Below are positions 1 to 64,000 of a stretch of 64,000 bases of DNA, in pieces. The position numbers and the translations under genes are program-made. The notes below the pieces were generated by a model that saw only the letters and a list, made by a program, of their open reading frames with translations, made no database searches and was not told the DNA's origin. Positions within the stretch are counted from its first letter, which is position 1. Each line of letters starts with the position of its first letter. This stretch comes from a bacterium (GTDB lineage Bacteria; Armatimonadota; Zipacnadia; Zipacnadales; UBA11051): assembly GCA_030604405.1 (NCBI GenBank), contig JAUVVY010000006.1, positions 78,589-142,588 on the forward strand. The letters run 5' to 3'.

Positions 1-1929
1 GGCCTGCAATTTCGGCAAGACTACGCCGGGGCAGCAGAAAGACTCCCCAAGCAGTTGAGTGCGATTGCTGAGCACTGTCCGGGCCGCTGGGTGCTGATGG
101 GTGATGAGACTGATCTATGGCTCGGCGATCCAGCGGTAGTCGCTAACATCGAGAAGTGGAATGAAGAGCACGGCGCGGAACTGGCCGAGATCACATTAGC
201 AGTGACATCTGACTACTTCCGACAAATGCCCGATGAGGTGCTGGATAGCCTTCCCACATACTGCGGCGAGGCGCCTTACGAATTCTACACGCTGCCGGCC
301 ATTGTTCCTGATACGTGCATGGCCGCGAGGCGCGCTGAGAACGTGCTGGCGGCGGCGGAGAAGTTCTCAGCATGGCGGGAAATGCTTGGTCTGGGCCGAT
401 ACGATCAACAAGAGCTGGACGGCGCGTGGGAGAAGCTGTTCTATTCGCAGGACCACAATGTGGGCGGCCGCCACGGCGAACTCAATGACATGGTGCGCAA
501 GCGCTACAATGAGTATGCGGAGGCGGTAGGCGTCAATGAACTCGATGAGGCGGCTCTGGCCATCACCACGCACATAGACTACGACCAGCCTGACATTCCG
601 ATAACGCTTTTCAATGCGCTTCCCTGGGAGCGCGCCGAGCCGGTGCAAACCTATCTCGAATTCCAGGATGATATTAGGGGCGTCAGGCTATATGACGCCA
701 ATGGCCGAGAGCTTACCTGCCAGATACAGCGCGTTGAATACGACGAGCGCCGCAAGAGCTGCCGAGTGCACTTCGCTTTTGACGCGCCGACTGTCCCCTC
801 AGTTGGCTATACTACGGTCTATGCGGAGCCTTCCGAAACGGCACCGCAGGCGGATGAGCGGACCGTTGACCATTCGGAACCATTGCAATTCGCGGCGTCT
901 TCGTTCTCTTTCATTGACGCCTGGCTGAACTCGTGGGCTTATCAGAATGACCTTTACATAGTCAAAGATGCCGCTACTTTTGGGCATATCTATGCCCATG
1001 AGGATACCGAGCAAAACGTCTCTGAAGCCCTCACTGACAAGATCGTTGACTGCGAATGGCAAAACGGCTCTGTCGTCGAAGATGGGCCAATGTATCTGAA
1101 GATCGCCAGAGAAGGCCACCTGTTGAGTGCGCGGATTCATCAGGAGCTAATCTTCTACCGCTGCTTTGACTACATTGATCTACGCACCATCATTGACTGG
1201 GAGCAGGAGCGCGACTGGCAGATCCGCATGAAGCTCCCGTTCGCAATTCCGCACGGACAGATTACTTACGAAAGCCCTTATTGCGCCGTCTGCATACCCG
1301 ATGACGAGATGCCCGGCACATACCGGGGCACTGGCGGCCATTACATCCAGAAGTGGGTTGACCTGTCCAACGCCGACTACGGTCTGACCGTTGCCAGCAA
1401 CGCCAGTTGCTACAGCCTGGCCAACGGGGAGATCATCCCGGTACTGCTGCGCGATGCTGCCAGTTGCGGGGCACTTCTGTATCGGCACGATTTGCGCGGC
1501 CGGCATGAGTTTATCATGCGTCTTCTCCCCCATCGCGGAAGCTGGCAGCAGGCCCTCAGCCACCGCGTCGGCTGGGAGCTCAATAGCCCCCTGGCGGTCT
1601 GCAGAATGAATATCATCCGCCCGGTTGCGCCAATCGCCGGCAAGCAGTTCCTGCCAACTGAGAATTCCTTCTGCAGCATAGACCGGCCGGGGGTTGCTGT
1701 TACAGCAATCAAGAAGGCCTACGATGGGCAGGGATGGATCTGCCGCATCGTTGATCTCATCGGCGAAGGCGGCGAGGTGAACGTGGCATTCTCAGTGCCA
1801 CTCAAAGCGGCATCGGAGACCAATGCGCTTGAAGATAACCAGGCACCCCTAGCGGTTGAGGGCAACAGCATCACAGTGCAATTGCGCCCACACGGCATCC
1901 ACACTGTCCGTATCATCATGGAGGGTTGA
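1..1929 (+). CDS. GH38 alpha-mannosidase-like protein, 5' end outside window
   Basis: The frame is open from base 1, so the first visible codons are internal; 642 residues are seen. The segment around nt 430-520 (helical, with HNVGGRHGE) followed by FNALPWERAEPVQ near nt 610-650 matches the layout of family 38 glycoside hydrolases: three-helix bundle, then the beta-sandwich domains that begin with an 'N.L.WER' strand. The family hydrolyses alpha-mannosides with an Asp nucleophile in the N-terminal barrel, which lies upstream of the window, so activity cannot be judged. The next gene starts 2 bp after the stop, implying an operon. Because the N-terminus is missing, cell location is unknown. 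Family assignment is fairly secure, substrate is not. Confidence 0.72.
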   Translation, partial: GLQFRQDYAGAAERLPKQLSAIAEHCPGRWVLMGDETDLWLGDPAVVANIEKWNEEHGAELAEITLAVTSDYFRQMPDEVLDSLPTYCGEAPYEFYTLPAIVPDTCMAARRAENVLAAAEKFSAWREMLGLGRYDQQELDGAWEKLFYSQDHNVGGRHGELNDMVRKRYNEYAEAVGVNELDEAALAITTHIDYDQPDIPITLFNALPWERAEPVQTYLEFQDDIRGVRLYDANGRELTCQIQRVEYDERRKSCRVHFAFDAPTVPSVGYTTVYAEPSETAPQADERTVDHSEPLQFAASSFSFIDAWLNSWAYQNDLYIVKDAATFGHIYAHEDTEQNVSEALTDKIVDCEWQNGSVVEDGPMYLKIAREGHLLSARIHQELIFYRCFDYIDLRTIIDWEQERDWQIRMKLPFAIPHGQITYESPYCAVCIPDDEMPGTYRGTGGHYIQKWVDLSNADYGLTVASNASCYSLANGEIIPVLLRDAASCGALLYRHDLRGRHEFIMRLLPHRGSWQQALSHRVGWELNSPLAVCRMNIIRPVAPIAGKQFLPTENSFCSIDRPGVAVTAIKKAYDGQGWICRIVDLIGEGGEVNVAFSVPLKAASETNALEDNQAPLAVEGNSITVQLRPHGIHTVRIIMEG

Positions 1930-1931
1930 AG

Positions 1932-4358
1932 ATGAGCGAAATTCAGATTGACCAGTCGCTAATTGGCCTAGTCAAGCCTATTGAGTTTCCTGGCGAGGCA
2001 TCCGAAGTCTGGAAAGAGCTGTACCTGGAGCCTATCTACCGCTGGCTGCCGGTAGCCGATGAGACGTACCAGGAGTGGCCCGAGCGCCCAAATTCCGGCC
2101 ACTTCTACGGCGGCAGCTACTGGTACGGACACGAAACTGCCCATCCTGCACTCATACTTGCCGTCGCCTATCGCGCGGCACAGGCCTTGGGACACAAGGG
2201 CGAGGTTTCTGCCGACCGGCTGCTGCAGCACGCTATCGGCGCCATCAGGTATCTCGGCTTCACTCATGATTCCGGCCCGGAAGAATGTGTGCGCGTGGAG
2301 GGCCCTAATCCCCGCTGCTCGGGACGCAAATGGGGCGGCGTCGGCGACCCCTTCTTCAACGCCAGCCAGACCAGCGGCGGCGTAGTCGCCATGTGCCTGG
2401 CGGCGTGGCTGTTGTGGGACGAGCTGGATGACGAGACCAAACGGCTTGCGATCAATACCGCGCAGTGGTATGCCGACCGCTGGTGCGACGAAGAGCCGAA
2501 GGTAGGCACGTATCACAATACCCAGACCGAAGAGAACGGATGGACCGCCCACGGCATAGACTTCGCCACTTGCTTGTTGCAGGGTCACCCCCATGCTGAG
2601 AAGTGGCGCCAGGGGGCGGACTGGTGGATAGCCAACATCTGCGTGACCCCGTATGACTGCCGCCGGAACGCCTCTGAGTTGCAGGGACAGGCGGCGAATG
2701 CATGGACAGTCGGGGCCAATACTCACCCCGATTTCACTGCCGAAAATCACGACTTCGTTCACCCCAATTACATGAGCAGCGGCGTGCTCTTTGCGGGAAA
2801 AATGATCCTGAATCACCGGCTGGCAGGCATCGAAGTGCCGGAGGTACTCTATTTCAATCGCAGACCCCTCTATGACGCTCTCAAGGCGATGGCGGAAAAA
2901 GACGGCGCACTTACCTCGCTTCAGAGCCAGGACTGGTGGTATCTCACACATTACGGCAATCTTGCCATCCACGCTACCATGAACGTGTTGTTTGATGACG
3001 CCCATGCGGCCTACCTGGAAAGAGCATGTGCGCGAAGGGCAAAGCAGATAATGGACAGTCTCCCGGGCGGGCACATCTACACTGAAAACCCCGATGCGTA
3101 TCGGCTCAACGCCTTTCAGTCAATGCGGACCGCCGAGAGGGGCTCCATGATGGGCTACGCTCAGTCTTTTCTGCTCCACTGGCTGCTGGGCGACGGCGCG
3201 GAGCCATGCACCGAGGCCGAATTCGAAACATGCCAGCAGGGCGTCAAGCTCTTCCCGCACGGCGGCCTCGTGCTCAGAAATGGCGCCAATACGAAGGCCA
3301 GCTTCTCGTGGCGCAACAGGCCTGTGGTGCTGGTCCAGCCCGAAGGCGGCTCATGGGTGATTACACCGCACCCTTCCAGCCTCTCTGGGAAATATATCTG
3401 CGATCCCGAATGGGCGGGCGGGGTGAGAAAACGCCGTTACAACGTCCAGGAAGACGGCGCGGCGTTTGCCGCTATCACTCAACTCGAAAGAGCAGGCGGG
3501 CGGCTGCTGCAGAACATCGCCCTGCTCGTGCCTGACGATAATGTCGCCTTCTTCTTCGACCACACGGTAGCCGCTGAGCCAGTGACAGTATCGCTCCAGC
3601 GCTCCGGTGAAATCGGCGTCCGCAACGAAAGCTACTCAGAGCTCGGCCAACTCGCGCCCGGCAAGCGTACCCTCTACACACAGGGATGCGAATTCGCCGC
3701 CATCTCCGGCATCTCCGAGCATGACGAGTGGTTCCGCACGGACGAAACCGCGTGGGCCAATCTTGACAATGCCATCGGCTACATCGTTTTCGGCAGCAAG
3801 GGCCTCGCGTATCAGGCCAAGCATGTCTATCCTACCTACACGGGCATGGAAGATTTCCTGATACTCTCCTGCTGCGAGGACGAACATGATTACCAGCCCG
3901 GCGATATCGTCTCCCATCTCGCGATAGCCATCAATCCCAATCAGACCGCAGAGGCGACCCAAAACCAACTCGGTCGCGTGCTGCGCACCGTAACCGGCGG
4001 CCCGGTGGACGCTCTCCTGACGGAACAGTACCTGGCGCTTGTCAGCGCTGCCGACGAGCCGCTGACATGCAGCTTGCAGTTCGACGCACCTGACTGGGAC
4101 ATGCTGCCGGTGCCGGACGGCTGCACGGTCACGTGGGACGGGGCTCTGAGGTGCGAAGTGGCCCCGGGCAAGTTCTGCGCCGATTTGCGCAGATGCGGCC
4201 TGCATCTGGCAAGCTCGGCCCACTGGGAAGCTACCGCAACGGCCAGCGGGCGACGGTATATAAAGCTGCTTGGCGATGAGCCGGTGCAGATCGAGGTGGC
4301 AGTGGACGGCGAGAAGCGCACAGTCAACCTCGAACCAGGACAAATCGCTGACCTGTAG
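1932..4358 (+). CDS. Predicted (alpha/alpha)-toroid plus beta-sandwich protein, possible polysaccharide lyase/hydrolase
   Basis: 808 residues. I prefer the ATG two bases after the upstream stop because GAGGG lies about 8 nt before it; a TTG two codons earlier is also in frame. The N-terminal ~420 residues are helical with repeated Trp/Tyr/His-rich turns (GHFYGGSYWYGHETAH, NGWTAHGIDFATCLL), typical of an (alpha/alpha)6 toroid, and the C-terminal half is beta-rich (GGSWVITPHPSSLSG). This is the architecture of heparinase/alginate-lyase-like enzymes, but I do not recognise a defined family. No signal peptide is visible, so a cytoplasmic role on imported oligosaccharides alongside the mannosidase-like gene is likely. 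Function is inferred only. Confidence 0.6.
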   Translation: MSEIQIDQSLIGLVKPIEFPGEASEVWKELYLEPIYRWLPVADETYQEWPERPNSGHFYGGSYWYGHETAHPALILAVAYRAAQALGHKGEVSADRLLQHAIGAIRYLGFTHDSGPEECVRVEGPNPRCSGRKWGGVGDPFFNASQTSGGVVAMCLAAWLLWDELDDETKRLAINTAQWYADRWCDEEPKVGTYHNTQTEENGWTAHGIDFATCLLQGHPHAEKWRQGADWWIANICVTPYDCRRNASELQGQAANAWTVGANTHPDFTAENHDFVHPNYMSSGVLFAGKMILNHRLAGIEVPEVLYFNRRPLYDALKAMAEKDGALTSLQSQDWWYLTHYGNLAIHATMNVLFDDAHAAYLERACARRAKQIMDSLPGGHIYTENPDAYRLNAFQSMRTAERGSMMGYAQSFLLHWLLGDGAEPCTEAEFETCQQGVKLFPHGGLVLRNGANTKASFSWRNRPVVLVQPEGGSWVITPHPSSLSGKYICDPEWAGGVRKRRYNVQEDGAAFAAITQLERAGGRLLQNIALLVPDDNVAFFFDHTVAAEPVTVSLQRSGEIGVRNESYSELGQLAPGKRTLYTQGCEFAAISGISEHDEWFRTDETAWANLDNAIGYIVFGSKGLAYQAKHVYPTYTGMEDFLILSCCEDEHDYQPGDIVSHLAIAINPNQTAEATQNQLGRVLRTVTGGPVDALLTEQYLALVSAADEPLTCSLQFDAPDWDMLPVPDGCTVTWDGALRCEVAPGKFCADLRRCGLHLASSAHWEATATASGRRYIKLLGDEPVQIEVAVDGEKRTVNLEPGQIADL

Positions 4359-4409
4359 GGCGCTTTATTGTTAAAGCTCTTAGCCAGCCCATCTGCTTCG
4401 CGCGCCGGA

Positions 4410-5414
4410 CTACCAACGGTTGAGCGCGAGGTCACCGCCCTCACGCTTTGGCTGGTTGGTGAACTCCTGGAAGCGGAACTGCTGGGTCAGCTCGTCGAGC
4501 TTCGCGATATCTTCGTCCTCGATTTCGATGTCGAACAGCTTATACATCGGAGTGAAGTGCTCTGGTCGGCTGCCCCCGATGATCGGGGTAGTGATGAAGT
4601 CCTTTGCCAACACCCACTTCAGCGCCAACTGATTCATCCCGATGTCGTATTTGTTCGCCATGGCCGCCACTTCATCGAGCACATCGAAGACCTCGTCGCT
4701 CAGTTTCTCCTGCATCACCCTCGTTTTGGCAACCCGGCTGCCCTCGGGAAGTTCCTCCCCCCGCTTGTACTTACCCGTGAGCACTCCTCCACATAGCGGC
4801 CCGTAGGTCATCAGCGCGATGTTGAACCGCTTACAAAAATGCACCGTTTCGTTTTCGATGACACGGTCGAGCATGCTGTAGCGCACCTGCATCGAAATCA
4901 TCGGCTCCCAGTTGTGCAGCGCCGCCAGGCCGAGGTAATGTGCCACCTGCCATGCATAGTGATTGGCGACACCGATGTAGCGCACTTTCCCCTGCTTGAC
5001 GAGTGTGTCGAGCGTTGAAAGTGTCTCTTCCACCGGCGTGGCGGGATCCGGGTGATGAAGCTGGTACAGGTCAATGTATTCCATATCCAGCCGCCTGAGG
5101 CTGTCCTCGACCGCCCGCATAATGTGGAAGCGCGAGCATCCACCACCGGCCGGCCAATCGTACATCGTCACCCAGAACTTGGTAGCCACCACTACACCAT
5201 CGCGCCGGCCCTTCAGCGCCTTACCCAGCATTACCTCCCCCTCCCCCGCCCTCCCATAGCCGTCAGCGGTGTCGAAGAAGTTGATGCCGTTATCGAGCGC
5301 CTCGTGCACGCTTCCGATGGCAGTTTCCTCGTCCACATTCTGAAAGAAGTCCATAGCCCCCCAGCACAGTTTTGAGACCTGCAGCCCTGAATTCCCGTAC
5401 TGTACGTATTCCAT
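4410..5414 (-). CDS. Aldo/keto reductase family protein
   Basis: 334 residues from an ATG with GGAAG about 9 nt upstream; the frame extends further 5' but without a better start. MEYVQYGNSGLQVSKLCWG is the usual AKR N-terminus. The catalytic Asp and Tyr are visible in FFDTADGYGRAGEGEVMLG, followed by the Lys of VVATKFWV; the His position of the tetrad falls in the YQLHHPDP segment. GGSRPEH near residue 290 is the cofactor-binding loop. AKRs reduce aldehydes or ketones with NADPH. It faces away from the secreted glycosidase-like gene, with a ~210 bp shared promoter region, and converges on the toroid gene. A role in sugar catabolism is inferred from context. Confidence 0.9.
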   Translation of the reverse strand: MEYVQYGNSGLQVSKLCWGAMDFFQNVDEETAIGSVHEALDNGINFFDTADGYGRAGEGEVMLGKALKGRRDGVVVATKFWVTMYDWPAGGGCSRFHIMRAVEDSLRRLDMEYIDLYQLHHPDPATPVEETLSTLDTLVKQGKVRYIGVANHYAWQVAHYLGLAALHNWEPMISMQVRYSMLDRVIENETVHFCKRFNIALMTYGPLCGGVLTGKYKRGEELPEGSRVAKTRVMQEKLSDEVFDVLDEVAAMANKYDIGMNQLALKWVLAKDFITTPIIGGSRPEHFTPMYKLFDIEIEDEDIAKLDELTQQFRFQEFTNQPKREGGDLALNRW

Positions 5415-5500
5415 CGCCACACTTCCTTTCAAATCGTAGTCTCCGTCTGGCACTAAACTACTGCCGGTAGCCGCCGATGACAAACTTCGGCGCAAGGCAC

Positions 5501-5528
5501 ACAATACCTGCCGTTGGCGTGGTATTGT
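5501..5528. promoter_or_regulatory. Candidate operator: 8-bp inverted repeat with 12-bp spacer
   Basis: ACAATACC at 5501-5508 and GGTATTGT at 5521-5528 are perfect inverted copies, centred between the divergent aldo/keto reductase and secreted glycosidase-like genes. The position suits a repressor or activator site controlling one or both. No regulator gene lies next to it, so the assignment is weak. Confidence 0.3.
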
Positions 5529-5624
5529 CGCAAGCGCGCGCAGGCGGCCTTCATGAAGGAATATTGTGCGCCGACGGCGAACCAATCATCGTTGCGACCA
5601 ATGCGACGTTCAGGAGGAACGCAC

Positions 5625-7460
5625 GTGTCGTCACTCTACAAGCTGTTAAGTGCAACGTTGATACTCCTACTACTGGGAGGGAGTTTTGTCATGGCTGACG
5701 AGCGTTTTCATGCCGTAACGCTGGTGGACCCCAACAATCCGGTGCCGGCGGAGTGGCTGCAAAAGGCGGGCATTGACTATGTCTATACCGGCGGGGCGTT
5801 GGGTATGGAAACGGGGCCTGATGGCAAGCCCCGCGTTCCCGAAAAACACCGCGCCGGATGGGAGAAAATGCAAAATGAGTACGCCGGCAGCGGCATCAAA
5901 GTGCTGATCATGGGCCAGTACTATGACAATAACCCCGATGGCACCGATGCGGTGGATGTCAGTGGCACCAAGATCGAGATGGCCTGCCTGTACCAGGACA
6001 AGTTCTACGACTGGATGCGCGAGGTCATCATCGCCCAGGCCAAGGCCTATGCCGAGTTCGATATCTTCGGCGGGTTCATGTTCGATGACGGTGTGCAGAC
6101 ACGTGTGGATTGCTGCTACTGCGACACCTGCAGGGCGCTGTTCAAGGAGCAATACGGGAAAGAGCCGCCGCCCTTTGAGGTCCAACAGGGCACCGGTGTG
6201 GTTGCTGATGTTGACGTGCTGCTGCAGTGGGAAGAATTTCAGCGTAAGCCCTACAACCGCTACGTCAAAGCGCAGGCGGAGGCGGTGCGCTCGGTTTCCG
6301 ACGATCTGCTGATGATCACCATCCCGTCCGATTCGTACTATTACGGCCGGCTGCTGAACGCGAACCTGAAACGGGAACAGCTTCGCCGTAGTTCCGGTGC
6401 GCTCATTCAGCGCATCGAGCGCATACAGGTGAAGAACTGGTACCTGTATCAGGCATTCCCCTTGCCGAGGCTGCCGGAAGCCGGCGAACAGGGCCTGCAG
6501 CACTGGGGCGTGGGCTGTCACATCAGTGCCAATTCCCCGAAGCTGATATTGAGCACTGAAGGCCCGTTCTTGCAGCATCTTTCCCGGATGCAGGTGATGA
6601 GCCCCGACGAAATTGGACAGATGGCCAAAATCACCGTCACCGAGGGCGCTAATGCAATGTGCTACTGGCAGTCCGGTGGCTACACGGCGTATTACCCAGA
6701 AGGCTATGACGGAATGGCGGCCGCGTACGCGGACATCCTCAAAGTGCAGGATATGCTGCTGGCGCGGGAGCCCTATTCCGCCCAGGTCGGCCTGCTCTAC
6801 TCGACTACGACCGAGGTCATGGAGCAGCCGTGGGAGACCAATCTCAACGAGCGCTGGGTGCATCTGCACAGCTTTGAGGGCACCGGCTTTGCCCTGATGC
6901 GTGGCAACATCTGGTACCGGGTAGTGATGGAGGACGAGATTGCCGACGGCGCGCTCGAGGGGCTAACGGTGCTGATCCTCCCGGCGGCTCGCTACCTTTC
7001 CGCCAGCGCCCACCAAGCCATCGAAAGGGCCGTCACTGCCGGCCTTGAGGTCTATACAGCCGACGAATGTGCCGACCTCGCGGGAGCCCAAAGCGTTGAC
7101 TACGATGTCACCTACTGGCACCGCCACATCCAGGCCGGCTATCGCCAGATTAAGCACCTCAACACCCAGTATGCCGAGGCGGAAAAAGAACTGCTGCCGC
7201 TGGTGCGCGAGCAGATAGCGCTGCCGGTTAGCGTCTCATCCCGCATGGGCATCAGTAGGCTTTACAATGTTGGCGATGACCTGGTGCTGATGGTTGCAAA
7301 CTGGAACCTGCACGCGCCGACCGACGCGACACTGGTGGGGACCAACAGCTACACCGTCGTTGACATGCTCAGCGGAGACAAGGTCGGCGATCTCGGCGAC
7401 GGCGCTGACATCACAGTGGCGGTGCCGCCTGCGGGCTGGCGCATTCTCAAGCTCCGGTAG
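5625..7460 (+). CDS. Exported beta-galactosidase-like (GH-A barrel) protein
   Basis: 611 residues from a GTG placed 7 nt after a perfect AGGAGG; the frame is open further upstream. Residues 1-26 form a signal peptide (LYKLLSATLILLLLGG then SFVMADE). The first ~400 residues look like a TIM barrel of the GH42/GH-A type, with FMFDDG and a Cys-rich CCYCDTC ... FKEQYGKEPPP segment typical of that group. A middle Rossmann-like domain (ALEGLTVLILPAARYL) resembles the beta-galactosidase trimerisation domain, and a small beta domain closes the protein. I cannot assign the two catalytic glutamates confidently. It probably acts on glycans outside the cytoplasm. Confidence 0.62.
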   Translation: MSSLYKLLSATLILLLLGGSFVMADERFHAVTLVDPNNPVPAEWLQKAGIDYVYTGGALGMETGPDGKPRVPEKHRAGWEKMQNEYAGSGIKVLIMGQYYDNNPDGTDAVDVSGTKIEMACLYQDKFYDWMREVIIAQAKAYAEFDIFGGFMFDDGVQTRVDCCYCDTCRALFKEQYGKEPPPFEVQQGTGVVADVDVLLQWEEFQRKPYNRYVKAQAEAVRSVSDDLLMITIPSDSYYYGRLLNANLKREQLRRSSGALIQRIERIQVKNWYLYQAFPLPRLPEAGEQGLQHWGVGCHISANSPKLILSTEGPFLQHLSRMQVMSPDEIGQMAKITVTEGANAMCYWQSGGYTAYYPEGYDGMAAAYADILKVQDMLLAREPYSAQVGLLYSTTTEVMEQPWETNLNERWVHLHSFEGTGFALMRGNIWYRVVMEDEIADGALEGLTVLILPAARYLSASAHQAIERAVTAGLEVYTADECADLAGAQSVDYDVTYWHRHIQAGYRQIKHLNTQYAEAEKELLPLVREQIALPVSVSSRMGISRLYNVGDDLVLMVANWNLHAPTDATLVGTNSYTVVDMLSGDKVGDLGDGADITVAVPPAGWRILKLR

Positions 7461-7470
7461 AATACATGAT

Positions 7471-7539
7471 CGCGTAGGTCGGGCGTCCCGCAGGTCCTGC
7501 CGTGTGCGCCCTGAGCTTGTCGAAGGGCAGCCCGACACG
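7471..7539 (+). repeat. Dispersed repeat, copy 1
   Basis: About 69 bp beginning CGCGTAGGTCGGGCG and containing CCCTGAGCTTGTCGAAGGG. A second copy at about 90 percent identity, counted by eye, lies in inverse orientation at 12154-12223. The core resembles the short CTTCGACAAGCTCAGGG-type repeats common in environmental genomes. It lies just after a stop codon. Confidence 0.7.
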
Positions 7540-7548
7540 ACAAAGCAA

Positions 7549-7582
7549 ATGCCTCCGCCACGTTCGGCGGAGGCATCGTTTT
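7549..7582. terminator. Bidirectional hairpin terminator between convergent genes
   Basis: ATGCCTCCGCC (7549-7559), loop ACGTTC, GGCGGAGGCAT (7566-7576) is a perfect 11-bp stem. It is followed by CGTTTT on the plus strand and by TTGCTTTG on the minus strand. It lies between the stops of the exported glycosidase-like gene and the convergent lyase. Confidence 0.75.
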
Positions 7583-7595
7583 GCGCACCCGCCTA

Positions 7596-10500
7596 CTATC
7601 CGCCGCCATTAACGTCCACTGAGACCAGATTCGGCACCGTCACGGTGTCACCAGGCCCGTAGTCATAGATAAGAAGGCGCGCCACACCGTCGCCGTCTTT
7701 GTCCACGAATTCTCCGGCGAGCTGTTGTTGAGGGACCTCGGGGTGCTTGTCGCGGTTCATGTGGATGGCCTCCGCGCCAGTGACGCCGGTTATCTTGTAA
7801 AGAGCCGACCCGTCTTCATTGGCCAGCGTCTTGCCGTGATAGTACAGCCAGCGCCCGAAGATCAGATGCGCTCCGCACCTGACAGTACCTTCCTCCACAG
7901 ATTTGACCGGCCCCTCGCCGATCCTCGGGTCGTAGTCAAGTTCAAGCTCCAGCCCGTCAGCAGTGGTTTCGGCCCCGACGATCAAGTGCGAGCAGTCGTT
8001 GCCCCACTCGTTGGTTATCCGCATGTGGCGACCGACCAACAGCTCCGGCGCTACGGCAGGCTGCACCACGATCTTGCGCTGTGTGAAGTCTGCCGACACT
8101 ATCTCCCCCGTGAACGAGGGAGCTTCGGCCTCAACGCGGGCATCGCCCTTCGCCAGGTAGCTGCCGTTCAGCAGGAAGGCCTTCTCCATCTCCCCATTCA
8201 CTTCAGACCACACGCCGAAAGCGCCGCTCATGCTCACCCCATTGCTGGTGGTGACAGGTGTGGTCGCATCGTGACACTGGATGATGGTATCTACCCGGTT
8301 GCCGCAAACGACTTCGAACGCCACCGGCGGCTGGTCGCTGTCATCTTCGCTCGTCACGTCCAGGCGGCGTATCTGGAGAATAACCGGCTCGCCCTCGTAT
8401 GCCTCAATGACTGTCACAAAACGGCTGCTTGCAGGCTCCTGCTCCGCGCTGCGGTGCTGGATCGCGAATTGCAGTTCATACGGGTTGCCTCCGCCCGGTG
8501 GCTTGCCCTTGCCCAGGCCCACTTCCGCCACCTGCGGCTGCAGCGCGTGCGTGCGCAGGTGCAGGTCCGGGTAGTTCTCGAGCGACCACTCTATCTGCCA
8601 GACATCATCCCCGAGGCCGCGCTGCACATCGTAGATGTACGGAAATGCCGTCAGATACGGATTGGCCTTATTCCACTCCTGGCCTTGACCGTATTCCACA
8701 TCCGCCCCTGCCAGTGTTCCGGTCGGCTGTGACGTAAGATCGAGCCCACTGACCACTGCATCACCGCGCGGGCCGTGGAAGCCCAGGTAATGGTCCGTCC
8801 CGCCGCGCAGCCGGAAGATGCTGAGAGCATAGGAGGCCTCGTCGTTCACATCCACCAGCGCGATGGTGCGGGCCATTATGGGATCGGGCAGCATCTCATA
8901 AAGTTGCGGCGCTGCCGCTGACTTGTACGAGCGGGCTGAGGCGCACGCCATCTTCGCCCAGCCGCCGTCACCGAATAGCTCGAGCCTGCCGCCGCCGATG
9001 CGCTTGACGCCGCCTTCTTCGCCCACAATTCTCGCGCTGTAGTGCGTCAGCCGGTTGCCCTCCCACACATGCCGAAACGTCCAGCTATGCGGATAGCCAA
9101 GTTCGGGAAGCAAGGTCCGCTGCTTGGCCTCAAAGCCGATGGTCAGCAGATCATCATGCCGGTGGCCGTACAATTCGCCCCAGCGCACCCACAGCGTCCG
9201 CTTGTTGACGCCCTCGCCGCTGCGTAAGATGGCGTGGCTGTAGCCGTCGAGGAAGTTGCTCTTCAGCCGCAGGTCTGCGCCCTCACGCTCGATGATCGCC
9301 ACCACCTTCGCACGCAATTCTTCATCTTGCAACTGAGGGATGGCGGCATTGGCCTCGTGATTCCACAGCGCCTTTGCGAAGTTCACGTCATCTGGGAATT
9401 CGGCAAATGCAGGGATGAAGTCCGCTCGTCCCAGTGACGATCCTGGTACGAGGGAGCGCGGCTCAGTGGCAGCGACATCTCCGGAGTCTCCAACCATTGC
9501 ACACGTCCGGCCCATGAGACTGTATTGGATGTTGAAATCGTACATCTGCTTGTACTTAGGGTCTTCGGTCAGAAGCGGAAACCCCGCGTCCTCATATCTG
9601 TCGGGATCGAGCTCAACGATGCGATTCAGCACATCAGCAACCGACTGGGTATTCCTGTAGTGGCCGCGGTTGTAGCCTGGCGATTCGAAAGCTGAGCCAT
9701 CAATGAAGTACTCATTGGTCAGGAAATACCTCATGCCGCCGCCACGATTGAACGTCCAGTCAACGATGTCGTAGGAACGCGGCGTATTGAGCGCCAGGGC
9801 CGCTTCCATGGCCGCCCGCTGTGCCTGCGGGTGGTTGCCGACAAGTGTCCGGTCAATGCAGCCCTGCACCACCACGCGAAAGTATCCAGTCTCGATGAAG
9901 TTGCGCACATCTTGCATGCTCTGCATTTCGGGATGGTGGTTCTCCTGCAGGAACTTCAGCAGCTCCGGGTCTTCCTGTTCGAAATAGTCCCAGAGGTAAT
10001 CAAAGACAGCCGCGTATTTCGGCACCAGCGGACATTCCCAATTGTGCTCGATATAGAACCAGCCACCGGGCAGCCTGACGTTCTGCTGCGGAATTATCTT
10101 GCCGGCCCATACCGCGCTGCGCATGAACGCCTTGCGCTGATTGATGTTCAGGGCCAGGTTGAGGTACTCCTGGGCAATTCGGAACATCATCAACGCTGCA
10201 GTGCGCCCGATGCGCCGGTTGCCGGTGCGAGCGTACGCCGCCGCATAATTGCGCATGTCCGGGTTGTAGCTCACTCGGTAGTAGAGCTGGGTGTAGTAGG
10301 ACACAAAGCAGAACGGACGGCCTGTTTCATCCATGTAGGCCCAGCCGTCGTCCGGGTATTCGCCACTGGTCATATCCCCGTTGGCGAAGTCATTGTCGGG
10401 GAACCACCGCTCACATTCCGGGCACTGCACCTGGTAGGGATGGTTCTGGTAGTCAAGCACCCACGGGTAGAATGGTGAGCGGCCCTCGAAGATTTTCGCT

Positions 10501-11117
10501 CCACAAATGGGGCACCCCCAGCTAGTCCCCTTCTGCGTGATGAATACCGCCCGCGGGACAGTCGTCTCCGGCAGCCGGTAGAATATCTCCTTGTCATCCG
10601 GCAGAGCGGCAGCAATCTTCTCGCCTTCTTCTTTGCCGGCCTCTCTGCCCTCGCGCAGTCCATCGATCGCCTCCTGCGTCACGAAGCTGACCCCGGCCTT
10701 ATGGCCATCCTCACCATCCATCGGGAAGATCCGCGGCAGTGCCATGCCTTCGAATTCAAGGCTGCCAGGCTCCATCACTTCCGCCCATGCCAGCACCTTC
10801 ACCGGCAGCGCCAGTTCGTAGTCTCCCGACTTAAAAGCGATTTCACCCGCCTCCAGCGGCTCCAGTGCGCGGAAATAGAAACGCTGTGTCGTATCGCCGG
10901 CTTCATGCGGCCAGCGGTCGAACAACTCCAGCGCCTCCGGATATGTAAGCTCCAGCTTGCCGCAGTCGTCCGGCGTTTCGATCATGATTCGCGTCTGCTG
11001 CCCGGCCAGCCAGAACATCGGCTTCTGGATGCACTTCAGCTCTCCGTCAGCGCCGGCTACCACAGCCAGCAACACCGCTGCCACGATCATTCCGACTTTC
11101 CAGCCGTCTTTCAACAT
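7596..11117 (-). CDS. Exported heparinase II/III-type polysaccharide lyase, large, with Cys4 zinc-ribbon-like motif
   Basis: 1173 residues; ATG with GGGAGG 8 nt upstream. Residues 1-25 are a signal peptide. A beta-rich N-terminal part is followed by a Cys4 motif: C202/C205 (CPIC) and C232/C235 (CPEC), with HP at 226-227 and WFPDND after the last Cys. Residues ~270-560 are helical (toroid), and ~600-900 carry the heparinase II/III beta-sandwich, with YGHRHDDLLTIGFEAK near residue 650 holding the His/Asp pair of the family. The C-terminal ~250 residues add beta domains. The family cleaves uronic-acid glycosides by beta-elimination; substrate here is unknown. The Cys4 motif recurs in the 26.2-kb lyase. 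Confidence 0.78.
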   Translation of the reverse strand: MLKDGWKVGMIVAAVLLAVVAGADGELKCIQKPMFWLAGQQTRIMIETPDDCGKLELTYPEALELFDRWPHEAGDTTQRFYFRALEPLEAGEIAFKSGDYELALPVKVLAWAEVMEPGSLEFEGMALPRIFPMDGEDGHKAGVSFVTQEAIDGLREGREAGKEEGEKIAAALPDDKEIFYRLPETTVPRAVFITQKGTSWGCPICGAKIFEGRSPFYPWVLDYQNHPYQVQCPECERWFPDNDFANGDMTSGEYPDDGWAYMDETGRPFCFVSYYTQLYYRVSYNPDMRNYAAAYARTGNRRIGRTAALMMFRIAQEYLNLALNINQRKAFMRSAVWAGKIIPQQNVRLPGGWFYIEHNWECPLVPKYAAVFDYLWDYFEQEDPELLKFLQENHHPEMQSMQDVRNFIETGYFRVVVQGCIDRTLVGNHPQAQRAAMEAALALNTPRSYDIVDWTFNRGGGMRYFLTNEYFIDGSAFESPGYNRGHYRNTQSVADVLNRIVELDPDRYEDAGFPLLTEDPKYKQMYDFNIQYSLMGRTCAMVGDSGDVAATEPRSLVPGSSLGRADFIPAFAEFPDDVNFAKALWNHEANAAIPQLQDEELRAKVVAIIEREGADLRLKSNFLDGYSHAILRSGEGVNKRTLWVRWGELYGHRHDDLLTIGFEAKQRTLLPELGYPHSWTFRHVWEGNRLTHYSARIVGEEGGVKRIGGGRLELFGDGGWAKMACASARSYKSAAAPQLYEMLPDPIMARTIALVDVNDEASYALSIFRLRGGTDHYLGFHGPRGDAVVSGLDLTSQPTGTLAGADVEYGQGQEWNKANPYLTAFPYIYDVQRGLGDDVWQIEWSLENYPDLHLRTHALQPQVAEVGLGKGKPPGGGNPYELQFAIQHRSAEQEPASSRFVTVIEAYEGEPVILQIRRLDVTSEDDSDQPPVAFEVVCGNRVDTIIQCHDATTPVTTSNGVSMSGAFGVWSEVNGEMEKAFLLNGSYLAKGDARVEAEAPSFTGEIVSADFTQRKIVVQPAVAPELLVGRHMRITNEWGNDCSHLIVGAETTADGLELELDYDPRIGEGPVKSVEEGTVRCGAHLIFGRWLYYHGKTLANEDGSALYKITGVTGAEAIHMNRDKHPEVPQQQLAGEFVDKDGDGVARLLIYDYGPGDTVTVPNLVSVDVNGGG

Positions 11118-11130
11118 GTCCGTGACCTCC

Positions 11131-12132
11131 CTAGTCCGGCAAATGCTCTGTCAGCCAGTCAATGACGCGCGCGCCGAATTCCGCCGTTATGTCATGCTCG
11201 GTGATGCGCGCTTGGTGCTGGAAATGGTCTGCCGCCCCCAGCGTCCTATAGACCTCCCCGACCTCAGACACCACGCGATGATAGCCACTGATCGGGAACC
11301 AGGTATCGTTGACATTGTTCTGTATCAGCAATGGCCTCGGCGCAATGCAGGCGATGATGTCCTGAATATCGCCGTAGCCGGCCCAGTTGCGGATATAGGT
11401 GCCGTAGCAGGTGTGCCCGCCAGTCCAGGCTATGAATTCGTTTACCAGCGCCTCGTAGGTGGAGACGGAACACACCGGACACGCCACTTTCACGCGCTGA
11501 TCTACCGCGGCCAGCGTCCATGTCTGCATGCCGCCCCAGCATAGCCCTACTGCTGCAAGCCTGTCAGCATCTACATCGTCTCTGGCCGCGAGAACGTCCA
11601 GCGCGCGCTGGTTATCCCAGGTATTCATCCCCATGAAGGTCAGCCCAAAGAGTTCGCTCACCGGCAGGAGGTTTTGCTGTTCGGCCTGGCCGGTGACCGG
11701 ACGCTTGCGTTCGCCGCTGAAGCGGTTGTCAGGAAACAGCACAACAAAGCCGGCTTCCGCCAATTTGACCTTGAACTCCGGCAGACTGTGCTTGTCCAGG
11801 TCCCATCCCTGAATCAGCACCACGCCCGGCAGCTTCTCCGACTTTGGCTGCGCAGGACGGTATATGTGAGCAGGCACCCACACATCCTGCTCCGTGCGAT
11901 ACACAATCCGCTCCTGAACCACGCCAGTGCCCCCGAGGGAGAACTCGGCCTCGGCACGCAACTGAGGATCCACGACCGCTTCAGGCATCGTGCCCAGGCA
12001 TTGGATCAACTGCTCGCGCGTGCAGTCCAGGCGCTGCAGCAATGCCTCCTTGTCCGCGGGAAACGGCTCGCGTTTGGCCAGCGCCTCAGCCATGCGTCTT
12101 TGCAGCATGTGGAGAATGGAGTAGTTGCTCAT
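11131..12132 (-). CDS. Dienelactone-hydrolase / acetyl-esterase-like alpha/beta hydrolase
   Basis: 333 residues. An alpha/beta-hydrolase core is visible: a helical lead, LPGVVLIQGWDLDKHS (oxyanion region), the nucleophile elbow GLCWGGMQ with Cys at the nucleophile position, as in dienelactone hydrolases, then NVNDTWFPISGYH (acid) and DHFQHQARITEHD (His). Large esterases acting on sugar acetyl or glucuronoyl esters usually have Ser here, so the Cys is notable. No signal peptide. It sits 13 bp after the 3' side of the lyase start region on the same strand, so the order of transcription is esterase then lyase, and de-esterification of glycan fragments is a reasonable guess. The RBS is weak. Confidence 0.75.
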   Translation of the reverse strand: MSNYSILHMLQRRMAEALAKREPFPADKEALLQRLDCTREQLIQCLGTMPEAVVDPQLRAEAEFSLGGTGVVQERIVYRTEQDVWVPAHIYRPAQPKSEKLPGVVLIQGWDLDKHSLPEFKVKLAEAGFVVLFPDNRFSGERKRPVTGQAEQQNLLPVSELFGLTFMGMNTWDNQRALDVLAARDDVDADRLAAVGLCWGGMQTWTLAAVDQRVKVACPVCSVSTYEALVNEFIAWTGGHTCYGTYIRNWAGYGDIQDIIACIAPRPLLIQNNVNDTWFPISGYHRVVSEVGEVYRTLGAADHFQHQARITEHDITAEFGARVIDWLTEHLPD

Positions 12133-12153
12133 GATTGTTCATCTCTCGCCAAC

Positions 12154-12223
12154 GGCACCGGGCTGCCCTTCGCCTTCGCTCAGGGCGCACACGGCAGGGC
12201 CTGCGGGAAGTCCGACCTACGCG
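12154..12223 (-). repeat. Dispersed repeat, copy 2 (inverse of 7471-7539)
   Basis: Reverse complement begins CGCGTAGGTCGGACTTCCCG and continues through CTGCCGTGTGCGCCCTGAGC, closely matching the copy at 7471. It occupies the gap between the esterase and ridA genes. Confidence 0.7.
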
Positions 12224-12237
12224 TTGCTGAACATAAG

Positions 12238-12257
12238 AAAGGGGCAGAGCCTTTTCG
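12238..12257. repeat. Single arm of the GGGGACAG inverted-repeat family
   Basis: AAAGGGGCAGAGCCTTTTCG abuts the ridA stop codon at 12258. It matches one arm of the paired elements at 22687, 29294 and 31355; no second arm is found nearby. Confidence 0.55.
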
Positions 12258-12674
12258 TTACGCGTCCAGCTCCGCAACAGCCTTGACCTCTACCAGGTAC
12301 TCCACATCCACTAATCGCTGTACCTGGACCAGGGTACTCGCGGGAGGATTTTCCCGGAAGTACTCTCTTCGGACCTCCAAGTAGCCGTCCAGGTCCCGCT
12401 CGATGTTGACCATGAACACGTCGGTCTCGAGGATGTCGTCCAGCGTTGCGCCCACCGATTCGAGAATCAGACGCAGGTTCTCAAAAACCTGCCTGGTCTG
12501 GCTCTTGATGTCATCGCCCACACTGTTGCCGTTCGCAGCCATACCGACCTGTCCGGAGATGAAGATCAGGCGCTTGCCTTCGGCGATGGCGGCCTGTGAA
12601 AAGGTCGGGGAAAGAGGATACAGGACCGACTGGAAATGAAAGACTGACTTCGGGTTGATTGGCTTGCGTGCCAT
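12258..12674 (-). CDS. RidA/YjgF family protein
   Basis: 138 residues from an ATG with AAAGGAC about 7 nt upstream. The chain shows the RidA pattern: LIFISGQVGMAANG near the middle and QTRQVFENLRLILESVGATLDDILETDVFM downstream as separate helices and strands (quoted segments shortened: QVFENL, VGATLDDI). The canonical Arg that binds imino acids would lie in the C-terminal part, where PPASTLVQVQRLVDVEYLVEV departs from the usual 'R..V.V..LP' (visible segment VQVQRL); enamine deaminase activity is therefore uncertain. Only 52 bp separates it from the small membrane-protein gene, so it may be the last gene of the permease transcript. Confidence 0.85.
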   Translation of the reverse strand: MARKPINPKSVFHFQSVLYPLSPTFSQAAIAEGKRLIFISGQVGMAANGNSVGDDIKSQTRQVFENLRLILESVGATLDDILETDVFMVNIERDLDGYLEVRREYFRENPPASTLVQVQRLVDVEYLVEVKAVAELDA

Positions 12675-12726
12675 GTGAGCGTCCTTTCCGCACCGCGAGG
12701 TCCTTGTCAGGGCGACAATGGTGGGG

Positions 12727-13050
12727 CTAGTGGCCCGAGGGCGATTCGGTGTTATCGCCAGCGGCAGGTATCGGCGCCTCGGGCTGCTCCTGTCGCGATG
12801 CTGTCCGGGCCCGCACCTCAACGGCGTGTATTGACAGATAGGTAAACCAGCCTACGAACACTAGCATTCCGCACACACCGATCCAGGTTGCCTGTCCGCC
12901 GTTGCCCACATACATCAGCACAGCCGAAACAGCCGCGACGACCCAGGCGCTAATCAGACTCACACGGCTTATGCTACTATGCAGGTCCGCCTGCCCCCAC
13001 TCCTCTTTGGGGCGCAACAGGCCGGCTCTTTCGAGGTCTCTTAGTGACAA
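12727..13050 (-). CDS. Small two-helix membrane protein downstream of the permease
   Basis: 107 residues from a TTG preceded by GAGGG; start codon uncertain. Two hydrophobic stretches (about residues 29-47 and 53-74) predict two membrane helices, with a polar Pro/Ala/Gln-rich C-terminal tail. It begins 12 bp after the stop of the permease gene and precedes ridA, so co-transcription is likely. I do not recognise a family. The N-terminal phrase LERAGLLRPKEEW looks like a soluble amphipathic lead. It might be an accessory subunit of the permease, which is inference from position only. Confidence 0.55.
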   Translation of the reverse strand: MSLRDLERAGLLRPKEEWGQADLHSSISRVSLISAWVVAAVSAVLMYVGNGGQATWIGVCGMLVFVGWFTYLSIHAVEVRARTASRQEQPEAPIPAAGDNTESPSGH

Positions 13051-13062
13051 AACCCTCGCTCC

Positions 13063-15441
13063 TTATGCTTCTGTTTCCTCAATATCCCAGAAAAACTGAA
13101 AGAAGTGCGAGACGCTGAATTTCATGCGCCCGCTGCGCATGTTAACCAGCATCAGCGGCGCTTTGATACGCCTGGCGACCCGTGCAGTCTTGGCGCCCCA
13201 GACGTTCCTGCGCAGCCAGCTTTCACGTGAGGCGCCGACGATGACGAGATCGAAATCGGCCGAGTGGCTCACTATCGTGTCAACAACATCCCCGGCCTCG
13301 ATACGAATGTGGAAACGGCGTTCGGCCTGACTGTCTTGGCCAGCGGTTGCATTCTGCTGGGTGTAGTGGGTTACGGCTTCGCGTAGATCGGCCGCCCGCT
13401 GGGCTCGCTCGAGGCTGGAAGCATGTCTGTCAACGACATGCAGCAGCCTGACATAACTGCCCTCTTCCTCGGCCATCACCGCGGCGAACTGCGCCATCAG
13501 ATTGCCGTGCTGAGGGTGCTGGACGGGCACGAGAATGCGGCGAGCCGGTATCTTAACATCGCCCCGGACTACGACGACATTGGTATTGGCGTCCTTGACG
13601 ATCTTGTCAATAGTGCTGCCGATGATGGTGCGGGGATCGCGGCTATGGCCGGCCCAACCCATCACTACAAAGTTAGCGTTGCTGTCCTGCACCGTGTCCA
13701 CGATGGCGTCGGCGGCGCGATGACCGACCCGGACGATGCTGTTGGGCACCATGCCCAGGTCCTCGGCCCTGGCCGATACCGCGTCGAGAAGTGGCCGGGT
13801 GTCGTCTATGAAATCGCGGCCGACGCTGACCGGCAGTTGGTCGGGAACCGTTATTACGTGCACAAGCATCAGGTTGCCCGGTTCCAGCCGCAGCAGCCGG
13901 CTGGCTACAGTCAACAGCGTCCCGGCAGTCTCCGGATTGGCCACCGGCACCAGAACCGAGAAGCGGCGCCGATCTATCTGTGGCGTCTCCACAGCTACGA
14001 CCGGAGTAATCTCCTTTTCTCTCTCGCGCCTGGAGGCGTAGAAGTGATATATGAACAGGCCGCTGACAATCCAACAAAGAGCCACTCCCCCCGCGAGCGG
14101 CGAGAAGAATAGCATGTAAATGATGAGGGCGATCTGAGAGATGATGGCCGCAATTTGCACGTAGGGAAAAAACGGCACCAGGTAGCCGTATCTGAGCTTG
14201 TCGCCATAGCGCCTACGGATGGTGATGCACGCAACGTTGACCTGCAAAAACAGCATCAGGAACATAAGCGAGGCCGCGGCTGCGATGGCATCAATGGGTA
14301 TGGCGACTGCTATGAATGCGATAAAGGCGCCGCTGAATAGCAAGGCGACGTGGGGAACGCGCGTGCGAGGATGTACGGCAGCAAACATATCGGGCAAGTT
14401 GCGGTCCCGGCCCATCGCAAATGCCATGCGCGTTGCGGAATATGTCACGGCGTTGAGGGCGCTCATCGTCGAAAGCAAGGCGCCGACCATGAGCAGTGTG
14501 GAGCCGAGGGGCATAAAACTCCTGGCCGCTTCTGCCAGCGCCACTTCCGCGTGCTCGCCACTCAGCCACTCCCAGGTGGTGGTGGCGGCCACATCCGGGG
14601 CGGCAAGCGACACGAAAGCAACGGCCATATAGGTCGGGATGACGATGGCCATGGCCCAGAAAACGGCTTTGGGGATGTTTGTGCGTGGCTTCTTGACCTC
14701 TTCGCCGGCCTGGGCGATGATCTCGTAGCCCTCAAACGCAATAAAGGTCAGGCCCATTGCGGTCAGAACACCGGAGAAGCCATGCGGAGCGAACCCGCCC
14801 GGGTTGACCGGGGTCGTGGTGAACTGCAGGACATGACTCGGATCTTGCAGTATGACCCACAAGCCGCTGAGGACAAATAGCCAGATGATCATCAGCTTGC
14901 CAATAGTAACAATGCTTCCGGCCAATCCCGTCTCTGAGGCGCCCTTGTAGTTTATGTATATGAAGGATGAGATTATGGCAACCGCGAGGATCTTTAGCAA
15001 CACGTTTTCGAGTGGCATGCCGAGGAGCATCTTGCCTTCCAGGATGACGCCCGCGTCCTTGAGGGCCAGCACGAAGTAATGCGCAAATCCCACGGCGTAA
15101 AGACTGCCGGCGACTGCGCTGGCAAACCAACTCATCCAGCCGGAGAGAAAGCCATTGCCGCCTGGCAGGCCCTCTTTGACCCACTGGTAGCCCCCCCCTG
15201 CGGCCGGTATTGCCGAGCCCAGTTCGGCATAGGTCATACCGGTCAGCAGCGTCAGCACACCATTGAGGGCGAATGCCATTATCAGTGCCGGGCCGGCCTC
15301 ACCTGCGGCCATGCCGGTGAGCACGAAGATACCCGCGCCGATCATGCCGGCCACGCCTACCATAGTAATATCAAAAAGCCCCAGATCCCGGCTAAGCTCG
15401 GTTCGGGGCTCTTGCGGGCTGACTTCTCGCGCCTCTGCCAT
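13063..15441 (-). CDS. APC-family amino-acid permease fused to two universal-stress-protein domains
   Basis: 792 residues; ATG with GGAGG 7 nt upstream. Residues ~15-460 form about 12 membrane helices; the first carries the APC substrate/ion motif GVAGMIGAGIFVLTG and AELGSAIPAAGGGY follows. Residues ~480-640 and ~650-775 are two UspA-like domains: the first contains GHRAADAIVDTV and a nucleotide-loop-like GWAGHSRDPRTIIGS. Cytosolic USP tails on APC transporters are known and probably gate transport by nucleotide binding. Substrate is most likely an amino acid or amine. A long dispersed palindrome lies 100 bp upstream. Confidence 0.88.
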   Translation of the reverse strand: MAEAREVSPQEPRTELSRDLGLFDITMVGVAGMIGAGIFVLTGMAAGEAGPALIMAFALNGVLTLLTGMTYAELGSAIPAAGGGYQWVKEGLPGGNGFLSGWMSWFASAVAGSLYAVGFAHYFVLALKDAGVILEGKMLLGMPLENVLLKILAVAIISSFIYINYKGASETGLAGSIVTIGKLMIIWLFVLSGLWVILQDPSHVLQFTTTPVNPGGFAPHGFSGVLTAMGLTFIAFEGYEIIAQAGEEVKKPRTNIPKAVFWAMAIVIPTYMAVAFVSLAAPDVAATTTWEWLSGEHAEVALAEAARSFMPLGSTLLMVGALLSTMSALNAVTYSATRMAFAMGRDRNLPDMFAAVHPRTRVPHVALLFSGAFIAFIAVAIPIDAIAAAASLMFLMLFLQVNVACITIRRRYGDKLRYGYLVPFFPYVQIAAIISQIALIIYMLFFSPLAGGVALCWIVSGLFIYHFYASRREREKEITPVVAVETPQIDRRRFSVLVPVANPETAGTLLTVASRLLRLEPGNLMLVHVITVPDQLPVSVGRDFIDDTRPLLDAVSARAEDLGMVPNSIVRVGHRAADAIVDTVQDSNANFVVMGWAGHSRDPRTIIGSTIDKIVKDANTNVVVVRGDVKIPARRILVPVQHPQHGNLMAQFAAVMAEEEGSYVRLLHVVDRHASSLERAQRAADLREAVTHYTQQNATAGQDSQAERRFHIRIEAGDVVDTIVSHSADFDLVIVGASRESWLRRNVWGAKTARVARRIKAPLMLVNMRSGRMKFSVSHFFQFFWDIEETEA

Positions 15442-15540
15442 CTACTGCCTCCGGCCCACAGGCCTTCGCCTCCTGCAGCTTACGGGTGGCCTGCACTGCT
15501 TGCAGGCTTAGTCCCGATTATTCATCAACGCGTAGCTCGG

Positions 15541-15637
15541 CCTGCCCTGCGTGTCCGCCGTAGCCTTGGCGGAGGCGGGAGCCTCTCGCAGGGCAGGTGA
15601 GAATGCGTAGAGGACGCGCAGCGTCCTCCCATTCTCA
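15541..15637. repeat. Two adjacent dispersed palindromes
   Basis: CCTGCCCTGCG (15541-15551) pairs perfectly with CGCAGGGCAGG (15587-15597), enclosing a smaller stem TCCGCC/GGCGGA. Next to it, AGGACGC-GCA-GCGTCCT (from 15611) is nested inside TGAGAATG...CATTCTCA. They fill the gap between the permease and the thioredoxin gene. The 269-bp gap shows no gene. A piece just after it, CAGCTTCCAGCCCGAGG, recurs near 38935. Confidence 0.65.
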
Positions 15638-15710
15638 GCTTCCAGCCCGAGGCCGTTGGGGTGATTACAATTCTTGCCATCTATTCCATTTCACTGGCGA
15701 ATCATCCGGC

Positions 15711-16040
15711 TTAGTCGCCAATGGCCCGGTCAAGAGCGGAGGCGAGCTCTTCTTCAGGGCGCACGCCTATGATCTCCTCGACCATCTCGCCGTTCTTGAA
15801 TATCGCCATATAAGGTATGGCGCGGATCTGATATTGCTGCCCCAACTCCTGATTGTTGCCCTCGGTGAGATTCACGCGAGCGATAACAACGCGGCCATCA
15901 TACGTCTCCGAGAGGGTCTCCAGAACGGGGTGCATCATCAGGCACGGCCCGCACCAGGGGGCCCAGAAATCTACCAGCACTGGAATGTCAGCTTCAAGTA
16001 CCTGAGTTTGGAAGTCCTCGTTGGTTACATCAATCGGCAT
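15711..16040 (-). CDS. trxA: Thioredoxin
   Basis: 109 residues, the usual thioredoxin length, from an ATG with AAGGAGG 8 nt upstream. The active site WCGPC follows VLVDFWAP, the cis-Pro is in AIPYMAIF, and the C-terminal helix is LASALDRAIGD. It is a cytoplasmic disulfide reductase. It is followed by no gene on its strand for 270 bp, and the lipoprotein thioredoxin homologue lies 83 bp upstream, so the pair may be one transcript. Confidence 0.93.
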   Translation of the reverse strand: MPIDVTNEDFQTQVLEADIPVLVDFWAPWCGPCLMMHPVLETLSETYDGRVVIARVNLTEGNNQELGQQYQIRAIPYMAIFKNGEMVEEIIGVRPEEELASALDRAIGD

Positions 16041-16123
16041 TACGTTGTCCTCCTTGGATGTTCTGCGGCGTCTAGAGCTTGTCTGGCCGAGCTTGGCAAT
16101 CGTACCTGTCTGTGTGCAAGGCC

Positions 16124-16591
16124 TTAGTCCTCAAGCGCCTTAGTCAAAGCCGCGGCCAGTTCCTCCTCAGTGTCGGGGCCGAACCCTACCCATTTGTCCA
16201 CAACCTTGCCGTCTTTCAGAATGATGAGATGCGGTATCGGGCGGACTTTGTATCTCTGCACCAACTCACGGTTCCGGCTCTTGACGGTGTTAACGCGAGC
16301 GATCACGACGCGGCCCCTGAAGCGTTCGCTGAGCCTGTCAAGTACCGGCAGCAGCATCCGGCACGGCCGGCACCGCGGTGCCCAGAAATCTACCAATGCC
16401 GGCATAGGCGCATCCAGTACCTTGGCTTCAAAGTCTGCGCCGGTGACGTTAATCGGCTTTGCTTCGCCGGTCGGTGTTGTCTCATCGCAGCCTCCCAGTG
16501 CAAGCACGCTCACGCCCAGCAGCAAGGCGATCGTGAAGTTGATTAGATGCCACCGTCTGCGGCTTGTCGTGAGGCCTGTGTTGGTTACCAT
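16124..16591 (-). CDS. Thioredoxin-fold lipoprotein with CRPC active site
   Basis: 155 residues; ATG with AGGAAA upstream. The N-terminus has a basic segment, a hydrophobic stretch (INFTIALLLGVSVLAL) and the lipobox LGGC at residue ~34, so it is predicted to be lipid-anchored on the periplasmic side. From residue ~48 it is a thioredoxin fold closely similar to the neighbour, but the WCGPC motif reads RCRPC: both cysteines are kept, Trp and Gly become Arg. The cis-Pro remains in RPIPHLII. Basic residues around the cysteines should change redox potential or partner choice. It looks like a duplicate of the cytoplasmic thioredoxin re-targeted outside the membrane. Confidence 0.85.
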   Translation of the reverse strand: MVTNTGLTTSRRRWHLINFTIALLLGVSVLALGGCDETTPTGEAKPINVTGADFEAKVLDAPMPALVDFWAPRCRPCRMLLPVLDRLSERFRGRVVIARVNTVKSRNRELVQRYKVRPIPHLIILKDGKVVDKWVGFGPDTEEELAAALTKALED

Positions 16592-16676
16592 GCCAAGCTT
16601 GTTTCCTGTAGGCTAAGGTCCGCTGCGAGTTCAATATTAGCACTTGTCGGGTGCGACTCGCAACAATAACCTGCGT

Positions 16677-17720
16677 CTATGAACTGGTCGCCTCGAACAC
16701 AGTTTCGTACATTGCAACCACATTTTCCGCCGGGCCGACGGCTTGAATGTTGTGGCACGGAGCCAGTATGTAACCGCCGCCGCGGCCCAGAATGGCTATA
16801 TTGTCGAGCACCTCCTGCCGCACTTCCTCAACCGTCCCGAAAGGCAAAGTGTACTGATTGTCCATTGCACCATGAAACACCAGCCTGTCGCCAAAGTCCC
16901 GCTTGAGGGCTTCGCGGTCCATGCCCTTGCACCGCCACTGCACCGGGTTGAGCACATCAATGCCGCTAGCGATCATGTCGGGCAGTATCTCGCGAACCGC
17001 TCCGTCACTGTGGTGGAACACATAAACCCCCGCGTCATGAGCCAGGTCCATCATCCGCTTCATCCGTGGCAGCATGTACTCGCGTATGTGCTGCGGTGAG
17101 TACATGAGGCCCTCCTGTGAGCCCAGGTCCTCGGCCACGTAGCTAATCATAACCTGGCCTGGAATCTGGTCGTAAATGCGCTCGGTGTTCTTATAAGCAA
17201 GGTCGAACAGCTTATCCAGGCAGTAATGGACAATATCGGGATGAAGTATCAAATCCATAAATGCCTGCGCTTCGCCGCGCAGTTTCTTGTAAATCAGCAC
17301 GGGTTCGGAGCCGCCGCCTTGTACTGCTCGGTCGGGATACTTGGCAACCTCCTCAGGTATGTGCGAATAATCCCACCAATCAGGATCGGGCCACTGGTAG
17401 TCAGCTTCGATCTCGCTGACGGCGCTATACTCGGCCAGCGGGCTATGCACCAACTCGCTATAGACGCCTGTGCCGTAATCCACATCCCGATGACGGCAGC
17501 CAAAAATGTCCTCACCAGCACGCGGGTCAGGGCCGACATAGCGCCCGCCGACAGCGACCGGACGGTCAATATGTAGCCGGTCATAGATCGGCTCAATGCT
17601 CTCGCATCCCAGATAGTCCATCAGCTTCTGAGTCGCTTCTGGAGTCGCCCAGTAGTCGGTGGGAATGCGGTCGGGCTTCTGGCCCTGCAGCACCGCCAGC
17701 CAGCGCTCTTTTGCGGTCAT
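16677..17720 (-). CDS. Uroporphyrinogen decarboxylase (URO-D) family protein
   Basis: About 347 residues from the ATG that gives the family-typical start TAKERWLAVLQGQKPDRIP; a second ATG nine codons upstream (17747) sits directly on GGGAG and is less likely. The pattern includes YVAEDLGSQEGLMYSP, VFHHSDGAVREILPDM and LVFHGAMDNQYTLPFG, typical of the methyltransferase-like and catabolic branch of the family rather than HemE. Such proteins handle methyl or corrinoid chemistry or unknown small substrates. No heme genes are nearby, so heme synthesis is unlikely. It stands alone on its strand. Confidence 0.8.
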   Translation of the reverse strand: MTAKERWLAVLQGQKPDRIPTDYWATPEATQKLMDYLGCESIEPIYDRLHIDRPVAVGGRYVGPDPRAGEDIFGCRHRDVDYGTGVYSELVHSPLAEYSAVSEIEADYQWPDPDWWDYSHIPEEVAKYPDRAVQGGGSEPVLIYKKLRGEAQAFMDLILHPDIVHYCLDKLFDLAYKNTERIYDQIPGQVMISYVAEDLGSQEGLMYSPQHIREYMLPRMKRMMDLAHDAGVYVFHHSDGAVREILPDMIASGIDVLNPVQWRCKGMDREALKRDFGDRLVFHGAMDNQYTLPFGTVEEVRQEVLDNIAILGRGGGYILAPCHNIQAVGPAENVVAMYETVFEATSS

Positions 17721-17798
17721 CTCTGCCTTCGGCATTTCGGCGTTCATCTCCCTGGACTGTCATCGTCAGAAGCGAGTGCAGCAAGCAGCACCATTTTA

Positions 17799-17820
17799 CC
17801 ACAGGTGCGCGGCTGTACAA
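17799..17820 (-). promoter_or_regulatory. Candidate promoter of the URO-D-like gene
   Basis: On the minus strand TTGTAC is followed, after about 16 nt, by TAAAAT, some 70 nt upstream of the start codon. The -35 box matches 4 of 6 and the -10 box 5 of 6 consensus bases. Boundaries are approximate. Confidence 0.3.
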
Positions 17821-17826
17821 GTGGGC

Positions 17827-17855
17827 TTGAGTATATTATTATACCATGTTATTAT
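17827..17855 (+). promoter_or_regulatory. Candidate promoter for the small membrane protein / TauE operon
   Basis: TTGAGT (17827-17832), 17-bp spacer, TATTAT (17850-17855), about 90 bp before the first gene. Moderate match to the sigma-70 consensus in an AT-rich stretch. Confidence 0.35.
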
Positions 17856-17885
17856 CCTCCAAGAGGCCGGATTGGGGCGAATGCT

Positions 17886-17909
17886 AAGAAAGGCTCCGCC
17901 CCCTTTTTC
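17886..17909. repeat. Single arm of the GGGGACAG inverted-repeat family
   Basis: AAGAAAGGCTCCGCCCCCTT and following T-run resemble the reverse complement of the arm at 12238. No partner arm is seen nearby. Confidence 0.45.
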
Positions 17910-17942
17910 AAATACCCTTTGTCAACGACGGAGTGGGTGGAT

Positions 17943-18128
17943 GTGGACACGGTAGTTGATACTCTGCAGCAGTGGCATGATCACCAACGACTGTTCTATG
18001 CAACAGTCACGGTGCTCGCCATGGCTGCTTCCGGTTTGATCTTCGCATTCATTCTGCAATGGCTCACTTCACTGGCAGGCATAGACACACCCTCTCGTGG
18101 CGAAAAGGACAAGAAGGCGGCAGACTAA
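17943..18128 (+). CDS. Small single-helix membrane protein coupled to TauE/SafE permease
   Basis: 61 residues from GTG 17943, which has GGAG 9 nt upstream; GTG 17937 is possible. After an N-terminal amphipathic segment (DTLQQWHDHQRLFYATV) there is one membrane helix (LAMAASGLIFAFILQWLTSL) and a charged tail. The stop TAA is followed directly by the GTG of the permease, so the two are translationally coupled. I know no family; a small partner or stabiliser of the permease is a reasonable inference. Confidence 0.55.
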   Translation: MDTVVDTLQQWHDHQRLFYATVTVLAMAASGLIFAFILQWLTSLAGIDTPSRGEKDKKAAD

Positions 18129-19163
18129 GTGTACTTCCCGGTAGCTGAAGCAACAATCGCACTCTGGTATTTAATCGGCATTGGTTTTGCGATAGGCGTA
18201 TGCGGCGGCTTTATGGGCATGGGGGGCGGCTGGATTCTGGTACCGGCGCTGATGGCACTGGGCGTCCGCGAAAATATCGCGATCGGTACCTCCCTGGCCC
18301 AGATGCTCGGTCATGCGATAGTCTCCACCTCCCGGCACTGGCAGTTCGGCAATGTGTCTATCAAGATCGCTCTGGTCATGATTCCAGGCACCGCGATCGG
18401 CATAGAGATCGGGGCAAGAATATTGGAGGCGCTGAAAGCACTCGGCGAGGCCCACGTAGAACACACCATCGGCGGGCTGTACGTAGTCCTGCTGTTGTCA
18501 CTGGCGATATTCGTGTATAGAGACGTCAGGAGGGCCTGGCGCAGAGCCGCCAAAGCCAACGCTGCCGAGCCCCGCGATGGCGGCACGGCAGCAGACGAAG
18601 AAAAGACCAGCCGGCTGGCTTTGTGGGCGCAAAGCCTCAAGCTCTGTCCGTGCATAAGCTGTTCGATTGCGCAGATTCAATCAATATCGGTGTGGGTAAT
18701 CTTCTTTTCGGCCATCGCCGCAGGGGTCCTTACGGGGTTGCTTGGCGTCGGCGGCGGGCTGGTACGCCTGCCAATGCTGATATATCTTATCGGCTGCCCG
18801 ACGACTGTAGCGGTCGGCACCGATCTTCTGGAAGTCATCATCTCCGGCAGCTACGGCACCTTCACCCACGCTCTCAAGGGCAACGTTGACCTGCTGATGG
18901 CCTTCTACATCTTTGTCGGCGCGGCGGGCGGTGCCCAGGTCGGTGCTTTCGCAACGCGCTATGTCAACGGCACGCAGATACGGGGAATCTTCGCCTTCGT
19001 CGCGCTCATAGCAGGCCTGTCGGTAATCGCTAACAGTTTCCTGAAGATGCAGACACTGGCGCTTGTTCTGATCGTGGGCGTTACGGCGCTCATGGCGCTG
19101 TTCATCATCGCCCTGCTGGTCATCGGCATCAAGCAAGAGGCGGCCGACACCCCGGGAGCCTAG
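18129..19163 (+). CDS. TauE/SafE family anion permease
   Basis: 344 residues starting at a GTG that immediately follows the preceding stop. Two homologous halves are visible, each with a glycine-rich loop: GGFMGMGGGWILVPAL in the first and GLLGVGGGLVRLPMLI in the second, the hallmark of TauE/SafE permeases, with about eight membrane helices and a charged cytosolic linker (residues ~135-175). The family exports or imports sulfite, sulfoacetate and other organosulfur anions. Sulfate release from sulfated glycans would fit the lyase-rich locus, but no sulfatase gene is present here, so substrate is open. It overlaps the convergent ecfT stop by 4 bp. Confidence 0.88.
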   Translation: MYFPVAEATIALWYLIGIGFAIGVCGGFMGMGGGWILVPALMALGVRENIAIGTSLAQMLGHAIVSTSRHWQFGNVSIKIALVMIPGTAIGIEIGARILEALKALGEAHVEHTIGGLYVVLLLSLAIFVYRDVRRAWRRAAKANAAEPRDGGTAADEEKTSRLALWAQSLKLCPCISCSIAQIQSISVWVIFFSAIAAGVLTGLLGVGGGLVRLPMLIYLIGCPTTVAVGTDLLEVIISGSYGTFTHALKGNVDLLMAFYIFVGAAGGAQVGAFATRYVNGTQIRGIFAFVALIAGLSVIANSFLKMQTLALVLIVGVTALMALFIIALLVIGIKQEAADTPGA

Positions 19164-19960
19164 ATCCTGGGCAGAAGCTCGCCGAAACCCTCCACTCGCA
19201 GCCATACGCTGGCCGCCGCCAGGCCGAGGACAAGCAGAAATGCCACGGCGTCGGCGCGGGTTACGGGAAACTCCCGTAGTTCGACGCGTTTTGCCCCTGC
19301 CATCAGCCCACGCGCCTCCAACGCCCGCGACAAATTGTCCGCCTGCCGCAAGGCATAGCCGAACACCGGCGCGGCCAAGCTCAGATACCGCCGCAGCCGC
19401 GTCAGCAGCCCTCCGCTGTCGAGGTCCAGGCCACGCGCGCGCTGGGCATCCTTGACCGTCTGCACCGTCGCCAGGAAGCTGGGAAGCAGCCGAAATGAAA
19501 GCGACAAAGCCACCGAAAGTGTGGCTGGCAGGCCGAGCTTGCGCAGGGCAAAGGTGAAGTCCTCCGGCCGCGTGGTGGTGATGAAGGTCAGCCCGAACAG
19601 CAGCAAAGACGCTATCCTGCAGCCCATCGCCAGCCCGTAGAGTACCGACTCCCTCGAAATCGTCACGGCACCCAGTTCCAGCAGCACGTGCGGCTCCTGC
19701 AAGTCCGCCAAGAACAGCGACCACATCAGTGTGCTCATCACGAACAATATCACCAGGAACCAGCCCAGACGGCGCAAGTTCGGGGCCCCGCGCGCCACTA
19801 ACAGCAGCAGCACGCTCAGCGCCAATACAACAGCCATCCACGCCGGGTGATTGAAAGCCAGAGCCGGCACGAATAGTATCCCCAGCCCCAGTACCTTGAC
19901 GACCGGGTGCAAGCGGTGCAGTGCGGTACTGGCTGCTATGAAAAGAAACTCTGTCTGCAT
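19160..19960 (-). CDS. ecfT: ECF transporter transmembrane component EcfT (CbiQ family)
   Basis: 266 residues from ATG 19960, which has GAGGG 7 nt upstream; a TTG two codons earlier is also in frame. About five membrane helices flank the long cytosolic coupling region, where the two Ala-Arg-Gly signatures are seen as AQRARGLDLD and ALEARGLMAG. These helices dock on the two ATPases and move the S component. It lies 60 bp downstream of the fused S-A-A' gene on the same strand, completing an ECF importer. Confidence 0.92.
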   Translation of the reverse strand: MQTEFLFIAASTALHRLHPVVKVLGLGILFVPALAFNHPAWMAVVLALSVLLLLVARGAPNLRRLGWFLVILFVMSTLMWSLFLADLQEPHVLLELGAVTISRESVLYGLAMGCRIASLLLFGLTFITTTRPEDFTFALRKLGLPATLSVALSLSFRLLPSFLATVQTVKDAQRARGLDLDSGGLLTRLRRYLSLAAPVFGYALRQADNLSRALEARGLMAGAKRVELREFPVTRADAVAFLLVLGLAAASVWLRVEGFGELLPRI

Positions 19961-20020
19961 CAGCAATCCCTCACTATACCAATATCACGTGGGCCGACTT
20001 CCAACTCCACAGCATGTCGT

Positions 20021-22594
20021 TCAGCCCAAATGTACGTAGCGCTCAAACTCGTCTGCACTCAGCAGCGGCACACCGAACAGCTCCTGCGAAATCGCCACAA
20101 GCGGGGACAGACACTGGCCGGCGGCCGCGAACGTTTCGTGGTCAGCTACTACCTCGCGCGTCGGCCCGTCGGCGAGTACGTGGCCCCCCCGCAGCAGCAC
20201 CAGGCGTTCGGCATAGCGCAAGGCCATCTCGGTGTGGTGAGTGACCACTATGACCGTTCGGCCCTGCCCCTGCAGCCGCTTTAGCAGTTGCATCATCGCC
20301 TCCTGCTGCGGCACATCGAGGCCGGTAGTCGGCTCATCGAAAACAATGATGCTGGGCTCGCACGCCAGGACGGCCGCCAGAGCCACGCGCTGGCGCTCGC
20401 CTCGGGTCAGCGAGAAGGGGTCGCTGTCTTCATAGCCCGTAAGCTCCGTGATGGCCAGTGCTTCGGTGACCAGCTCCCTGACGCGTGCAGTCGTCCGTCC
20501 CAGATTGCGCGGCCCGAAAGCGACCTCGTCAAAGACCGTGTCGGCGAATATCTGACTGTCGGGGTTCTGGTAGAGGTATCCGATCTGCGCGGCCAGCTCA
20601 CTCGCCCGCATTTCGCTCACGTCCCGGCCGTTGACCGCGACTGTCCCGCTGTCGGGTGCAAGCAGCCCCGTGACCAGCTTGCATAAGGTGGTCTTGCCCG
20701 AGCCGTTCGGCCCCAAGATCCCCACGAATTCGCCCTGGCAGACATCCACCGACACCTCATCAAGCGCAGGCAGGCCGCCATAACTGTACGAGACGTTTTG
20801 CAGTGTTGCGGCCGGGGCTCGGGCGCTTTGCGTTTGCTCACTGCCCTGCGCGGAAACAAAAGCCTTCTCGTCAAGACGGGCACTACGTTCGCGCAGCATC
20901 TCAACAGCCTGCTCGACATTTTGGGTCACCTGCGCAAGACCGACAGCCGCGGCCAGTTCCGCCAGCGGGTCAGGCCGCAGCCCCAGCGCTGCGGAGGCTT
21001 GTATGTCCTGTAGCAGGCTTGCAGGCGCACCCTCATAAGCAAGCACGCCTGCCTGCAGCACCAGCAAGCCGTCGGCGTCGGCAGCTTCAGCCGACTCATT
21101 CGTAGCGACCACAACGGTCCGACCATCATCGGCCAGTTGGCCCACTGCATCCATGACCTCCGCCCTGCCCGCAGGGTCCAAGTCGGTGGTCGGTTCATCG
21201 AGCACAACCACAGGCGGCTCAGCAGCCATCACCGCGGCCAGTGCCAGGCGTTGCTTTTCGCCGCCGGAAAGCGTACTCGGGTCGCGACCGACCAGATGCC
21301 GCAACCCCAGCACATCAATCCAGTAATCAACCCGCTCCCGCATCAGCTCCCTGGGCACACCGCGATTCTCCAGGCCGAAGGCCACCTCCAGCTCCACATC
21401 GCTGCAGAAAAGTTGTGTCTCGAAATCCTGAAACACCAGCCCTACTACGCGCGAAAGCTCGTCAACGGACCACTGGCTGGTATCCAGCCCGCCGACCTGC
21501 ACACTGCCCGAAAAATCGCCTGACTGCATTTGTGGGATGACCCCGTTGAGACACAAACAGAGCGTGGATTTACCTGCGCTGGTTCTGCCCATCAGGAAGC
21601 GCATCTGCCCGGCGGACTGAGTGAAAGTTATGCCCCGTAGGGCCGCTTCTCCGCCGTCGGGGTAGGCGAAGCTGACGTTCTCTACCACGAGGCCGCCCGT
21701 GCTTGCCTCGTCGGTGGTCTGCTCAGCCTCGGCAGCCGCAGGTCGCCGTCCGAGGCCCACCTTCGCCATCAGAAAGCTGCCAACAAGTATGGCCAGGCTG
21801 CACCACAACCCTAACTGGAGCAGTGACATCTCAGCGGGGATCAACAGGGACACGGGCAATGCCTTGCCGTCTTCGCCGATAACCGGCTGCATATCCAGAA
21901 TCCCAAGCTTCATCGCCCAATCTGCAATGTGTCCGCGCATATCCAGAGCGGCAGATACTCCGATGGTGCAGGCGACGAAGATCAGCAAGCCGGCAATCGG
22001 CGTCAGGCGCGTGCCGCGAATGTCGTCTTCCCGCATCACTTGGCTGAAGGTCAGATTCCAGCGTCTTGCGCGCGGATACATCAGAATCAGCAGCGGTATC
22101 CCAAGCACGATCCCGACCACCGTATTGTTGATGGTGATAATGCTCGTCAGGATCACGTATGGGACCAGGCCGAGTAGTTCAACACCGCTTCCAATGACGA
22201 CCGCACAAGCGGCGCTTCCCATGAATATTGCCAGCACCAGCAGGGGCACTTCTTTCCAGGAGCCGCTGGGCGGCCTGAAGCCCTTCAACATCACCCATAC
22301 GCGGTACGGCACATAGGCGAACAGGAAGTTGCCGATCATCCCGAAGAAGCTTCCGGGCCCGATAGTGCCGAAAAAGTCAGCGATGAGATTCCCTATTGCA
22401 CAGCCCCATGCTGCCGCCGGCCCAAACAAAAGCCCGCACACAATCGGCACGGCATTGCCCGGGCGCAGCTCGGTGAAGCCGGGGACTATCGGGATTATCT
22501 TGAACGGTATCAGGATAGCTGCATAGATCGCGGCCGACAGCGCGACCAGCACGACCATCCTGGTGTTGCGCCACATCACAAAAACGTCCCGCAT
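20021..22594 (-). CDS. ECF importer fusion: S-like membrane domain plus two ATP-binding domains
   Basis: 857 residues, ATG with GGGGAG upstream. Residues ~1-285 contain about eight hydrophobic helices, the first six resembling an ECF substrate-binding S component (FTELRPGNAVPIVCGLLFGP). Residues ~300-530 are the first ABC ATPase: Walker A GRTSAGKST, signature LSGGEKQ, Walker B VVVLDEPTTDLD. Residues ~595-820 are the second: Walker A GPNGSGKTT, signature degraded to LTRGERQ, Walker B IIVFDEPTTGLD, His switch VVTHH. The first domain ends its switch as VATNES, without the His, so the two ATP sites are probably unequal. S, A and A' are normally separate proteins. The vitamin or micronutrient substrate cannot be told; no riboswitch was recognised upstream. 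Confidence 0.88.
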   Translation of the reverse strand: MRDVFVMWRNTRMVVLVALSAAIYAAILIPFKIIPIVPGFTELRPGNAVPIVCGLLFGPAAAWGCAIGNLIADFFGTIGPGSFFGMIGNFLFAYVPYRVWVMLKGFRPPSGSWKEVPLLVLAIFMGSAACAVVIGSGVELLGLVPYVILTSIITINNTVVGIVLGIPLLILMYPRARRWNLTFSQVMREDDIRGTRLTPIAGLLIFVACTIGVSAALDMRGHIADWAMKLGILDMQPVIGEDGKALPVSLLIPAEMSLLQLGLWCSLAILVGSFLMAKVGLGRRPAAAEAEQTTDEASTGGLVVENVSFAYPDGGEAALRGITFTQSAGQMRFLMGRTSAGKSTLCLCLNGVIPQMQSGDFSGSVQVGGLDTSQWSVDELSRVVGLVFQDFETQLFCSDVELEVAFGLENRGVPRELMRERVDYWIDVLGLRHLVGRDPSTLSGGEKQRLALAAVMAAEPPVVVLDEPTTDLDPAGRAEVMDAVGQLADDGRTVVVATNESAEAADADGLLVLQAGVLAYEGAPASLLQDIQASAALGLRPDPLAELAAAVGLAQVTQNVEQAVEMLRERSARLDEKAFVSAQGSEQTQSARAPAATLQNVSYSYGGLPALDEVSVDVCQGEFVGILGPNGSGKTTLCKLVTGLLAPDSGTVAVNGRDVSEMRASELAAQIGYLYQNPDSQIFADTVFDEVAFGPRNLGRTTARVRELVTEALAITELTGYEDSDPFSLTRGERQRVALAAVLACEPSIIVFDEPTTGLDVPQQEAMMQLLKRLQGQGRTVIVVTHHTEMALRYAERLVLLRGGHVLADGPTREVVADHETFAAAGQCLSPLVAISQELFGVPLLSADEFERYVHLG

Positions 22595-22938
22595 TGGCTG
22601 TACTCCCCTGCCGTGATGACATTCGTTTAGCTTACGGAGGAACTATTCCCTAGTGCCCTGCGATTTCCCTGTCTGTCGCTGCCGAGAAAAGGAGGACAGG
22701 GCCCTTTTTGCTCACAGAGATGGGGCCGTCTCCTCGCTCTGATAGAAAAAGCTCTGTCCCCTTTTGCTTGACCGCCAAAGAGTGTTATAATTCGGCAAGA
22801 CCAATGCTTGGTGATTGGCACCTCAAGATTAGTCAATCCTTATTCGTGCCCGGTTCCGACATCTGATGCGGGCGCCGGGCTTTCTACCGCGTTTAGCCTA
22901 CTCGAGGTAACCTGTCTGCTGTCTGGAGTGGAGGCAAC
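22595..22938. other. 344-bp divergent intergenic region
   Basis: No gene is seen. It holds the hairpin element 22687-22765 and, for the downstream GHMP kinase, a TATAAT at 22786-22791 with only a poor -35 box (TTTGCT, 17-bp spacing). Confidence 0.5.
22687..22765. repeat. Inverted-repeat element of the GGGGACAG family, paired arms
   Basis: AAAAGGAGGACAGGGCCC plus T-run (22687-22709) and AGAAAAAGCTCTGTCCCCTT plus TT (22744-22765) are imperfect inverted copies bounding ~35 bp. Layout and arm sequence match the elements at 29294 and 31355. Confidence 0.7.
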
Positions 22939-23946
22939 ATGATAATTGAGGCCACAGCGCCCTCGCGCATAGACCTTGCAGGAGGCACCCTCGATATTTT
23001 CCCGTTGTATCTGTTCGAGGAAGGCGGTCTGACCGTCAACCTGGCCATATCTGTCCACAGCCACGTGCGTCTGCATACCCGTGAGGATCAGCGGCTCTGC
23101 ATTACTTCGCACTGCACCGGCACCTCCGTGGAGGCGGCAAACGTGGAGGAACTGCCGCTGTATGGAGACCTCGACCTGCTGGTGCGCGTTGTCAAGTTCT
23201 ACAGGCCGCAGTGCGGGCTTGACGTTTATACCCGCAATGACGCTCCCCAGGGCTCCGGCCTGGGCGCCTCCTCATCGCTCTTGATCGCCCTCAGTGGTGC
23301 CCTCCGTTCCCTCAACGGTTCTGACACATCGGACATGGACTTCGCCCGCTACGGTGCGGACCTGGAAGCCCAGACCATCCGCATCCTCACCGGCAAGCAG
23401 GACTACTACTCGGCTATCTTCGGCGGTCTCAACGCCCTCTGGTTCGATGTGGGCGGCGATCGGGTTGAAAGCCTCTCACACAATGATGAGCTACTTGACG
23501 AACTGGAGCAGCGCTTGCTTCTGTTTTTCACCGGCGAGGCGCGCTTTTCCGCTGTCACCAACTGGGACATGCTTAAAATGTACATAGACCAAGACGCGAC
23601 GGCTCTACAAAGCATGAAGGCCATCAAGCGCACGGCGTTGGCAATGCGGGAGGCTTTCATCAATGCTGATCTGGACGCTTTCGCCGATTTGCTCAATGAG
23701 GAGTGGGAGAACCGCAAGCGCTTGGGCGAAGGCGTCACCACCGACCGCATCGAGGAGTTGATGGCCGCGGCGAAGGCGAACGGTGCTTTGGCCTCCCGCG
23801 TCTGTGGTGCCGGCGGAGGTGGCTGCATTAGCGTCTTCTGCAAGTCTGGAGTCCAGCAGTCAGTAATCTCGGCCCTCGAAAAAATAGGCGCTGAACACAT
23901 GCCCTACACCATTGACAGAGAAGGGCTGCGCGTATTGAAGAGCTAG
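22939..23946 (+). CDS. GHMP-family sugar kinase
   Basis: 335 residues; ATG with GGAGG 7 nt upstream. Family motifs are clear: N-terminal APSRIDLAGGTLDIFPLY, the ATP loop PQGSGLGASSSLL near residue 105, and the C-terminal glycine-rich RVCGAGGGGCISVF. The form SGLGASS and the DLAGGTLD start are those of the heptose-7-phosphate / L-fucose kinase branch rather than galactokinase. The protein phosphorylates a sugar in the cytoplasm. It heads the transporter-lyase island on the same strand. Confidence 0.88.
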   Translation: MIIEATAPSRIDLAGGTLDIFPLYLFEEGGLTVNLAISVHSHVRLHTREDQRLCITSHCTGTSVEAANVEELPLYGDLDLLVRVVKFYRPQCGLDVYTRNDAPQGSGLGASSSLLIALSGALRSLNGSDTSDMDFARYGADLEAQTIRILTGKQDYYSAIFGGLNALWFDVGGDRVESLSHNDELLDELEQRLLLFFTGEARFSAVTNWDMLKMYIDQDATALQSMKAIKRTALAMREAFINADLDAFADLLNEEWENRKRLGEGVTTDRIEELMAAAKANGALASRVCGAGGGGCISVFCKSGVQQSVISALEKIGAEHMPYTIDREGLRVLKS

Positions 23947-24064
23947 TCTCGGCGATGTGGTCGCTGACGTGGTCGTGCTTACAGGGACTGGCCCAAGCTC
24001 TGACGAACTACTCACCGCCTGTGCCGTTTCATCCCCCTATTAGATGAGGCCAGGAGGGTTGAGT

Positions 24065-26011
24065 TTGACGTTTCGCGCTGTCATTATTGCAATACTCTTG
24101 TCCATCATCGCAGTTGCCTGGATGCACCAGGCCAGTTTGATCCAAGCGCCGGGCCTCTTCTGGGCACCGATTTATCTTCTCTCCGTACCACCAGTGCCTG
24201 CCGTTTTCTGCCTGATATTCCTCGTCGCACTGGTGCCGCTGACCATGAAGCTCTTCGGCAAGGCCCTGAGCAAGCGCGAGATGATCTTCATCTACATGGT
24301 CCTGGTCATCGCCATTCCGACGGTAAGTTGGGGCGTGATCGAATGTATGCTCCCGGCGGCCTCCACTGCGCTGTATTTCGCGACCCCGGACAATAACTTC
24401 GCGATGCTGACCGAGGCCATGCCACGGTGGTTTTACCCACATGATGCAGAAGTCGTCCGCACTATGTACGAGGGCAGCAGTGACGGCTCTGTACCCTGGA
24501 GCGCGTGGATCTATCCGCTCGCGATGTGGACGATTTTCATGACGATACTGTTCTTTACCACTTTGTGCGCATTGACGATGCTACGTAAGCAGTGGGTGGA
24601 GAACGAACGGCTGTGTTTCCCGCTGCTTTTCGTCCCCATGAGCATAGTGGAAAAGGAGGCCCCGGGCAGTCGAGCACCGTTCTTCCGCAACCCGCTGGTA
24701 TGGATTGCCATCGGCCTTGTGTTCTTGCATCACTGTCTCAACATCGCCCACGAGTACAACCCCGCGGTCATGGCTCTGACCAATCGCTATCACCTGGGCG
24801 CTCTTTTCACCGAATACCCGTGGACGGTGTATAGCCACCTGGCTATTTTCAATAACCCGCAGGTCATCGGGCTGGCATACTTCGTGCCACTTGACATCCT
24901 GTTTTCAGGCTGGTTCTTCCACCTCAGTCAGTCAACCCTGCGACTGCTGTCTGAGATATTTGGCATCTCCGCTGCTTGGGGCTTTCCGCACACGCATGCG
25001 CAGTCGGCGGGCGCCTACACGGGCATGTTCTTGATTCTGCTGTGGGTAGGCCGCCACGAGATCGCGACAATCTGGCGCAAAGCTCTCGGAGGGAACACAA
25101 GCATTGACGACTCTGCTGAGCCGATGTCTCACCGCGCAGCCCTTTTGGGCACTATCGGGGGCACGGCTGTCATCGTGATATGGGTCATCGCCATGGGGGT
25201 GTATCCTACCTATGCGGCCGCGTACTTTCTCATGGTCATCGGCTTTGCCGTGGTCTCTGCCCGCATCCGTGCGGAGGCCGGTATTCCCACAATGTGGGGC
25301 TATTTCGGGGGCCACGCCAGGATCCTGAAATACTTCGTTGGCTCCAGAGGCCTGATAGGGCAAGGCGATCTGCGCAACATCTCAGTATTGACCACCTTCG
25401 AATGGCTCAGCGAGGGCTATTTCGCCGGCCAGATGGGATACCAGATCGAGAACCAACGTCTGGCCGAGGAGGTCAAGCTCCATCCCCGCATCATGCCGCC
25501 GGTCATGATGATTACGTTCGTGCTGGGCTGCATCTTTGCTTACTACCTGATTCTGGGCACCCTATACAAGTACGGGTCCACGACCATCGCCGGCGGCACC
25601 AGAATGGGTGGGCCTGCTATCAGCATTCCTTACGGTCATTGGCAACAGACCTCGATGATGCTCGAATCTGAAGTCCTCCCAGATCCGAATCAAGCAATTG
25701 CGGTAGTCGCCGGCACGGCATTCACTATCCTCCTGGTGCTGGCGCGCTGGCGCTGGCTGCGCATTCCGCTGCACCCCATCGGCTATGTCACCTGCACGGG
25801 CTACGGCTACGGCCTGTGGGGGCCGTTCTTCGTGACGTGGGTGGTGAAGGCGATAGTCCACCGTCTCGGCGGCGTGCGCCTTTACCGCCAGCTCATGCCG
25901 TTCTTCCTGGGCCTCGCCTTCGGTGACCTGCTGGCTGACGGCATATCCTGGATTATAATGTCCCTCTTCGGCCCCGAGATACTGGCCGGCTACATGGTCC
26001 AGTTCGGATAA
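24065..26011 (+). CDS. Polytopic membrane protein, paralogue 1 of 3 (DUF6785/DUF6784-like)
   Basis: 648 residues from TTG 24065, placed 7 nt after AGGAGGG; an in-frame ATG at 24044 lies before this RBS. About 13-14 hydrophobic helices. Shared with the two paralogues are the N-terminal WMHQASLIQAPG and LLSVPPVPA, a soluble loop with WFYPHDAEV and YEGSSDGSVPW, the RIRAEAGIPTMWG block after the middle helices, and the C-terminal end RLYRQLMPFFLGLAFGDLL...GYMVQFG. I associate the pattern with the uncharacterised DUF6785/DUF6784 pair from memory only. The size and the C-terminal glycine-rich helix recall OPT-type transporters. Likely an importer for lyase products; unproven. Confidence 0.75.
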   Translation: MTFRAVIIAILLSIIAVAWMHQASLIQAPGLFWAPIYLLSVPPVPAVFCLIFLVALVPLTMKLFGKALSKREMIFIYMVLVIAIPTVSWGVIECMLPAASTALYFATPDNNFAMLTEAMPRWFYPHDAEVVRTMYEGSSDGSVPWSAWIYPLAMWTIFMTILFFTTLCALTMLRKQWVENERLCFPLLFVPMSIVEKEAPGSRAPFFRNPLVWIAIGLVFLHHCLNIAHEYNPAVMALTNRYHLGALFTEYPWTVYSHLAIFNNPQVIGLAYFVPLDILFSGWFFHLSQSTLRLLSEIFGISAAWGFPHTHAQSAGAYTGMFLILLWVGRHEIATIWRKALGGNTSIDDSAEPMSHRAALLGTIGGTAVIVIWVIAMGVYPTYAAAYFLMVIGFAVVSARIRAEAGIPTMWGYFGGHARILKYFVGSRGLIGQGDLRNISVLTTFEWLSEGYFAGQMGYQIENQRLAEEVKLHPRIMPPVMMITFVLGCIFAYYLILGTLYKYGSTTIAGGTRMGGPAISIPYGHWQQTSMMLESEVLPDPNQAIAVVAGTAFTILLVLARWRWLRIPLHPIGYVTCTGYGYGLWGPFFVTWVVKAIVHRLGGVRLYRQLMPFFLGLAFGDLLADGISWIIMSLFGPEILAGYMVQFG

Positions 26012-26211
26012 CACCCGACTCTCGACGCTTTAGAGCACGCGTAAGGCGCCCTGCCCTTACCGGCAGCGAGCACACGTTGATTTCTTCAAGAATGAGACTA
26101 TCGCAACACATCTTGACAGATTTCTCCCCCCCCTCAAGGAAGGCAGCGCGTTGATTATGGCGAAATGTCGAGACGCGTGGGACAAGCAAATATGAATACG
26201 GTGGAATCACG

Positions 26212-29200
26212 ATGATACTGAAAGCTATTCTGGTATTAGTTTTTGCTGTGGCAATTGTGGCCTGTGGGCGCGGGCAGTCCCTGGCAAAGACCGCCAGCCA
26301 CATTGTCACTGCGCAGATGCGCGCCAATGCTTTGGCCAATGTCGAGAAGTATGACTGGGCCAAGTCCCAGCAGCAGCAGGCGATAAACGCGGCTCAGAAG
26401 TACGTGGAGATGTCGGATGAAGAGCTGTGGCGGATGGTGCTGAGCCAGTGGGTGCCCCGCGAATTACATGTCAACAGGGGTTGCGGCTGCCCCAATTGCG
26501 GCGATGAGTTTTTCAAGATCAAAGAGTTCGGCTACCTCCGCTGGGAACATGACATCGAAAAGCACCCCTGGAAGCTGAAGTGCAAGAACTGCGGCACGCT
26601 TTTCCCCAGCAACGATTACGGGGCCTATTACGAATCCGGCCTTGACGGCCGTGGCGAATTTGATCCCGAAAAGGCCGACAAGAGCCTGCTGTTCAACCCT
26701 GACCATCCCGATCCCGAGGATCCGAACCACAGGAAATGGGTAGATGATGGGTTCGGTGCGAAATACGAAGACAACACTCTGGCTTTCGTTGCCCGCTGCG
26801 CGTACCTGCAGTGGCTGCCGAGCATCAGTGCGAGCCGTACCCTCGCCCGCGCTTATACTCTAACCGGCGAGCCGATCTACGCGCACAAAGCGGCCGTGCT
26901 GCTCGACCGCTATGCGGATGTTTATCCCAATATTGACTACTCCTTCATATCCGGACACGGCTCGTATCTCAATGGCAAGCAGTACGCCTGGAACATATCC
27001 GACGGCGGCAGCGGCAGGGGCATGATCCAGGGCTGCATCTGGGAAACCACTACCGCCAACCGCCTCTCCTATGCCTATGATGTCATCTATGAGCAGATGC
27101 TCAAAGACCAGGAGCTGGTGGAGTTCTGCGCGAAGATGAGGCAAGAGTACCCCGGCCTGGACGAAAAGCCTCACACCGGAGCCATCGCGCGTCACATTGA
27201 AGACAACCTTATCACACTGTTTTGCGAGGCAGTCATCGCTGGAAACATCCATGGCAACATCGGCTCCCACCAGAGAAGCATGGCGATGGCGGCTATCGCT
27301 CTGGATCGCCAGGGCAAGACCGAGCAATATCTTGACTGGCTCTTTCAACCCGATGGCGGAATGATACCCACACTTCTGACCGATCTGGTTTCCCGCGACG
27401 GCCCGTCCTTTGAGGCGACTACCGGCGGCTATGGCCTGTCGCCCGGTTCCCTCGTCCCCGTGGCCGACCTGCTGCAGGCCTACGAGCCCTACCAGAAACA
27501 CGACATGTATCGCGACTTTCCCAAGATGAAGCAGTTGTTTGTGGCCTGCCAAGCCTACCGTTGTCTGAACCAGGTCAAACCGAGTATCGGCGATGCCGGC
27601 AGCGCCCAAGCCTGGGGCGACAGTATGCACTCTATACCGATGCTCATCAGCGGCTTCAGAGCCTATGGCACCGAGGATATCGCCCGCGAGTTGTGGCACA
27701 CAGTTCGGTATGACCGAAAAAGGCTCGAGGCGCGCCTGAATATCCATGAAACAGATGAAGAACGGCAGGAGCTGCTAGAGCAGCTCTTGGTGCTGAAGCC
27801 GGAGCTGCCCATCCGCCTCGAAAGCGCCAATAACAGCGGCTATGGCCTCGCCATACTGCAGAGCTCCGAGGGCGCTGAGCGCGGAAGTACTCGCGGCCGA
27901 TGTGCCTACATCTCTTATGGCCGGACCTGCGGGAGCCACCCCCACAAAGACCGGCTCAACTTCGGTATTTTTGCCAAGCACATGGTCATGAACCCCGACC
28001 TGGGCTATCCGCAATACCCGATGGGCACCTCGCGCAAGCGCGGCGCATGGACCAACCACACGATGAGCCACAACACCGTCACAGTCAATGACCGCAAGCA
28101 GAGCTGCAACTGGGGTGGGAAGACCGAGCTGTTCATTGGCGGCGACCCGGCCCGCATCGCCATAGTCAACGGTGGACCGCCGGTGTATGAGAACCTGCGA
28201 ACCTACAAACGCGCTGTCAGTCTCATTGATGTCTCAGAAGACGATAGCTACGTGGTGGACGTGTTCTGGGTCCGCGGCGGGACCAACCACCGCATGGTAA
28301 ACAATGGCCCCGGGCGCGAAGTTACCCACCAGAGCCTGCAACTGGCAAAGCAGGCGACGGGTACCTTTGCGGGGCCGAACGTCGAATTCAAGGCACCAAT
28401 AAAGGAGCGCGACGAGGGCTGCGCGGCGTTTTCCTGGCTGCGCAATGTCGAGCGCGGCAATGCGACCTCGGAAAGCTGCTGGATAGACTGGGATGCAGTC
28501 CGTCCGGACGGCACGATGCAGGAAGGCCGCGACCCGCACCTGCGCATGCACTGCCTGTCCTCCGTGGACGAGATTGCAATTGCCATCGGCGAGCCGCCTC
28601 ACCAAAAGCACAACCCCGATGCGTACCTCCGCTACGTCGTCCGTAGCCGCCTGGGCGAGGACCTCGAGAGCCAGTTCGTAACGGTATTGGAGCCGTACGA
28701 GTCGGAGCCGTTCATCGCTTCCGCAGAGCCGCTGGAGCTTGACGCTCACGATGGTGAGGGCTTTGCCGCCGCAGTCCAGATTGACCTGGCCGATGGCCGC
28801 ACCGACATCGTCATCATCGCGGAGAATCCTTGCCAGGTCGAGGCAGCGGGCCTGAGTCTAGACGGCCAGATGGCCTTCATCCGCTTGCGCGACGGCAAAG
28901 TCGAGGCCGCCAAGCTCGTGCGCGGCACGAAACTGCAATACAGAGACTATCAACTAACTACCGAGCGCGGCGAGATCACCGGTAAGCTGGCTGGCTTCGA
29001 CGTCTCCGACTGGAGAGACAACCTGCTCAAGGTTGAGTCTTCGGTGCTGCTCGAGGGCGTGGCTGCCGGTGATCTGATCGGCCAATACATCATCGTCAAG
29101 AACTCCGAGCGCTCGTGCGGTAGCTATCCGATCAAGGATATTCGCGAAAACGGCACCGTCATCTCGCTGGGCGATAAGACGCTCGTAGAGCGCTTCGTTG

Positions 29201-29289
29201 ATCCGCAGGATTATTCCAAAGGCGTCATTTACAGCGTAGCCGAGGGCGACGAGTTCACGATACCACTAAGCGTCAGCTTAAAGCTGTGA
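26212..29289 (+). CDS. Exported heparinase II/III-type lyase with Cys4 zinc-ribbon-like motif
   Basis: 1025 residues from ATG 26212. The N-terminus is a signal sequence ending IVAC at residue 18, which fits a lipobox, so the enzyme may be membrane-anchored. A helical linker is followed by a Cys4 motif (C93, C96, C124, C127; HP at 118-119; LFPSND after the last Cys). Residues ~190-540 form the helical toroid; near residue 576 comes GSHPHKDRLNFGIFAK and then NHTMSHNTVTVND, the His-rich active-site region of heparinase II/III lyases; the rest is beta-sandwich. Uronate-containing glycan cleavage is likely. It lies between membrane paralogues 1 and 2. Confidence 0.82.
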   Translation: MILKAILVLVFAVAIVACGRGQSLAKTASHIVTAQMRANALANVEKYDWAKSQQQQAINAAQKYVEMSDEELWRMVLSQWVPRELHVNRGCGCPNCGDEFFKIKEFGYLRWEHDIEKHPWKLKCKNCGTLFPSNDYGAYYESGLDGRGEFDPEKADKSLLFNPDHPDPEDPNHRKWVDDGFGAKYEDNTLAFVARCAYLQWLPSISASRTLARAYTLTGEPIYAHKAAVLLDRYADVYPNIDYSFISGHGSYLNGKQYAWNISDGGSGRGMIQGCIWETTTANRLSYAYDVIYEQMLKDQELVEFCAKMRQEYPGLDEKPHTGAIARHIEDNLITLFCEAVIAGNIHGNIGSHQRSMAMAAIALDRQGKTEQYLDWLFQPDGGMIPTLLTDLVSRDGPSFEATTGGYGLSPGSLVPVADLLQAYEPYQKHDMYRDFPKMKQLFVACQAYRCLNQVKPSIGDAGSAQAWGDSMHSIPMLISGFRAYGTEDIARELWHTVRYDRKRLEARLNIHETDEERQELLEQLLVLKPELPIRLESANNSGYGLAILQSSEGAERGSTRGRCAYISYGRTCGSHPHKDRLNFGIFAKHMVMNPDLGYPQYPMGTSRKRGAWTNHTMSHNTVTVNDRKQSCNWGGKTELFIGGDPARIAIVNGGPPVYENLRTYKRAVSLIDVSEDDSYVVDVFWVRGGTNHRMVNNGPGREVTHQSLQLAKQATGTFAGPNVEFKAPIKERDEGCAAFSWLRNVERGNATSESCWIDWDAVRPDGTMQEGRDPHLRMHCLSSVDEIAIAIGEPPHQKHNPDAYLRYVVRSRLGEDLESQFVTVLEPYESEPFIASAEPLELDAHDGEGFAAAVQIDLADGRTDIVIIAENPCQVEAAGLSLDGQMAFIRLRDGKVEAAKLVRGTKLQYRDYQLTTERGEITGKLAGFDVSDWRDNLLKVESSVLLEGVAAGDLIGQYIIVKNSERSCGSYPIKDIRENGTVISLGDKTLVERFVDPQDYSKGVIYSVAEGDEFTIPLSVSLKL

Positions 29290-29293
29290 ACAC

Positions 29294-29377
29294 AAATTGG
29301 GGACAGTCACCTGTTTCTTGCCATTTCTCCAAGTCCACTCCCGCTGCTCTGCAGAAATAGGTGACTGTCCCCAATTT
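29294..29377. repeat. 84-bp inverted-repeat element, best pair of the GGGGACAG family
   Basis: Arms of 24 bp (29294-29317 and 29354-29377), core AAATTGGGGACAGTCACC, match at 23 of 24 positions in inverted orientation around a 36-bp centre. It begins 5 bp after the lyase stop and ends 25 bp before the start of membrane paralogue 2. It has the form of a non-autonomous mobile element or a REP-like hairpin; no transposase is present. Confidence 0.85.
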
Positions 29378-29402
29378 CGCATTGAAGGGTCAGGTACCTG
29401 GT

Positions 29403-31352
29403 GTGACGCTACGCGCCATCATCATCGCTGCAATACTCTCAGTAATATCTGTGTTCTGGATGCACCAGGCCAGTCTCGTACAGGCGCCGGGCATTATCTA
29501 TGCCCCCGTCTATCTACTCTCAGTGCCACCCGTACCGGCCATCTTTTCGCTGATGCTTCTGGTTGCTCTGGTGCCTCTTGCCACGCGCTTTTTTCGCAGC
29601 GCTCTATCCAAGAAAGAACTCCTGCTCGTCTATGCGATCCTGGTCATCATCATTCCCCCGGTCACATTTGGCATCGTCGAACTGCTGCTGCCCTGGACCA
29701 CCGCCGGCATGTACCTGGCCGCTCCGGATAACAACAACCGGCAACTGGCTGAATCACTGCCGCAGTGGTTCTACCCACACGACGAAGAAGTCATCCGCAC
29801 GATGTTCGAGGGCAGCGATGATGGCTCAGTGCCCTGGAAGCCGTGGCTGTACCCGCTTTCAATGTGGACCATCTGGATGACTTTGGTCTTCGTCACATTC
29901 CTGTGCCTGATGGCGCTTTTCCACAAGCAATGGGTACAGCACGAGCGCCTGCGCTACCCGCTGCTGTTCATTCCGCTCAGTGTCGTCGAACAGCAGGCGC
30001 CGGGGAGCCATGTTGCCTTTTTCCGCAATCCACTCGTGTGGCTCGGCATAGGCATTGTCATCATTCATCATATCTTCAATATCGCCCACGCGCACAACCC
30101 CGCCGTCATTGCTCTTACGGACCGCTACAACCTGGGCCGCGCCATCTTTACCGAATATCCCTGGACCGCCTTCCGCGGGCTGACCGTGTTTCATCGGCCG
30201 CAGGTAATCGGCTTCGGATACTTCGTGCCGGTTGACATTCTATTTTCCGGATGGTTCTTCTTCGTGATGCAATCAGGGCTTCGCTTTATGTCCGATGTTT
30301 TCGGCATAAGCGCCACTCCCGGCTTTCCCTTCCACATGTCTCAGTCCGCCGGCGGCTATGTAGCTATGATGTTTGTCATATTCTGGATCGGCCGTCATCA
30401 GTTGGCTCGTATCGTCCGCAAGGCGCTTCACGGCGATCCCGAGGTTGATGACTCTGACGAGCCACTGCCATACCGCTGGGCGCTGTTGGGTGGTGTCGGC
30501 GGATTTGTGGCGCTAATTATCTGGAGCCGCGCTATCGGGGTGCCCGTGGGCTATGCGATTGCCTTTTTCGTAATATTCATTGCCTGCGGCTTTGTATTCG
30601 CGCGCATGCGGACTGAAGCGGGCGTTCCGACCATGTGGGGACCCGCGCCCCAATACCTTGAATCTGTCTTCGAGTTCACTGGCACTCGCTCTCTCATCGC
30701 CGGCGGCAATGTCGCTCCTCTGGCGATTCTCAGAGTATTCAACTGGGTTTCGCGCGGCTTTCTCGGCGCGATGTCGGCCTACCATGCGGAGAACTTCCAG
30801 CTCGCCGACCAAGCCGGGATCAAGCCACGTGTGATGCCGGCCGTTATGATCGTCGCTTTCGTTGTGGGGTGCCTTCTGGCCTATTATTTCGTTCTCGGTG
30901 CCTACTACAAATACGGCGCAACCGTGCTTCACGGCGGCACCACGATGGGCGGCTACAACGTCCTGGTGGCGGTGCGCTCGTGGCGCTCGGCTTCGAGCGC
31001 CGTTGCTGTCCCGGCCGACCCACATCCCCAGAGAATGATGGCCGCACTTGGCGGTGCGGTGCTGGTTATAGCCATGGTGGTGGCGCGCTGGCGCTGGCTG
31101 CGCGTGCCCTTCCATCCGATCGGTTACGTAAGCTGCATCTGGTACGGCTATTGCCTGTGGTTCCCGTTCATGGCGACGTGGGCGATCAAGCTCGTAGTTC
31201 ATCGGCTCGGCGGCGCGCGGCTGTACCGCCAACTGATGCCATTCTTCCTGGGGTTGGCTTTCGGGGATTTGCTCGCCGGCGGCATATCGTGGATTATAAT
31301 GGCGATTTTCGGCCCGGATATCTTCGCCGGCTACATGGTTCAATTCGGTTAG
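29403..31352 (+). CDS. Polytopic membrane protein, paralogue 2 of 3
   Basis: 649 residues from GTG 29403, chosen because its first codons (xTG-ACG-CT) align with the starts of the other two paralogues; an upstream GTG at 29361 lies inside the inverted-repeat arm and is rejected. All shared blocks are present: FWMHQASLVQAPG, LLSVPPVPAIF, WFYPHDEEV, RMRTEAGVPTMWG and the C-terminal GYMVQFG. A short acidic cytosolic linker (VDDSDEPLPYR) precedes the second helical half. As for paralogue 1, transport of glycan products is the best guess. Confidence 0.75.
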   Translation: MTLRAIIIAAILSVISVFWMHQASLVQAPGIIYAPVYLLSVPPVPAIFSLMLLVALVPLATRFFRSALSKKELLLVYAILVIIIPPVTFGIVELLLPWTTAGMYLAAPDNNNRQLAESLPQWFYPHDEEVIRTMFEGSDDGSVPWKPWLYPLSMWTIWMTLVFVTFLCLMALFHKQWVQHERLRYPLLFIPLSVVEQQAPGSHVAFFRNPLVWLGIGIVIIHHIFNIAHAHNPAVIALTDRYNLGRAIFTEYPWTAFRGLTVFHRPQVIGFGYFVPVDILFSGWFFFVMQSGLRFMSDVFGISATPGFPFHMSQSAGGYVAMMFVIFWIGRHQLARIVRKALHGDPEVDDSDEPLPYRWALLGGVGGFVALIIWSRAIGVPVGYAIAFFVIFIACGFVFARMRTEAGVPTMWGPAPQYLESVFEFTGTRSLIAGGNVAPLAILRVFNWVSRGFLGAMSAYHAENFQLADQAGIKPRVMPAVMIVAFVVGCLLAYYFVLGAYYKYGATVLHGGTTMGGYNVLVAVRSWRSASSAVAVPADPHPQRMMAALGGAVLVIAMVVARWRWLRVPFHPIGYVSCIWYGYCLWFPFMATWAIKLVVHRLGGARLYRQLMPFFLGLAFGDLLAGGISWIIMAIFGPDIFAGYMVQFG

Positions 31353-31354
31353 TG

Positions 31355-31441
31355 AAAAGGGGACAGAGCCTTTTTTCCGCCACAGAAATGCGTGAACCCG
31401 CACGCTTTCATACTCGTCGAAAAAAGGCGCTGTCCGCCCTT
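31355..31441. repeat. 87-bp inverted-repeat element of the GGGGACAG family
   Basis: AAAAGGGGACAGAGCCTTTT plus TTC (31355-31377) and GAAAAAAGGCGCTGTCCGCC plus CTT (31419-31441), about 19 of 23 positions paired. It starts 3 bp after the stop of membrane paralogue 2 and ends 8 bp before the stop of the convergent gene, so its T-tracts may also serve as a terminator. Confidence 0.8.
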
Positions 31442-31448
31442 ATTCTCC

Positions 31449-32864
31449 CTATGACTCGATACGCTCCACATGCAGATCGTCAAACCAGCATGTCCCGGCG
31501 CCGTCCTGCATGAGCGCGATGCAGATGGCATTAGAGTCCGCGGGATGCCGTCCGTGCAGTTCGACGGAGACGGGCGTCCAGTCATTCGTACCGCTGAGCA
31601 GACGGGAATGGACACAGGCGTAGATCTGTTCCTGGTTATAGCGCTGCCAGCGGAGTGAGATGCCAGCGCCGCGGCCGGTAACGTCGTCGGTTCTGACGTA
31701 TCCGCTCACGCGGAATCCGATATAGTCAGGCCATGGCTCCATGAAACCGCCCTCGCCCTCGTAGATCATCCGCCATTGTGAAAGGCCCGGCGTCGGTCTG
31801 TCTATCTTGAGGGAGTAGTTATCCGAACGCCCGAAGTTCTGTTCGTACGAAAGCCCCTCCCCCGCTGGCATCCACGACCACGCATCAGTCGTGCCGGGTG
31901 GCGGCTGGCTAAGTGCGCAGGGCTTCTCAAAGCTCGTCTTGCGCTCGTACAGGGGCAGCTCTTTCATGCCCATACACTCGATTTCCGGCACCGGGTCGGC
32001 GGCCTCGATCAAGCGGCGCGCCCTGTCGTCGCGGCAAAGGAAGATCCGGAACTCTCTGAGAATGGGATCGCATAAGGCTTCACGTGGAGTATCGGCCACA
32101 AGGTGGATGTCGTATCCCCAGTTGCAGACACCGATGTGGCTCTGTCTGGCGGTTTCGCCAACAAATTCGATCGCCACGTTGGCCCCCGCATCGAAGACGG
32201 GCAGCAGTAGTCCACCCGGCCGCACCGGCGTAGAGAAGCCATGCGCGGTTATGCCGGCATGGTTCAGCGGTATTTTCTGGACGCTGGCGTCGGCTCGCTC
32301 GCAAAGGATGTGGGTATAGGGTCGTTTTTCCCACATCCCGGGGAACTCGACGGCGGGCGCTGGAATGTCCACATACCACGGGTCGGAATACTCGAGCCGG
32401 ACGGAGGCATCGTGCTCCAGAGCCTCAGAACTGTGAACGCGCAGATTACACTCAAAGTCATAGACATAACTCTCGGTGGTCGCGTCGTAGGAACACGTCA
32501 CCACATGCCGCGCAGTGGCTACGCCGCCCCGGTCGCGCGTCCGCAGAACCAGACGGAGCCTGTCCGTGCCATGGCCTTCCACCTCCAGACTCACTAGCTC
32601 CTCCGTCAGTATGGCGCGCGTTAGTTTCCAGTACAGAGGCACGCCGGAAATCAGCGGACGGCCGCCCGGCTTGAGCTTGAGATACCGCAGATTGAGGGGA
32701 CGCCGAATCAGGTTGAAATAGCGCAGCATCTGCTCCGGCTGGTCAATCGTCCTGCGCTCCAACAAAGCGATCGGCTCGTCACCATCGTAGATCCACTGAC
32801 TCCCACAACACTCGCCCCCATGCGTCTTGAAGTAAAACCTCGCCACGTGTGATATCTTCAACAA
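31449..32864 (-). CDS. Unknown protein with C-terminal carbohydrate-binding-like jelly roll
   Basis: Up to 471 residues. AGGAGG directly abuts the TTG at 32864, so translation more likely starts slightly downstream; no ATG is available. The first ~300 residues are beta-rich with EYSDPWYVDIPAPAVEFPG and match nothing I know. The last ~150 residues, with NYSLKIDRPTPGLSQWRMIY, FRVSGYVRTDDVTGRGAG and GTCWFDDLHVERIE, read as a CBM-type beta-sandwich in which 'W.DD..VE' is the final strand. No signal peptide. It is the only minus-strand gene in the island. It may bind or process oligosaccharides. Confidence 0.6.
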   Translation of the reverse strand: MLKISHVARFYFKTHGGECCGSQWIYDGDEPIALLERRTIDQPEQMLRYFNLIRRPLNLRYLKLKPGGRPLISGVPLYWKLTRAILTEELVSLEVEGHGTDRLRLVLRTRDRGGVATARHVVTCSYDATTESYVYDFECNLRVHSSEALEHDASVRLEYSDPWYVDIPAPAVEFPGMWEKRPYTHILCERADASVQKIPLNHAGITAHGFSTPVRPGGLLLPVFDAGANVAIEFVGETARQSHIGVCNWGYDIHLVADTPREALCDPILREFRIFLCRDDRARRLIEAADPVPEIECMGMKELPLYERKTSFEKPCALSQPPPGTTDAWSWMPAGEGLSYEQNFGRSDNYSLKIDRPTPGLSQWRMIYEGEGGFMEPWPDYIGFRVSGYVRTDDVTGRGAGISLRWQRYNQEQIYACVHSRLLSGTNDWTPVSVELHGRHPADSNAICIALMQDGAGTCWFDDLHVERIES

Positions 32865-32960
32865 CCTCCTGTCTTCGTTCGCGATCTCTGGTACGGACTT
32901 GACCTGCCTGTAGTATTGCTTCAGCGGCGCAATGATTCCTTGCCCTGAAGATAGAAAAGC

Positions 32961-32987
32961 GAAAAAAAGGCGCTGTCCCCTTTTTTG
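32961..32987. repeat. Single arm of the GGGGACAG inverted-repeat family
   Basis: GAAAAAAAGGCGCTGTCCCC followed by a T-run, in the gap between the jelly-roll protein and membrane paralogue 3. A weak partner, AAAGGGGCAGG at 33068, overlaps the RBS region of paralogue 3. Confidence 0.55.
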
Positions 32988-33086
32988 TCCTCTTCTTGCG
33001 CAGGAAGGTTGCCCGTCCGCCCATAGCGAACCATCTTCTCATCGCGCCAAATCCCCGCTGTGCAATCAAAGGGGCAGGTGTTTGTA

Positions 33087-35054
33087 TTGACGCTCCGGGC
33101 CGTGATACTCGCTATCATACTGTCGGTTGCTGCGATATTCTGGATGCACCAGGCCAGCCTGGTGCAAGCGCCGGGACTCATCTATGCGCCAGTGTACCTG
33201 CTTTCGGTCCCGCCCGTGCCGGCCATCTTCTGCCTGCTGCTCCTGGTCGCTCTCGTACCTCTGACCAGGCGCCTCCGTGGCGGCCCCTTCACCAAGAAGG
33301 AACTCCTGTTCATCTTCATGGTCCTGGTCATCGCAATTCCGCCGGTGACCTTCGGCGTCCTCGAGATGCTGGTGCCCTGGATTAGCGCCCCGGTCTATTT
33401 TGCCGCTCCCGATAACAACTACATGCTTCTCGCCGACGCCATGCCGCAGTGGTTTTACCCGCACGACTACGAAGTGATCCGCACGATGTACGAGGGCAGT
33501 GACGACGGTCGGGTGCCGTGGGGCCCCTGGCTTTATCCGCTGGGGATGTGGACGCTGTTCATGACGCTTTTCGTCTTCACCGGCATGTGCCTGGTCACGC
33601 TCTTCCGCAAGCAGTGGGTCGAAAACGAGCGGCTGCGCTATCCGCTGCTGTTCATACCGCTGAGCATCGTCGAGAAGCAAGCGCCCGGGAGCAGAGCGCC
33701 ATTCTTCCGCAATCCGCTGGTCTGGATCGCCATGGCTATCGTTTTCATCCACCACGCTCTGAATGTCGCGCACTCCTATAACCCAGCGGTGATGGCCCTG
33801 ATGGACCGTTCCTACTGGGCATCCGCAGTTTTCACGGAGTATCCCTGGAACCCCTACGGCGGCTATATGGGGTTCTTTCACCGCCCGCAGGTAATCGGTC
33901 TTGCCTACTTCGTGCCCCTGGACATACTCTTTTCGGGCTGGTTTTTCTACCTCATGCAGCCCACTCTGATTGTACTGTCGAACATCTTCGGCATCACCGC
34001 CGCGCCGGGCTTCCCCTTCAGGAGTGAGCAGGTCACCGGCGGGTACTTTGCCATGGTCTTCATCATCTTCTGGATCGGCCGATATGAGATCGCCAAAATC
34101 ATTCGCAACGCCCTGGGAAGGGGCACTAGCGCTCAGGGCGACACGACGGACGATTCCGACGAGCCGCTTCCTCATCGGGTCGCAGTTTTCGGCACGATCG
34201 GGGGCTTTGTCGGTTTGCTGATCTGGTCTCATGTCCTGCACGTGCCGGTCGCCTATTCGTTTGTCTTCTTCTTCCTGCTGATGGGCGTGCCTCTGGTCTA
34301 TTCGCGCATCCGCGCCGAGGCGGGCATTCCCACGATGTGGGGCACTCCCCCCAGCCCACTGGACTCAATGATGTATGCCATCGGCACCCGGCCGCTGGTA
34401 CGCGGCCCCAACCTCGACAAGTTCGCCGTCCTGAGCACCTTCGCGTGGATGGCGCGCGGCTATTTCGGCCCACAGATCGGCTATCATGCGGAGAACGAAA
34501 AGCTCGCCGAGGAAGCGGAAATCAATCCCCGCATCATGCCGCCGGTGATCATGATTACCTTCGTGCTGGCCTGCATTGTGAGCTTCTACTTCATCCTCAC
34601 CGACTATTACCGCTTCGGCGCAACCGTGCTATACGGCGGCACCACAATGGGCGGCTACAACGTCCGCTGCGCCATAACTCAGTGGACGCGCAGCTCAGGC
34701 GTTGTGGAGTTGCCCAGCGGCGCCCTGACGCCTCAGGTCATAGGCATGGTCGGCGGCGCGCTGCTCACTTTCGCGCTGGTGATTATGCGCTGGGCCTGGC
34801 TCAAGGTGCCGTTTCATCCCATCGGTTACGTAACCTGCGCCAGTTACGGGTACTGCCTGTGGTGGTCATTCTTTGTGACGTGGTTGATGAAGGGCGTCGT
34901 CCACCGTCTGGGTGGCGCGCGGCTTTACCGGCAGCTTATGCCATTTTTCCTGGGGCTGGCCTTTGGCGATTTGCTTGCCGGGGGCATATCGTGGATTGCG
35001 ATGAAGGCTTTCGGGCCGGACATCCTCGGCGGCTACATGGTCCAGTTCGGCTAA
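33087..35054 (+). CDS. Polytopic membrane protein, paralogue 3 of 3
   Basis: 655 residues from TTG 33087, aligned with the other two starts; the RBS is poor (AGG 7 nt upstream, AGGGG further). It carries FWMHQASLVQAPG, LLSVPPVPAIF, WFYPHDYEV, a longer acidic linker (TTDDSDEPLPHR), RIRAEAGIPTMWG and the C-terminal block ending GYMVQFG. Residue identity between paralogues looks high across the helices and low in the linker and in the loop after YGGTTMGGYN, where substrate preference may differ. Three copies in 11 kb indicate local duplication. Confidence 0.75.
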   Translation: MTLRAVILAIILSVAAIFWMHQASLVQAPGLIYAPVYLLSVPPVPAIFCLLLLVALVPLTRRLRGGPFTKKELLFIFMVLVIAIPPVTFGVLEMLVPWISAPVYFAAPDNNYMLLADAMPQWFYPHDYEVIRTMYEGSDDGRVPWGPWLYPLGMWTLFMTLFVFTGMCLVTLFRKQWVENERLRYPLLFIPLSIVEKQAPGSRAPFFRNPLVWIAMAIVFIHHALNVAHSYNPAVMALMDRSYWASAVFTEYPWNPYGGYMGFFHRPQVIGLAYFVPLDILFSGWFFYLMQPTLIVLSNIFGITAAPGFPFRSEQVTGGYFAMVFIIFWIGRYEIAKIIRNALGRGTSAQGDTTDDSDEPLPHRVAVFGTIGGFVGLLIWSHVLHVPVAYSFVFFFLLMGVPLVYSRIRAEAGIPTMWGTPPSPLDSMMYAIGTRPLVRGPNLDKFAVLSTFAWMARGYFGPQIGYHAENEKLAEEAEINPRIMPPVIMITFVLACIVSFYFILTDYYRFGATVLYGGTTMGGYNVRCAITQWTRSSGVVELPSGALTPQVIGMVGGALLTFALVIMRWAWLKVPFHPIGYVTCASYGYCLWWSFFVTWLMKGVVHRLGGARLYRQLMPFFLGLAFGDLLAGGISWIAMKAFGPDILGGYMVQFG

Positions 35055-35058
35055 AAAT

Positions 35059-35082
35059 AAAAAAGGAAACAAACCCTTTTTC
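35059..35082. repeat. Diverged arm of the GGGGACAG family at the RHS fragment end
   Basis: AAAAAAGGAAACAAACCCTT plus TTTC lies 4 bp after the stop of membrane paralogue 3 and interrupts the 3' end of the RHS fragment on the other strand. Confidence 0.45.
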
Positions 35083-35094
35083 AGGGGCCACATA

Positions 35095-35406
35095 ATTCAC
35101 CGGGTTATTCCTCACATAAAGATACCGATGCACACTCGGAGGCTCTTGGACCAATCCGCGGAGGGGGTCCATTGTCGTAAAGCGACCCACTGTCGGCATG
35201 TAGTAGGCGGTTTTGGTATTGTAGGTGCCGTCCGGGGCGTAGTTGCCGTTGCAGCCGGCAGTGCCGGCCCCCGATACTGCCCAACCGGTGTGAGCCGCCA
35301 TAGTCGCGCGGTTGCCCACATTATCGTACGTAAACTGCATCTCATAGGTCTTGGCCCCGCTGCGCTGCTCGCGGGTGAGTTGGTTGGCATTGTCGTAGGT
35401 CCACAC
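35095..35406 (-). pseudogene. RHS repeat-associated core fragment
   Basis: The minus strand reads VWTYDNANQLTREQRSG, FTYDNVGNRATM, and, after a short gap, the RHS core ending GRFTTMDPLRGL ... HRYLYVRNNPVNYVAP, that is YD repeats followed by the last part of the conserved core. There is no N-terminal part and no toxin tip: the frame runs into the repeat arm at 35059-35082 just after the core. An in-frame stop lies just upstream of the YD repeat. It is a remnant of a larger polymorphic-toxin-type gene. Confidence 0.8.
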
Positions 35407-35486
35407 GAGTGTAGCTGGCTACTTGTAGTATCCCTCTGCATTGCGCTCCAGCACCGTGACTTGTGCCACGTACACAGTACAGCAGG

Positions 35487-36680
35487 CTATTCCTCGTAGG
35501 TAGCGTACTCTCTCTTGATTTCTTCGGGGAATGACCATACTTTGCGCCACTCCCCGCTCTCCACATTCACGCTCCACAGCGCCGCCCCAGCGCCGCACAG
35601 CACCGCAGTGGTCCCAGGCATCCACGTGATGGGCCTTATCACCCAGTCACCCGGGGCCTCAAGTTCCTTGACGTCTTTCTCCTCGCGGTCTATGAGGTAT
35701 AGGATACCGCGCAGGGAGCCTGGGTCGTCGCTAGCTAACCTGCAAACTAGGTATTTCATATCGCCCGACCAGAGCGTCTGAACGGGTATCCCTGGAATTT
35801 CGAAGGTTTCCGGAGAAGAACCAGATCGTGCAACAGGGCGAATAAGGAGCCGAATCTGCTCGCCATGGTATTGCTCCCACACTGCCCACCGTCCGTCAGG
35901 GGATATAACAGGCCTAGCTCTGTATTGGCTTGGGCCATCAACAGGCGTCCAGCGGCGAGTCTCGATGTCGAATAGTCTGAAGTTCCCGGCGTCACCGGGG
36001 GCAACGTACTCCCAGGCCATCAAGTATCTTCCCCCTGTCCCCTCGCAGAGGCTGTAGTCACTGCCCGGTGGGTGAAGTTCCAGCAGTGGCTTCGACGAAC
36101 TGGTAGCTATATCGTATTCGTAGACCTCTTCTACGCCGGGCCACTGCCCCCGGGTGTACAGGGCTTTTTGGCCGCTCATAGCTGTTACCAAGTCACTGCC
36201 CCTGCACGACCTGCGCACTTGACACAGTTCCGGCACCGGGTGAAGGAGCCATTCTTGGTCAGGCGTGCGTACCAGTGCATAGCTATCCCATAGGCTCAGA
36301 GGATCTTGTGTGAATTCGAGTCCGTGAATCTCGAAACGCGATCCTTTCGGGCACCATTCACCTGCCTCTCGATAAACGAGTAGCGTGGTGCCATCTCCGA
36401 TCCAGCCAGCCACGTGCCACAACCACCCTTCAGTATGGAGCGACTGCCACAATCGTTCGCCGCGGGACGCGTCTATGATCCATACCGAATATACCAAAGA
36501 ATCCGACGTCTGCTCGAACTGCTGTGTACGTAACGCCAGTAAGTTACCGTCCCGGCTAACGCTAACGCTCGCCACACAGGGGTACACCAACCAGCGACCA
36601 GACTTATCAGCCGCGGGGGCTATCTGTACGAGCATACACATTACGAGTGCCATTAGGGAGCGCCTGATCACTGGCGACAT
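35487..36680 (-). CDS. Exported beta-propeller-like protein coupled to an RHS tip
   Basis: 397 residues from ATG 36680. Residues 1-23 are a signal peptide (RRSLMALVMCMLVQIAPAAD). The rest has repeated beta segments of the WD40/TolB type: VSVSRDGNLLALRT, SPDGRWAVWEQY and ITWMPGTTAVLCGAG. Its start codon overlaps the stop of the upstream RHS reading frame by 13 nt, so the two are translationally coupled. Partner genes of RHS tips are often immunity proteins, but a secreted propeller of this size is unusual for that role. Function unknown. Confidence 0.68.
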   Translation of the reverse strand: MSPVIRRSLMALVMCMLVQIAPAADKSGRWLVYPCVASVSVSRDGNLLALRTQQFEQTSDSLVYSVWIIDASRGERLWQSLHTEGWLWHVAGWIGDGTTLLVYREAGEWCPKGSRFEIHGLEFTQDPLSLWDSYALVRTPDQEWLLHPVPELCQVRRSCRGSDLVTAMSGQKALYTRGQWPGVEEVYEYDIATSSSKPLLELHPPGSDYSLCEGTGGRYLMAWEYVAPGDAGNFRLFDIETRRWTPVDGPSQYRARPVISPDGRWAVWEQYHGEQIRLLIRPVARSGSSPETFEIPGIPVQTLWSGDMKYLVCRLASDDPGSLRGILYLIDREEKDVKELEAPGDWVIRPITWMPGTTAVLCGAGAALWSVNVESGEWRKVWSFPEEIKREYATYEE

Positions 36681-37627
36681 GCTCTGTTCCTTTCCTTATC
36701 TTTCTGGTGTCGAATCGACTCACAAATCGTCGAGCAGTCCCCGTACTTGTAACCAAGCGCCTCACAACATGGAATACACTTCTGTGTGAAGTAATGGCCA
36801 GGTCCAGGGCATCCGACGCAGTCGCCGAAATGCTTCGGATCGACACACTTGCCTCTCCTCCCATAAACGTCGTCCATTATTTTCCTTAGCTCGTCCAGTG
36901 TTTCAGCCGCCTTGCATGCGGCCTGACAAGAGAGCCGTGCGAGCGGGGTAGGGACTAACCTGCACAACTGCTTACACAGCCATGTTGGAAACAGCCCGGC
37001 AGCATCCGTATGGGTGACAGGTCTATTGCCCACGTACAGATACCGATGCAAGCTCATCGGATCCTGGGGTCCGCCAAGCAGGGGATCCATGCTGATGAAT
37101 CGGCCCACTGTGGCCATGTAGTAGCGGGCTTGCATGAAGTAGAGGGCGGCGGTGGGGTCGTGATGGACGCCGAAGGCTCCCACATACTTATAAGGATTAG
37201 TCACGTTCTGAGTACTCGACTTGATCTGGCCGAAGGCCTCGTAGCGGTAAGAGTTTTGCGTGTTCTCGCTGCTGTCAACGACCTCGGTCACGCTTCCCAG
37301 GCCATCGAAGAGGTAATAGTAGCTATTTGTGCGCTTCATCGAGATCAGGTCATACATCAGTCCCCCGCCTTCGTGCGTGTAGCTGGCGACGGTGGTATCC
37401 TGCGCAGGCCGCTCCAGCATCACCTTGTCCATATCATAGAGATACTTGATTGTACCGGAACTGTCCACCTTGCTCAGCCGCTTCCCTGCTCCGTCATAGG
37501 TGAAGGTGGTGGCGCTGCTGTCCGAGTAGGTAATCAGCGTGAGGCGGTTCTCGTGGTCGTAGGTGTTAGTGGTCGTCCCGGCGGCAACTTGCGTGGTGCT
37601 CAGGCTGCCATTGTTATCATACGTTAT
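36668..37627 (-). pseudogene. RHS core with Cys-rich C-terminal tip, 5'-truncated
   Basis: The reading frame continues YD repeats (ITYDNNGSLSTTQVA, NTYDHENRLTLITY, FTYDGAGKRLSKVD), then the RHS core YYLFDGLGSVTEVVD, YRYEAFGQIKSS and GRFISMDPLLGGPQDP ... YLYVGNRPVTHTDAAGL, then a ~100-residue tip with 13 cysteines. It has lost everything upstream: similarity begins exactly at the stop codon of the zinc-ribbon gene on the same strand. The tip has no family I recognise; the cysteines in CXXC-like spacing suggest metal binding or disulfides. Without a start and delivery domain it is probably not functional as it stands. Confidence 0.78.
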
Positions 37628-38331
37628 TCGCTGTAGTGCAGGATTCTGCGGCAGTTTTCGCATCTGACCAGCTTCTTGCCCTTCTCCAACTCCTCCAGGA
37701 GCATGACCGAAATGCTCACCCGGCAGCCGCTGCAAAGACTCCCGTTGACGGCGACCACAGCCAGCCCGCCGCTCTTCTCCCTGATATTCTCGTAGTCCGC
37801 CAGTAGCTTTTCATCCAGCTTTTCGACGATGGCCGTCCGCTGCTGCTGAGCATCCGCAATCGCGGCCTCAAGCTCTGCCGAAACGCGCTCGAAGTTCCCT
37901 ACCGTGGCATCCAGTTCCTTTGCCAGGCGCGCTACTGTCTCGCGCTGTTGTTCGACCTTCCTGCTCTCCTGCTCGGACTTGTCGTAAAGCGCCAGCAAAA
38001 CGTCCTCGAGCTTATCTTTGCGGCGCTGCAGCTCCTCGAGCTTCTTTTCGAGCGATGCCAACTCCTTGGGGTCGGAAATGGCGCCGCCGTACGCCTGCGA
38101 CCACTTTTGCGCGCGTTCCTCTTCGGTGCTCTCCAGCTCCAACTCCTTGTCCAACTGCTGCGAATTCGTCTGCTTCAGGGCCGTTTCCATCTCCGCCAAC
38201 TCAGCGCGCTGCTGCTCCAGTTCTGCGCGCTTGCCTGAGCCGTCGTCCAGCCCTGCCAGGCGCTTGCTGGCATCATCTATAGTGCTATCTATCTGCTGCA
38301 GCCCGAATAACAGGTCGAACTGCTCTTTCAT
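37624..38331 (-). CDS. C4-type zinc-ribbon coiled-coil protein
   Basis: 235 residues from ATG 38331. Residues ~1-175 are a continuous coiled coil rich in Glu, Gln, Lys and Leu. Residues ~195-235 form the zinc ribbon with CSGC and, after ~22 residues, CENC, ending RILHYSE; this layout defines the zf-RING_7/DUF164 family, found near genes for RNA processing and cell division in many bacteria. Role is not settled in the family. The first two repeats of an RHS fragment begin directly at its stop codon. It is divergent from the FmdB-type gene across the CIRCE region. Confidence 0.88.
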   Translation of the reverse strand: MKEQFDLLFGLQQIDSTIDDASKRLAGLDDGSGKRAELEQQRAELAEMETALKQTNSQQLDKELELESTEEERAQKWSQAYGGAISDPKELASLEKKLEELQRRKDKLEDVLLALYDKSEQESRKVEQQRETVARLAKELDATVGNFERVSAELEAAIADAQQQRTAIVEKLDEKLLADYENIREKSGGLAVVAVNGSLCSGCRVSISVMLLEELEKGKKLVRCENCRRILHYSE

Positions 38332-38460
38332 ACCCTCACCCCGTCCCCAAAATCGCGTACTCAGGCGCTACACCGGCCAGACGCTTGCTGGTTAGAGATA
38401 TTCGACACGTCTTATCCCATCACCTTCCCGCACTGCCGCGCAATTGGCGTCGCCTGCCAA

Positions 38461-38487
38461 TTAGCACTCTCGCGCCTAGAGTGCCAA
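38461..38487. promoter_or_regulatory. CIRCE operator (HrcA-binding)
   Basis: TTAGCACTC (38461-38469), 9-bp spacer, GAGTGCCAA (38479-38487): 17 of 18 arm positions of the canonical TTAGCACTC-N9-GAGTGCTAA element. CIRCE is the heat-shock operator of HrcA. Here it lies between the zinc-ribbon gene and the FmdB-type gene, 16 bp upstream of the -35 box of the latter; no groESL, dnaK or hrcA gene is in the window. Confidence 0.85.
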
Positions 38488-38503
38488 TTATTCATCTAAA
38501 GTC

Positions 38504-38532
38504 TTGACGTACGCCTGTCCACGCGCTAAAAT
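38504..38532 (+). promoter_or_regulatory. Sigma-70 promoter of the FmdB-type gene
   Basis: TTGACG (38504-38509), 17-bp spacer, TAAAAT (38527-38532); each box differs from consensus at one position. Transcription would start near 38539, leaving a ~50-nt leader. Confidence 0.75.
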
Positions 38533-38590
38533 GGACTGGCGTTTGGCTCCAAGACGTCAGAAACTCGAGCTATCAGGGGTTTAGATACAG

Positions 38591-38887
38591 ATGCCCATAT
38601 ACGAATTTGAGTGTAATAAATGCGGCCACCGCTTTGACGTCCGGATGTCTCTTTCAGACGAGCCGCCCGAGACTTGCCCCAGCAAGGGCTGCCGCGGCAG
38701 ACTCCACAAAGTCTTCTCACCGCCGGTCATTATCTTCAAGGGCAGCGGCTTCCACGTCAACGACTACTCCAGCACCGGCCCCAAGTCCGCAGACAAGCCG
38801 AAGGTCCCCGGCAAGTCCGAGTCGGGAGCCAAGTCTGAGTCAGCCACCAAGTCCGAGTCAAAGCCGAGCGGCGGCAGTGATACCTAG
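38591..38887 (+). CDS. FmdB-family zinc-ribbon protein
   Basis: 98 residues from ATG 38591 with AGGGG about 11 nt upstream. The N-terminal half is the FmdB zinc ribbon: MPIYEFECNKCGHRFDV with the first Cys pair, then CPSKGC. The region PPVIIFKGSGFHVNDYS is the usual family continuation. The tail is a low-complexity run of KSES-type repeats, also typical. Members are small putative regulators often found beside housekeeping genes. The CIRCE site upstream suggests heat-shock control. Confidence 0.92.
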   Translation: MPIYEFECNKCGHRFDVRMSLSDEPPETCPSKGCRGRLHKVFSPPVIIFKGSGFHVNDYSSTGPKSADKPKVPGKSESGAKSESATKSESKPSGGSDT

Positions 38888-38932
38888 CGCGAGTCATCCA
38901 CCAACGCGTGGGCACCCACGCCAGAGGCGTGG

Positions 38933-38999
38933 TTCAGCTTCCAGCCCGAGGTCGTTGCCCCTCTCCCGCTGGGAGAGAGCAATGGGGTGAGGCCCGCCA
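38933..38999. repeat. Dispersed repeat segments between convergent genes
   Basis: TTCAGCTTCCAGCCCGAGGT (38933 on) matches 15634-15658 at about 22 of 25 positions. It runs into CCCCTCTCCCGCTGGGAGAG followed by a GGGGTGAGG tail, a widespread class of short dispersed repeat that can fold as a hairpin (CTCTCCC/GGGAGAG). Confidence 0.6.
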
Positions 39000-40082
39000 T
39001 CACGGCACCAGAATGACCTTGATTGCCCCGGTTTGGTGCTTGTTCAGCGCTGTTGCAAACGCCTGCTCGGCGTGCTGCAGGCTGTAGGTATGGGTGATCA
39101 TCGGCTTGACCCGTACCTCGCCATTCACCAGCAGCCTGAGACCTACCTCGAAGTCTTTGACAAGATTGTTGCTGCAGGTCATCAGCCGCCGCTCGCCCGC
39201 CAGGCTGCTTTGGTCAAGAACCAGCCCTTCAGCCACCCCGGCCACAGCTACCAGCGCCCCGCCGCGCTCAAGCACGTACAGCGCCTGCTGCTGGACGGCC
39301 GCCTGTCCGGTCGTGTCGAAGGCCGCGATGAAGCCATCTTCCCCGCCGGCCCTTTTCAGTTCGACCACGACAGCCTCCACGTCGGCACCTGCAACATTAA
39401 GACACGGCCCCAGTCCTAGTTCTCTCGCGCATTCCAGCGGCGTGTCATAGACGTCGGTCACGACCACGCGCCTGGCTCCCTGCGCGACCGCAACCTGCGC
39501 AATACTCAAACCAATCGGCCCTGCGCCCAGGACCAGCACCGCGCTTGAGGCCACAATATCGGTCCGTGCGACCGCGTGCACAGCCACTCCCAAACCATCC
39601 AGGAAAGTAGCCTCATCCAGGCCGATCTCATCAGGCAGATCGAAGAGATGATCATCCCACACTGGGCAGTATTGTGCCATACCGCCGGGATTCTGCCCAT
39701 CCCAGCCTGCACCATGGCCCAGATGCTGCGTATTGGGACACAAGTTTGGCCGGCCCGTGCGGCAATAGCGGCACTCCCCGCAGGTTCTAAACGACAGCAC
39801 CCCGACCCTCCGCTTGATCCCCTCTGCCGCCACCGTCCCGCCGATCTCGTGGCCCAAGATCATATCCGGCGGGTTGGGATGCTCGTAGCCGAGGGTATGT
39901 TTGGCCCAGGGGTTCTCCCCCACCAGATAGCGCAGATCGCTGCCGCAGATGCCGCAAGCGCCGACTTTCAGCAGCACCTCACCCGGCCGCACCTGTGGCA
40001 CCGCCACTTGTTCCACCTTGAGATCGTTGGGTGCATGTAACACCACTGCGATCATGCTCTGCGCAGCGTCAATATCGGTCAT
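39000..40082 (-). CDS. Zinc-dependent medium-chain alcohol/polyol dehydrogenase
   Basis: 360 residues from ATG 40082 with AAGGAG about 10 nt upstream; the frame is open well beyond but into the tRNA. Catalytic zinc ligands are visible in CGICGSD and LGHEIGG, the structural zinc site in CGECRYCRTGRPNLC, and the NAD(P) loop in LGAGPIGL. The layout is that of sorbitol/threonine-dehydrogenase-like MDR enzymes, which oxidise polyols or sugar alcohols. A sugar-catabolic role is consistent with the surroundings. It lies after a strong terminator that ends the upstream tRNA transcript, so it needs its own promoter. Confidence 0.92.
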   Translation of the reverse strand: MTDIDAAQSMIAVVLHAPNDLKVEQVAVPQVRPGEVLLKVGACGICGSDLRYLVGENPWAKHTLGYEHPNPPDMILGHEIGGTVAAEGIKRRVGVLSFRTCGECRYCRTGRPNLCPNTQHLGHGAGWDGQNPGGMAQYCPVWDDHLFDLPDEIGLDEATFLDGLGVAVHAVARTDIVASSAVLVLGAGPIGLSIAQVAVAQGARRVVVTDVYDTPLECARELGLGPCLNVAGADVEAVVVELKRAGGEDGFIAAFDTTGQAAVQQQALYVLERGGALVAVAGVAEGLVLDQSSLAGERRLMTCSNNLVKDFEVGLRLLVNGEVRVKPMITHTYSLQHAEQAFATALNKHQTGAIKVILVP

Positions 40083-40202
40083 CTCACGCACTTCTCCTTG
40101 GCTGCTGAACGCAGCTTCAGCCCAGTTCGCCGTGTCTGGCTTGCGAACCTCCCGCCACTGCGTAGGCCCAGCGGTCGCTGATTTCAGGGAATATGTCCGT
40201 GG

Positions 40203-40221
40203 GGCAGGCTTCCAGCCTGCC
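40203..40221. repeat. Dispersed hairpin GGCAGGCT-TCC-AGCCTGCC
   Basis: A perfect 8-bp stem with a 3-nt loop. It belongs to the same short repeat type as 53959-53978 and 56696-56715 (arms xxCxGGCT/AGCCxGxx around GGAA or TCC). Confidence 0.6.
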
Positions 40222-40250
40222 AAATGACGAGGCAAACTGCTACGCAGGCA

Positions 40251-40282
40251 CAAAAAAGAGGATACGAGTTGCACCCGTATCC
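40251..40282 (-). terminator. Rho-independent terminator after the tRNA
   Basis: On the minus strand GGATACG, 9-nt loop, CGTATCC (40282 to 40260) is followed by TCTTTTTT. It lies 14 bp downstream of the tRNA CCA end. Confidence 0.88.
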
Positions 40283-40295
40283 CCTTGAATTCGTT

Positions 40296-40372
40296 TGGTA
40301 GCGCGGGCAGGATTCGAACCTGCGACCTCAAGGTTATGAGCCTTGCGAGCTACCTGACTGCTCCACCGCGCG
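40296..40372 (-). tRNA. Initiator tRNA-Met (CAU), unusual acceptor and anticodon stems
   Basis: 77 nt with CCA encoded. D stem GAGC/GCTC, anticodon loop CTCATAA (anticodon at 40336-40338), T arm GCAGG-TTCGAAT-CCTGC, acceptor GCGCGG/CCGCGC. Initiator identity is indicated by the unpaired 1-72 position (C1 opposite U72 instead of the usual C-A) and by the A11-U24 pair in the D stem. The three G-C pairs of bacterial initiators in the anticodon stem are reduced to AGG/CCU (A29-U41). Confidence 0.88.
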
Positions 40373-40426
40373 TCGCGGGCTATATGGTATCACAGGCCGG
40401 TGGCTTTGTAAAGGCGCGCGGCGCTG

Positions 40427-43171
40427 TTATCTGCCACTAACTCCTGGCGTCAGCAATTCCTGCAGGTATGCTGGTGGCGTCGCTCTGCGCTCGGCGAGTG
40501 GCGATACGCCGCTAGTGCCCATGATCTGAGCTGCGGCGGCCTCCGGCTCACACAGCCGCCCCACGAATACAGGATAGAGCACGCCCAGCAGCTCCGTGCC
40601 ATCCCCAAGCTCTCCCTCAAGGGTGAGATCGGCTGTCGGCTGCAGCCCCGATGGCACTTTCAATCTAATCTCGCTATCGGGCGACCACGGTGTCACCTCT
40701 TGCCACGGCGAGGGGCCGCCCGGAATGCTGAATTCGAGCACCATCGGCTCAGAAATCGCCTGGCTGTCAACCGAGAAGTTGCTCTCCAGTGGCCTGTCCG
40801 CTCCCCAGGTGCCCGGAATTGACATCCGTAGTTGGCCTGTGACTCGCCGGTTAGTGAAGTTATAGACATTCACCGTGACGCTATGGTTTGCGTCGGCCTC
40901 CAATAGGTGTGCCCTGCGAAGCTGCACGGCGGTTCCGAAATCTGCCACTATGAACACGCGCCGCACGACCGGCTCTTGCACATTCAGTATCTGCTCCGCC
41001 GCCCATATTTCGCTCTTGGCGGCCCGCAGCGCGCCTTTGCGGCCGATCTCCTCAGCACGCTTCAACTGTTGTTCCGCCCGCTCCAGCAACTGCCGCGCAA
41101 AGGCCGGCTCTGCATCCCCGTCACCGCGCGCTAGTTGACCTTTCATCAAGCTTATGCGATTCCTATACAGATCTATCTCCTTGCGCGGCACTCGATAGGT
41201 GCCCCACAGCAGACTCCGGTCATCGGCTATCGCCCCCAGCCACTCCTCTAGCCTGGCCAGTCGGTAGATGGTCGCTATCGCCCGTGGCGGAACCACGCCA
41301 TCGGCCTTGCACTTGTCGGCGGTCTGTAACATTCCGCCCTCACAGACCTTCATGGCCTCTTCCATCGCCTCCGGGCCCTCTTTCGGATGCTTGAGCAGCC
41401 GGTCTGCTGCTTCTTCTACGGCTTTGTCGAGGCGTTCCTCGAAACCGTCGCGCGTCCAGTTCTTAACATCATCCATCAGTTCGTCAGCGCCGTACCAGAT
41501 CGTATGACCGGCATCGTTTCCAAACTGCGTGTGGGCAAAGAGTTCGTAGCGTCTCTGGAGTGCTTCCTTGAGGTAGTCCGGATGAGCGCCTAGAACAATA
41601 AACGGGGAGCGCTCCGTTCTCCTCGACAGCCTATCCCGCCCTCTCGCGTTCACGGCATGCCCCATCACGTTGATACGCTGCGCCCGGCCTTGCACGCGTA
41701 TCCTCACCAGTGCCGAGCTGTCGGACCAGGCTATGACCAGCGGCTTGCCCAGCTTCAGCAGCACATGGGCCTCCACGCCTTGCCCAAGGTCCACCGGCCC
41801 GACATAGGTGGTATTCGACAGCCAGAACCGCGCTCCCGCAAAGGCCACATACAGCGGCGTCGGCACCAGCCCGCCATTTTTCTCCAAAAGCATCGCATTA
41901 TGCGCGTACCGGTCATCCGGCCGCGCTATCCATTGGTTCACGCAACTGGACCGGAAGTAGCTATCTTGGTTCCAAAACATCAACTGGGTGCGCACCCTGT
42001 ACAGATCACCGGGCTCCTGTTGGTGTTGCTCGTAATTTTTCCCGGTGGCTGCGTACTGGAGATACGTTTCGTTAAGCGAGTTCTCCCGCGGGAAGCCGTC
42101 AATCCACGGCAGTTGAAACACGCCTCGATACCACCCGGTCATCGCGGAGCGGACATCGCCGCCGGGATGGCAAGCCATCCGGTCAAAGTACAGCGGCGCT
42201 CGGTTCGCACACGTGACGCACATGCAGTACCAGTTCCCGGTGGACCCGCCGTAGAGCACCGGGCTGTCCGGAAACACCCGTTTGACCGTGCAGTAGAAAA
42301 CTCGCAACATGTCCAGATACCGGCCCCAGGTCCCTACGTAGAAACAGTGGTCAGCTTCGTTCCACAGCTCCCAGCTCTGCACCACCGGCAATTCCTGGCT
42401 GCGGTATCTAGTCCTCTCGGGCAGGATCTCTGCTGACGGCCATCTGATCGTCTCGTCACGGGTCTCTTCGACTACTCTTTGGACAAACGCCGTCCAACGC
42501 CCCAGGTCGCGCGGATGCCATACGAACGGGGCTTCGCGTATCCAGTCATCAGGACCATTCATCGGCCGCGCTGCTGTCCACGCAGGAGTGTAGCCTGCGC
42601 ACAGCATCAGTTGTATCCCATATTTCTTGCACAGCCTGATTTGCTCTTTCAAGAAAGTCAGGTCGTATTCTCCCGGCCGCCTTTCATAAACCGGCCAGGG
42701 AACATCGGCCCGGAAGCACCTGATGCCCAATTGTGCCGCGGCGGCGTACTGGCGCTCATCTATGGTAGCCGTCTGCAGGCTGAAAAGCCCGTGATCCCCG
42801 CGGCTGTCCGTGTAGCACCCGGGTATCACGCAGAACGCATCATCTACCGTCTCACCGTCAACCAGCAGGCGCAACTGATACCAGCCAAACGGAAATCGGC
42901 GGGGTATCTCAATCTGTGTCGAGCGACTCCCACCGATCGTCGCACTGCCGTTATAGCAGCGCTTTCCGAAATAGTCCTCCACCTGGAAAGTGGCCTCTTG
43001 CCTGGCGCAGTCTGCGGTTATGAACAACCTTACCTTTTCGCCCGGGTAGAAGACACGTCCCACCCGCTCAGCCGAGATCACCACTCCTGCTGACACGACA
43101 CTGCTGCAGACGACTCCCGCCGCCATACATAACAGCCCGATTGCTGATGCGCGCCGCCTTCGTGTGCGCAA
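40427..43171 (-). CDS. Large exported glycosidase-like protein (GH-A barrel, GH39/GH5-like)
   Basis: 914 residues from TTG 43171, 10 nt after AGGAGG and followed at once by a signal peptide (RTRRRRAS then AIGLLCMAAGVVCSSVVSAG); an upstream extension exists but has no signal sequence at its start. After a beta domain, residues ~130-450 read as a TIM barrel with FRADVPWPVYERRPGEYD and the acid/base motif SWELWNEADH. The expected nucleophile Glu at the end of strand 7 is not obvious: the region reads LPWIDGFPRENSLNE. A long helical segment and a C-terminal beta domain follow. It probably acts on extracellular glycans or is a non-catalytic binder. Confidence 0.65.
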   Translation of the reverse strand: MRTRRRRASAIGLLCMAAGVVCSSVVSAGVVISAERVGRVFYPGEKVRLFITADCARQEATFQVEDYFGKRCYNGSATIGGSRSTQIEIPRRFPFGWYQLRLLVDGETVDDAFCVIPGCYTDSRGDHGLFSLQTATIDERQYAAAAQLGIRCFRADVPWPVYERRPGEYDLTFLKEQIRLCKKYGIQLMLCAGYTPAWTAARPMNGPDDWIREAPFVWHPRDLGRWTAFVQRVVEETRDETIRWPSAEILPERTRYRSQELPVVQSWELWNEADHCFYVGTWGRYLDMLRVFYCTVKRVFPDSPVLYGGSTGNWYCMCVTCANRAPLYFDRMACHPGGDVRSAMTGWYRGVFQLPWIDGFPRENSLNETYLQYAATGKNYEQHQQEPGDLYRVRTQLMFWNQDSYFRSSCVNQWIARPDDRYAHNAMLLEKNGGLVPTPLYVAFAGARFWLSNTTYVGPVDLGQGVEAHVLLKLGKPLVIAWSDSSALVRIRVQGRAQRINVMGHAVNARGRDRLSRRTERSPFIVLGAHPDYLKEALQRRYELFAHTQFGNDAGHTIWYGADELMDDVKNWTRDGFEERLDKAVEEAADRLLKHPKEGPEAMEEAMKVCEGGMLQTADKCKADGVVPPRAIATIYRLARLEEWLGAIADDRSLLWGTYRVPRKEIDLYRNRISLMKGQLARGDGDAEPAFARQLLERAEQQLKRAEEIGRKGALRAAKSEIWAAEQILNVQEPVVRRVFIVADFGTAVQLRRAHLLEADANHSVTVNVYNFTNRRVTGQLRMSIPGTWGADRPLESNFSVDSQAISEPMVLEFSIPGGPSPWQEVTPWSPDSEIRLKVPSGLQPTADLTLEGELGDGTELLGVLYPVFVGRLCEPEAAAAQIMGTSGVSPLAERRATPPAYLQELLTPGVSGR

Positions 43172-43412
43172 CTGTAATTCGCCTCCTGTCGGTTTATACG
43201 ATGCACATTCCGCGTTAGGATCAAGACTTGAGATTTGCAGTGTAAACTTCGGCTTGCCGCCATGTAACTTAAGCGAAAAACTCCCCGCACTGAGACACCT
43301 TTGCGCGGATTCGCAGAGGACATTTGCGGAGGCGAGGCGAAATACACTTCTCTGCAGAAAATTTCTCATAAGTACCAATATCTCGAACCATATATCAAAC
43401 AGGTGAAAGCCA

Positions 43413-44261
43413 ATGAAGTTCGCAATCTGCAATGAGCTCTTCTATTCTGAGGATCAGGAGCGCTGGACCATACCCAGTCAGTTCGCCGCCGCCGCCGAGC
43501 TCGGCTTTGACGGCCTGGAGATAGCTCCCTTCACTCTCGCCGACCACGTCGCCAAAATAACCGACGAGCAGAAAGAAGAGATAATCAAGGCATCTGAGGA
43601 GTCCGGCCTGGAAGTCGCCGGTATCCACTGGCTGCTGCTCGGACCACAGGGCATGCACGTCACCTCCCCTGACGAAGCGGTGCGCGAGGCCACGGCCTGC
43701 TACATGCAGGACCTGGTGCGCTTCGGCATTGACATCGGCGGCAGTATGATGGTTGTCGGCTCCCCGCAGCAGCGCGACATCCGCGAGGGTGTCCACTACG
43801 AAGACGCGTGGGCCTGGTTCAAGGACACGATGGCCCGCTGCGGACAGGTCGGGGCCCAGGCCGATTTCAAGGTATGCATCGAGCCGCTGGCTGCCGTGAC
43901 CAAAAACAACTTCCTCTACCGCGCCGACGAGGTCCTCAAGATGGCTGCTGAAATTGACATGCCGAACGTTGGGATAATCCTCGACACCTACAGCGGCCTC
44001 AAGGAAGAAGAGAACTTGCCGGCCGCGATTCGCGCCAGCAAGAGCTTGCTGTTCCATTACCATTGCAATGATGACAGCGGCTACGCTCCCGGCCTTGGCG
44101 ACACCGACTTCGTGCCGGTCATGGAAGCACTGGTTGACATTGACTATCAGCGCTTTGCCTCCATTGAGGTCTTCCACTTTGACCGCACGGCTATGGAACA
44201 GGGAGAGATCGGCCTGAAGACCTTGCGGAATGCTCTGCGCGAGGCACGTGCAAACCCCTAG
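43413..44261 (+). CDS. Sugar phosphate isomerase/epimerase-like TIM-barrel protein
   Basis: 282 residues from ATG 43413. The xylose-isomerase-like / AP-endonuclease-2 fold is indicated by LGFDGLEIAPF, VAGIHWLLLGPQGMH, VCIEPLA, IILDTYSGLKEE and HYHCNDDSGYAPGLGDTDF; the Glu, Asp, His and Glu metal ligands are spread over these segments in the usual order. Such enzymes isomerise or epimerise keto-sugars. It is divergent from the glycosidase-like gene and followed 12 bp later by the deacetylase gene, suggesting an operon. Confidence 0.88.
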   Translation: MKFAICNELFYSEDQERWTIPSQFAAAAELGFDGLEIAPFTLADHVAKITDEQKEEIIKASEESGLEVAGIHWLLLGPQGMHVTSPDEAVREATACYMQDLVRFGIDIGGSMMVVGSPQQRDIREGVHYEDAWAWFKDTMARCGQVGAQADFKVCIEPLAAVTKNNFLYRADEVLKMAAEIDMPNVGIILDTYSGLKEEENLPAAIRASKSLLFHYHCNDDSGYAPGLGDTDFVPVMEALVDIDYQRFASIEVFHFDRTAMEQGEIGLKTLRNALREARANP

Positions 44262-44273
44262 CGAGGTACTCCC

Positions 44274-45323
44274 GTGGCAACCGGACGCGTATATGACGAC
44301 ATCTTTCTCAGACACGGCCCGCCCTGGCATCCCGAAAAGCCCGAGCGCCTGGAGGTAATATGCGAGTTGCTGCAGGACGACGGCCTATGGGACGAGTTGC
44401 ATCCCGTACCCACGCCTCCCGCTCCACCCGAGCTGATAGCGACCGTCCACGAGCCTGACTACGTTGAGCACGTCCGGCTGCTTTCCGAAAGCGGTGGCGG
44501 AGCGCTGGACCACGAAACCATGGTCAGCCCGGACACCTACGAGGCCGCCGCACGTGCTATCGGAGGATGTGTGACCGCTGTCGAGGCCATCCTGGCGGAA
44601 GAGCTGCACAACGCCATCGGCCTGCTCAGACCGCCGGGACATCATGCCATGCCCAATCGAGGCATGGGCTTCTGCATCTTCAATACCATCGCCATTGCTG
44701 CCGACTACGCCATCAGAGAGTGCGGCCTGGAGCGCGTCGCCATCGTAGATTTCGACGTGCACCACGGAAACGGCACGCAACATGTATTCTTCCACCGCCG
44801 CGACGTGCTATACATATCGCTCCACCAGTATCCCCTGTATCCCGGAACCGGTCCGCTCGAAGAGGTCGGTATTGACGCCGGGCGCGGCTACAATATCAAC
44901 CTGCCTCTGCCCGCAGGCACTTCCGACTACCATATCCAACGCTGCCTTGACGAGGTGATCCTCCCGACGCTGGTGGACATATACAAGCCGCAGTTGGTGC
45001 TCGTTTCCGCCGGCTACGACGGCTATCACGCCGACCCGCTGGCGGGTTGGGATCTGAGCGCTGAGTGCTATCATGCCATCACCCAACGCCTGGTGGAGGC
45101 GGCGGAGGCTGTCTGCGATGGCCGGCTGTGCTTGCTGCTGGCGGGCGGCTACCTCCTCGACGCGCTGCCGGTTTGCGTCGAGAATTCGCTCCTCGCCCTA
45201 CTTGGCCGTCCGCCTCTGCACGAGGACCCCTTTCCTGCCGACTCCGACATCGCACGAGCCCCGAACCTGGACGACCGGGTTGAGCGGGTCCTGCAGTTCC
45301 ACAAGGCCCGCATGGGGCCCTGA
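44274..45323 (+). CDS. Histone-deacetylase superfamily protein (AcuC/class II-like)
   Basis: 349 residues from GTG 44274. The zinc-amidohydrolase motifs are complete: RPPGHHAMP (catalytic His pair), VDFDVHHGNGTQ (Asp/His zinc ligands), SAGYDGYHADPLAG (second Asp ligand) and GGYLLDAL. The N-terminal HPEKPERLE is also typical. Bacterial members deacetylate acetyl-lysine, acetylpolyamines or acetoin-pathway enzymes. No acs or acetyltransferase gene is nearby. Its position just after a sugar isomerase could point to deacetylation of an N-acetylated metabolite, which is inference. Confidence 0.92.
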   Translation: MATGRVYDDIFLRHGPPWHPEKPERLEVICELLQDDGLWDELHPVPTPPAPPELIATVHEPDYVEHVRLLSESGGGALDHETMVSPDTYEAAARAIGGCVTAVEAILAEELHNAIGLLRPPGHHAMPNRGMGFCIFNTIAIAADYAIRECGLERVAIVDFDVHHGNGTQHVFFHRRDVLYISLHQYPLYPGTGPLEEVGIDAGRGYNINLPLPAGTSDYHIQRCLDEVILPTLVDIYKPQLVLVSAGYDGYHADPLAGWDLSAECYHAITQRLVEAAEAVCDGRLCLLLAGGYLLDALPVCVENSLLALLGRPPLHEDPFPADSDIARAPNLDDRVERVLQFHKARMGP

Positions 45324-45383
45324 GACCCACGGCTGCAACGCGCCCTCAACTAAATGCGCCTTATCTGCTATAATTACCCCCGA

Positions 45384-45719
45384 CACGATGATGCTGCCGG
45401 GAACCGGACCTATCAAACGTTCAACACTGTGACCACGTATTATGAATACAACGCCGCCAATGAGTTGACGGAGGAGACCACCGGCAGCGACACGACGTAC
45501 TACTATTATGACGGTTCAGGGAACACGACATCGAAGCAGCAGGTGGCGGGGACGACGTATTACCAGTACGACTACGAGAACTTGATGACGCGGATTGATT
45601 TTGCCGACGACAGCCACAACTACTTTGCCTATGATGCGGACAGCAAACGCGTGGAGAAGCGGGATAGCGAAGGGTACGCGAGCTTCATCTATGCAGTGTT
45701 GTTTCGAGGTCAGGCTTGA
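45384..45719 (+). pseudogene. RHS/YD-repeat fragment A
   Basis: Reads DDAAGNRTYQTFNTVTTYYE, YNAANELTEETTG, YYDGSGNTTSKQQ, YQYDYENLMTRIDF and then YDADSKRVEKRDSEGYASFI, then departs into unrelated sequence before a stop. There is no RHS start, core end or tip. Fragment B (from 46810) repeats the last of these segments and ends at the same codon. Confidence 0.8.
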
Positions 45720-45753
45720 CGGGGGCATCATTACCTAGCTCCGGGAGGTCAAT

Positions 45754-46107
45754 ATGGATAGGGACACTCTAGAATTCCTCTTCGGCCCATGGTACCACAT
45801 GCCCGTTGGGGTCGGACTAGCCGCAGGACTGTTCTGGCTATTCCGCCGGAAGCAGCCTGGGGTGCACTCGCTGGTCGTTGTTTCGCGAGCGGCGTTGGTG
45901 GCGGCCATTGTGTTGCTCGTGACACTGCCGTATTGGCTTGGGCCAGTAAGTGTGTATCTGGCGGTGGTTTCGCTTGTGTGCGGCATCATCGCTTTGTCTC
46001 TGCGGGGTCTCAAGGTTGGTATCTGGGGTCTGCTTGTCCCGGCTATCGCGATGGCGCAATTGTGTTTCACCTACCTCCTTATCAAGGTGATGCTGGAGAT
46101 CCAATAA
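45754..46107 (+). CDS. Small four-helix membrane protein next to RHS fragment A
   Basis: 117 residues from ATG 45754 with GGGAGG 6 nt upstream. Four hydrophobic helices (about residues 17-31, 39-62, 66-84, 89-112) and almost no soluble part. It has no family I recognise. It starts 35 bp after the RHS fragment. Genes directly downstream of RHS remnants are often orphan immunity or partner genes; that is an inference here. The RBS argues that it is expressed. Confidence 0.6.
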   Translation: MDRDTLEFLFGPWYHMPVGVGLAAGLFWLFRRKQPGVHSLVVVSRAALVAAIVLLVTLPYWLGPVSVYLAVVSLVCGIIALSLRGLKVGIWGLLVPAIAMAQLCFTYLLIKVMLEIQ

Positions 46108-46209
46108 ATGGTTCGAACGTGGGTCCTCGGACATCGCGGGATGGATCGAAGACGGGCGGTCACATAGCGGCGACAGTTGTTTGTTCGCGCCCGGGGATAG
46201 GTGGTAGAG

Positions 46210-46776
46210 ATGGAGTGTCGCTCTGAGAAGGGTCGCCGCGCCCGGGAGCTGCTTTCGACGGCGCTCGGTGTGGGGTTGCTGCTGTGTCTGACCGATGGCC
46301 TGATCAGCACAGTGAGCTACGGCACCCTGGAGCGGCTCTTTGGCGTCTCCCCAGCGATGATGGGCGTGCGACCAGGAAGGACGGCGTGGACGGACGGCAT
46401 TTTCGTTCTCGCATGCCTTTCAGCGTTCGTTGCAGGGCTACTGGCAGGACGCACGGCTCACAGCCGAATGAGCTGGCGGCTTTGCAGTGCCATTGCGGTC
46501 GTAGCTGCTTGCGCCTCCGGCGTGTCTCTTGAGATTGCTACAGATTTCTGGGTTCGGATTGAGGAGTGCTTTTCGACACTATGCTTCGCGGCGGTCTGGT
46601 TCGCGTGCGGAGTGGCGTTGACGTGGCGGGGTAATCTGCCGGGCGCCCTGCGGGGATCGGATTGGGGCCGTAGGGTCGTTATCGTCCTATTGGCATTGAC
46701 CTGCACTGTAGTGTGGTTTTCGGTTGGCGTGCTTGTGTCGTGGTACGGTCGCGCGCCGCCCGGTGCGCCGAGGTAG
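46210..46776 (+). CDS. Five-helix membrane protein between RHS fragments
   Basis: 188 residues from ATG 46210 (AGGTGG 5 nt upstream); a GTG three codons earlier is possible. Helices at about 17-36, 63-82, 88-106, 122-140 and 155-180. No recognised family; the sequence is unrelated to the 45754 protein. It lies between RHS fragments A and B, with the same layout as its neighbour. Codon use resembles ordinary genes of the window. Confidence 0.6.
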   Translation: MECRSEKGRRARELLSTALGVGLLLCLTDGLISTVSYGTLERLFGVSPAMMGVRPGRTAWTDGIFVLACLSAFVAGLLAGRTAHSRMSWRLCSAIAVVAACASGVSLEIATDFWVRIEECFSTLCFAAVWFACGVALTWRGNLPGALRGSDWGRRVVIVLLALTCTVVWFSVGVLVSWYGRAPPGAPR

Positions 46777-46809
46777 TGAGTTAACCGCATCGACTTCGGG
46801 GACCGGGTG

Positions 46810-46935
46810 CACAGTCATAGCTGCTATGACGCGGATAGCAAGCGGGTCGAGAAGCGGGATAGCGAGGGGTACGCACGGTTCATCTACCAGGGCCCGGGCC
46901 CTTTGTATGGCCTAGCATGGACATTTCTTGAGCGG
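46810..46935 (+). pseudogene. RHS/YD-repeat fragment B
   Basis: CYDADSKRVEKRDSEGYARF followed by IYQGPGPLYG repeats the end of fragment A at the DNA level (tatgacgcggatagcaagcg against tatgatgcggacagcaaacg), then diverges after the codons for FIY. It is a ~30-codon remnant 260 bp before the next gene. Confidence 0.72.
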
Positions 46936-47037
46936 GAAAGAGGGAGAGGAATTGGGTATCAGTGCCGCCTGCGTAGCTGGTGGCAAGCTCTGCGGCCCGC
47001 AGGAATTGTACCAAGACTGGATCATCACTGATGGGAT

Positions 47038-48468
47038 GTGGTTCAGATACGGTTTTGGAGGGGCTTGAAGATCAGAGTGTTGTGGGCAGCAGGCATCTGC
47101 CTTCTGATTGCGCTGGTGTTGTTGCTGTGGTTGAGGCCAAGCGCGCAGGACCTGAAAGATGCATGCCGCTTCACTGGTGAGCTGGCACAGGTCTTGTTGA
47201 CGCCAGCAAGTAGTGTCCATGCGCAGCTTGAGGCGGAGTTGGATAAGATCAGACAAGCCGGAGAACCGCTCACCATGGTGGCGGCGGCGCCACCTCAAGT
47301 ACCGGAGGGAGAGAACGCGGCGCTGCTATATGAGCTGGCTTTCGAGCAGTTGGATCTGCCTGAGCGAGGCAGCCATAGTCATTCGGAGTTCCTGATGAGC
47401 CCGGGCCAATCTTTGGACAGTAACACGCCGTTGCATACGACGATGCAACGACTGGTCGCGAAGAACGCGGTTGCCATCGAACTGCTGGAAGCCGCCGCCA
47501 ATCGTCCAGCATGCCGTTTCCCTGTTGACTGGTCAGTTCCCGGAGCAGATTACGACTTGCGTCACCGTCGCAACCTGAGAGACTGCGCCACACTTCTGAG
47601 GGCAAGAATGATATTGGATGCTGAGCGGGGCCAAATGGAGCAGGCGCTCGAGACGGCGCGGGTCAGTCTGGCCCTGGGCGAGGCCATTCGGGATGAGCCG
47701 GCAATAATCTCACAATTGGTTCGCTTCTCAATTGACGATATCACTTTGTCTGGGCTGGAGGCTGCATTGTCTGAGCGACCTGGTCCTACCGACGTTTGCA
47801 TAGAGCTGCATGACTATCTCAGGCAAATGGAGTTCGTGGATCCCTTTGTCCATTCGTTCTGCGGCAAGCGGGCTGCGGGCATCGAGTTTTTCGATTTGGT
47901 TCGCCACGACCGCACGGCGGCTGCCGCCCTCATTGATGAAGCGTGGGCGGAGCCCTACCTGAACTGGTACTTCGGTCATTTCTGGGGACCCAAGATGCTG
48001 GACAGGGATGAGGTGGTGTATTTGCGGATAATGTCAGAATACGTGGACGCTGCTGCCAAGTACTGGCGTCAGCATCCCAACATGGCTGACCTCGAGGCCC
48101 AAGACGAGTTCGGCTCGTTTCTTCTTGGTGTGTGTCCGGTGACACGCCTGTTGCTGGGAGCCTGGTGTTTCATCCCACACAGACGCGATTGCACCATCGC
48201 CCGCATCGGCCTGGCCCAGGGGGCCCTGGCGCTGAAGGCGTACAGGAACGAAAAGGGGCGATATCCTGAGTCGTTGGCGGACTTGTCCAAGGTGATTGAG
48301 TGGGCTGACTTGCCCGAAGACCCGTTCACTGGCGAAAATTTCATCTACCGGCGTGAGGATGAGGGTTTTGTGGTATACAGCATCGGCGGGGACTTCAGAG
48401 ATGACGGTGGGAGGAGAGCGGCGGAGCACTGGGAGAAGGGTGACATTGTCTGGCGGTGCGCCAACTAG
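47038..48468 (+). CDS. Membrane-anchored protein with GspG-like C-terminal motif
   Basis: 476 residues from GTG 47038; the start is uncertain because a GGAGGGG lies downstream of it. One N-terminal membrane helix (LWAAGICLLIALVLLLWL) is followed by a helical body with no family I know. The C-terminal ~70 residues, ALKAYRNEKGRYPESLADL and LPEDPFTGENFIYRREDEG, with YSIGGDFRDDGG at the end, have the pattern of type II pseudopilin C-termini, widespread in Planctomycetota-type secreted proteins. It follows RHS fragment B and precedes mutS2. Confidence 0.62.
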   Translation: MVQIRFWRGLKIRVLWAAGICLLIALVLLLWLRPSAQDLKDACRFTGELAQVLLTPASSVHAQLEAELDKIRQAGEPLTMVAAAPPQVPEGENAALLYELAFEQLDLPERGSHSHSEFLMSPGQSLDSNTPLHTTMQRLVAKNAVAIELLEAAANRPACRFPVDWSVPGADYDLRHRRNLRDCATLLRARMILDAERGQMEQALETARVSLALGEAIRDEPAIISQLVRFSIDDITLSGLEAALSERPGPTDVCIELHDYLRQMEFVDPFVHSFCGKRAAGIEFFDLVRHDRTAAAALIDEAWAEPYLNWYFGHFWGPKMLDRDEVVYLRIMSEYVDAAAKYWRQHPNMADLEAQDEFGSFLLGVCPVTRLLLGAWCFIPHRRDCTIARIGLAQGALALKAYRNEKGRYPESLADLSKVIEWADLPEDPFTGENFIYRREDEGFVVYSIGGDFRDDGGRRAAEHWEKGDIVWRCAN

Positions 48469-48569
48469 GCACGGGGCGAGAAGGGACACCGCGTACGGGC
48501 AAGCAAGCGCCTAACTCCCGGCATCCGCCGGGGGTAGGTGACCAGTCATGCCACAACCGGTGCACTATC

Positions 48570-50993
48570 ATGGATGAACGCACTTTACGGGTGCTTGAGT
48601 ACCCCAAAATATGCGACATGCTGCTTCAGCGGGCGTCTTCGAGCCTCGCCAAGCAACGTGCCGGTGCCATCAGTCCGGCCACCAACATCAATCGAATCCG
48701 CTCCTGGCTTGACCAGACCTCCGAGGCTGTTGCGCTCATCGAGGCCCAGGGGCATTTCCCATTCGGTGCGCTTTCCGACATATCGGAACTTCTGAAAAAG
48801 GCGCGCGTCGGCGCCTTTCTCGACGGCTCGTCGCTCTTGCGTGTGGCCGACTGTCTGCGCTCGGCGGCTGCCGTGCGCGGCTACATTGAGAAGGCCGCAG
48901 AGACCACGCCGCGTCTCTGGAAGCTGGCAGAGACGCTGACTGAAGACCAACAGCTCCGCGAGGACATCGAGCAGGCGCTGGATGACGAGGGTGGTGTGCG
49001 CCCGGACGCATCGCCAGAGCTCGTCCGTCTGCATCGCCGGGCCGTATCGCTGGAGGAGGCGATGCGAGGGCGCCTCAACTCCATAATGCGCGAGGCGGCC
49101 GATCGCGACCTGCTGCAGGATGCGACGATCGTCAGCCGCGAGGGCCGCTTCTGCCTGCCCATCAAGGCCCCGGTCCAATCGCGCTTTCAAGGCATTGTCC
49201 ACGACCGCTCCACTTCCGGGGCCACGGTTTTCATGGAGCCGCTGGAGATAGTCGAGCGCGGCAATCAATTGCGCGAGACCGAGCTGGCGATCCGCCAGGA
49301 AGAAGAAGCTGTTCTGAGGCAGCTCACCGAGCGGGTGGCTTTCATCGCCGAGCCGATGCTGGCGGACCAGACCACTCTCGGCATTCTCGACTTCATCTCC
49401 GCCAAGGCCCGCCTCTCCCTTGACATGGACGGCGTCGCGCCGCTCATCACTGATGACGGCGTCACCAGCCTCCGCTCGGCTCGTCATCCGTTCATACCGG
49501 ACGAAGAGGCGGTGCCCACCAGCATCTGGATCGGCGACGACTTCACCACTCTCGTCATCACCGGCCCCAACACCGGCGGCAAGACCGTCTGCCTCAAGGC
49601 CCTGGGCCTGCTCAGCCTGATGGCGATGTCCGGGCTGCACATCCCCGCCGAGGCCGGCTCCCAGGTGGCGTTATTCGAAAACGTCTGGGCCGACATCGGC
49701 GACGAGCAAAGCATCGAGCAGTCGCTTTCCACCTTCAGCTCCCACATGACCCAGATTGTGAAGATTGTCAACCGGGTCTATGCTCACCGTGATCGCGCCG
49801 ACGGTGAGGATAGTGCAGGCCCTATCAGCGCCCTGGTGTTGCTGGATGAGATCGGCGCAGGCACCGATCCCACCGAGGGCGCGGCCCTCGCCAAGACCAT
49901 ACTCACCTTTCTCCACCAGGCCGGCTGTCGCACGGTTGCCACCACCCACTACAACAGCCTCAAGCTCTTCGCCTATGCTGAGAAGGGCATGCAAAACGCC
50001 GCCGTGCAGTTTGACGCCAAGACCCTCCAGCCCACCTACCGCCTGCTCATCGGCTTCCCCGGCTCCTCCAACGCCTTCGAGATCGCTCAGCGCCTGGGAC
50101 TCCCGCGCAGGCTGGTCGGAGACGCCCGCGATACCCTCGACGAGGCGCAGCTCACTGTGCAGGAGGCCATCTCCCAGATGCGCGATAGCAAACAGCGCTA
50201 CGAGCAGCAGCGCCAGCAAGTTGAGACCGAGGCCCGTGCTCTGGCCCAGCAGCGCGAAGAATATGAAGACAACCGCCAGGAGCTCGCTGACCGCGAGGCA
50301 CAGGCCGTCAGCGAGGGCTTTGCCGAGGCGGTGCGGATCGTCCGCGAGGCTGAAGACCAGGCCCGCCAGATAATCGCTCGCCTGCAGGCCGAGGCAAGCC
50401 AGTCGCAGGTAACACAGCAACTCCGTGACGAGATCGCCGAGCTCCGCGAGAGTACCCTTGAGGCGGCCAAAGACCACGACCGCCAGCAGGCCGCCGCGGA
50501 CGCCGACCCCTTAGCCGCAGAAGGTCAACCTGCGCCAGGCCTCGACTTGTCACCTGGCGCGTGGGTTCATGTCAATACCGTCGGCAAGGACGGCACCATC
50601 GCCCGCCAGATTGACGATAACACCTACGAAGTCAATGTCGGGAATATGCGTGTGCAGGCCGAAGCAAGCGACCTTTCGCCGGCCAAGGACCCGCCCAGCC
50701 CCGAGGCCAGAGCTATCGCACAGCGCATGCAGATGCGCAAGGCGCAAACTGTCAGTCCCGAGATAAACCTAGTTGGCGCGACGGTAGCCGAGGCGCTGCT
50801 GGACTTGGAGAAGTATCTCGACGACGCGGCGCTGGCTGAGTTGTCCGAGGTGCGCATCATCCACGGCAAGGGCACAGGCGCTTTGCGGGAGGCGATTGGT
50901 GAGTTCCTGGGCAAGCATCCGCACGTCAGGGATTTCGAGACCGCGCCGCTTGCGGAGGGCGGCACCGGCGCCACCATCGCCCACCTCAATTGA
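48570..50993 (+). CDS. mutS2: Endonuclease MutS2
   Basis: 807 residues from ATG 48570; longer frames start upstream but overlap the previous gene. The order is MutS core/lever helices, an ATPase with Walker A GPNTGGKT, LDEIGAGTDPTEGAALA (Walker B) and ATTHYNSLKLFA, a coiled-coil region (~500-640), a KOW-like segment and a C-terminal Smr nuclease domain with HGKGTGALR. The usual Smr LDLRG reads INLVG here. MutS2 acts on branched DNA or stalled and collided ribosomes rather than in mismatch repair. A convergent gene follows beyond a perfect hairpin. Confidence 0.93.
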   Translation: MDERTLRVLEYPKICDMLLQRASSSLAKQRAGAISPATNINRIRSWLDQTSEAVALIEAQGHFPFGALSDISELLKKARVGAFLDGSSLLRVADCLRSAAAVRGYIEKAAETTPRLWKLAETLTEDQQLREDIEQALDDEGGVRPDASPELVRLHRRAVSLEEAMRGRLNSIMREAADRDLLQDATIVSREGRFCLPIKAPVQSRFQGIVHDRSTSGATVFMEPLEIVERGNQLRETELAIRQEEEAVLRQLTERVAFIAEPMLADQTTLGILDFISAKARLSLDMDGVAPLITDDGVTSLRSARHPFIPDEEAVPTSIWIGDDFTTLVITGPNTGGKTVCLKALGLLSLMAMSGLHIPAEAGSQVALFENVWADIGDEQSIEQSLSTFSSHMTQIVKIVNRVYAHRDRADGEDSAGPISALVLLDEIGAGTDPTEGAALAKTILTFLHQAGCRTVATTHYNSLKLFAYAEKGMQNAAVQFDAKTLQPTYRLLIGFPGSSNAFEIAQRLGLPRRLVGDARDTLDEAQLTVQEAISQMRDSKQRYEQQRQQVETEARALAQQREEYEDNRQELADREAQAVSEGFAEAVRIVREAEDQARQIIARLQAEASQSQVTQQLRDEIAELRESTLEAAKDHDRQQAAADADPLAAEGQPAPGLDLSPGAWVHVNTVGKDGTIARQIDDNTYEVNVGNMRVQAEASDLSPAKDPPSPEARAIAQRMQMRKAQTVSPEINLVGATVAEALLDLEKYLDDAALAELSEVRIIHGKGTGALREAIGEFLGKHPHVRDFETAPLAEGGTGATIAHLN

Positions 50994-51009
50994 CCTGGTT
51001 CAGACGCCA

Positions 51010-51047
51010 TTGACCCCCCTCAGCAACCGCTTGCTGAGGGGGGTCAA
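51010..51047. terminator. Perfect 17-bp hairpin between convergent genes
   Basis: TTGACCCCCCTCAGCAA (51010-51026), loop CCGC, TTGCTGAGGGGGGTCAA (51031-51047). It lies 17 bp after the mutS2 stop and 112 bp before the stop of the convergent gene. Neither strand has a good T-tract, so it is more than, or other than, a classic terminator. Confidence 0.65.
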
Positions 51048-51158
51048 ATTGGGCTCTTGCCAGGCGGAGAAAAGCCACCCAAAAGCCACGAGGCCCTGGT
51101 ACTACGCTGTTTCTTGATAATATAGGCGAATCTACTTTGCCTGCAAAATAGAAGCCTA

Positions 51159-53924
51159 TTATTGCGTTTTTTCTGGGGTTGTGGCGGAGGGTCTTTTCGC
51201 ATAATACTGCGCAGTGGCGAGGATGAATACGCCCACATACAGCGCCCAGCCGACAATCTGCACGTTCGAAAAGCCCCACAGCTTCGCCAGGCTCATCGCC
51301 GCCACTGAGCCAACCACCGATGTGAGGCCATTGATGCCCCATAGCCACGGCACCAGGTTCTGACCCCAGCCGCCTACGACGCGTATGCCGCTCGGGAACG
51401 GCATCCCCAGGCAGAAGCCCAGCGGGAACAGCATTACCATCGTAATCAGGCAGCGCCAGCGGATGTCGTAGGCCAGTGTTGCGTCAACAATCGTGGGATA
51501 CAGGTACTGCGAGGCCAGCCCGTACACAACAATGCCCGCAGCGGCCACCATTACCACCTTCGCGAGCTTCTCGGCGGGCCAGCGCTGAGTGAAAAGACTC
51601 CCCAAAGCCCCGCTTATCAGTATCGCAAACAGCAGCGTCGAGAGGCTCAGCACCGGGTAGCCCAGATACAGCACCAGCTTCTGGATCAGCGAAATCTCCA
51701 CCAGCATGAAACCGATACCCAGCAACATGAAGTACACTATTGCCGCTGAAAGCTCACCGGCACTGGCCTCACAACGACGGTCGCGGACGGCCATGACTAA
51801 CAGCACGAGCGATATCACCACACCCACGCCGAAGGCACCGACCACGAACCAGGTGAACTGCGCCGGGATGCCGAAAGTCAAGTCAATGACGAACGGATTG
51901 TCATCGCTGCAGGGGATGATGTTGACGGCACTGTAGCCGTACGCCACCCGCTCCTGGTTGAACCATTCGACAAACTGCGCGGCCGGCATCGCCGGATCGT
52001 CAACGAGATGGGTGAAGGGGGCCGGCATGTATGCGCCCGGGGCGTAGGCCGGATCGAAGTGTAACGCGATGGCGTGCTTGGCAAACTGCTCGGCGACCTC
52101 CGGCGTAATCGCGCTGCGCGATATGACCAGCAGGTGGCGGTACGGGCCCAGAACGTACGCCTGCAGCGGCATGCTGGCAGCCAGGAAATGCTGCATGGAC
52201 TGCTCGTAGGGCACGCCGACCTCCGCCAGCGCCTCCCTCGCCGTGAGCATCGTGCGCATCAGAATCAGCGGCTCCTGGCACACGAAGCCGATCTTGCCAT
52301 CCGGCGTCAGGTGCTGCAGACAGTCAACGAACGCCTCTTTGGTGTGGATGTAGCTCTCGACGAGGGCGAGGCTGGACGATGCGGTGGTGGCGGTCTTAGC
52401 CAGGGCCATGTAGATGAGGTCGAACTCGCGGTCGGAACGCTGCAGGAAGCTGCGGGCCTCATCCACGTAGATATGCACGTTCTCATAGTCGTATATGTGA
52501 CCGGTGAAATCGCCGTAGCGCCGTACCAGGCGTGGGATGGATGGGTTGAGCTCTGCGCCGACGATCTCCTTGCTGTCCACCGCCAGCGCCAGGAGAATAT
52601 CGAGGCCGCCGCCCGGCCCAATCAGCATCACACTCTCCGGGCGGAACTGCTCAAAGGGCACGAAACCGATGAAACGCCGCAGGCGACGCTCAAGCGCCCC
52701 CAGATCGCCATCAAAGGCCATCATGTTGGTCGGCACTTCGCCGTCGGTATAGACGTACAGGTCGTCTTCGGGGTCAAACTCGCCCTTATCATTGCCGTAT
52801 GCGACGACATCGGTGCGGGCGAAGGCGTTCCACTCGCTGGCGACGATCTTTGCATGGGCGCGCGGATCGGCCAGTTCCTGGTAGAGCGGCTTTGCAAGGG
52901 GGTCATGGCTCAAGGGCATCAGCGGCAGATCGAGATAGCGGGTGTTGATATTGACGGCCAACAGCAGCGCAAGCATGCCGATGACCATTACCGAGCTAGC
53001 TGTCAAGAGCGGCCTCTTGGCACAAAACAGCAGGGCGATCACGATGACACCAAACGGCAGGCCGCAGATCAGTGCCGCATTTGTCGCGGCGGACCCGGCG
53101 GTCACCAAGCGCGCCAACGCATCGGCCACTAACAGCAACTCAATTGTGGCGACCACGACCAGAAATGTGCCGGCCAAGAACGGCTTCCTCATAGATTTGC
53201 AGGCCGCCGCGGCTGCGACGGTCGCGCCGACCACCGCTGCGGTGTAAAGCACATTGATGGCGCCGACGATATGTAACGCAGCATGCACCGTGATAAGCAG
53301 CACGAAGGCGCCCATGAACAGTTCCCACGCGGCTAGCAATAGCGGCCTTGTGATAGAAAGGGCCAGGCCCGCTGCCCCCACGGCTACGAGCAGGCCACAC
53401 ACGAAAGCTGCGTTGATCGCGCCGACGAGTTGCAGGACCGCAATGACGGCAAAGCTGCCGATTGCCGCACCGGCTAAATCGGCGAAATAGAGCTTGCCGC
53501 TTGCGGCGGAGAACTCCGCAAAAGCCCGGCTCAGCAAGAGACCAGCCGCCAGGAAAGGACAAATGCAGATCGCGCTGACCACCCACACCGAGGTAAGCTT
53601 TGCCGCCAGAGGAGTTGAGAAAAGCAGAAATACAGTCAGCGGATAAAGTGCGCCCGTGATCAGGCCACGAATGGCAAGCTGTGTGGGCACATGCCAGTGG
53701 GGAAAACGGCGGTAGAGCAGGAAGTCTATCAGGCCGCCGATACCAAGCCCGCAGGTCGCCAGCGAGATGGCCAGGAACACGAAGTGGTAACGCAGCAAGA
53801 CGGAAAATGCGCGGGTAAGGGCGATCTCAAACGCCAGCACCGAGGTGGCCGTAGCAAATACCGCTACCATTACGGCAATGGATGGGCCTGAGACGTCCTG
53901 GCTGGGGGCTTTATTCTCCGCCAT
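51159..53924 (-). CDS. Membrane-embedded spermidine-synthase-like protein
   Basis: 921 residues from ATG 53924; another ATG at 53957 falls in a dispersed repeat and has no RBS. The N-terminal ~340 residues are about 10 membrane helices, followed by a soluble Rossmann domain with the class I methyltransferase/spermidine-synthase loop MLIGPGGGLDILLAL near residue 435, GAELNPSIP and a DEARSFLQ stretch, then a further six or so helices. Such fused proteins are common in Planctomycetota and related phyla, and their products are unknown. It is the last of the topA/dprA-linked minus-strand genes. Confidence 0.8.
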   Translation of the reverse strand: MAENKAPSQDVSGPSIAVMVAVFATATSVLAFEIALTRAFSVLLRYHFVFLAISLATCGLGIGGLIDFLLYRRFPHWHVPTQLAIRGLITGALYPLTVFLLFSTPLAAKLTSVWVVSAICICPFLAAGLLLSRAFAEFSAASGKLYFADLAGAAIGSFAVIAVLQLVGAINAAFVCGLLVAVGAAGLALSITRPLLLAAWELFMGAFVLLITVHAALHIVGAINVLYTAAVVGATVAAAAACKSMRKPFLAGTFLVVVATIELLLVADALARLVTAGSAATNAALICGLPFGVIVIALLFCAKRPLLTASSVMVIGMLALLLAVNINTRYLDLPLMPLSHDPLAKPLYQELADPRAHAKIVASEWNAFARTDVVAYGNDKGEFDPEDDLYVYTDGEVPTNMMAFDGDLGALERRLRRFIGFVPFEQFRPESVMLIGPGGGLDILLALAVDSKEIVGAELNPSIPRLVRRYGDFTGHIYDYENVHIYVDEARSFLQRSDREFDLIYMALAKTATTASSSLALVESYIHTKEAFVDCLQHLTPDGKIGFVCQEPLILMRTMLTAREALAEVGVPYEQSMQHFLAASMPLQAYVLGPYRHLLVISRSAITPEVAEQFAKHAIALHFDPAYAPGAYMPAPFTHLVDDPAMPAAQFVEWFNQERVAYGYSAVNIIPCSDDNPFVIDLTFGIPAQFTWFVVGAFGVGVVISLVLLVMAVRDRRCEASAGELSAAIVYFMLLGIGFMLVEISLIQKLVLYLGYPVLSLSTLLFAILISGALGSLFTQRWPAEKLAKVVMVAAAGIVVYGLASQYLYPTIVDATLAYDIRWRCLITMVMLFPLGFCLGMPFPSGIRVVGGWGQNLVPWLWGINGLTSVVGSVAAMSLAKLWGFSNVQIVGWALYVGVFILATAQYYAKRPSATTPEKTQ

Positions 53925-53958
53925 CTCTGAGCCTGTCTGGGGCTGGATAAGAGGCATT

Positions 53959-54018
53959 GTCAGGCTGGAAAGCCTGACCCACGCGATAGCTTGAGTGCAT
54001 TGTCAGGCTGGGAAGCTG
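53959..54018. repeat. Dispersed hairpin repeat, two adjacent copies
   Basis: GTCAGGCT-GGAA-AGCCTGAC (53959-53978) followed by CCACGCGATAG, then a diverged copy GTCAGGCTGGGAAGCTG (54002-54018). Related to 56696-56715 and 40203-40221. Confidence 0.7.
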
Positions 54019-54091
54019 CACCCGCCTTCGCCAAGGCTAGAGCGGACAAGCCCACGCGATAATCTGGTCATAATTGATGTGCGGTGGTGCG

Positions 54092-56605
54092 CTATTCAGA
54101 TTGGTCACCGGCGTCTTCGAGGTTGCGGGTGTATCTGCACTTGGGGAAACCTGAGCAGCCAATAAACTTGCCGTGCCGCCCGCTGCGAACTGCCAGTGGC
54201 TTGCCACAGTCGGGACATGCTTCGTCCAGTTCCTCGGCCTCAGGGCGCTTGTGGCCGGTCTCATACGCAGCCGACATCGGCTTGGTGTTCTTGCATTTGG
54301 GGTACGCGGAGCAGGCCACAAACGGACCTCGCCGGCCGGTCTTGATTACCATCGGCGCGCCGCATTTGTCGCATTTCAAATCCAACTCCTGCGCGTCGCC
54401 AGTCTGCTCGGCCTCCGACTTGGCATCAGTGCTTTTCTCGGCGGCGGGTTGTACGGTTGCCTTAGCCTCGTCGCCCTGCTCAAGCGCCTCAATCGGCTTG
54501 GTGTTTCGGCATTTGGGGAAATTGCTGCAGCCTAAGAACGACCCGCGGCGGCTCTGGCGCACCACCATATTGCCGTCGCACTGCTCGCACTTCATGCCGG
54601 TCTGCTGTGCGCTGGGGACGGGCTCGCCGTCCGGCCCGACAGCCTCCGTGTGTTCGCACTCCGGATAGCCGGTGCAGCCGATGAACTTGCTCCCGCGGCG
54701 GCCGAACCTATAGACCAGCGGCTTGCCACATTCGGGACATTCGCGCCCAACCTCCTCGACCTCTTTCTCTGGCACGAGGCCGGCGAGCAGGTCGAGGCTG
54801 TAGTCACAGTCCGGATAGTTCTCACAGCCCGCGAATTCTCCGTTCGGGAAATAGCGCACCAGCAGCTTGCCGCCGCACTCGGGGCACTGCTCGCCCTCAA
54901 GCACTCGCGCCTCTGCCTCCGCAGCGGCCTGGACCTTAGCCTCAAAGACCTCGTAGAATTGCTCCAGCAGCTTCTGCCATTGCAGCGTACCAGCCTGCAC
55001 AGTGTCGAGTTGCTCCTCGACGCCGGCTGTGAACTCTATGGCGACGATGTCGCCGAAGTTGGCCACCAGGTAATCGTTGACCACCAGACCGAGCACGGTG
55101 GGGAGGAAGGTTCGCTGCTGCATGCGCACGTACTTGCGCTGGCGGAGAGTTTCGATGGTGGGAGCGTAGGTGCTGGGCCGTCCGATGCCGTTTTCCTCCA
55201 GCTCGCGCACCAGCGAGGCTTCGGTGTAGCGCGGCGGCGGCTTGGTGAAATGCTGCTCGGGGATTACGTCCAGCAGCTCCAGGCTCTGGCCTTCGGCTAG
55301 CTCGCGCAGGATTTGGGCCTCGGTTTCGTCCCTTTCCTGGGGCTGAACGGCAAGGTATCCGGGGAAATGCAGCACAGTGCCGCCCGCGCGCAGTCTGTAA
55401 TCGCCGGCGGCAATGTCCACGCCTATTTCGTCATACACGGCAGGGGCCATCTGGCTGGCCACGAATTGGCGCCAGATCAATTCATACAGGGCGGCCTCGT
55501 CCGGGCTCAAAAACGGCCTCATCTGCTCCGGCGTGCGCGACACATCAGTTGGCCGGATCGCCTCGTGCGCATCCTGCACGCCCTTGCGCGGCTTGCCCGT
55601 AGCGCCCTTGCCGATGTAATCTTGGCCGAACTGATCGGCTATCAACTGATGAGCCTGATTCTGCGCCTCGGCGGATACCCGCGTGGAGTCGGTGCGCATG
55701 TAGGTAATCAGGCCGACGGTGCCTTCGTCAATCTCGACGCCCTCGTACAGCGCCTGTGCCACTCTCATGGTCTTGCGGGCTGAAAAGCGCAGCTTACCCG
55801 CCGCGACCCGCTGCAAGGTGCTGGTTCTGAACGGCGGATACGGCGAGCGACGCGTACGTTTCTCGGAGATCGCTTCGACCACATACTGGGTTTGTCGGAG
55901 CTCCTCGACGATGGGCAGCACTTCGGCTTCGGTCTTTAGTTCAAATTCCTGGTCGCCTTTTGCCTTCAACTCGGCCTTGAACTGCTTTTCCTTACCATCT
56001 GCCGACAGCAGCACGTCTATGCTCCAGTACTCTTCGGGCACAAAGGCGGTGATCTCTCGCTCGCGGTCGCAGATCAGCCGCAGAGCCGCAGATTGCACGC
56101 GTCCGGCGCTCAGAGCGCCCTTCTTGCCCCTGCTGCCGATTCTACTCCACAGCACCGGGCTGAGCTTGTAACCGACGAGTCGGTCGAGGATGCGGCGTGC
56201 CTGCTGGGCGTTGACTCGGTCCATGTCTATGGTTCCGGGATTCTCCAGCGCCCGCAGCACGGCATCTTTGGTGATTTCGTTGAACTCAATGCGCTTGACA
56301 TTCTCCAGCCCAAGCGCCTCGACCAGATGCCAGGCGATGGCCTCGCCCTCGCGATCGGGGTCGGTGGCAAGATAGACCTCATCAATGCCCTTGAGCGCTT
56401 TCTTCAGCTCTCTGATGGTCTTCTGCTGTGATGGTATGGTGACGTAGTCCGGGGCAAAGCCGTGCTCGATATCAACCGCGATGCCCTCTTTGGGCAGGTC
56501 GCGGACGTGGCCCCGCGAGGCCAGAAGCTTGTACTCATCGCCCAGAAAGCGGCCCAATGTCCGCGTTTTTGTCGGCGATTCAACTATGATTGCTTTCTTG
56601 GTCAA
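54092..56605 (-). CDS. topA: DNA topoisomerase I with five C-terminal zinc ribbons
   Basis: 837 residues from ATG 56605. Toprim domain: IVESPTKTRTLGRFLG and DPDREGEAIAWH; active-site Tyr in ITYMRTDSTR near residue 300. From residue ~590 there are five C4 zinc ribbons with CPECGGK, CPECGKP, CEQCDG, CDKCGAP and CPDCGKP, each closed by a C-x(4-5)-C pair such as CSNFPKC or CSAYPKC; E. coli has three. Relaxes negative supercoils through a 5'-phosphotyrosine. It is next to dprA, a common bacterial pairing. Confidence 0.96.
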   Translation of the reverse strand: MTKKAIIVESPTKTRTLGRFLGDEYKLLASRGHVRDLPKEGIAVDIEHGFAPDYVTIPSQQKTIRELKKALKGIDEVYLATDPDREGEAIAWHLVEALGLENVKRIEFNEITKDAVLRALENPGTIDMDRVNAQQARRILDRLVGYKLSPVLWSRIGSRGKKGALSAGRVQSAALRLICDREREITAFVPEEYWSIDVLLSADGKEKQFKAELKAKGDQEFELKTEAEVLPIVEELRQTQYVVEAISEKRTRRSPYPPFRTSTLQRVAAGKLRFSARKTMRVAQALYEGVEIDEGTVGLITYMRTDSTRVSAEAQNQAHQLIADQFGQDYIGKGATGKPRKGVQDAHEAIRPTDVSRTPEQMRPFLSPDEAALYELIWRQFVASQMAPAVYDEIGVDIAAGDYRLRAGGTVLHFPGYLAVQPQERDETEAQILRELAEGQSLELLDVIPEQHFTKPPPRYTEASLVRELEENGIGRPSTYAPTIETLRQRKYVRMQQRTFLPTVLGLVVNDYLVANFGDIVAIEFTAGVEEQLDTVQAGTLQWQKLLEQFYEVFEAKVQAAAEAEARVLEGEQCPECGGKLLVRYFPNGEFAGCENYPDCDYSLDLLAGLVPEKEVEEVGRECPECGKPLVYRFGRRGSKFIGCTGYPECEHTEAVGPDGEPVPSAQQTGMKCEQCDGNMVVRQSRRGSFLGCSNFPKCRNTKPIEALEQGDEAKATVQPAAEKSTDAKSEAEQTGDAQELDLKCDKCGAPMVIKTGRRGPFVACSAYPKCKNTKPMSAAYETGHKRPEAEELDEACPDCGKPLAVRSGRHGKFIGCSGFPKCRYTRNLEDAGDQSE

Positions 56606-56695
56606 TCCTCGTACCTTTCGATTCAGTGTAGCATCGGACTGGAACTACACTTATGTAACAGGAAGTATTGGGCCGGATGACTCAACGACAACGGC

Positions 56696-56724
56696 GTCGG
56701 GCTGGAAAGCCCGACCCACGCGGC
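56696..56724. repeat. Dispersed hairpin repeat GTCGGGCT-GGAA-AGCCCGAC
   Basis: A perfect 8-bp stem followed by CCACGCGGC, in the gap between dprA and topA. A partial further copy, AAGCCTGACCCCGCG, ends just before the dprA stop. Confidence 0.65.
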
Positions 56725-56754
56725 AGTAGTTGAGAAGCCTGACCCCGCGAACGG

Positions 56755-57846
56755 TTATGATATTCTGACGTAAGTGTTGCCGGGAAAACGCCTGACAATG
56801 CCCTTCATCTCCAGCATCATCAGCGTGGCGTTGACAGTGGCGACCGCAAGCTGCGCTTCGGCGGCGATTTCATCAACCTGGCGCGGCTCGAAAGAAAGCG
56901 TCTTCATGACTGCCGCCTCGTCGCCGCTCAAGTCCGCCTGCTGCTGTGGCGAAGCGGCTCTCACCGGCACCGCCTCGAGCATGATACCCAGCCCTTCCAC
57001 TACGTCCTCGGCTACTTCCACCAGCCTGGCGCCATCCTTGATCAGCGCGTGACATCCACGGCTGTTAGGGCTGTCCACATTGCCCGGGACCGCGAAGACA
57101 TCCCGGCCCTGTTCGGCCCCGTGGCGGGCCGTAATCAGAGCCCCACTCCGCATCGGCGCCTCGACCACTATCACTCCCAGCGCCAGTCCGCTGATCACAC
57201 GGTTGCGAGCCGGAAATCTCTCTCGCAGCGGCTCGGTGCCGAACGCGTACTCGGTGACCACCGCTCCGCTGTTGGCAATGTCGGCCCGCAGTTGTCTGTG
57301 TGAACGCGGGTAGGTAATGTCGGGGCCGGAAGCCATCACCGCGATGGTGCGTCCGCCGGCCTCCAGAGCACCCTGATGGGCCTCGCCGTCAATGCCGTCG
57401 GCCATACCGCTTACGATCGTAAAGCCCCTGCGGGCCAGATCGGCGGCCAGGCGGCGTGCAATCTGGCGACCGTAGGGAGTGCACTTGCGCGTCCCGACCA
57501 TCGCTATCGCCTGGTCATCGGTCTGCAGCAGTCCGCCCTGCACGAGCAGCAGCGTCGGGGCGCCATCAGTTTCCGACAGCCGCGAAGGGTAGGCCTCGCC
57601 GCCCCACGTGACGACATGCACACCGGCGTCCAGCATGGACTGCTTGATGGCCGCAAGGTCAGTTTGGCGCTCGGCGTCGCGCAGCTTCTTGACGTGCTGC
57701 GGTGTGATCCCCTCAATCGCCGTAAGCTCCGCAGCGCTGGCGGCGAATATGCGCTCCGGCGCCTGCAACACGCGTAGCAGAGCATGCTGGCGCAGCGACG
57801 TCAAGCCGCTGGCATTGAGCAACAACCATGCATCCAGGCTTTCCAT
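56755..57846 (-). CDS. dprA: DNA-processing protein DprA
   Basis: 363 residues from ATG 57846, which has GGGGA 7 nt upstream; ATG 57870 is also in frame. An N-terminal SAM-like helical region (GITPQHVKKL) is followed by the Rossmann fold with VGTRKCTPYG, SGMADGIDGEAHQGALEAGG and RFPARNRVISGLA (single-strand DNA and RecA binding) and a C-terminal winged helix (DEIAAEAQLAVATVNATL). It loads RecA on incoming DNA in transformation. No com genes are nearby. Precedes topA. Confidence 0.94.
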   Translation of the reverse strand: MESLDAWLLLNASGLTSLRQHALLRVLQAPERIFAASAAELTAIEGITPQHVKKLRDAERQTDLAAIKQSMLDAGVHVVTWGGEAYPSRLSETDGAPTLLLVQGGLLQTDDQAIAMVGTRKCTPYGRQIARRLAADLARRGFTIVSGMADGIDGEAHQGALEAGGRTIAVMASGPDITYPRSHRQLRADIANSGAVVTEYAFGTEPLRERFPARNRVISGLALGVIVVEAPMRSGALITARHGAEQGRDVFAVPGNVDSPNSRGCHALIKDGARLVEVAEDVVEGLGIMLEAVPVRAASPQQQADLSGDEAAVMKTLSFEPRQVDEIAAEAQLAVATVNATLMMLEMKGIVRRFPGNTYVRIS

Positions 57847-57949
57847 ATTGTTTTCCCCGAACTCTGACATAGTGTGCCGGGAAAAGGACAAGAGGCCCGC
57901 AGGCCCCTTGCATTGCCGCACAATATCCTATTTGCAAAAGCATCGAGTG

Positions 57950-58366
57950 TCAAACGATATCGTCGCCAGCTTCGTCTTTCTTGGCCTCGTCAGTAGGCGA
58001 CGCGCTGTTATTAGCGGCCTTCTGCTCGTTCTTGAGCTTTTTCACTTCGCTGCGTAGCTCGCGTACCATATCCGTCCGCTCCTGCAGCTTTTTCTTGGCC
58101 GCAGCCACCTGCGCCTGCGCGGTGCGTGCGGCGTCTGTTTGAGCGGCCCACGTTGACCATGCCGCGATGGCCATGATCACGATACCAACAATTACGCCGC
58201 CGATTGCCAGGAAAGCCTGCGGCATCATGGTGGAGTATCCCTGGTCCGCAGCTAGTGGCGAGACGAAGCCCACCACAGTGATGGTCTGCATGTTCCAGGT
58301 AATGAACATAGCGCCATAGAGAGCCAGTACAACTATCAGCAGCACTGTAATTATTACCTTGGCCAT
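57950..58366 (-). CDS. LapA-domain-like membrane protein with coiled-coil tail
   Basis: 138 residues; ATG with AGGAGG 6 nt upstream. Two membrane helices (about 3-24 and 53-72) flank NMQTITVVGFVSPL, the pattern of the LapA/DUF1049 domain. The C-terminal ~65 residues are a charged coiled coil (LQERTDMVRELRSEVKKLKN). LapA in E. coli regulates lipopolysaccharide assembly; here only the fold is recognised. A short TCAGA-TGCG-TCTGA palindrome lies just upstream, and dprA follows 100 bp downstream. Confidence 0.75.
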   Translation of the reverse strand: MAKVIITVLLIVVLALYGAMFITWNMQTITVVGFVSPLAADQGYSTMMPQAFLAIGGVIVGIVIMAIAAWSTWAAQTDAARTAQAQVAAAKKKLQERTDMVRELRSEVKKLKNEQKAANNSASPTDEAKKDEAGDDIV

Positions 58367-58404
58367 GTGGGCCTCCTGTCAGATGCGTCTGATATTTGGA
58401 GTAT

Positions 58405-60237
58405 CTACGGCATCGGCGGCGGCATTCCGGGGTCGAAGGGCATCTCGCCAGGCATTCCCGGTCTGCCCTCGCCGGGTGTCGGTTGCTCTCTCTCAGGCGG
58501 GCCGGGCGGTTCGAGCGAGTTATCTACCGTAAAGGCTAGCTGGGCCTTGGTTTGATTGCCGGCCCAGTCAGTTGCTGATATAGCGAAGTTGCGGACGCCG
58601 TTGGGCAGCGAGACAGCCGCGCCACGCGGATCGTACACGCACCACAACAGCCCCTGTTGAGAGTCGTAAGTGGCCTCCAGGAGCTGACCATCCATTTCCA
58701 CGGTGAGACTTTCGGGGTCTATGCCGGTGCCGTCGTCCACCACGCTGACCGAAACTGCAATCGGCGGCGCGCCAGGGACTTGAACCAGGTCTGCATAGCG
58801 CCCGGCGAAGGTGTCGCCGCGATCCACTACCAGCGGGAAGCGAACCAGGAACCCACCGCGGCCGGGAACGTCAACCAGGCCGGCAGTGATCTGCGGTTTG
58901 ACGTTATCGGCCGCTGTGGTGGCAAAGCCGTAGATGACACCATCAGCGGCAACGACGTATGCGCTGTCGGCGCCGAGGCTGATGCCGGCAGTGACGCTAT
59001 CTTCAAATCCGACTTTGGGCGCCTCTCTCCCCCGGCCCTCTCTGCCCGCCGTGTCCGGTCCGCCCGGTCCCACCTCATCCGGCATGCCGGCTGCCATCGG
59101 CGGCTGTCCGATCTCCGCATCAACCGGGTCTCCGGGCCGCTGCTGGCCGGGCCTGGCGTCTCTCCTCTGTGCTGCTTGCTGTAGTTGTGGTTCAGGTAGT
59201 TTGTACTCCCACACCAGAGAGCCGTCGGCCAGCGACAGGCCGGTCAGATTCGTCTTTCCGAAGCGCACAAACAACGTATCCTCGGCGATGTTGAGCGGGC
59301 CTGATATCGGGTCGCGTACGCCTTGGGCAGGGAAACGCCAGATGAGGCCGCCCTTACTGCTGTCCAGGGCATATACCACGCCGTCGTTGCTGCCGACATA
59401 TACGCGGCGCTGATGCACGGCCGGCGTGGCGGATATCAGACGACCGGAGGAGAACGTCCAGCGGCGCACTCCGCGGCGCGCATCGTAGGCGATGAGCTGG
59501 TTGCCGGACGCCACAATCACCTTGCCGCGCTCCATCACAGGGGCGGCAAAGACCTCTTCGGAGGGAAGCTCAGCGCGCCATATCTGGCCGCCATCGCGGA
59601 TGCTGATTGCGTAGAGGTGACGGTCTTCAGAGACGGCGAATGTCGTGTCCCGATAGTAGCAGGGGCTGACCCGCACTTTGCCCCCAGTCTGGAATGGTGC
59701 GTAGAGCAGCTTGCGGCTATTGACGTCCAGAGCATATATGCGCCCGTCTTCGGAGCCGAAATACAGTACCCCGGATACATAAAGTGGGGCGCAGCGCACG
59801 GCCCCGCCGGTCGGGAACTGCCAGATGCGGTGGCCGCTCTCGGCGTCAACGGCCCATATCATCTTGTCATCAGCGCCGAAATACAGCACACCGTTGTGCA
59901 GAAGCGGGGTCGAGTAGATACGGTGGCCCACCGAGAGTTCCCACTCGAGCTCCCCGGTGCGCCGATCCACTGCGTACATCGTGTTGTGAGCCGGGAAATA
60001 GACCTTGTCCGGCCCCACCACTGCCGAGCCGACAGCCTTGATCGCCTCTTCGATTTCTGGCGAGTGTCGCCAATTGAGCGCCAGCGGGAGTTGCAAGGCG
60101 TCAGGGCTTACGCCGCTGTGCCCCGGATCATAGCCGGCCATATAGGAGTACGGCATGTCCTGCGCAAGTATTGGGGCCGCCCAAAGAGCCGTCACCACCG
60201 CGCAGATCACCAGTAAGTTGAACCTCGTAGAATGCAT
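58405..60237 (-). CDS. Exported PQQ-like beta-propeller protein
   Basis: 610 residues from ATG 60237. Residues 1-25 are a signal peptide ending in ILAQDM. Residues ~45-340 contain repeated PQQ-type blades: MYAVDRRTGELEWELSVGH, IWAVDAESGHRIWQFPTGG, IYALDVNSRKLLYAPFQTGG, VYALDSSKGGLIWRFP. A Pro/Gly/Arg-rich linker (~360-400) leads to a short propeller end, an Ig-like C-terminal domain and a Pro-rich tail. It resembles BamB-type propellers but has no lipobox, so an outer-membrane assembly role is not shown. It is 38 bp from the LapA-like gene and co-directional. Confidence 0.82.
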   Translation of the reverse strand: MHSTRFNLLVICAVVTALWAAPILAQDMPYSYMAGYDPGHSGVSPDALQLPLALNWRHSPEIEEAIKAVGSAVVGPDKVYFPAHNTMYAVDRRTGELEWELSVGHRIYSTPLLHNGVLYFGADDKMIWAVDAESGHRIWQFPTGGAVRCAPLYVSGVLYFGSEDGRIYALDVNSRKLLYAPFQTGGKVRVSPCYYRDTTFAVSEDRHLYAISIRDGGQIWRAELPSEEVFAAPVMERGKVIVASGNQLIAYDARRGVRRWTFSSGRLISATPAVHQRRVYVGSNDGVVYALDSSKGGLIWRFPAQGVRDPISGPLNIAEDTLFVRFGKTNLTGLSLADGSLVWEYKLPEPQLQQAAQRRDARPGQQRPGDPVDAEIGQPPMAAGMPDEVGPGGPDTAGREGRGREAPKVGFEDSVTAGISLGADSAYVVAADGVIYGFATTAADNVKPQITAGLVDVPGRGGFLVRFPLVVDRGDTFAGRYADLVQVPGAPPIAVSVSVVDDGTGIDPESLTVEMDGQLLEATYDSQQGLLWCVYDPRGAAVSLPNGVRNFAISATDWAGNQTKAQLAFTVDNSLEPPGPPEREQPTPGEGRPGMPGEMPFDPGMPPPMP

Positions 60238-60299
60238 TGGCGCTCCTCCTGCTGATGCCGATTAAAGATCACCAGAGTATAGTTACCGCATGGTGCCGT

Positions 60300-60332
60300 T
60301 ATTACTATAGCCTGTAATAGACCTTGTCAAAC
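60300..60332 (-). promoter_or_regulatory. Candidate promoter upstream of the PQQ propeller gene
   Basis: On the minus strand TTGACA is followed by TATAGT at 15 bp or TAGTAA at 17 bp. The perfect -35 box and location ~70 bp before the start support it; spacing of the better -10 box is short. Confidence 0.35.
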
Positions 60333-60337
60333 CTGCT

Positions 60338-61687
60338 CTAATAGCCCGGCGGGGCGCCTCCCACTTGCACCCAGATAGCAGGCTTCGTGCAACTGGCAGC
60401 CGCCTGCTGCACCTGCACCGGGCTGACGGCCTCTATCTGCTCCAATATGTTTGCCTGCAACTTTGGGCCGTGGCCGGGGCCGACAATTTCAAACACGCCC
60501 ATAAGGTCGGCCGCATGTAAATTGGACTGCTGGTCGAGCAGATAGCTGCCGGTCAGATAGCTGATGGCTCTGTCCACGTGTTCTTGACTCGGCGGCGCGG
60601 ATCGCAAGGCGCTGATCTGGTCGCGAATGATACCATAAACCTCGCCGGCGCGCACTGCATCACATGTAGCGGCTATTTGCAGCACACTGCAGGTATTTGA
60701 GGTAGCCACATTCGCCTCGACGCCATAGACCAGGGCTTGATCTTCACGCAGCGCCTGCCACAGTAGCGACCCCTGGCCGCCACCCAGGACCGCCGCCAGT
60801 ACCTGTGCTGCCGCGTATTTTTCTGCTTCAGGCCTCGGCGCTCGGCACAGCATCAGTACAACAGCGTTATCCGTCGGCCACGGCCGGTGGATGTATATCG
60901 GCTCGCGGTCGGCCAACGGCAACTGGTCCTGGCCGGCATCTGCGCCGGGCAATACGTTGCCAAAGACCGCCTCTACCTGTCGCCGGCACTGCTGAAATTC
61001 CATCGGCCCGCACACGGCCAATACCACGTTGTTGGGCCGCCAATAGCGCTCGTAGAGGCGGCGGACATCTGCCTGCCGCAAGCGCCCCAGCGATCCCCGG
61101 GTGCCGGCGGCCGGCCAGGCACAGGACGTACCGGCAAACAGGCGAGCGTAGGCGAGATAACTGGCGTAGGCAACGCCGCTCTCCTGCGTCGCCTTCAGCA
61201 GGTGGACCTGAGCGTTGCGCTCGGTCACCAGTTGCTGCCAGTCAAATTCCGGCCCGAACAGGATTTCCCGTAGCGGCGGCAAGCACTTATCAAAGTACTC
61301 GGCCAGCCCCGCTACCATTACCTCGGTACAGTCGGCCTGTACGGAGCTAGCGATGACTGCCCCGTATTGTGCAAGCTGTTCGACCGGTCCCGTCGCCTCT
61401 GGCCCGCGCGGCCGGTGAAGCAACATGCCCTGGACCAAGCTCCGAATGCCGGCCGTTTGCGCGGTTTCGCACGAGGCCGGTACCCTGACAAAGGCAGCTA
61501 TTGCCACCGTCTGTGCGGCCGGATTTTGCCTGAAAAGCAAGGTCAGGCCGTTGTCAAGCCGGACGCGATGGGTCTGTGGCAGAGACTGCGCATCCGCCGC
61601 TGCAGCCAGCAGCGCCGCGGTCAGACACACGCCCAACAGCACAGCAACTTCGCCTGCAGCCCTGGCAGCCCGCGTGGCGATCAACAC
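60338..61687 (-). CDS. M16-family peptidase-like protein lacking the zinc motif
   Basis: 449 residues from GTG 61687 (GGGGA upstream); the start overlaps region of the TPR stop in longer versions and is uncertain. N-terminal signal sequence (EVAVLLGVCLTAALLAAAADAQ region). The two M16 half-domains are seen: NGLTLLFRQNPAAQTVAIAA, then LRQADVRRLYERYWRPNNVVL and YIHRPWPTDNAVVLMLC. At the place of HXXEH the chain reads SLVQG, and the downstream Glu ligand region (normally EEI) reads AQVH, so it is probably non-catalytic, like the inactive partner of M16B pairs. It follows the TPR gene on one transcript. Confidence 0.85.
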   Translation of the reverse strand: MLIATRAARAAGEVAVLLGVCLTAALLAAAADAQSLPQTHRVRLDNGLTLLFRQNPAAQTVAIAAFVRVPASCETAQTAGIRSLVQGMLLHRPRGPEATGPVEQLAQYGAVIASSVQADCTEVMVAGLAEYFDKCLPPLREILFGPEFDWQQLVTERNAQVHLLKATQESGVAYASYLAYARLFAGTSCAWPAAGTRGSLGRLRQADVRRLYERYWRPNNVVLAVCGPMEFQQCRRQVEAVFGNVLPGADAGQDQLPLADREPIYIHRPWPTDNAVVLMLCRAPRPEAEKYAAAQVLAAVLGGGQGSLLWQALREDQALVYGVEANVATSNTCSVLQIAATCDAVRAGEVYGIIRDQISALRSAPPSQEHVDRAISYLTGSYLLDQQSNLHAADLMGVFEIVGPGHGPKLQANILEQIEAVSPVQVQQAAASCTKPAIWVQVGGAPPGY

Positions 61688-61703
61688 CCATCTTCCCCGC
61701 CTC

Positions 61704-63647
61704 TTAGCCACTGGCTCCCAGCCGCTTGAGGCCCTGTTGCGCCTCGTAGTTGGTATCATCTGCATTCAGTGCGGCTGTATAAGCGGCAATTGCGTCATGC
61801 GGCCGGCCCTCGCGTTCGTACAGCCGGCCCAACTGCACATATATCTGGCCGTCAACCGTCTCGTCAGGTGAGCCCTCCAGGGCCGTCTGCAGCGCCACCT
61901 CGGCCGCACGATGCTGCTCGTTAGCCTCATACGCCCGCGCAATCTGCCGCAGAGCATCAATGTAGGCCGGCTGTAAGGCCAAGGCCTCGTTGAGGTAATC
62001 AATTTCCTTATCATACATATTGCCGTGATGGTAGGTGTAGGCGATGAGGAAGTTGACCTGTGCCCGGTCCGGGGCGGTATTGGCAATAATTGCGTCGGGT
62101 ATGCGCTCGAGGGCTTTCATGTATTCGTGGCGGGCGCGGTACCATGACTTCATCTGGAAGTAGGCATTTCCCAGGTGCCGATAAGCGTCCGGTCTGGTGG
62201 GTTCCGCCTCAATGGCCCGGCTCAAGTAATCTATCGCCGAGCTCATTCGGTCGCGGTAATAGAAGTCCGCCAGCGCCGCAACAAGCAGGCCCTTGTAGTT
62301 GCGCGGGTCCAGTGACAGCGCGGTCTGTGCCTCCTCCACGGCTTTCATCGCCTGCTCCTGCTGGATATAAGCTTTGGCCAGGCTGGCACGCGCACCGGCG
62401 TTATTCGGTTCCAGTTCAACCGCCTTCTCGAGCACCTCTGTGGCCTCGCTAAACTGCCCAATTTCAGTAAGAGCGGTGCCGAGATTGTGCATCGCGGGGA
62501 CATAGTCATCCCGCAGTTCGAGAGTCTTGCCGAATGCCTCGATCGCATCCGTGTAGGTGTGCGACTCGATCCTCAATTCCGGCATTGTCACGTAAGTGCG
62601 GGCCTGGAAGAGATAGATCTCGCCCTGGGCGTTGTGGGCGGGATAGAAGTTTTCGTTCTTTTCCAGCGCCTCAGCGACGCTTTCGAGAGCCGCGTCAACC
62701 ACAGCTATGGACTGGAAAAGCATACCATCCCGGTAGAAAAGCTCTTCCGCATCACTGAGGTAGGCGACGCCAACGAGGGTGTAAGGCTCCGGGTCTGCGG
62801 GGTTGCCGCCCTGCTCAAGATCAAGGCAGCGGCGGTAAGCACTGCGAGCCTGCGGCCATTGTCGGGCCTTGATGCATACATCGCCCCATGCCTTGTTGAG
62901 CTTCGGCCACAGATGCAAATCAGATACGAACCGCTGAGCGTTGCCGTATGTCTGGGCCAGGTACTCCTCCGTAAGGCCCTTGCGGCGCTGCTCGACGATG
63001 TCAAGCTCGCCCTTTTCCAGCCGGTTGTGCAATGACTGGTACTCCAGACACAACTGGGCGGCCTTCTTGAAATGTTCGCTGGCCTGTTCGTAGGCGCCGG
63101 CGGCCGTCTCGGCAAGTCCCAGATAGTAAAGGCACTCAACATGCAGCGGTTCGACGCGTGCCAGGTCGCTAAGGGTCGCAATCGCCTTCTTGTGATCGCC
63201 TTTGAGGTAATACAGGCGGCCAAGCGCCATATTGACGTCCTCAATATCGCGTCCACGCCGCAGCCGCAGCTCCTCCTGATAGACCTGCAACGCTTCCTCA
63301 TAGGCGCCCTGGCCCTCGTAAATCTCGCCGACATGGAGACGAATGCCGGGGCGCTGGGGATTAAGCTCAACGGCACGCTGAAAGGCGTCAAGCGCGGCTT
63401 TGAGGTCGGGCGTGGGCATTTTCAGGTGCGCACGACCCAGGTAGTACCACGCTGACTCCAGCTCCGGCTGGGCCTTGACGACGTCCTGCAGCACGTTGAT
63501 TGCGCGTTCGTACTCCCCGTCTTGGAACAATTGCACACCGTCAGTGAATTCCCTGCCGGCCTGCGCGCCGACCCGGCTCGGCAAGGCGGTAAGCGCCACG
63601 GCAACACATAACGTAACAGCTACCAAGAGGCGATGCACTTCGGCCAT
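61704..63647 (-). CDS. Exported TPR protein
   Basis: 647 residues from ATG 63647 with AAGGGAG about 9 nt upstream; GTG 63671 is also in frame. Signal peptide (LLVAVTLCVAVALTALPSRVGAQ). The rest is a chain of tetratricopeptide repeats with the W-LG-Y-A-P pattern, for example AWYYLGRAHLKMPTPD, AMHNLGTALTEIGQFSEA, AYRHLGNAYFQM and ALRQIARAYEANEQHRAA, perhaps 12 or more. Likely a scaffold in the cell envelope. It is followed by the M16-like gene 16 bp on. Confidence 0.88.
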   Translation of the reverse strand: MAEVHRLLVAVTLCVAVALTALPSRVGAQAGREFTDGVQLFQDGEYERAINVLQDVVKAQPELESAWYYLGRAHLKMPTPDLKAALDAFQRAVELNPQRPGIRLHVGEIYEGQGAYEEALQVYQEELRLRRGRDIEDVNMALGRLYYLKGDHKKAIATLSDLARVEPLHVECLYYLGLAETAAGAYEQASEHFKKAAQLCLEYQSLHNRLEKGELDIVEQRRKGLTEEYLAQTYGNAQRFVSDLHLWPKLNKAWGDVCIKARQWPQARSAYRRCLDLEQGGNPADPEPYTLVGVAYLSDAEELFYRDGMLFQSIAVVDAALESVAEALEKNENFYPAHNAQGEIYLFQARTYVTMPELRIESHTYTDAIEAFGKTLELRDDYVPAMHNLGTALTEIGQFSEATEVLEKAVELEPNNAGARASLAKAYIQQEQAMKAVEEAQTALSLDPRNYKGLLVAALADFYYRDRMSSAIDYLSRAIEAEPTRPDAYRHLGNAYFQMKSWYRARHEYMKALERIPDAIIANTAPDRAQVNFLIAYTYHHGNMYDKEIDYLNEALALQPAYIDALRQIARAYEANEQHRAAEVALQTALEGSPDETVDGQIYVQLGRLYEREGRPHDAIAAYTAALNADDTNYEAQQGLKRLGASG

Positions 63648-63695
63648 CCCGGAGCTCTCCCTTCGAGCCACCTGTTGCTGGTTTCAAGCGTTTGC

Positions 63696-63725
63696 ATTAT
63701 ATGGTATCATCTTCGGGCTTGTCAA
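63696..63725 (-). promoter_or_regulatory. Consensus sigma-70 promoter of the TPR operon
   Basis: On the minus strand TTGACA (63725-63720), 18-bp spacer, TATAAT (63701-63696). Both boxes match consensus exactly, about 50 bp upstream of the start codon. Confidence 0.85.
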
Positions 63726-63838
63726 CGCAACCGCACAGTTGATTAACCGCTGCCTCCATCAGCGCCACAAAGCTGTGTTGCGACCCGGGGTGCTGGACAG
63801 GCATGCACCGAAAACGCTATCTACTTGGGCGATGAGCT

Positions 63839-64000
63839 ATGGAAAACCAGTCTAAAGAGCAAAGCATCCGAAGCATGATCAACCGTCTGCAACGCATCGA
63901 GGGCCAAGTGCGCGGGCTGCAGAAGATGGTTCAAGACGGCCGCGACGGGGGCGAAATCCTGACGCAGATAAGCGCAGTACTATCCGCCACTCGCCGCGTC
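63839..64000 (+). CDS. CsoR/FrmR-family transcriptional regulator, 3' end outside window
   Basis: 54 residues are visible from ATG 63839. SMINRLQRIEGQVRGLQKMV is the N-terminal helix of the CsoR/RcnR/FrmR (DUF156) family. The metal or formaldehyde-sensing Cys of this family normally falls in 'GRDC.DIL.Q'; here the same place reads GRDGGEILTQ, with Gly in place of Cys. The second helix (ISAVLSATRRV) is intact. The remaining ligands lie beyond the window. It is divergent from the TPR operon with a shared 190-bp region. Confidence 0.88.
   Translation, partial: MENQSKEQSIRSMINRLQRIEGQVRGLQKMVQDGRDGGEILTQISAVLSATRRV

Follow-up and report, generated by a model that had tools for sequence, protein, structure and literature searches.

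DUF6785-DUF6784 membrane proteins beside a polysaccharide lyase in an Armatimonadota genome: a probable OPT-like importer family

A 64,000-nucleotide stretch of an Armatimonadota genome of the Zipacnadia/WS1 type (hereafter, the window) carries three large paralogous membrane proteins that alternate with an exported lyase and follow a sugar kinase. What do these proteins transport, and does the enzyme beside them reveal the substrate? The original prediction was that they are the missing importers for the lyase products in a glycan-utilization locus outside Bacteroidetes. We consider it likely that proteins of the DUF6785-DUF6784 type instead belong to the OPT superfamily, as a divergent branch that has expanded as general importers, and that the trio is an old tandem expansion to which the lyase and the GHMP kinase were added.

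The features of the locus are listed in Table 1. Gene calls in the window place all genes of the island on the strand originally given, and the GHMP kinase is indeed found upstream of the trio. The start codons of the paralogues are uncertain by a few codons; an xTG-ACG start, giving M-T-(F/L)-R-A, is possible in all three. Hairpin repeats and RHS remnants surround these genes. The order ECF genes (divergent), GHMP kinase, paralogue 1, lyase and paralogue 2 recurs in another Zipacnadia MAG (L019) and is therefore not an assembly accident. The ECF S-A-A' fusion and the putative T component are kept beside paralogue 1 both in L019 and in a related genome (L020), where the paralogue adjoins the ECF genes with neither a lyase nor a GHMP kinase.

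Table 1. Features of the locus, in window coordinates
Feature	Position	Strand	Evidence
Putative ECF transporter T component	19160..19960	-	position, membrane-protein sequence, kept in L019 and L020
ECF transporter S-A-A' fusion, QueT-like S and two ABC ATPases, divergent neighbor	20021..22594	-	PF06177, PF00005 x2
GHMP sugar kinase, HddA/fucokinase-like	22939..23946	+	PF00288/PF08544
Paralogue 1, DUF6785-DUF6784 OPT-like membrane protein	24065..26011 (ORF open from ATG 24044)	+	PF20581 E 2.4e-115, PF20580 E 9.7e-23
Exported polysaccharide lyase, (alpha/alpha)n toroid + beta-sheet class	26212..29289	+	PF07940 29.3 bits; Foldseek
25-nt inverted repeat, arms GGTGACTGTCCCC, after the lyase and before paralogue 2	29294..29377	.	
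Paralogue 2, DUF6785-DUF6784 OPT-like membrane protein	29403..31352 (ORF open from GTG 29361)	+	PF20581 E 3.5e-111
Orphan, a predicted protein of 465 aa that separates paralogue 2 from paralogue 3	31449..32846	-	codon-use gene call
Paralogue 3, DUF6785-DUF6784 OPT-like membrane protein	33078..35054 (ORF open from GTG 33060)	+	PF20581 E 5.1e-111

The three proteins, which share 56-62% pairwise identity, are full-length and unexceptional members of a Pfam family. Each matches DUF6785 (PF20581) end to end (E values of 2e-115 to 5e-111; scores of 372-386 bits, where the cut-off is 25), and each also exceeds the curated cut-off of DUF6784 (PF20580). Neither domain has a described function, and neither is named in the literature that we searched. 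Orthologues exist for paralogue 1 in L019 (94% identical), for paralogue 2 in L024 (72%) and for paralogue 3 in L017 (93.5%). Conserved polar residues (E184, Q318, R335, R410, E414, H580 and K605) are candidates for a role in proton coupling.

Evidence on the fold came from an AlphaFold (AF2) model of paralogue 3 (pLDDT 92.4, pTM 0.93), which was compared with the PDB by using Foldseek. Its significant matches were solely to HvYS1, the Yellow Stripe 1 protein of barley, which is an OPT-family member (TC 2.A.67, YSL clade): 7wst and 7wsr, with E values of 1.9e-9 and 8.1e-9, probability 1.0, TM 0.62-0.70 (TMt 0.67-0.70) and a nearly full-length alignment, which is a fold match to one protein at 13% identity. 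The next matches had TM near 0.1. In HvYS1, the core-domain Asp residues D446, D490 and D494 serve proton coupling. The window proteins resemble it further in their length of about 650 aa and their many-helix polytopic character; they differ in having the DUF6784 C-terminal domain and in occurring in tens of copies per genome. Because HvYS1, a proton-coupled elevator transporter, itself had no DALI homologue (PMC9691689), we regard the match as specific.

Profile comparison points in the same direction. With hhalign, DUF6785 aligned to OPT-like proteins at a probability of 93.8% over 456 collinear columns, with only three sequences on the OPT-like side, one of which is itself a Pfam OPT match; the alignment pairs ERLxFPL with SDVERLPFPL. 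A control alignment to an unrelated APC transporter gave a probability of 0.1%. A six-frame search put five DUF6785 loci above the Pfam OPT cut-off; hmmscan at E 1e-4 did not list two of them. However, the Pfam OPT model (PF03169) did not match the window paralogues at E 0.01, and we therefore file them as OPT-like members of the superfamily, not as members of PF03169. Neither single proteins nor profiles retrieved anything credible in direct sequence searches of the PDB, and a search of a viral structure library gave no significant match. The proposed relation to OPT thus stands for predicted fold and profile homology, but not for Pfam membership. DUF6785-DUF6784 proteins are very probably transporters.

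The family was found in 124 of 151 genomes of the phylum and in all 41 of the window's class, where the median is 18 copies; in Armatimonadota, the number reaches dozens per genome. Family searches of the window genome detected 13 DUF6785 copies against one gene for an ABC-importer permease (PF00528) and two SSF genes; about 12 MFS genes are possible alternative importers. Given the 13 copies and the single PF00528 gene, it is plausible that DUF6785 proteins fill a "missing importer" role, and the importer claim gains from the predicted fold, the controlled profile comparison and this near absence of ABC-importer permeases. We infer transport, the import direction and ion coupling from these data.

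The trio flanks an exported enzyme of the predicted heparinase/alginate-lyase type. Its Hepar_II_III_C domain (PF07940) scores 29.3 bits against a cut-off of 24, and its model (pLDDT 86.7) has the toroid and beta-sheet fold, with a PL40 ulvan lyase as best Foldseek match (E 4.7e-22), followed by PL17 alginate lyases and heparinases. Unlike the solved uronate lyases, to which it is less than 20% identical, the enzyme has about 1000 aa and an N-terminal motif of four conserved cysteines (C93, C96, C124 and C127). Residues N349, H576, H578, Y599 and H620 are invariant in 24 homologues and are candidates for the catalytic Asn/His/Tyr/His set. The GHMP kinase scores 165 bits with the NCBIfam HddA model, far under the 600-bit cut-off. 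The orphan frame, originally read as a putative jelly-roll or CBM-like protein, is open and has coding-like codon use. Searches of Pfam and NCBIfam gave no match to it, the relatives' loci compared contain no homologue, and its PDB matches are weak (human KIAA0319-like, E 0.0036).

The locus resembles a Bacteroidetes-type polysaccharide utilization locus in clustering an exported lyase and a kinase with membrane transporters. Unlike such loci, its transporters are OPT-like and the linkage is not conserved. Pfam scans of ten proteins of the island and flanks found no SusC/SusD, TRAP, MFS or sugar ABC importer with the lyase. The claim that no sugar importer lies in the island thus holds for these classes, but an ABC-type importer, the ECF system, does adjoin it; this is a vitamin-type importer, not a sugar importer.

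One alternative, a serious if tentative possibility, is that all members of the family, also those of the trio, take up short peptides in the manner of the fungal and plant PT clade of OPT. In one DUF6785 clade, M28-FtsX lies directly downstream on the same strand in eight of nine members, and this operon is shared by several families; TldD/TldE pairs adjoin DUF6785 in three genomes; and in L023 an Amidohydro_3 gene of the N-acyl-D-amino-acid-deacylase type directly follows a subfamily member. The window genome also has no Opp/Dpp-type ABC importer set. However, the conserved peptidase linkage is seen in two subfamilies other than that of the trio, which has no peptidase beside it, and glycoside hydrolases or sulfatases adjoin many copies. 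Among immediate operonic neighbors, peptidases are not significantly enriched (6/30 versus 2/27), and the argument therefore rests on conserved linkage; peptidase counts were made post hoc, one set being nominal only (p 0.019), and linkage-test P values are uncorrected. M81/MlrC beside DUF6785 in Poribacteria is on the opposite strand and was therefore not used as a partner. Peptides are best supported as substrates for the M28- and TldD-linked subfamilies.

That the trio takes up what the neighboring lyase releases, namely unsaturated uronate mono- or oligosaccharides, each paralogue being tuned to a different product, is doubtful, although it deserves consideration. Lyase and paralogues are on the same strand with short gaps, the enzyme has a fold of the uronate-lyase class, a sugar kinase is upstream, ABC importers are nearly absent, and Zn-dehydrogenases and sulfatases are encoded at loci of the sister subfamily. 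The linkage is conserved only in L019, to which one paralogous pair can be added: another, distant DUF6785 gene of the window genome (L016) likewise follows a homologous lyase. Against this, the genome has 60 heparinase-type genes, and with this very high background one lies within 5 kb of two of nine DUF6785 loci versus 1.66 expected (P 0.49). DUF6785 occurs within about 1.5 kb of this lyase at one of 30 lyase loci, the window's own, and L020 has a paralogue without it. Glycan enzymes make up 10/30 operonic neighbors versus 7/27 in controls (p 0.58), and sulfatases (10/233 versus 3/120) are not above background. We also know of no sugar-transporting OPT member. The predicted co-occurrence thus failed: on these counts we reject a lyase-specific importer as a family-wide rule, and no glycan-enzyme enrichment of any kind beside DUF6785 exceeds background.

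It is also somewhat unlikely that the adjacency is incidental, with a lyase inserted between unrelated transporter duplicates in a mobile region rich in hairpin repeats and RHS remnants. At least 21 lyase matches are scattered over the genome, and L024 has two directly adjacent DUF6785 genes with nothing between; but two species share the gene order at 94% protein identity, and the lyase-DUF6785 pair in L016 is a second instance. Yellow-stripe-like metal-chelate uptake is improbable: the nearest solved structure is a Fe(III)-phytosiderophore transporter and OPTs of bacteria belong to the YSL clade (PMC12687453), but HvYS1 is the sole OPT-family structure among the matches, so that the fold cannot tell one substrate from another, the recurrent neighbors include no metallophore or metal genes, and metal uptake would hardly account for dozens of copies per genome.

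Under the preferred reading, a divergent OPT branch of general importers, DUF6785-DUF6784 proteins would be secondary, elevator-type importers, probably cation-coupled. In Armatimonadota, they would have expanded to take up small products of exported hydrolases and lyases. The trio would have arisen by tandem expansion of one subfamily beside the ECF transporter, with the GHMP kinase and exported lyase added at its site in this lineage; its substrates may be small uronate products or peptides.

A broader proposal, which we judge unlikely, is that this polymer-degrading phylum has largely swapped ABC sugar and peptide importers for a massively expanded, undescribed OPT branch, some of whose members, the trio among them, transport acids or sugars derived from glycans. 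If true, these would be a substrate class not known for the OPT fold.

DUF6785, a family without assigned function that is common to most genomes of the phylum, is now tied to an elevator-mechanism transporter superfamily, and OPT biology would reach beyond plants and fungi to a large expansion in bacteria. This gives a concrete, testable answer to how uncultured anaerobes take up the products of their enzymes when, as in this genome, they have many lyases and almost no ABC-importer permeases.

Gene calling confirmed the positions first assigned to the three paralogues, the exported lyase, the GHMP kinase and the orphan frame. In a Pfam scan, DUF6785 spans all three paralogues end to end, with DUF6784 following it. 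Pairwise identity among them is 56-62%, and they form one clade of the DUF6785 family tree. In the tree, every copy pairs with a separate orthologue from a related genome (72-94% identity), so the duplications are older than the species, with all three copies retained. REP-like hairpin repeats with GGGGACAG/CTGTCCCC cores lie between genes of the locus, and RHS/YD-repeat C-terminal remnants also occur in the window, one directly 3' of paralogue 3.

Coordinates of features in the window, and comparison loci with an M28 fusion
Feature	Position	Strand	Remark
ECF transporter genes	19160-22594	-	
GHMP kinase	22939-23946	+	
Paralogue 1	24065-26011	+	
Lyase	26212-29289	+	
Hairpin repeat	29294-29377		between lyase and paralogue 2
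Paralogue 2	29403-31352	+	
Hairpin repeat	31361-31435		
Orphan frame	31449-32846	-	
Hairpin repeat	about 32966-33000		
Paralogue 3	33078-35054	+	
RHS/YD-repeat C-terminal remnant	34936-35406		
RHS/YD-repeat C-terminal remnant	36668-37663		
RHS/YD-repeat C-terminal remnant	45354-45719		
M28-MacB/FtsX fusion loci	L010, L069-L071, L073, L074, L077, L079		

AlphaFold modelled paralogue 3 with high confidence (pLDDT 92.4, pTM 0.93) from 86 aligned sequences, and the model supports the comparison with OPT. Its significant PDB matches are two entries, both of HvYS1 (barley Yellow Stripe 1), a member of the OPT family; they have E 1.9e-9 and 8.1e-9 and TM 0.62-0.70, and the alignments cover almost the full chain. 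All other transporters among the PDB matches listed have TM near 0.1. HvYS1 is described as a proton-coupled elevator with inverted repeats, for which a DALI search by the authors of the structure gave no homologue (PMC9691689). A second OPT-like group in Armatimonadota (L136, L138, L140), distinct from DUF6785, has a conserved SDVERLPFPL; Pfam OPT gave a weak match to the single member examined.

At the sequence level, the link between DUF6785 and OPT is weak but present. A six-frame search placed five DUF6785 loci above the Pfam OPT cut-off, two of them unlisted by hmmscan at E 1e-4. Profile comparison with the separate OPT-like group gave a probability of 93.8% over 456 collinear columns and set the conserved ERLxFPL (E184 of paralogue 3) onto SDVERLPFPL, versus 0.1% for an unrelated amino-acid permease as control. 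On the basis of the model match, the six-frame matches and the controlled profile comparison, DUF6785 is placed in the OPT superfamily as a divergent branch that stands outside Pfam OPT.

The claim that no ABC importer lies near the trio holds for sugar-type importers alone, because a divergently oriented ECF-type transporter lies upstream, comprising an S-A-A' fusion (QueT plus two ABC domains in Pfam) and a putative T component. The fusion, a single 857-aa protein, is kept beside paralogue 1 in relatives. One Zipacnadia MAG (L019) retains the order ECF / GHMP kinase - paralogue 1 - lyase - paralogue 2; in another genome (L020), paralogue 1 lies beside ECF genes without kinase or lyase; and in a third (L024), two DUF6785 genes are directly adjacent. 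These gene orders suggest that kinase and lyase are variable additions.

The predicted lyase fold resembles PL40 ulvan lyase, PL17 alginate lyases and heparinases in a structure search, which places the enzyme among lyases of the uronate class. Across the lyase and 24 homologues, a motif of four cysteines (C93, C96, C124, C127) is almost invariant and may form a zinc site that precedes the toroid. The window's genome carries at least 21 copies of this group and 60 heparinase-type genes, and the proposed co-occurrence with DUF6785 did not emerge: heparinase-type genes lie within 5 kb of 2 of 9 DUF6785 loci, against 1.66 expected (P 0.49). Among 30 loci fetched with the lyase (flanks of about 1.5 kb), the window's locus is the sole one flanked by DUF6785; a second lyase-DUF6785 pair in this genome is L016. 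Glycan enzymes near approximately 97 DUF6785 genes are no commoner than in windows drawn at random from those genomes, which are simply full of such enzymes, and lyase adjacency alone is ordinary for so lyase-rich a genome.

Conserved partners were found for two other DUF6785 subfamilies, with peptidases in both. In one clade, 8 of 9 members have an M28-FtsX fusion downstream on the same strand (gap 31-122 bp); this protein of approximately 1600 aa joins an M28 peptidase domain to MacB/FtsX permease domains. In another, TldD/TldE genes lie upstream. A gene-level check of 7 genomes showed TldD/TldE next to DUF6785 in 3 of them (P 0.003 by chance, from a post hoc test with no correction). Single copies at other loci lie next to GH43, GH2, GH38, a GH63-like enzyme, a sialidase-like protein, sulfatases or an SSF symporter. 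Import of peptides by the trio is a tentative possibility.

Import of lyase products by the trio, the original prediction, is slightly less likely than import of peptides. The original observations are confirmed and the interpretation is partly supported: the OPT-like fold and a single PF00528 gene in this 97% complete genome favor an importer, whereas the tie to lyases does not exceed expectation. PF00528 is the permease family of ABC importers for sugars, peptides and many other substrates. One such gene against 60 heparinase-type genes is an unusual nutrient-uptake repertoire; SSF genes number two and MFS genes roughly a dozen. Given so many lyase-type genes, the genome's 13 OPT-like DUF6785 proteins would be good importer candidates. 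While copy number and the model's similarity in fold are established, we infer transport, direction and coupling alike: small products freed by exported enzymes would be moved over the inner membrane by an OPT-like elevator transporter, probably coupled to cations.

DUF6785 is present in 124 of 151 Armatimonadota genomes drawn and absent from all 14 well-known control genomes. All 41 genomes of the window's class carry it, and the median copy number is 18 (per-genome counts near 30 are lower bounds). The window lies in an Armatimonadota MAG whose relatives, by protein search, bear the names of the candidate class Zipacnadia/WS1, described in PMC10290634. Our literature search found no paper naming DUF6785 or DUF6784. 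The family is an undescribed expansion of the OPT superfamily across the phylum, of larger interest than the locus itself.
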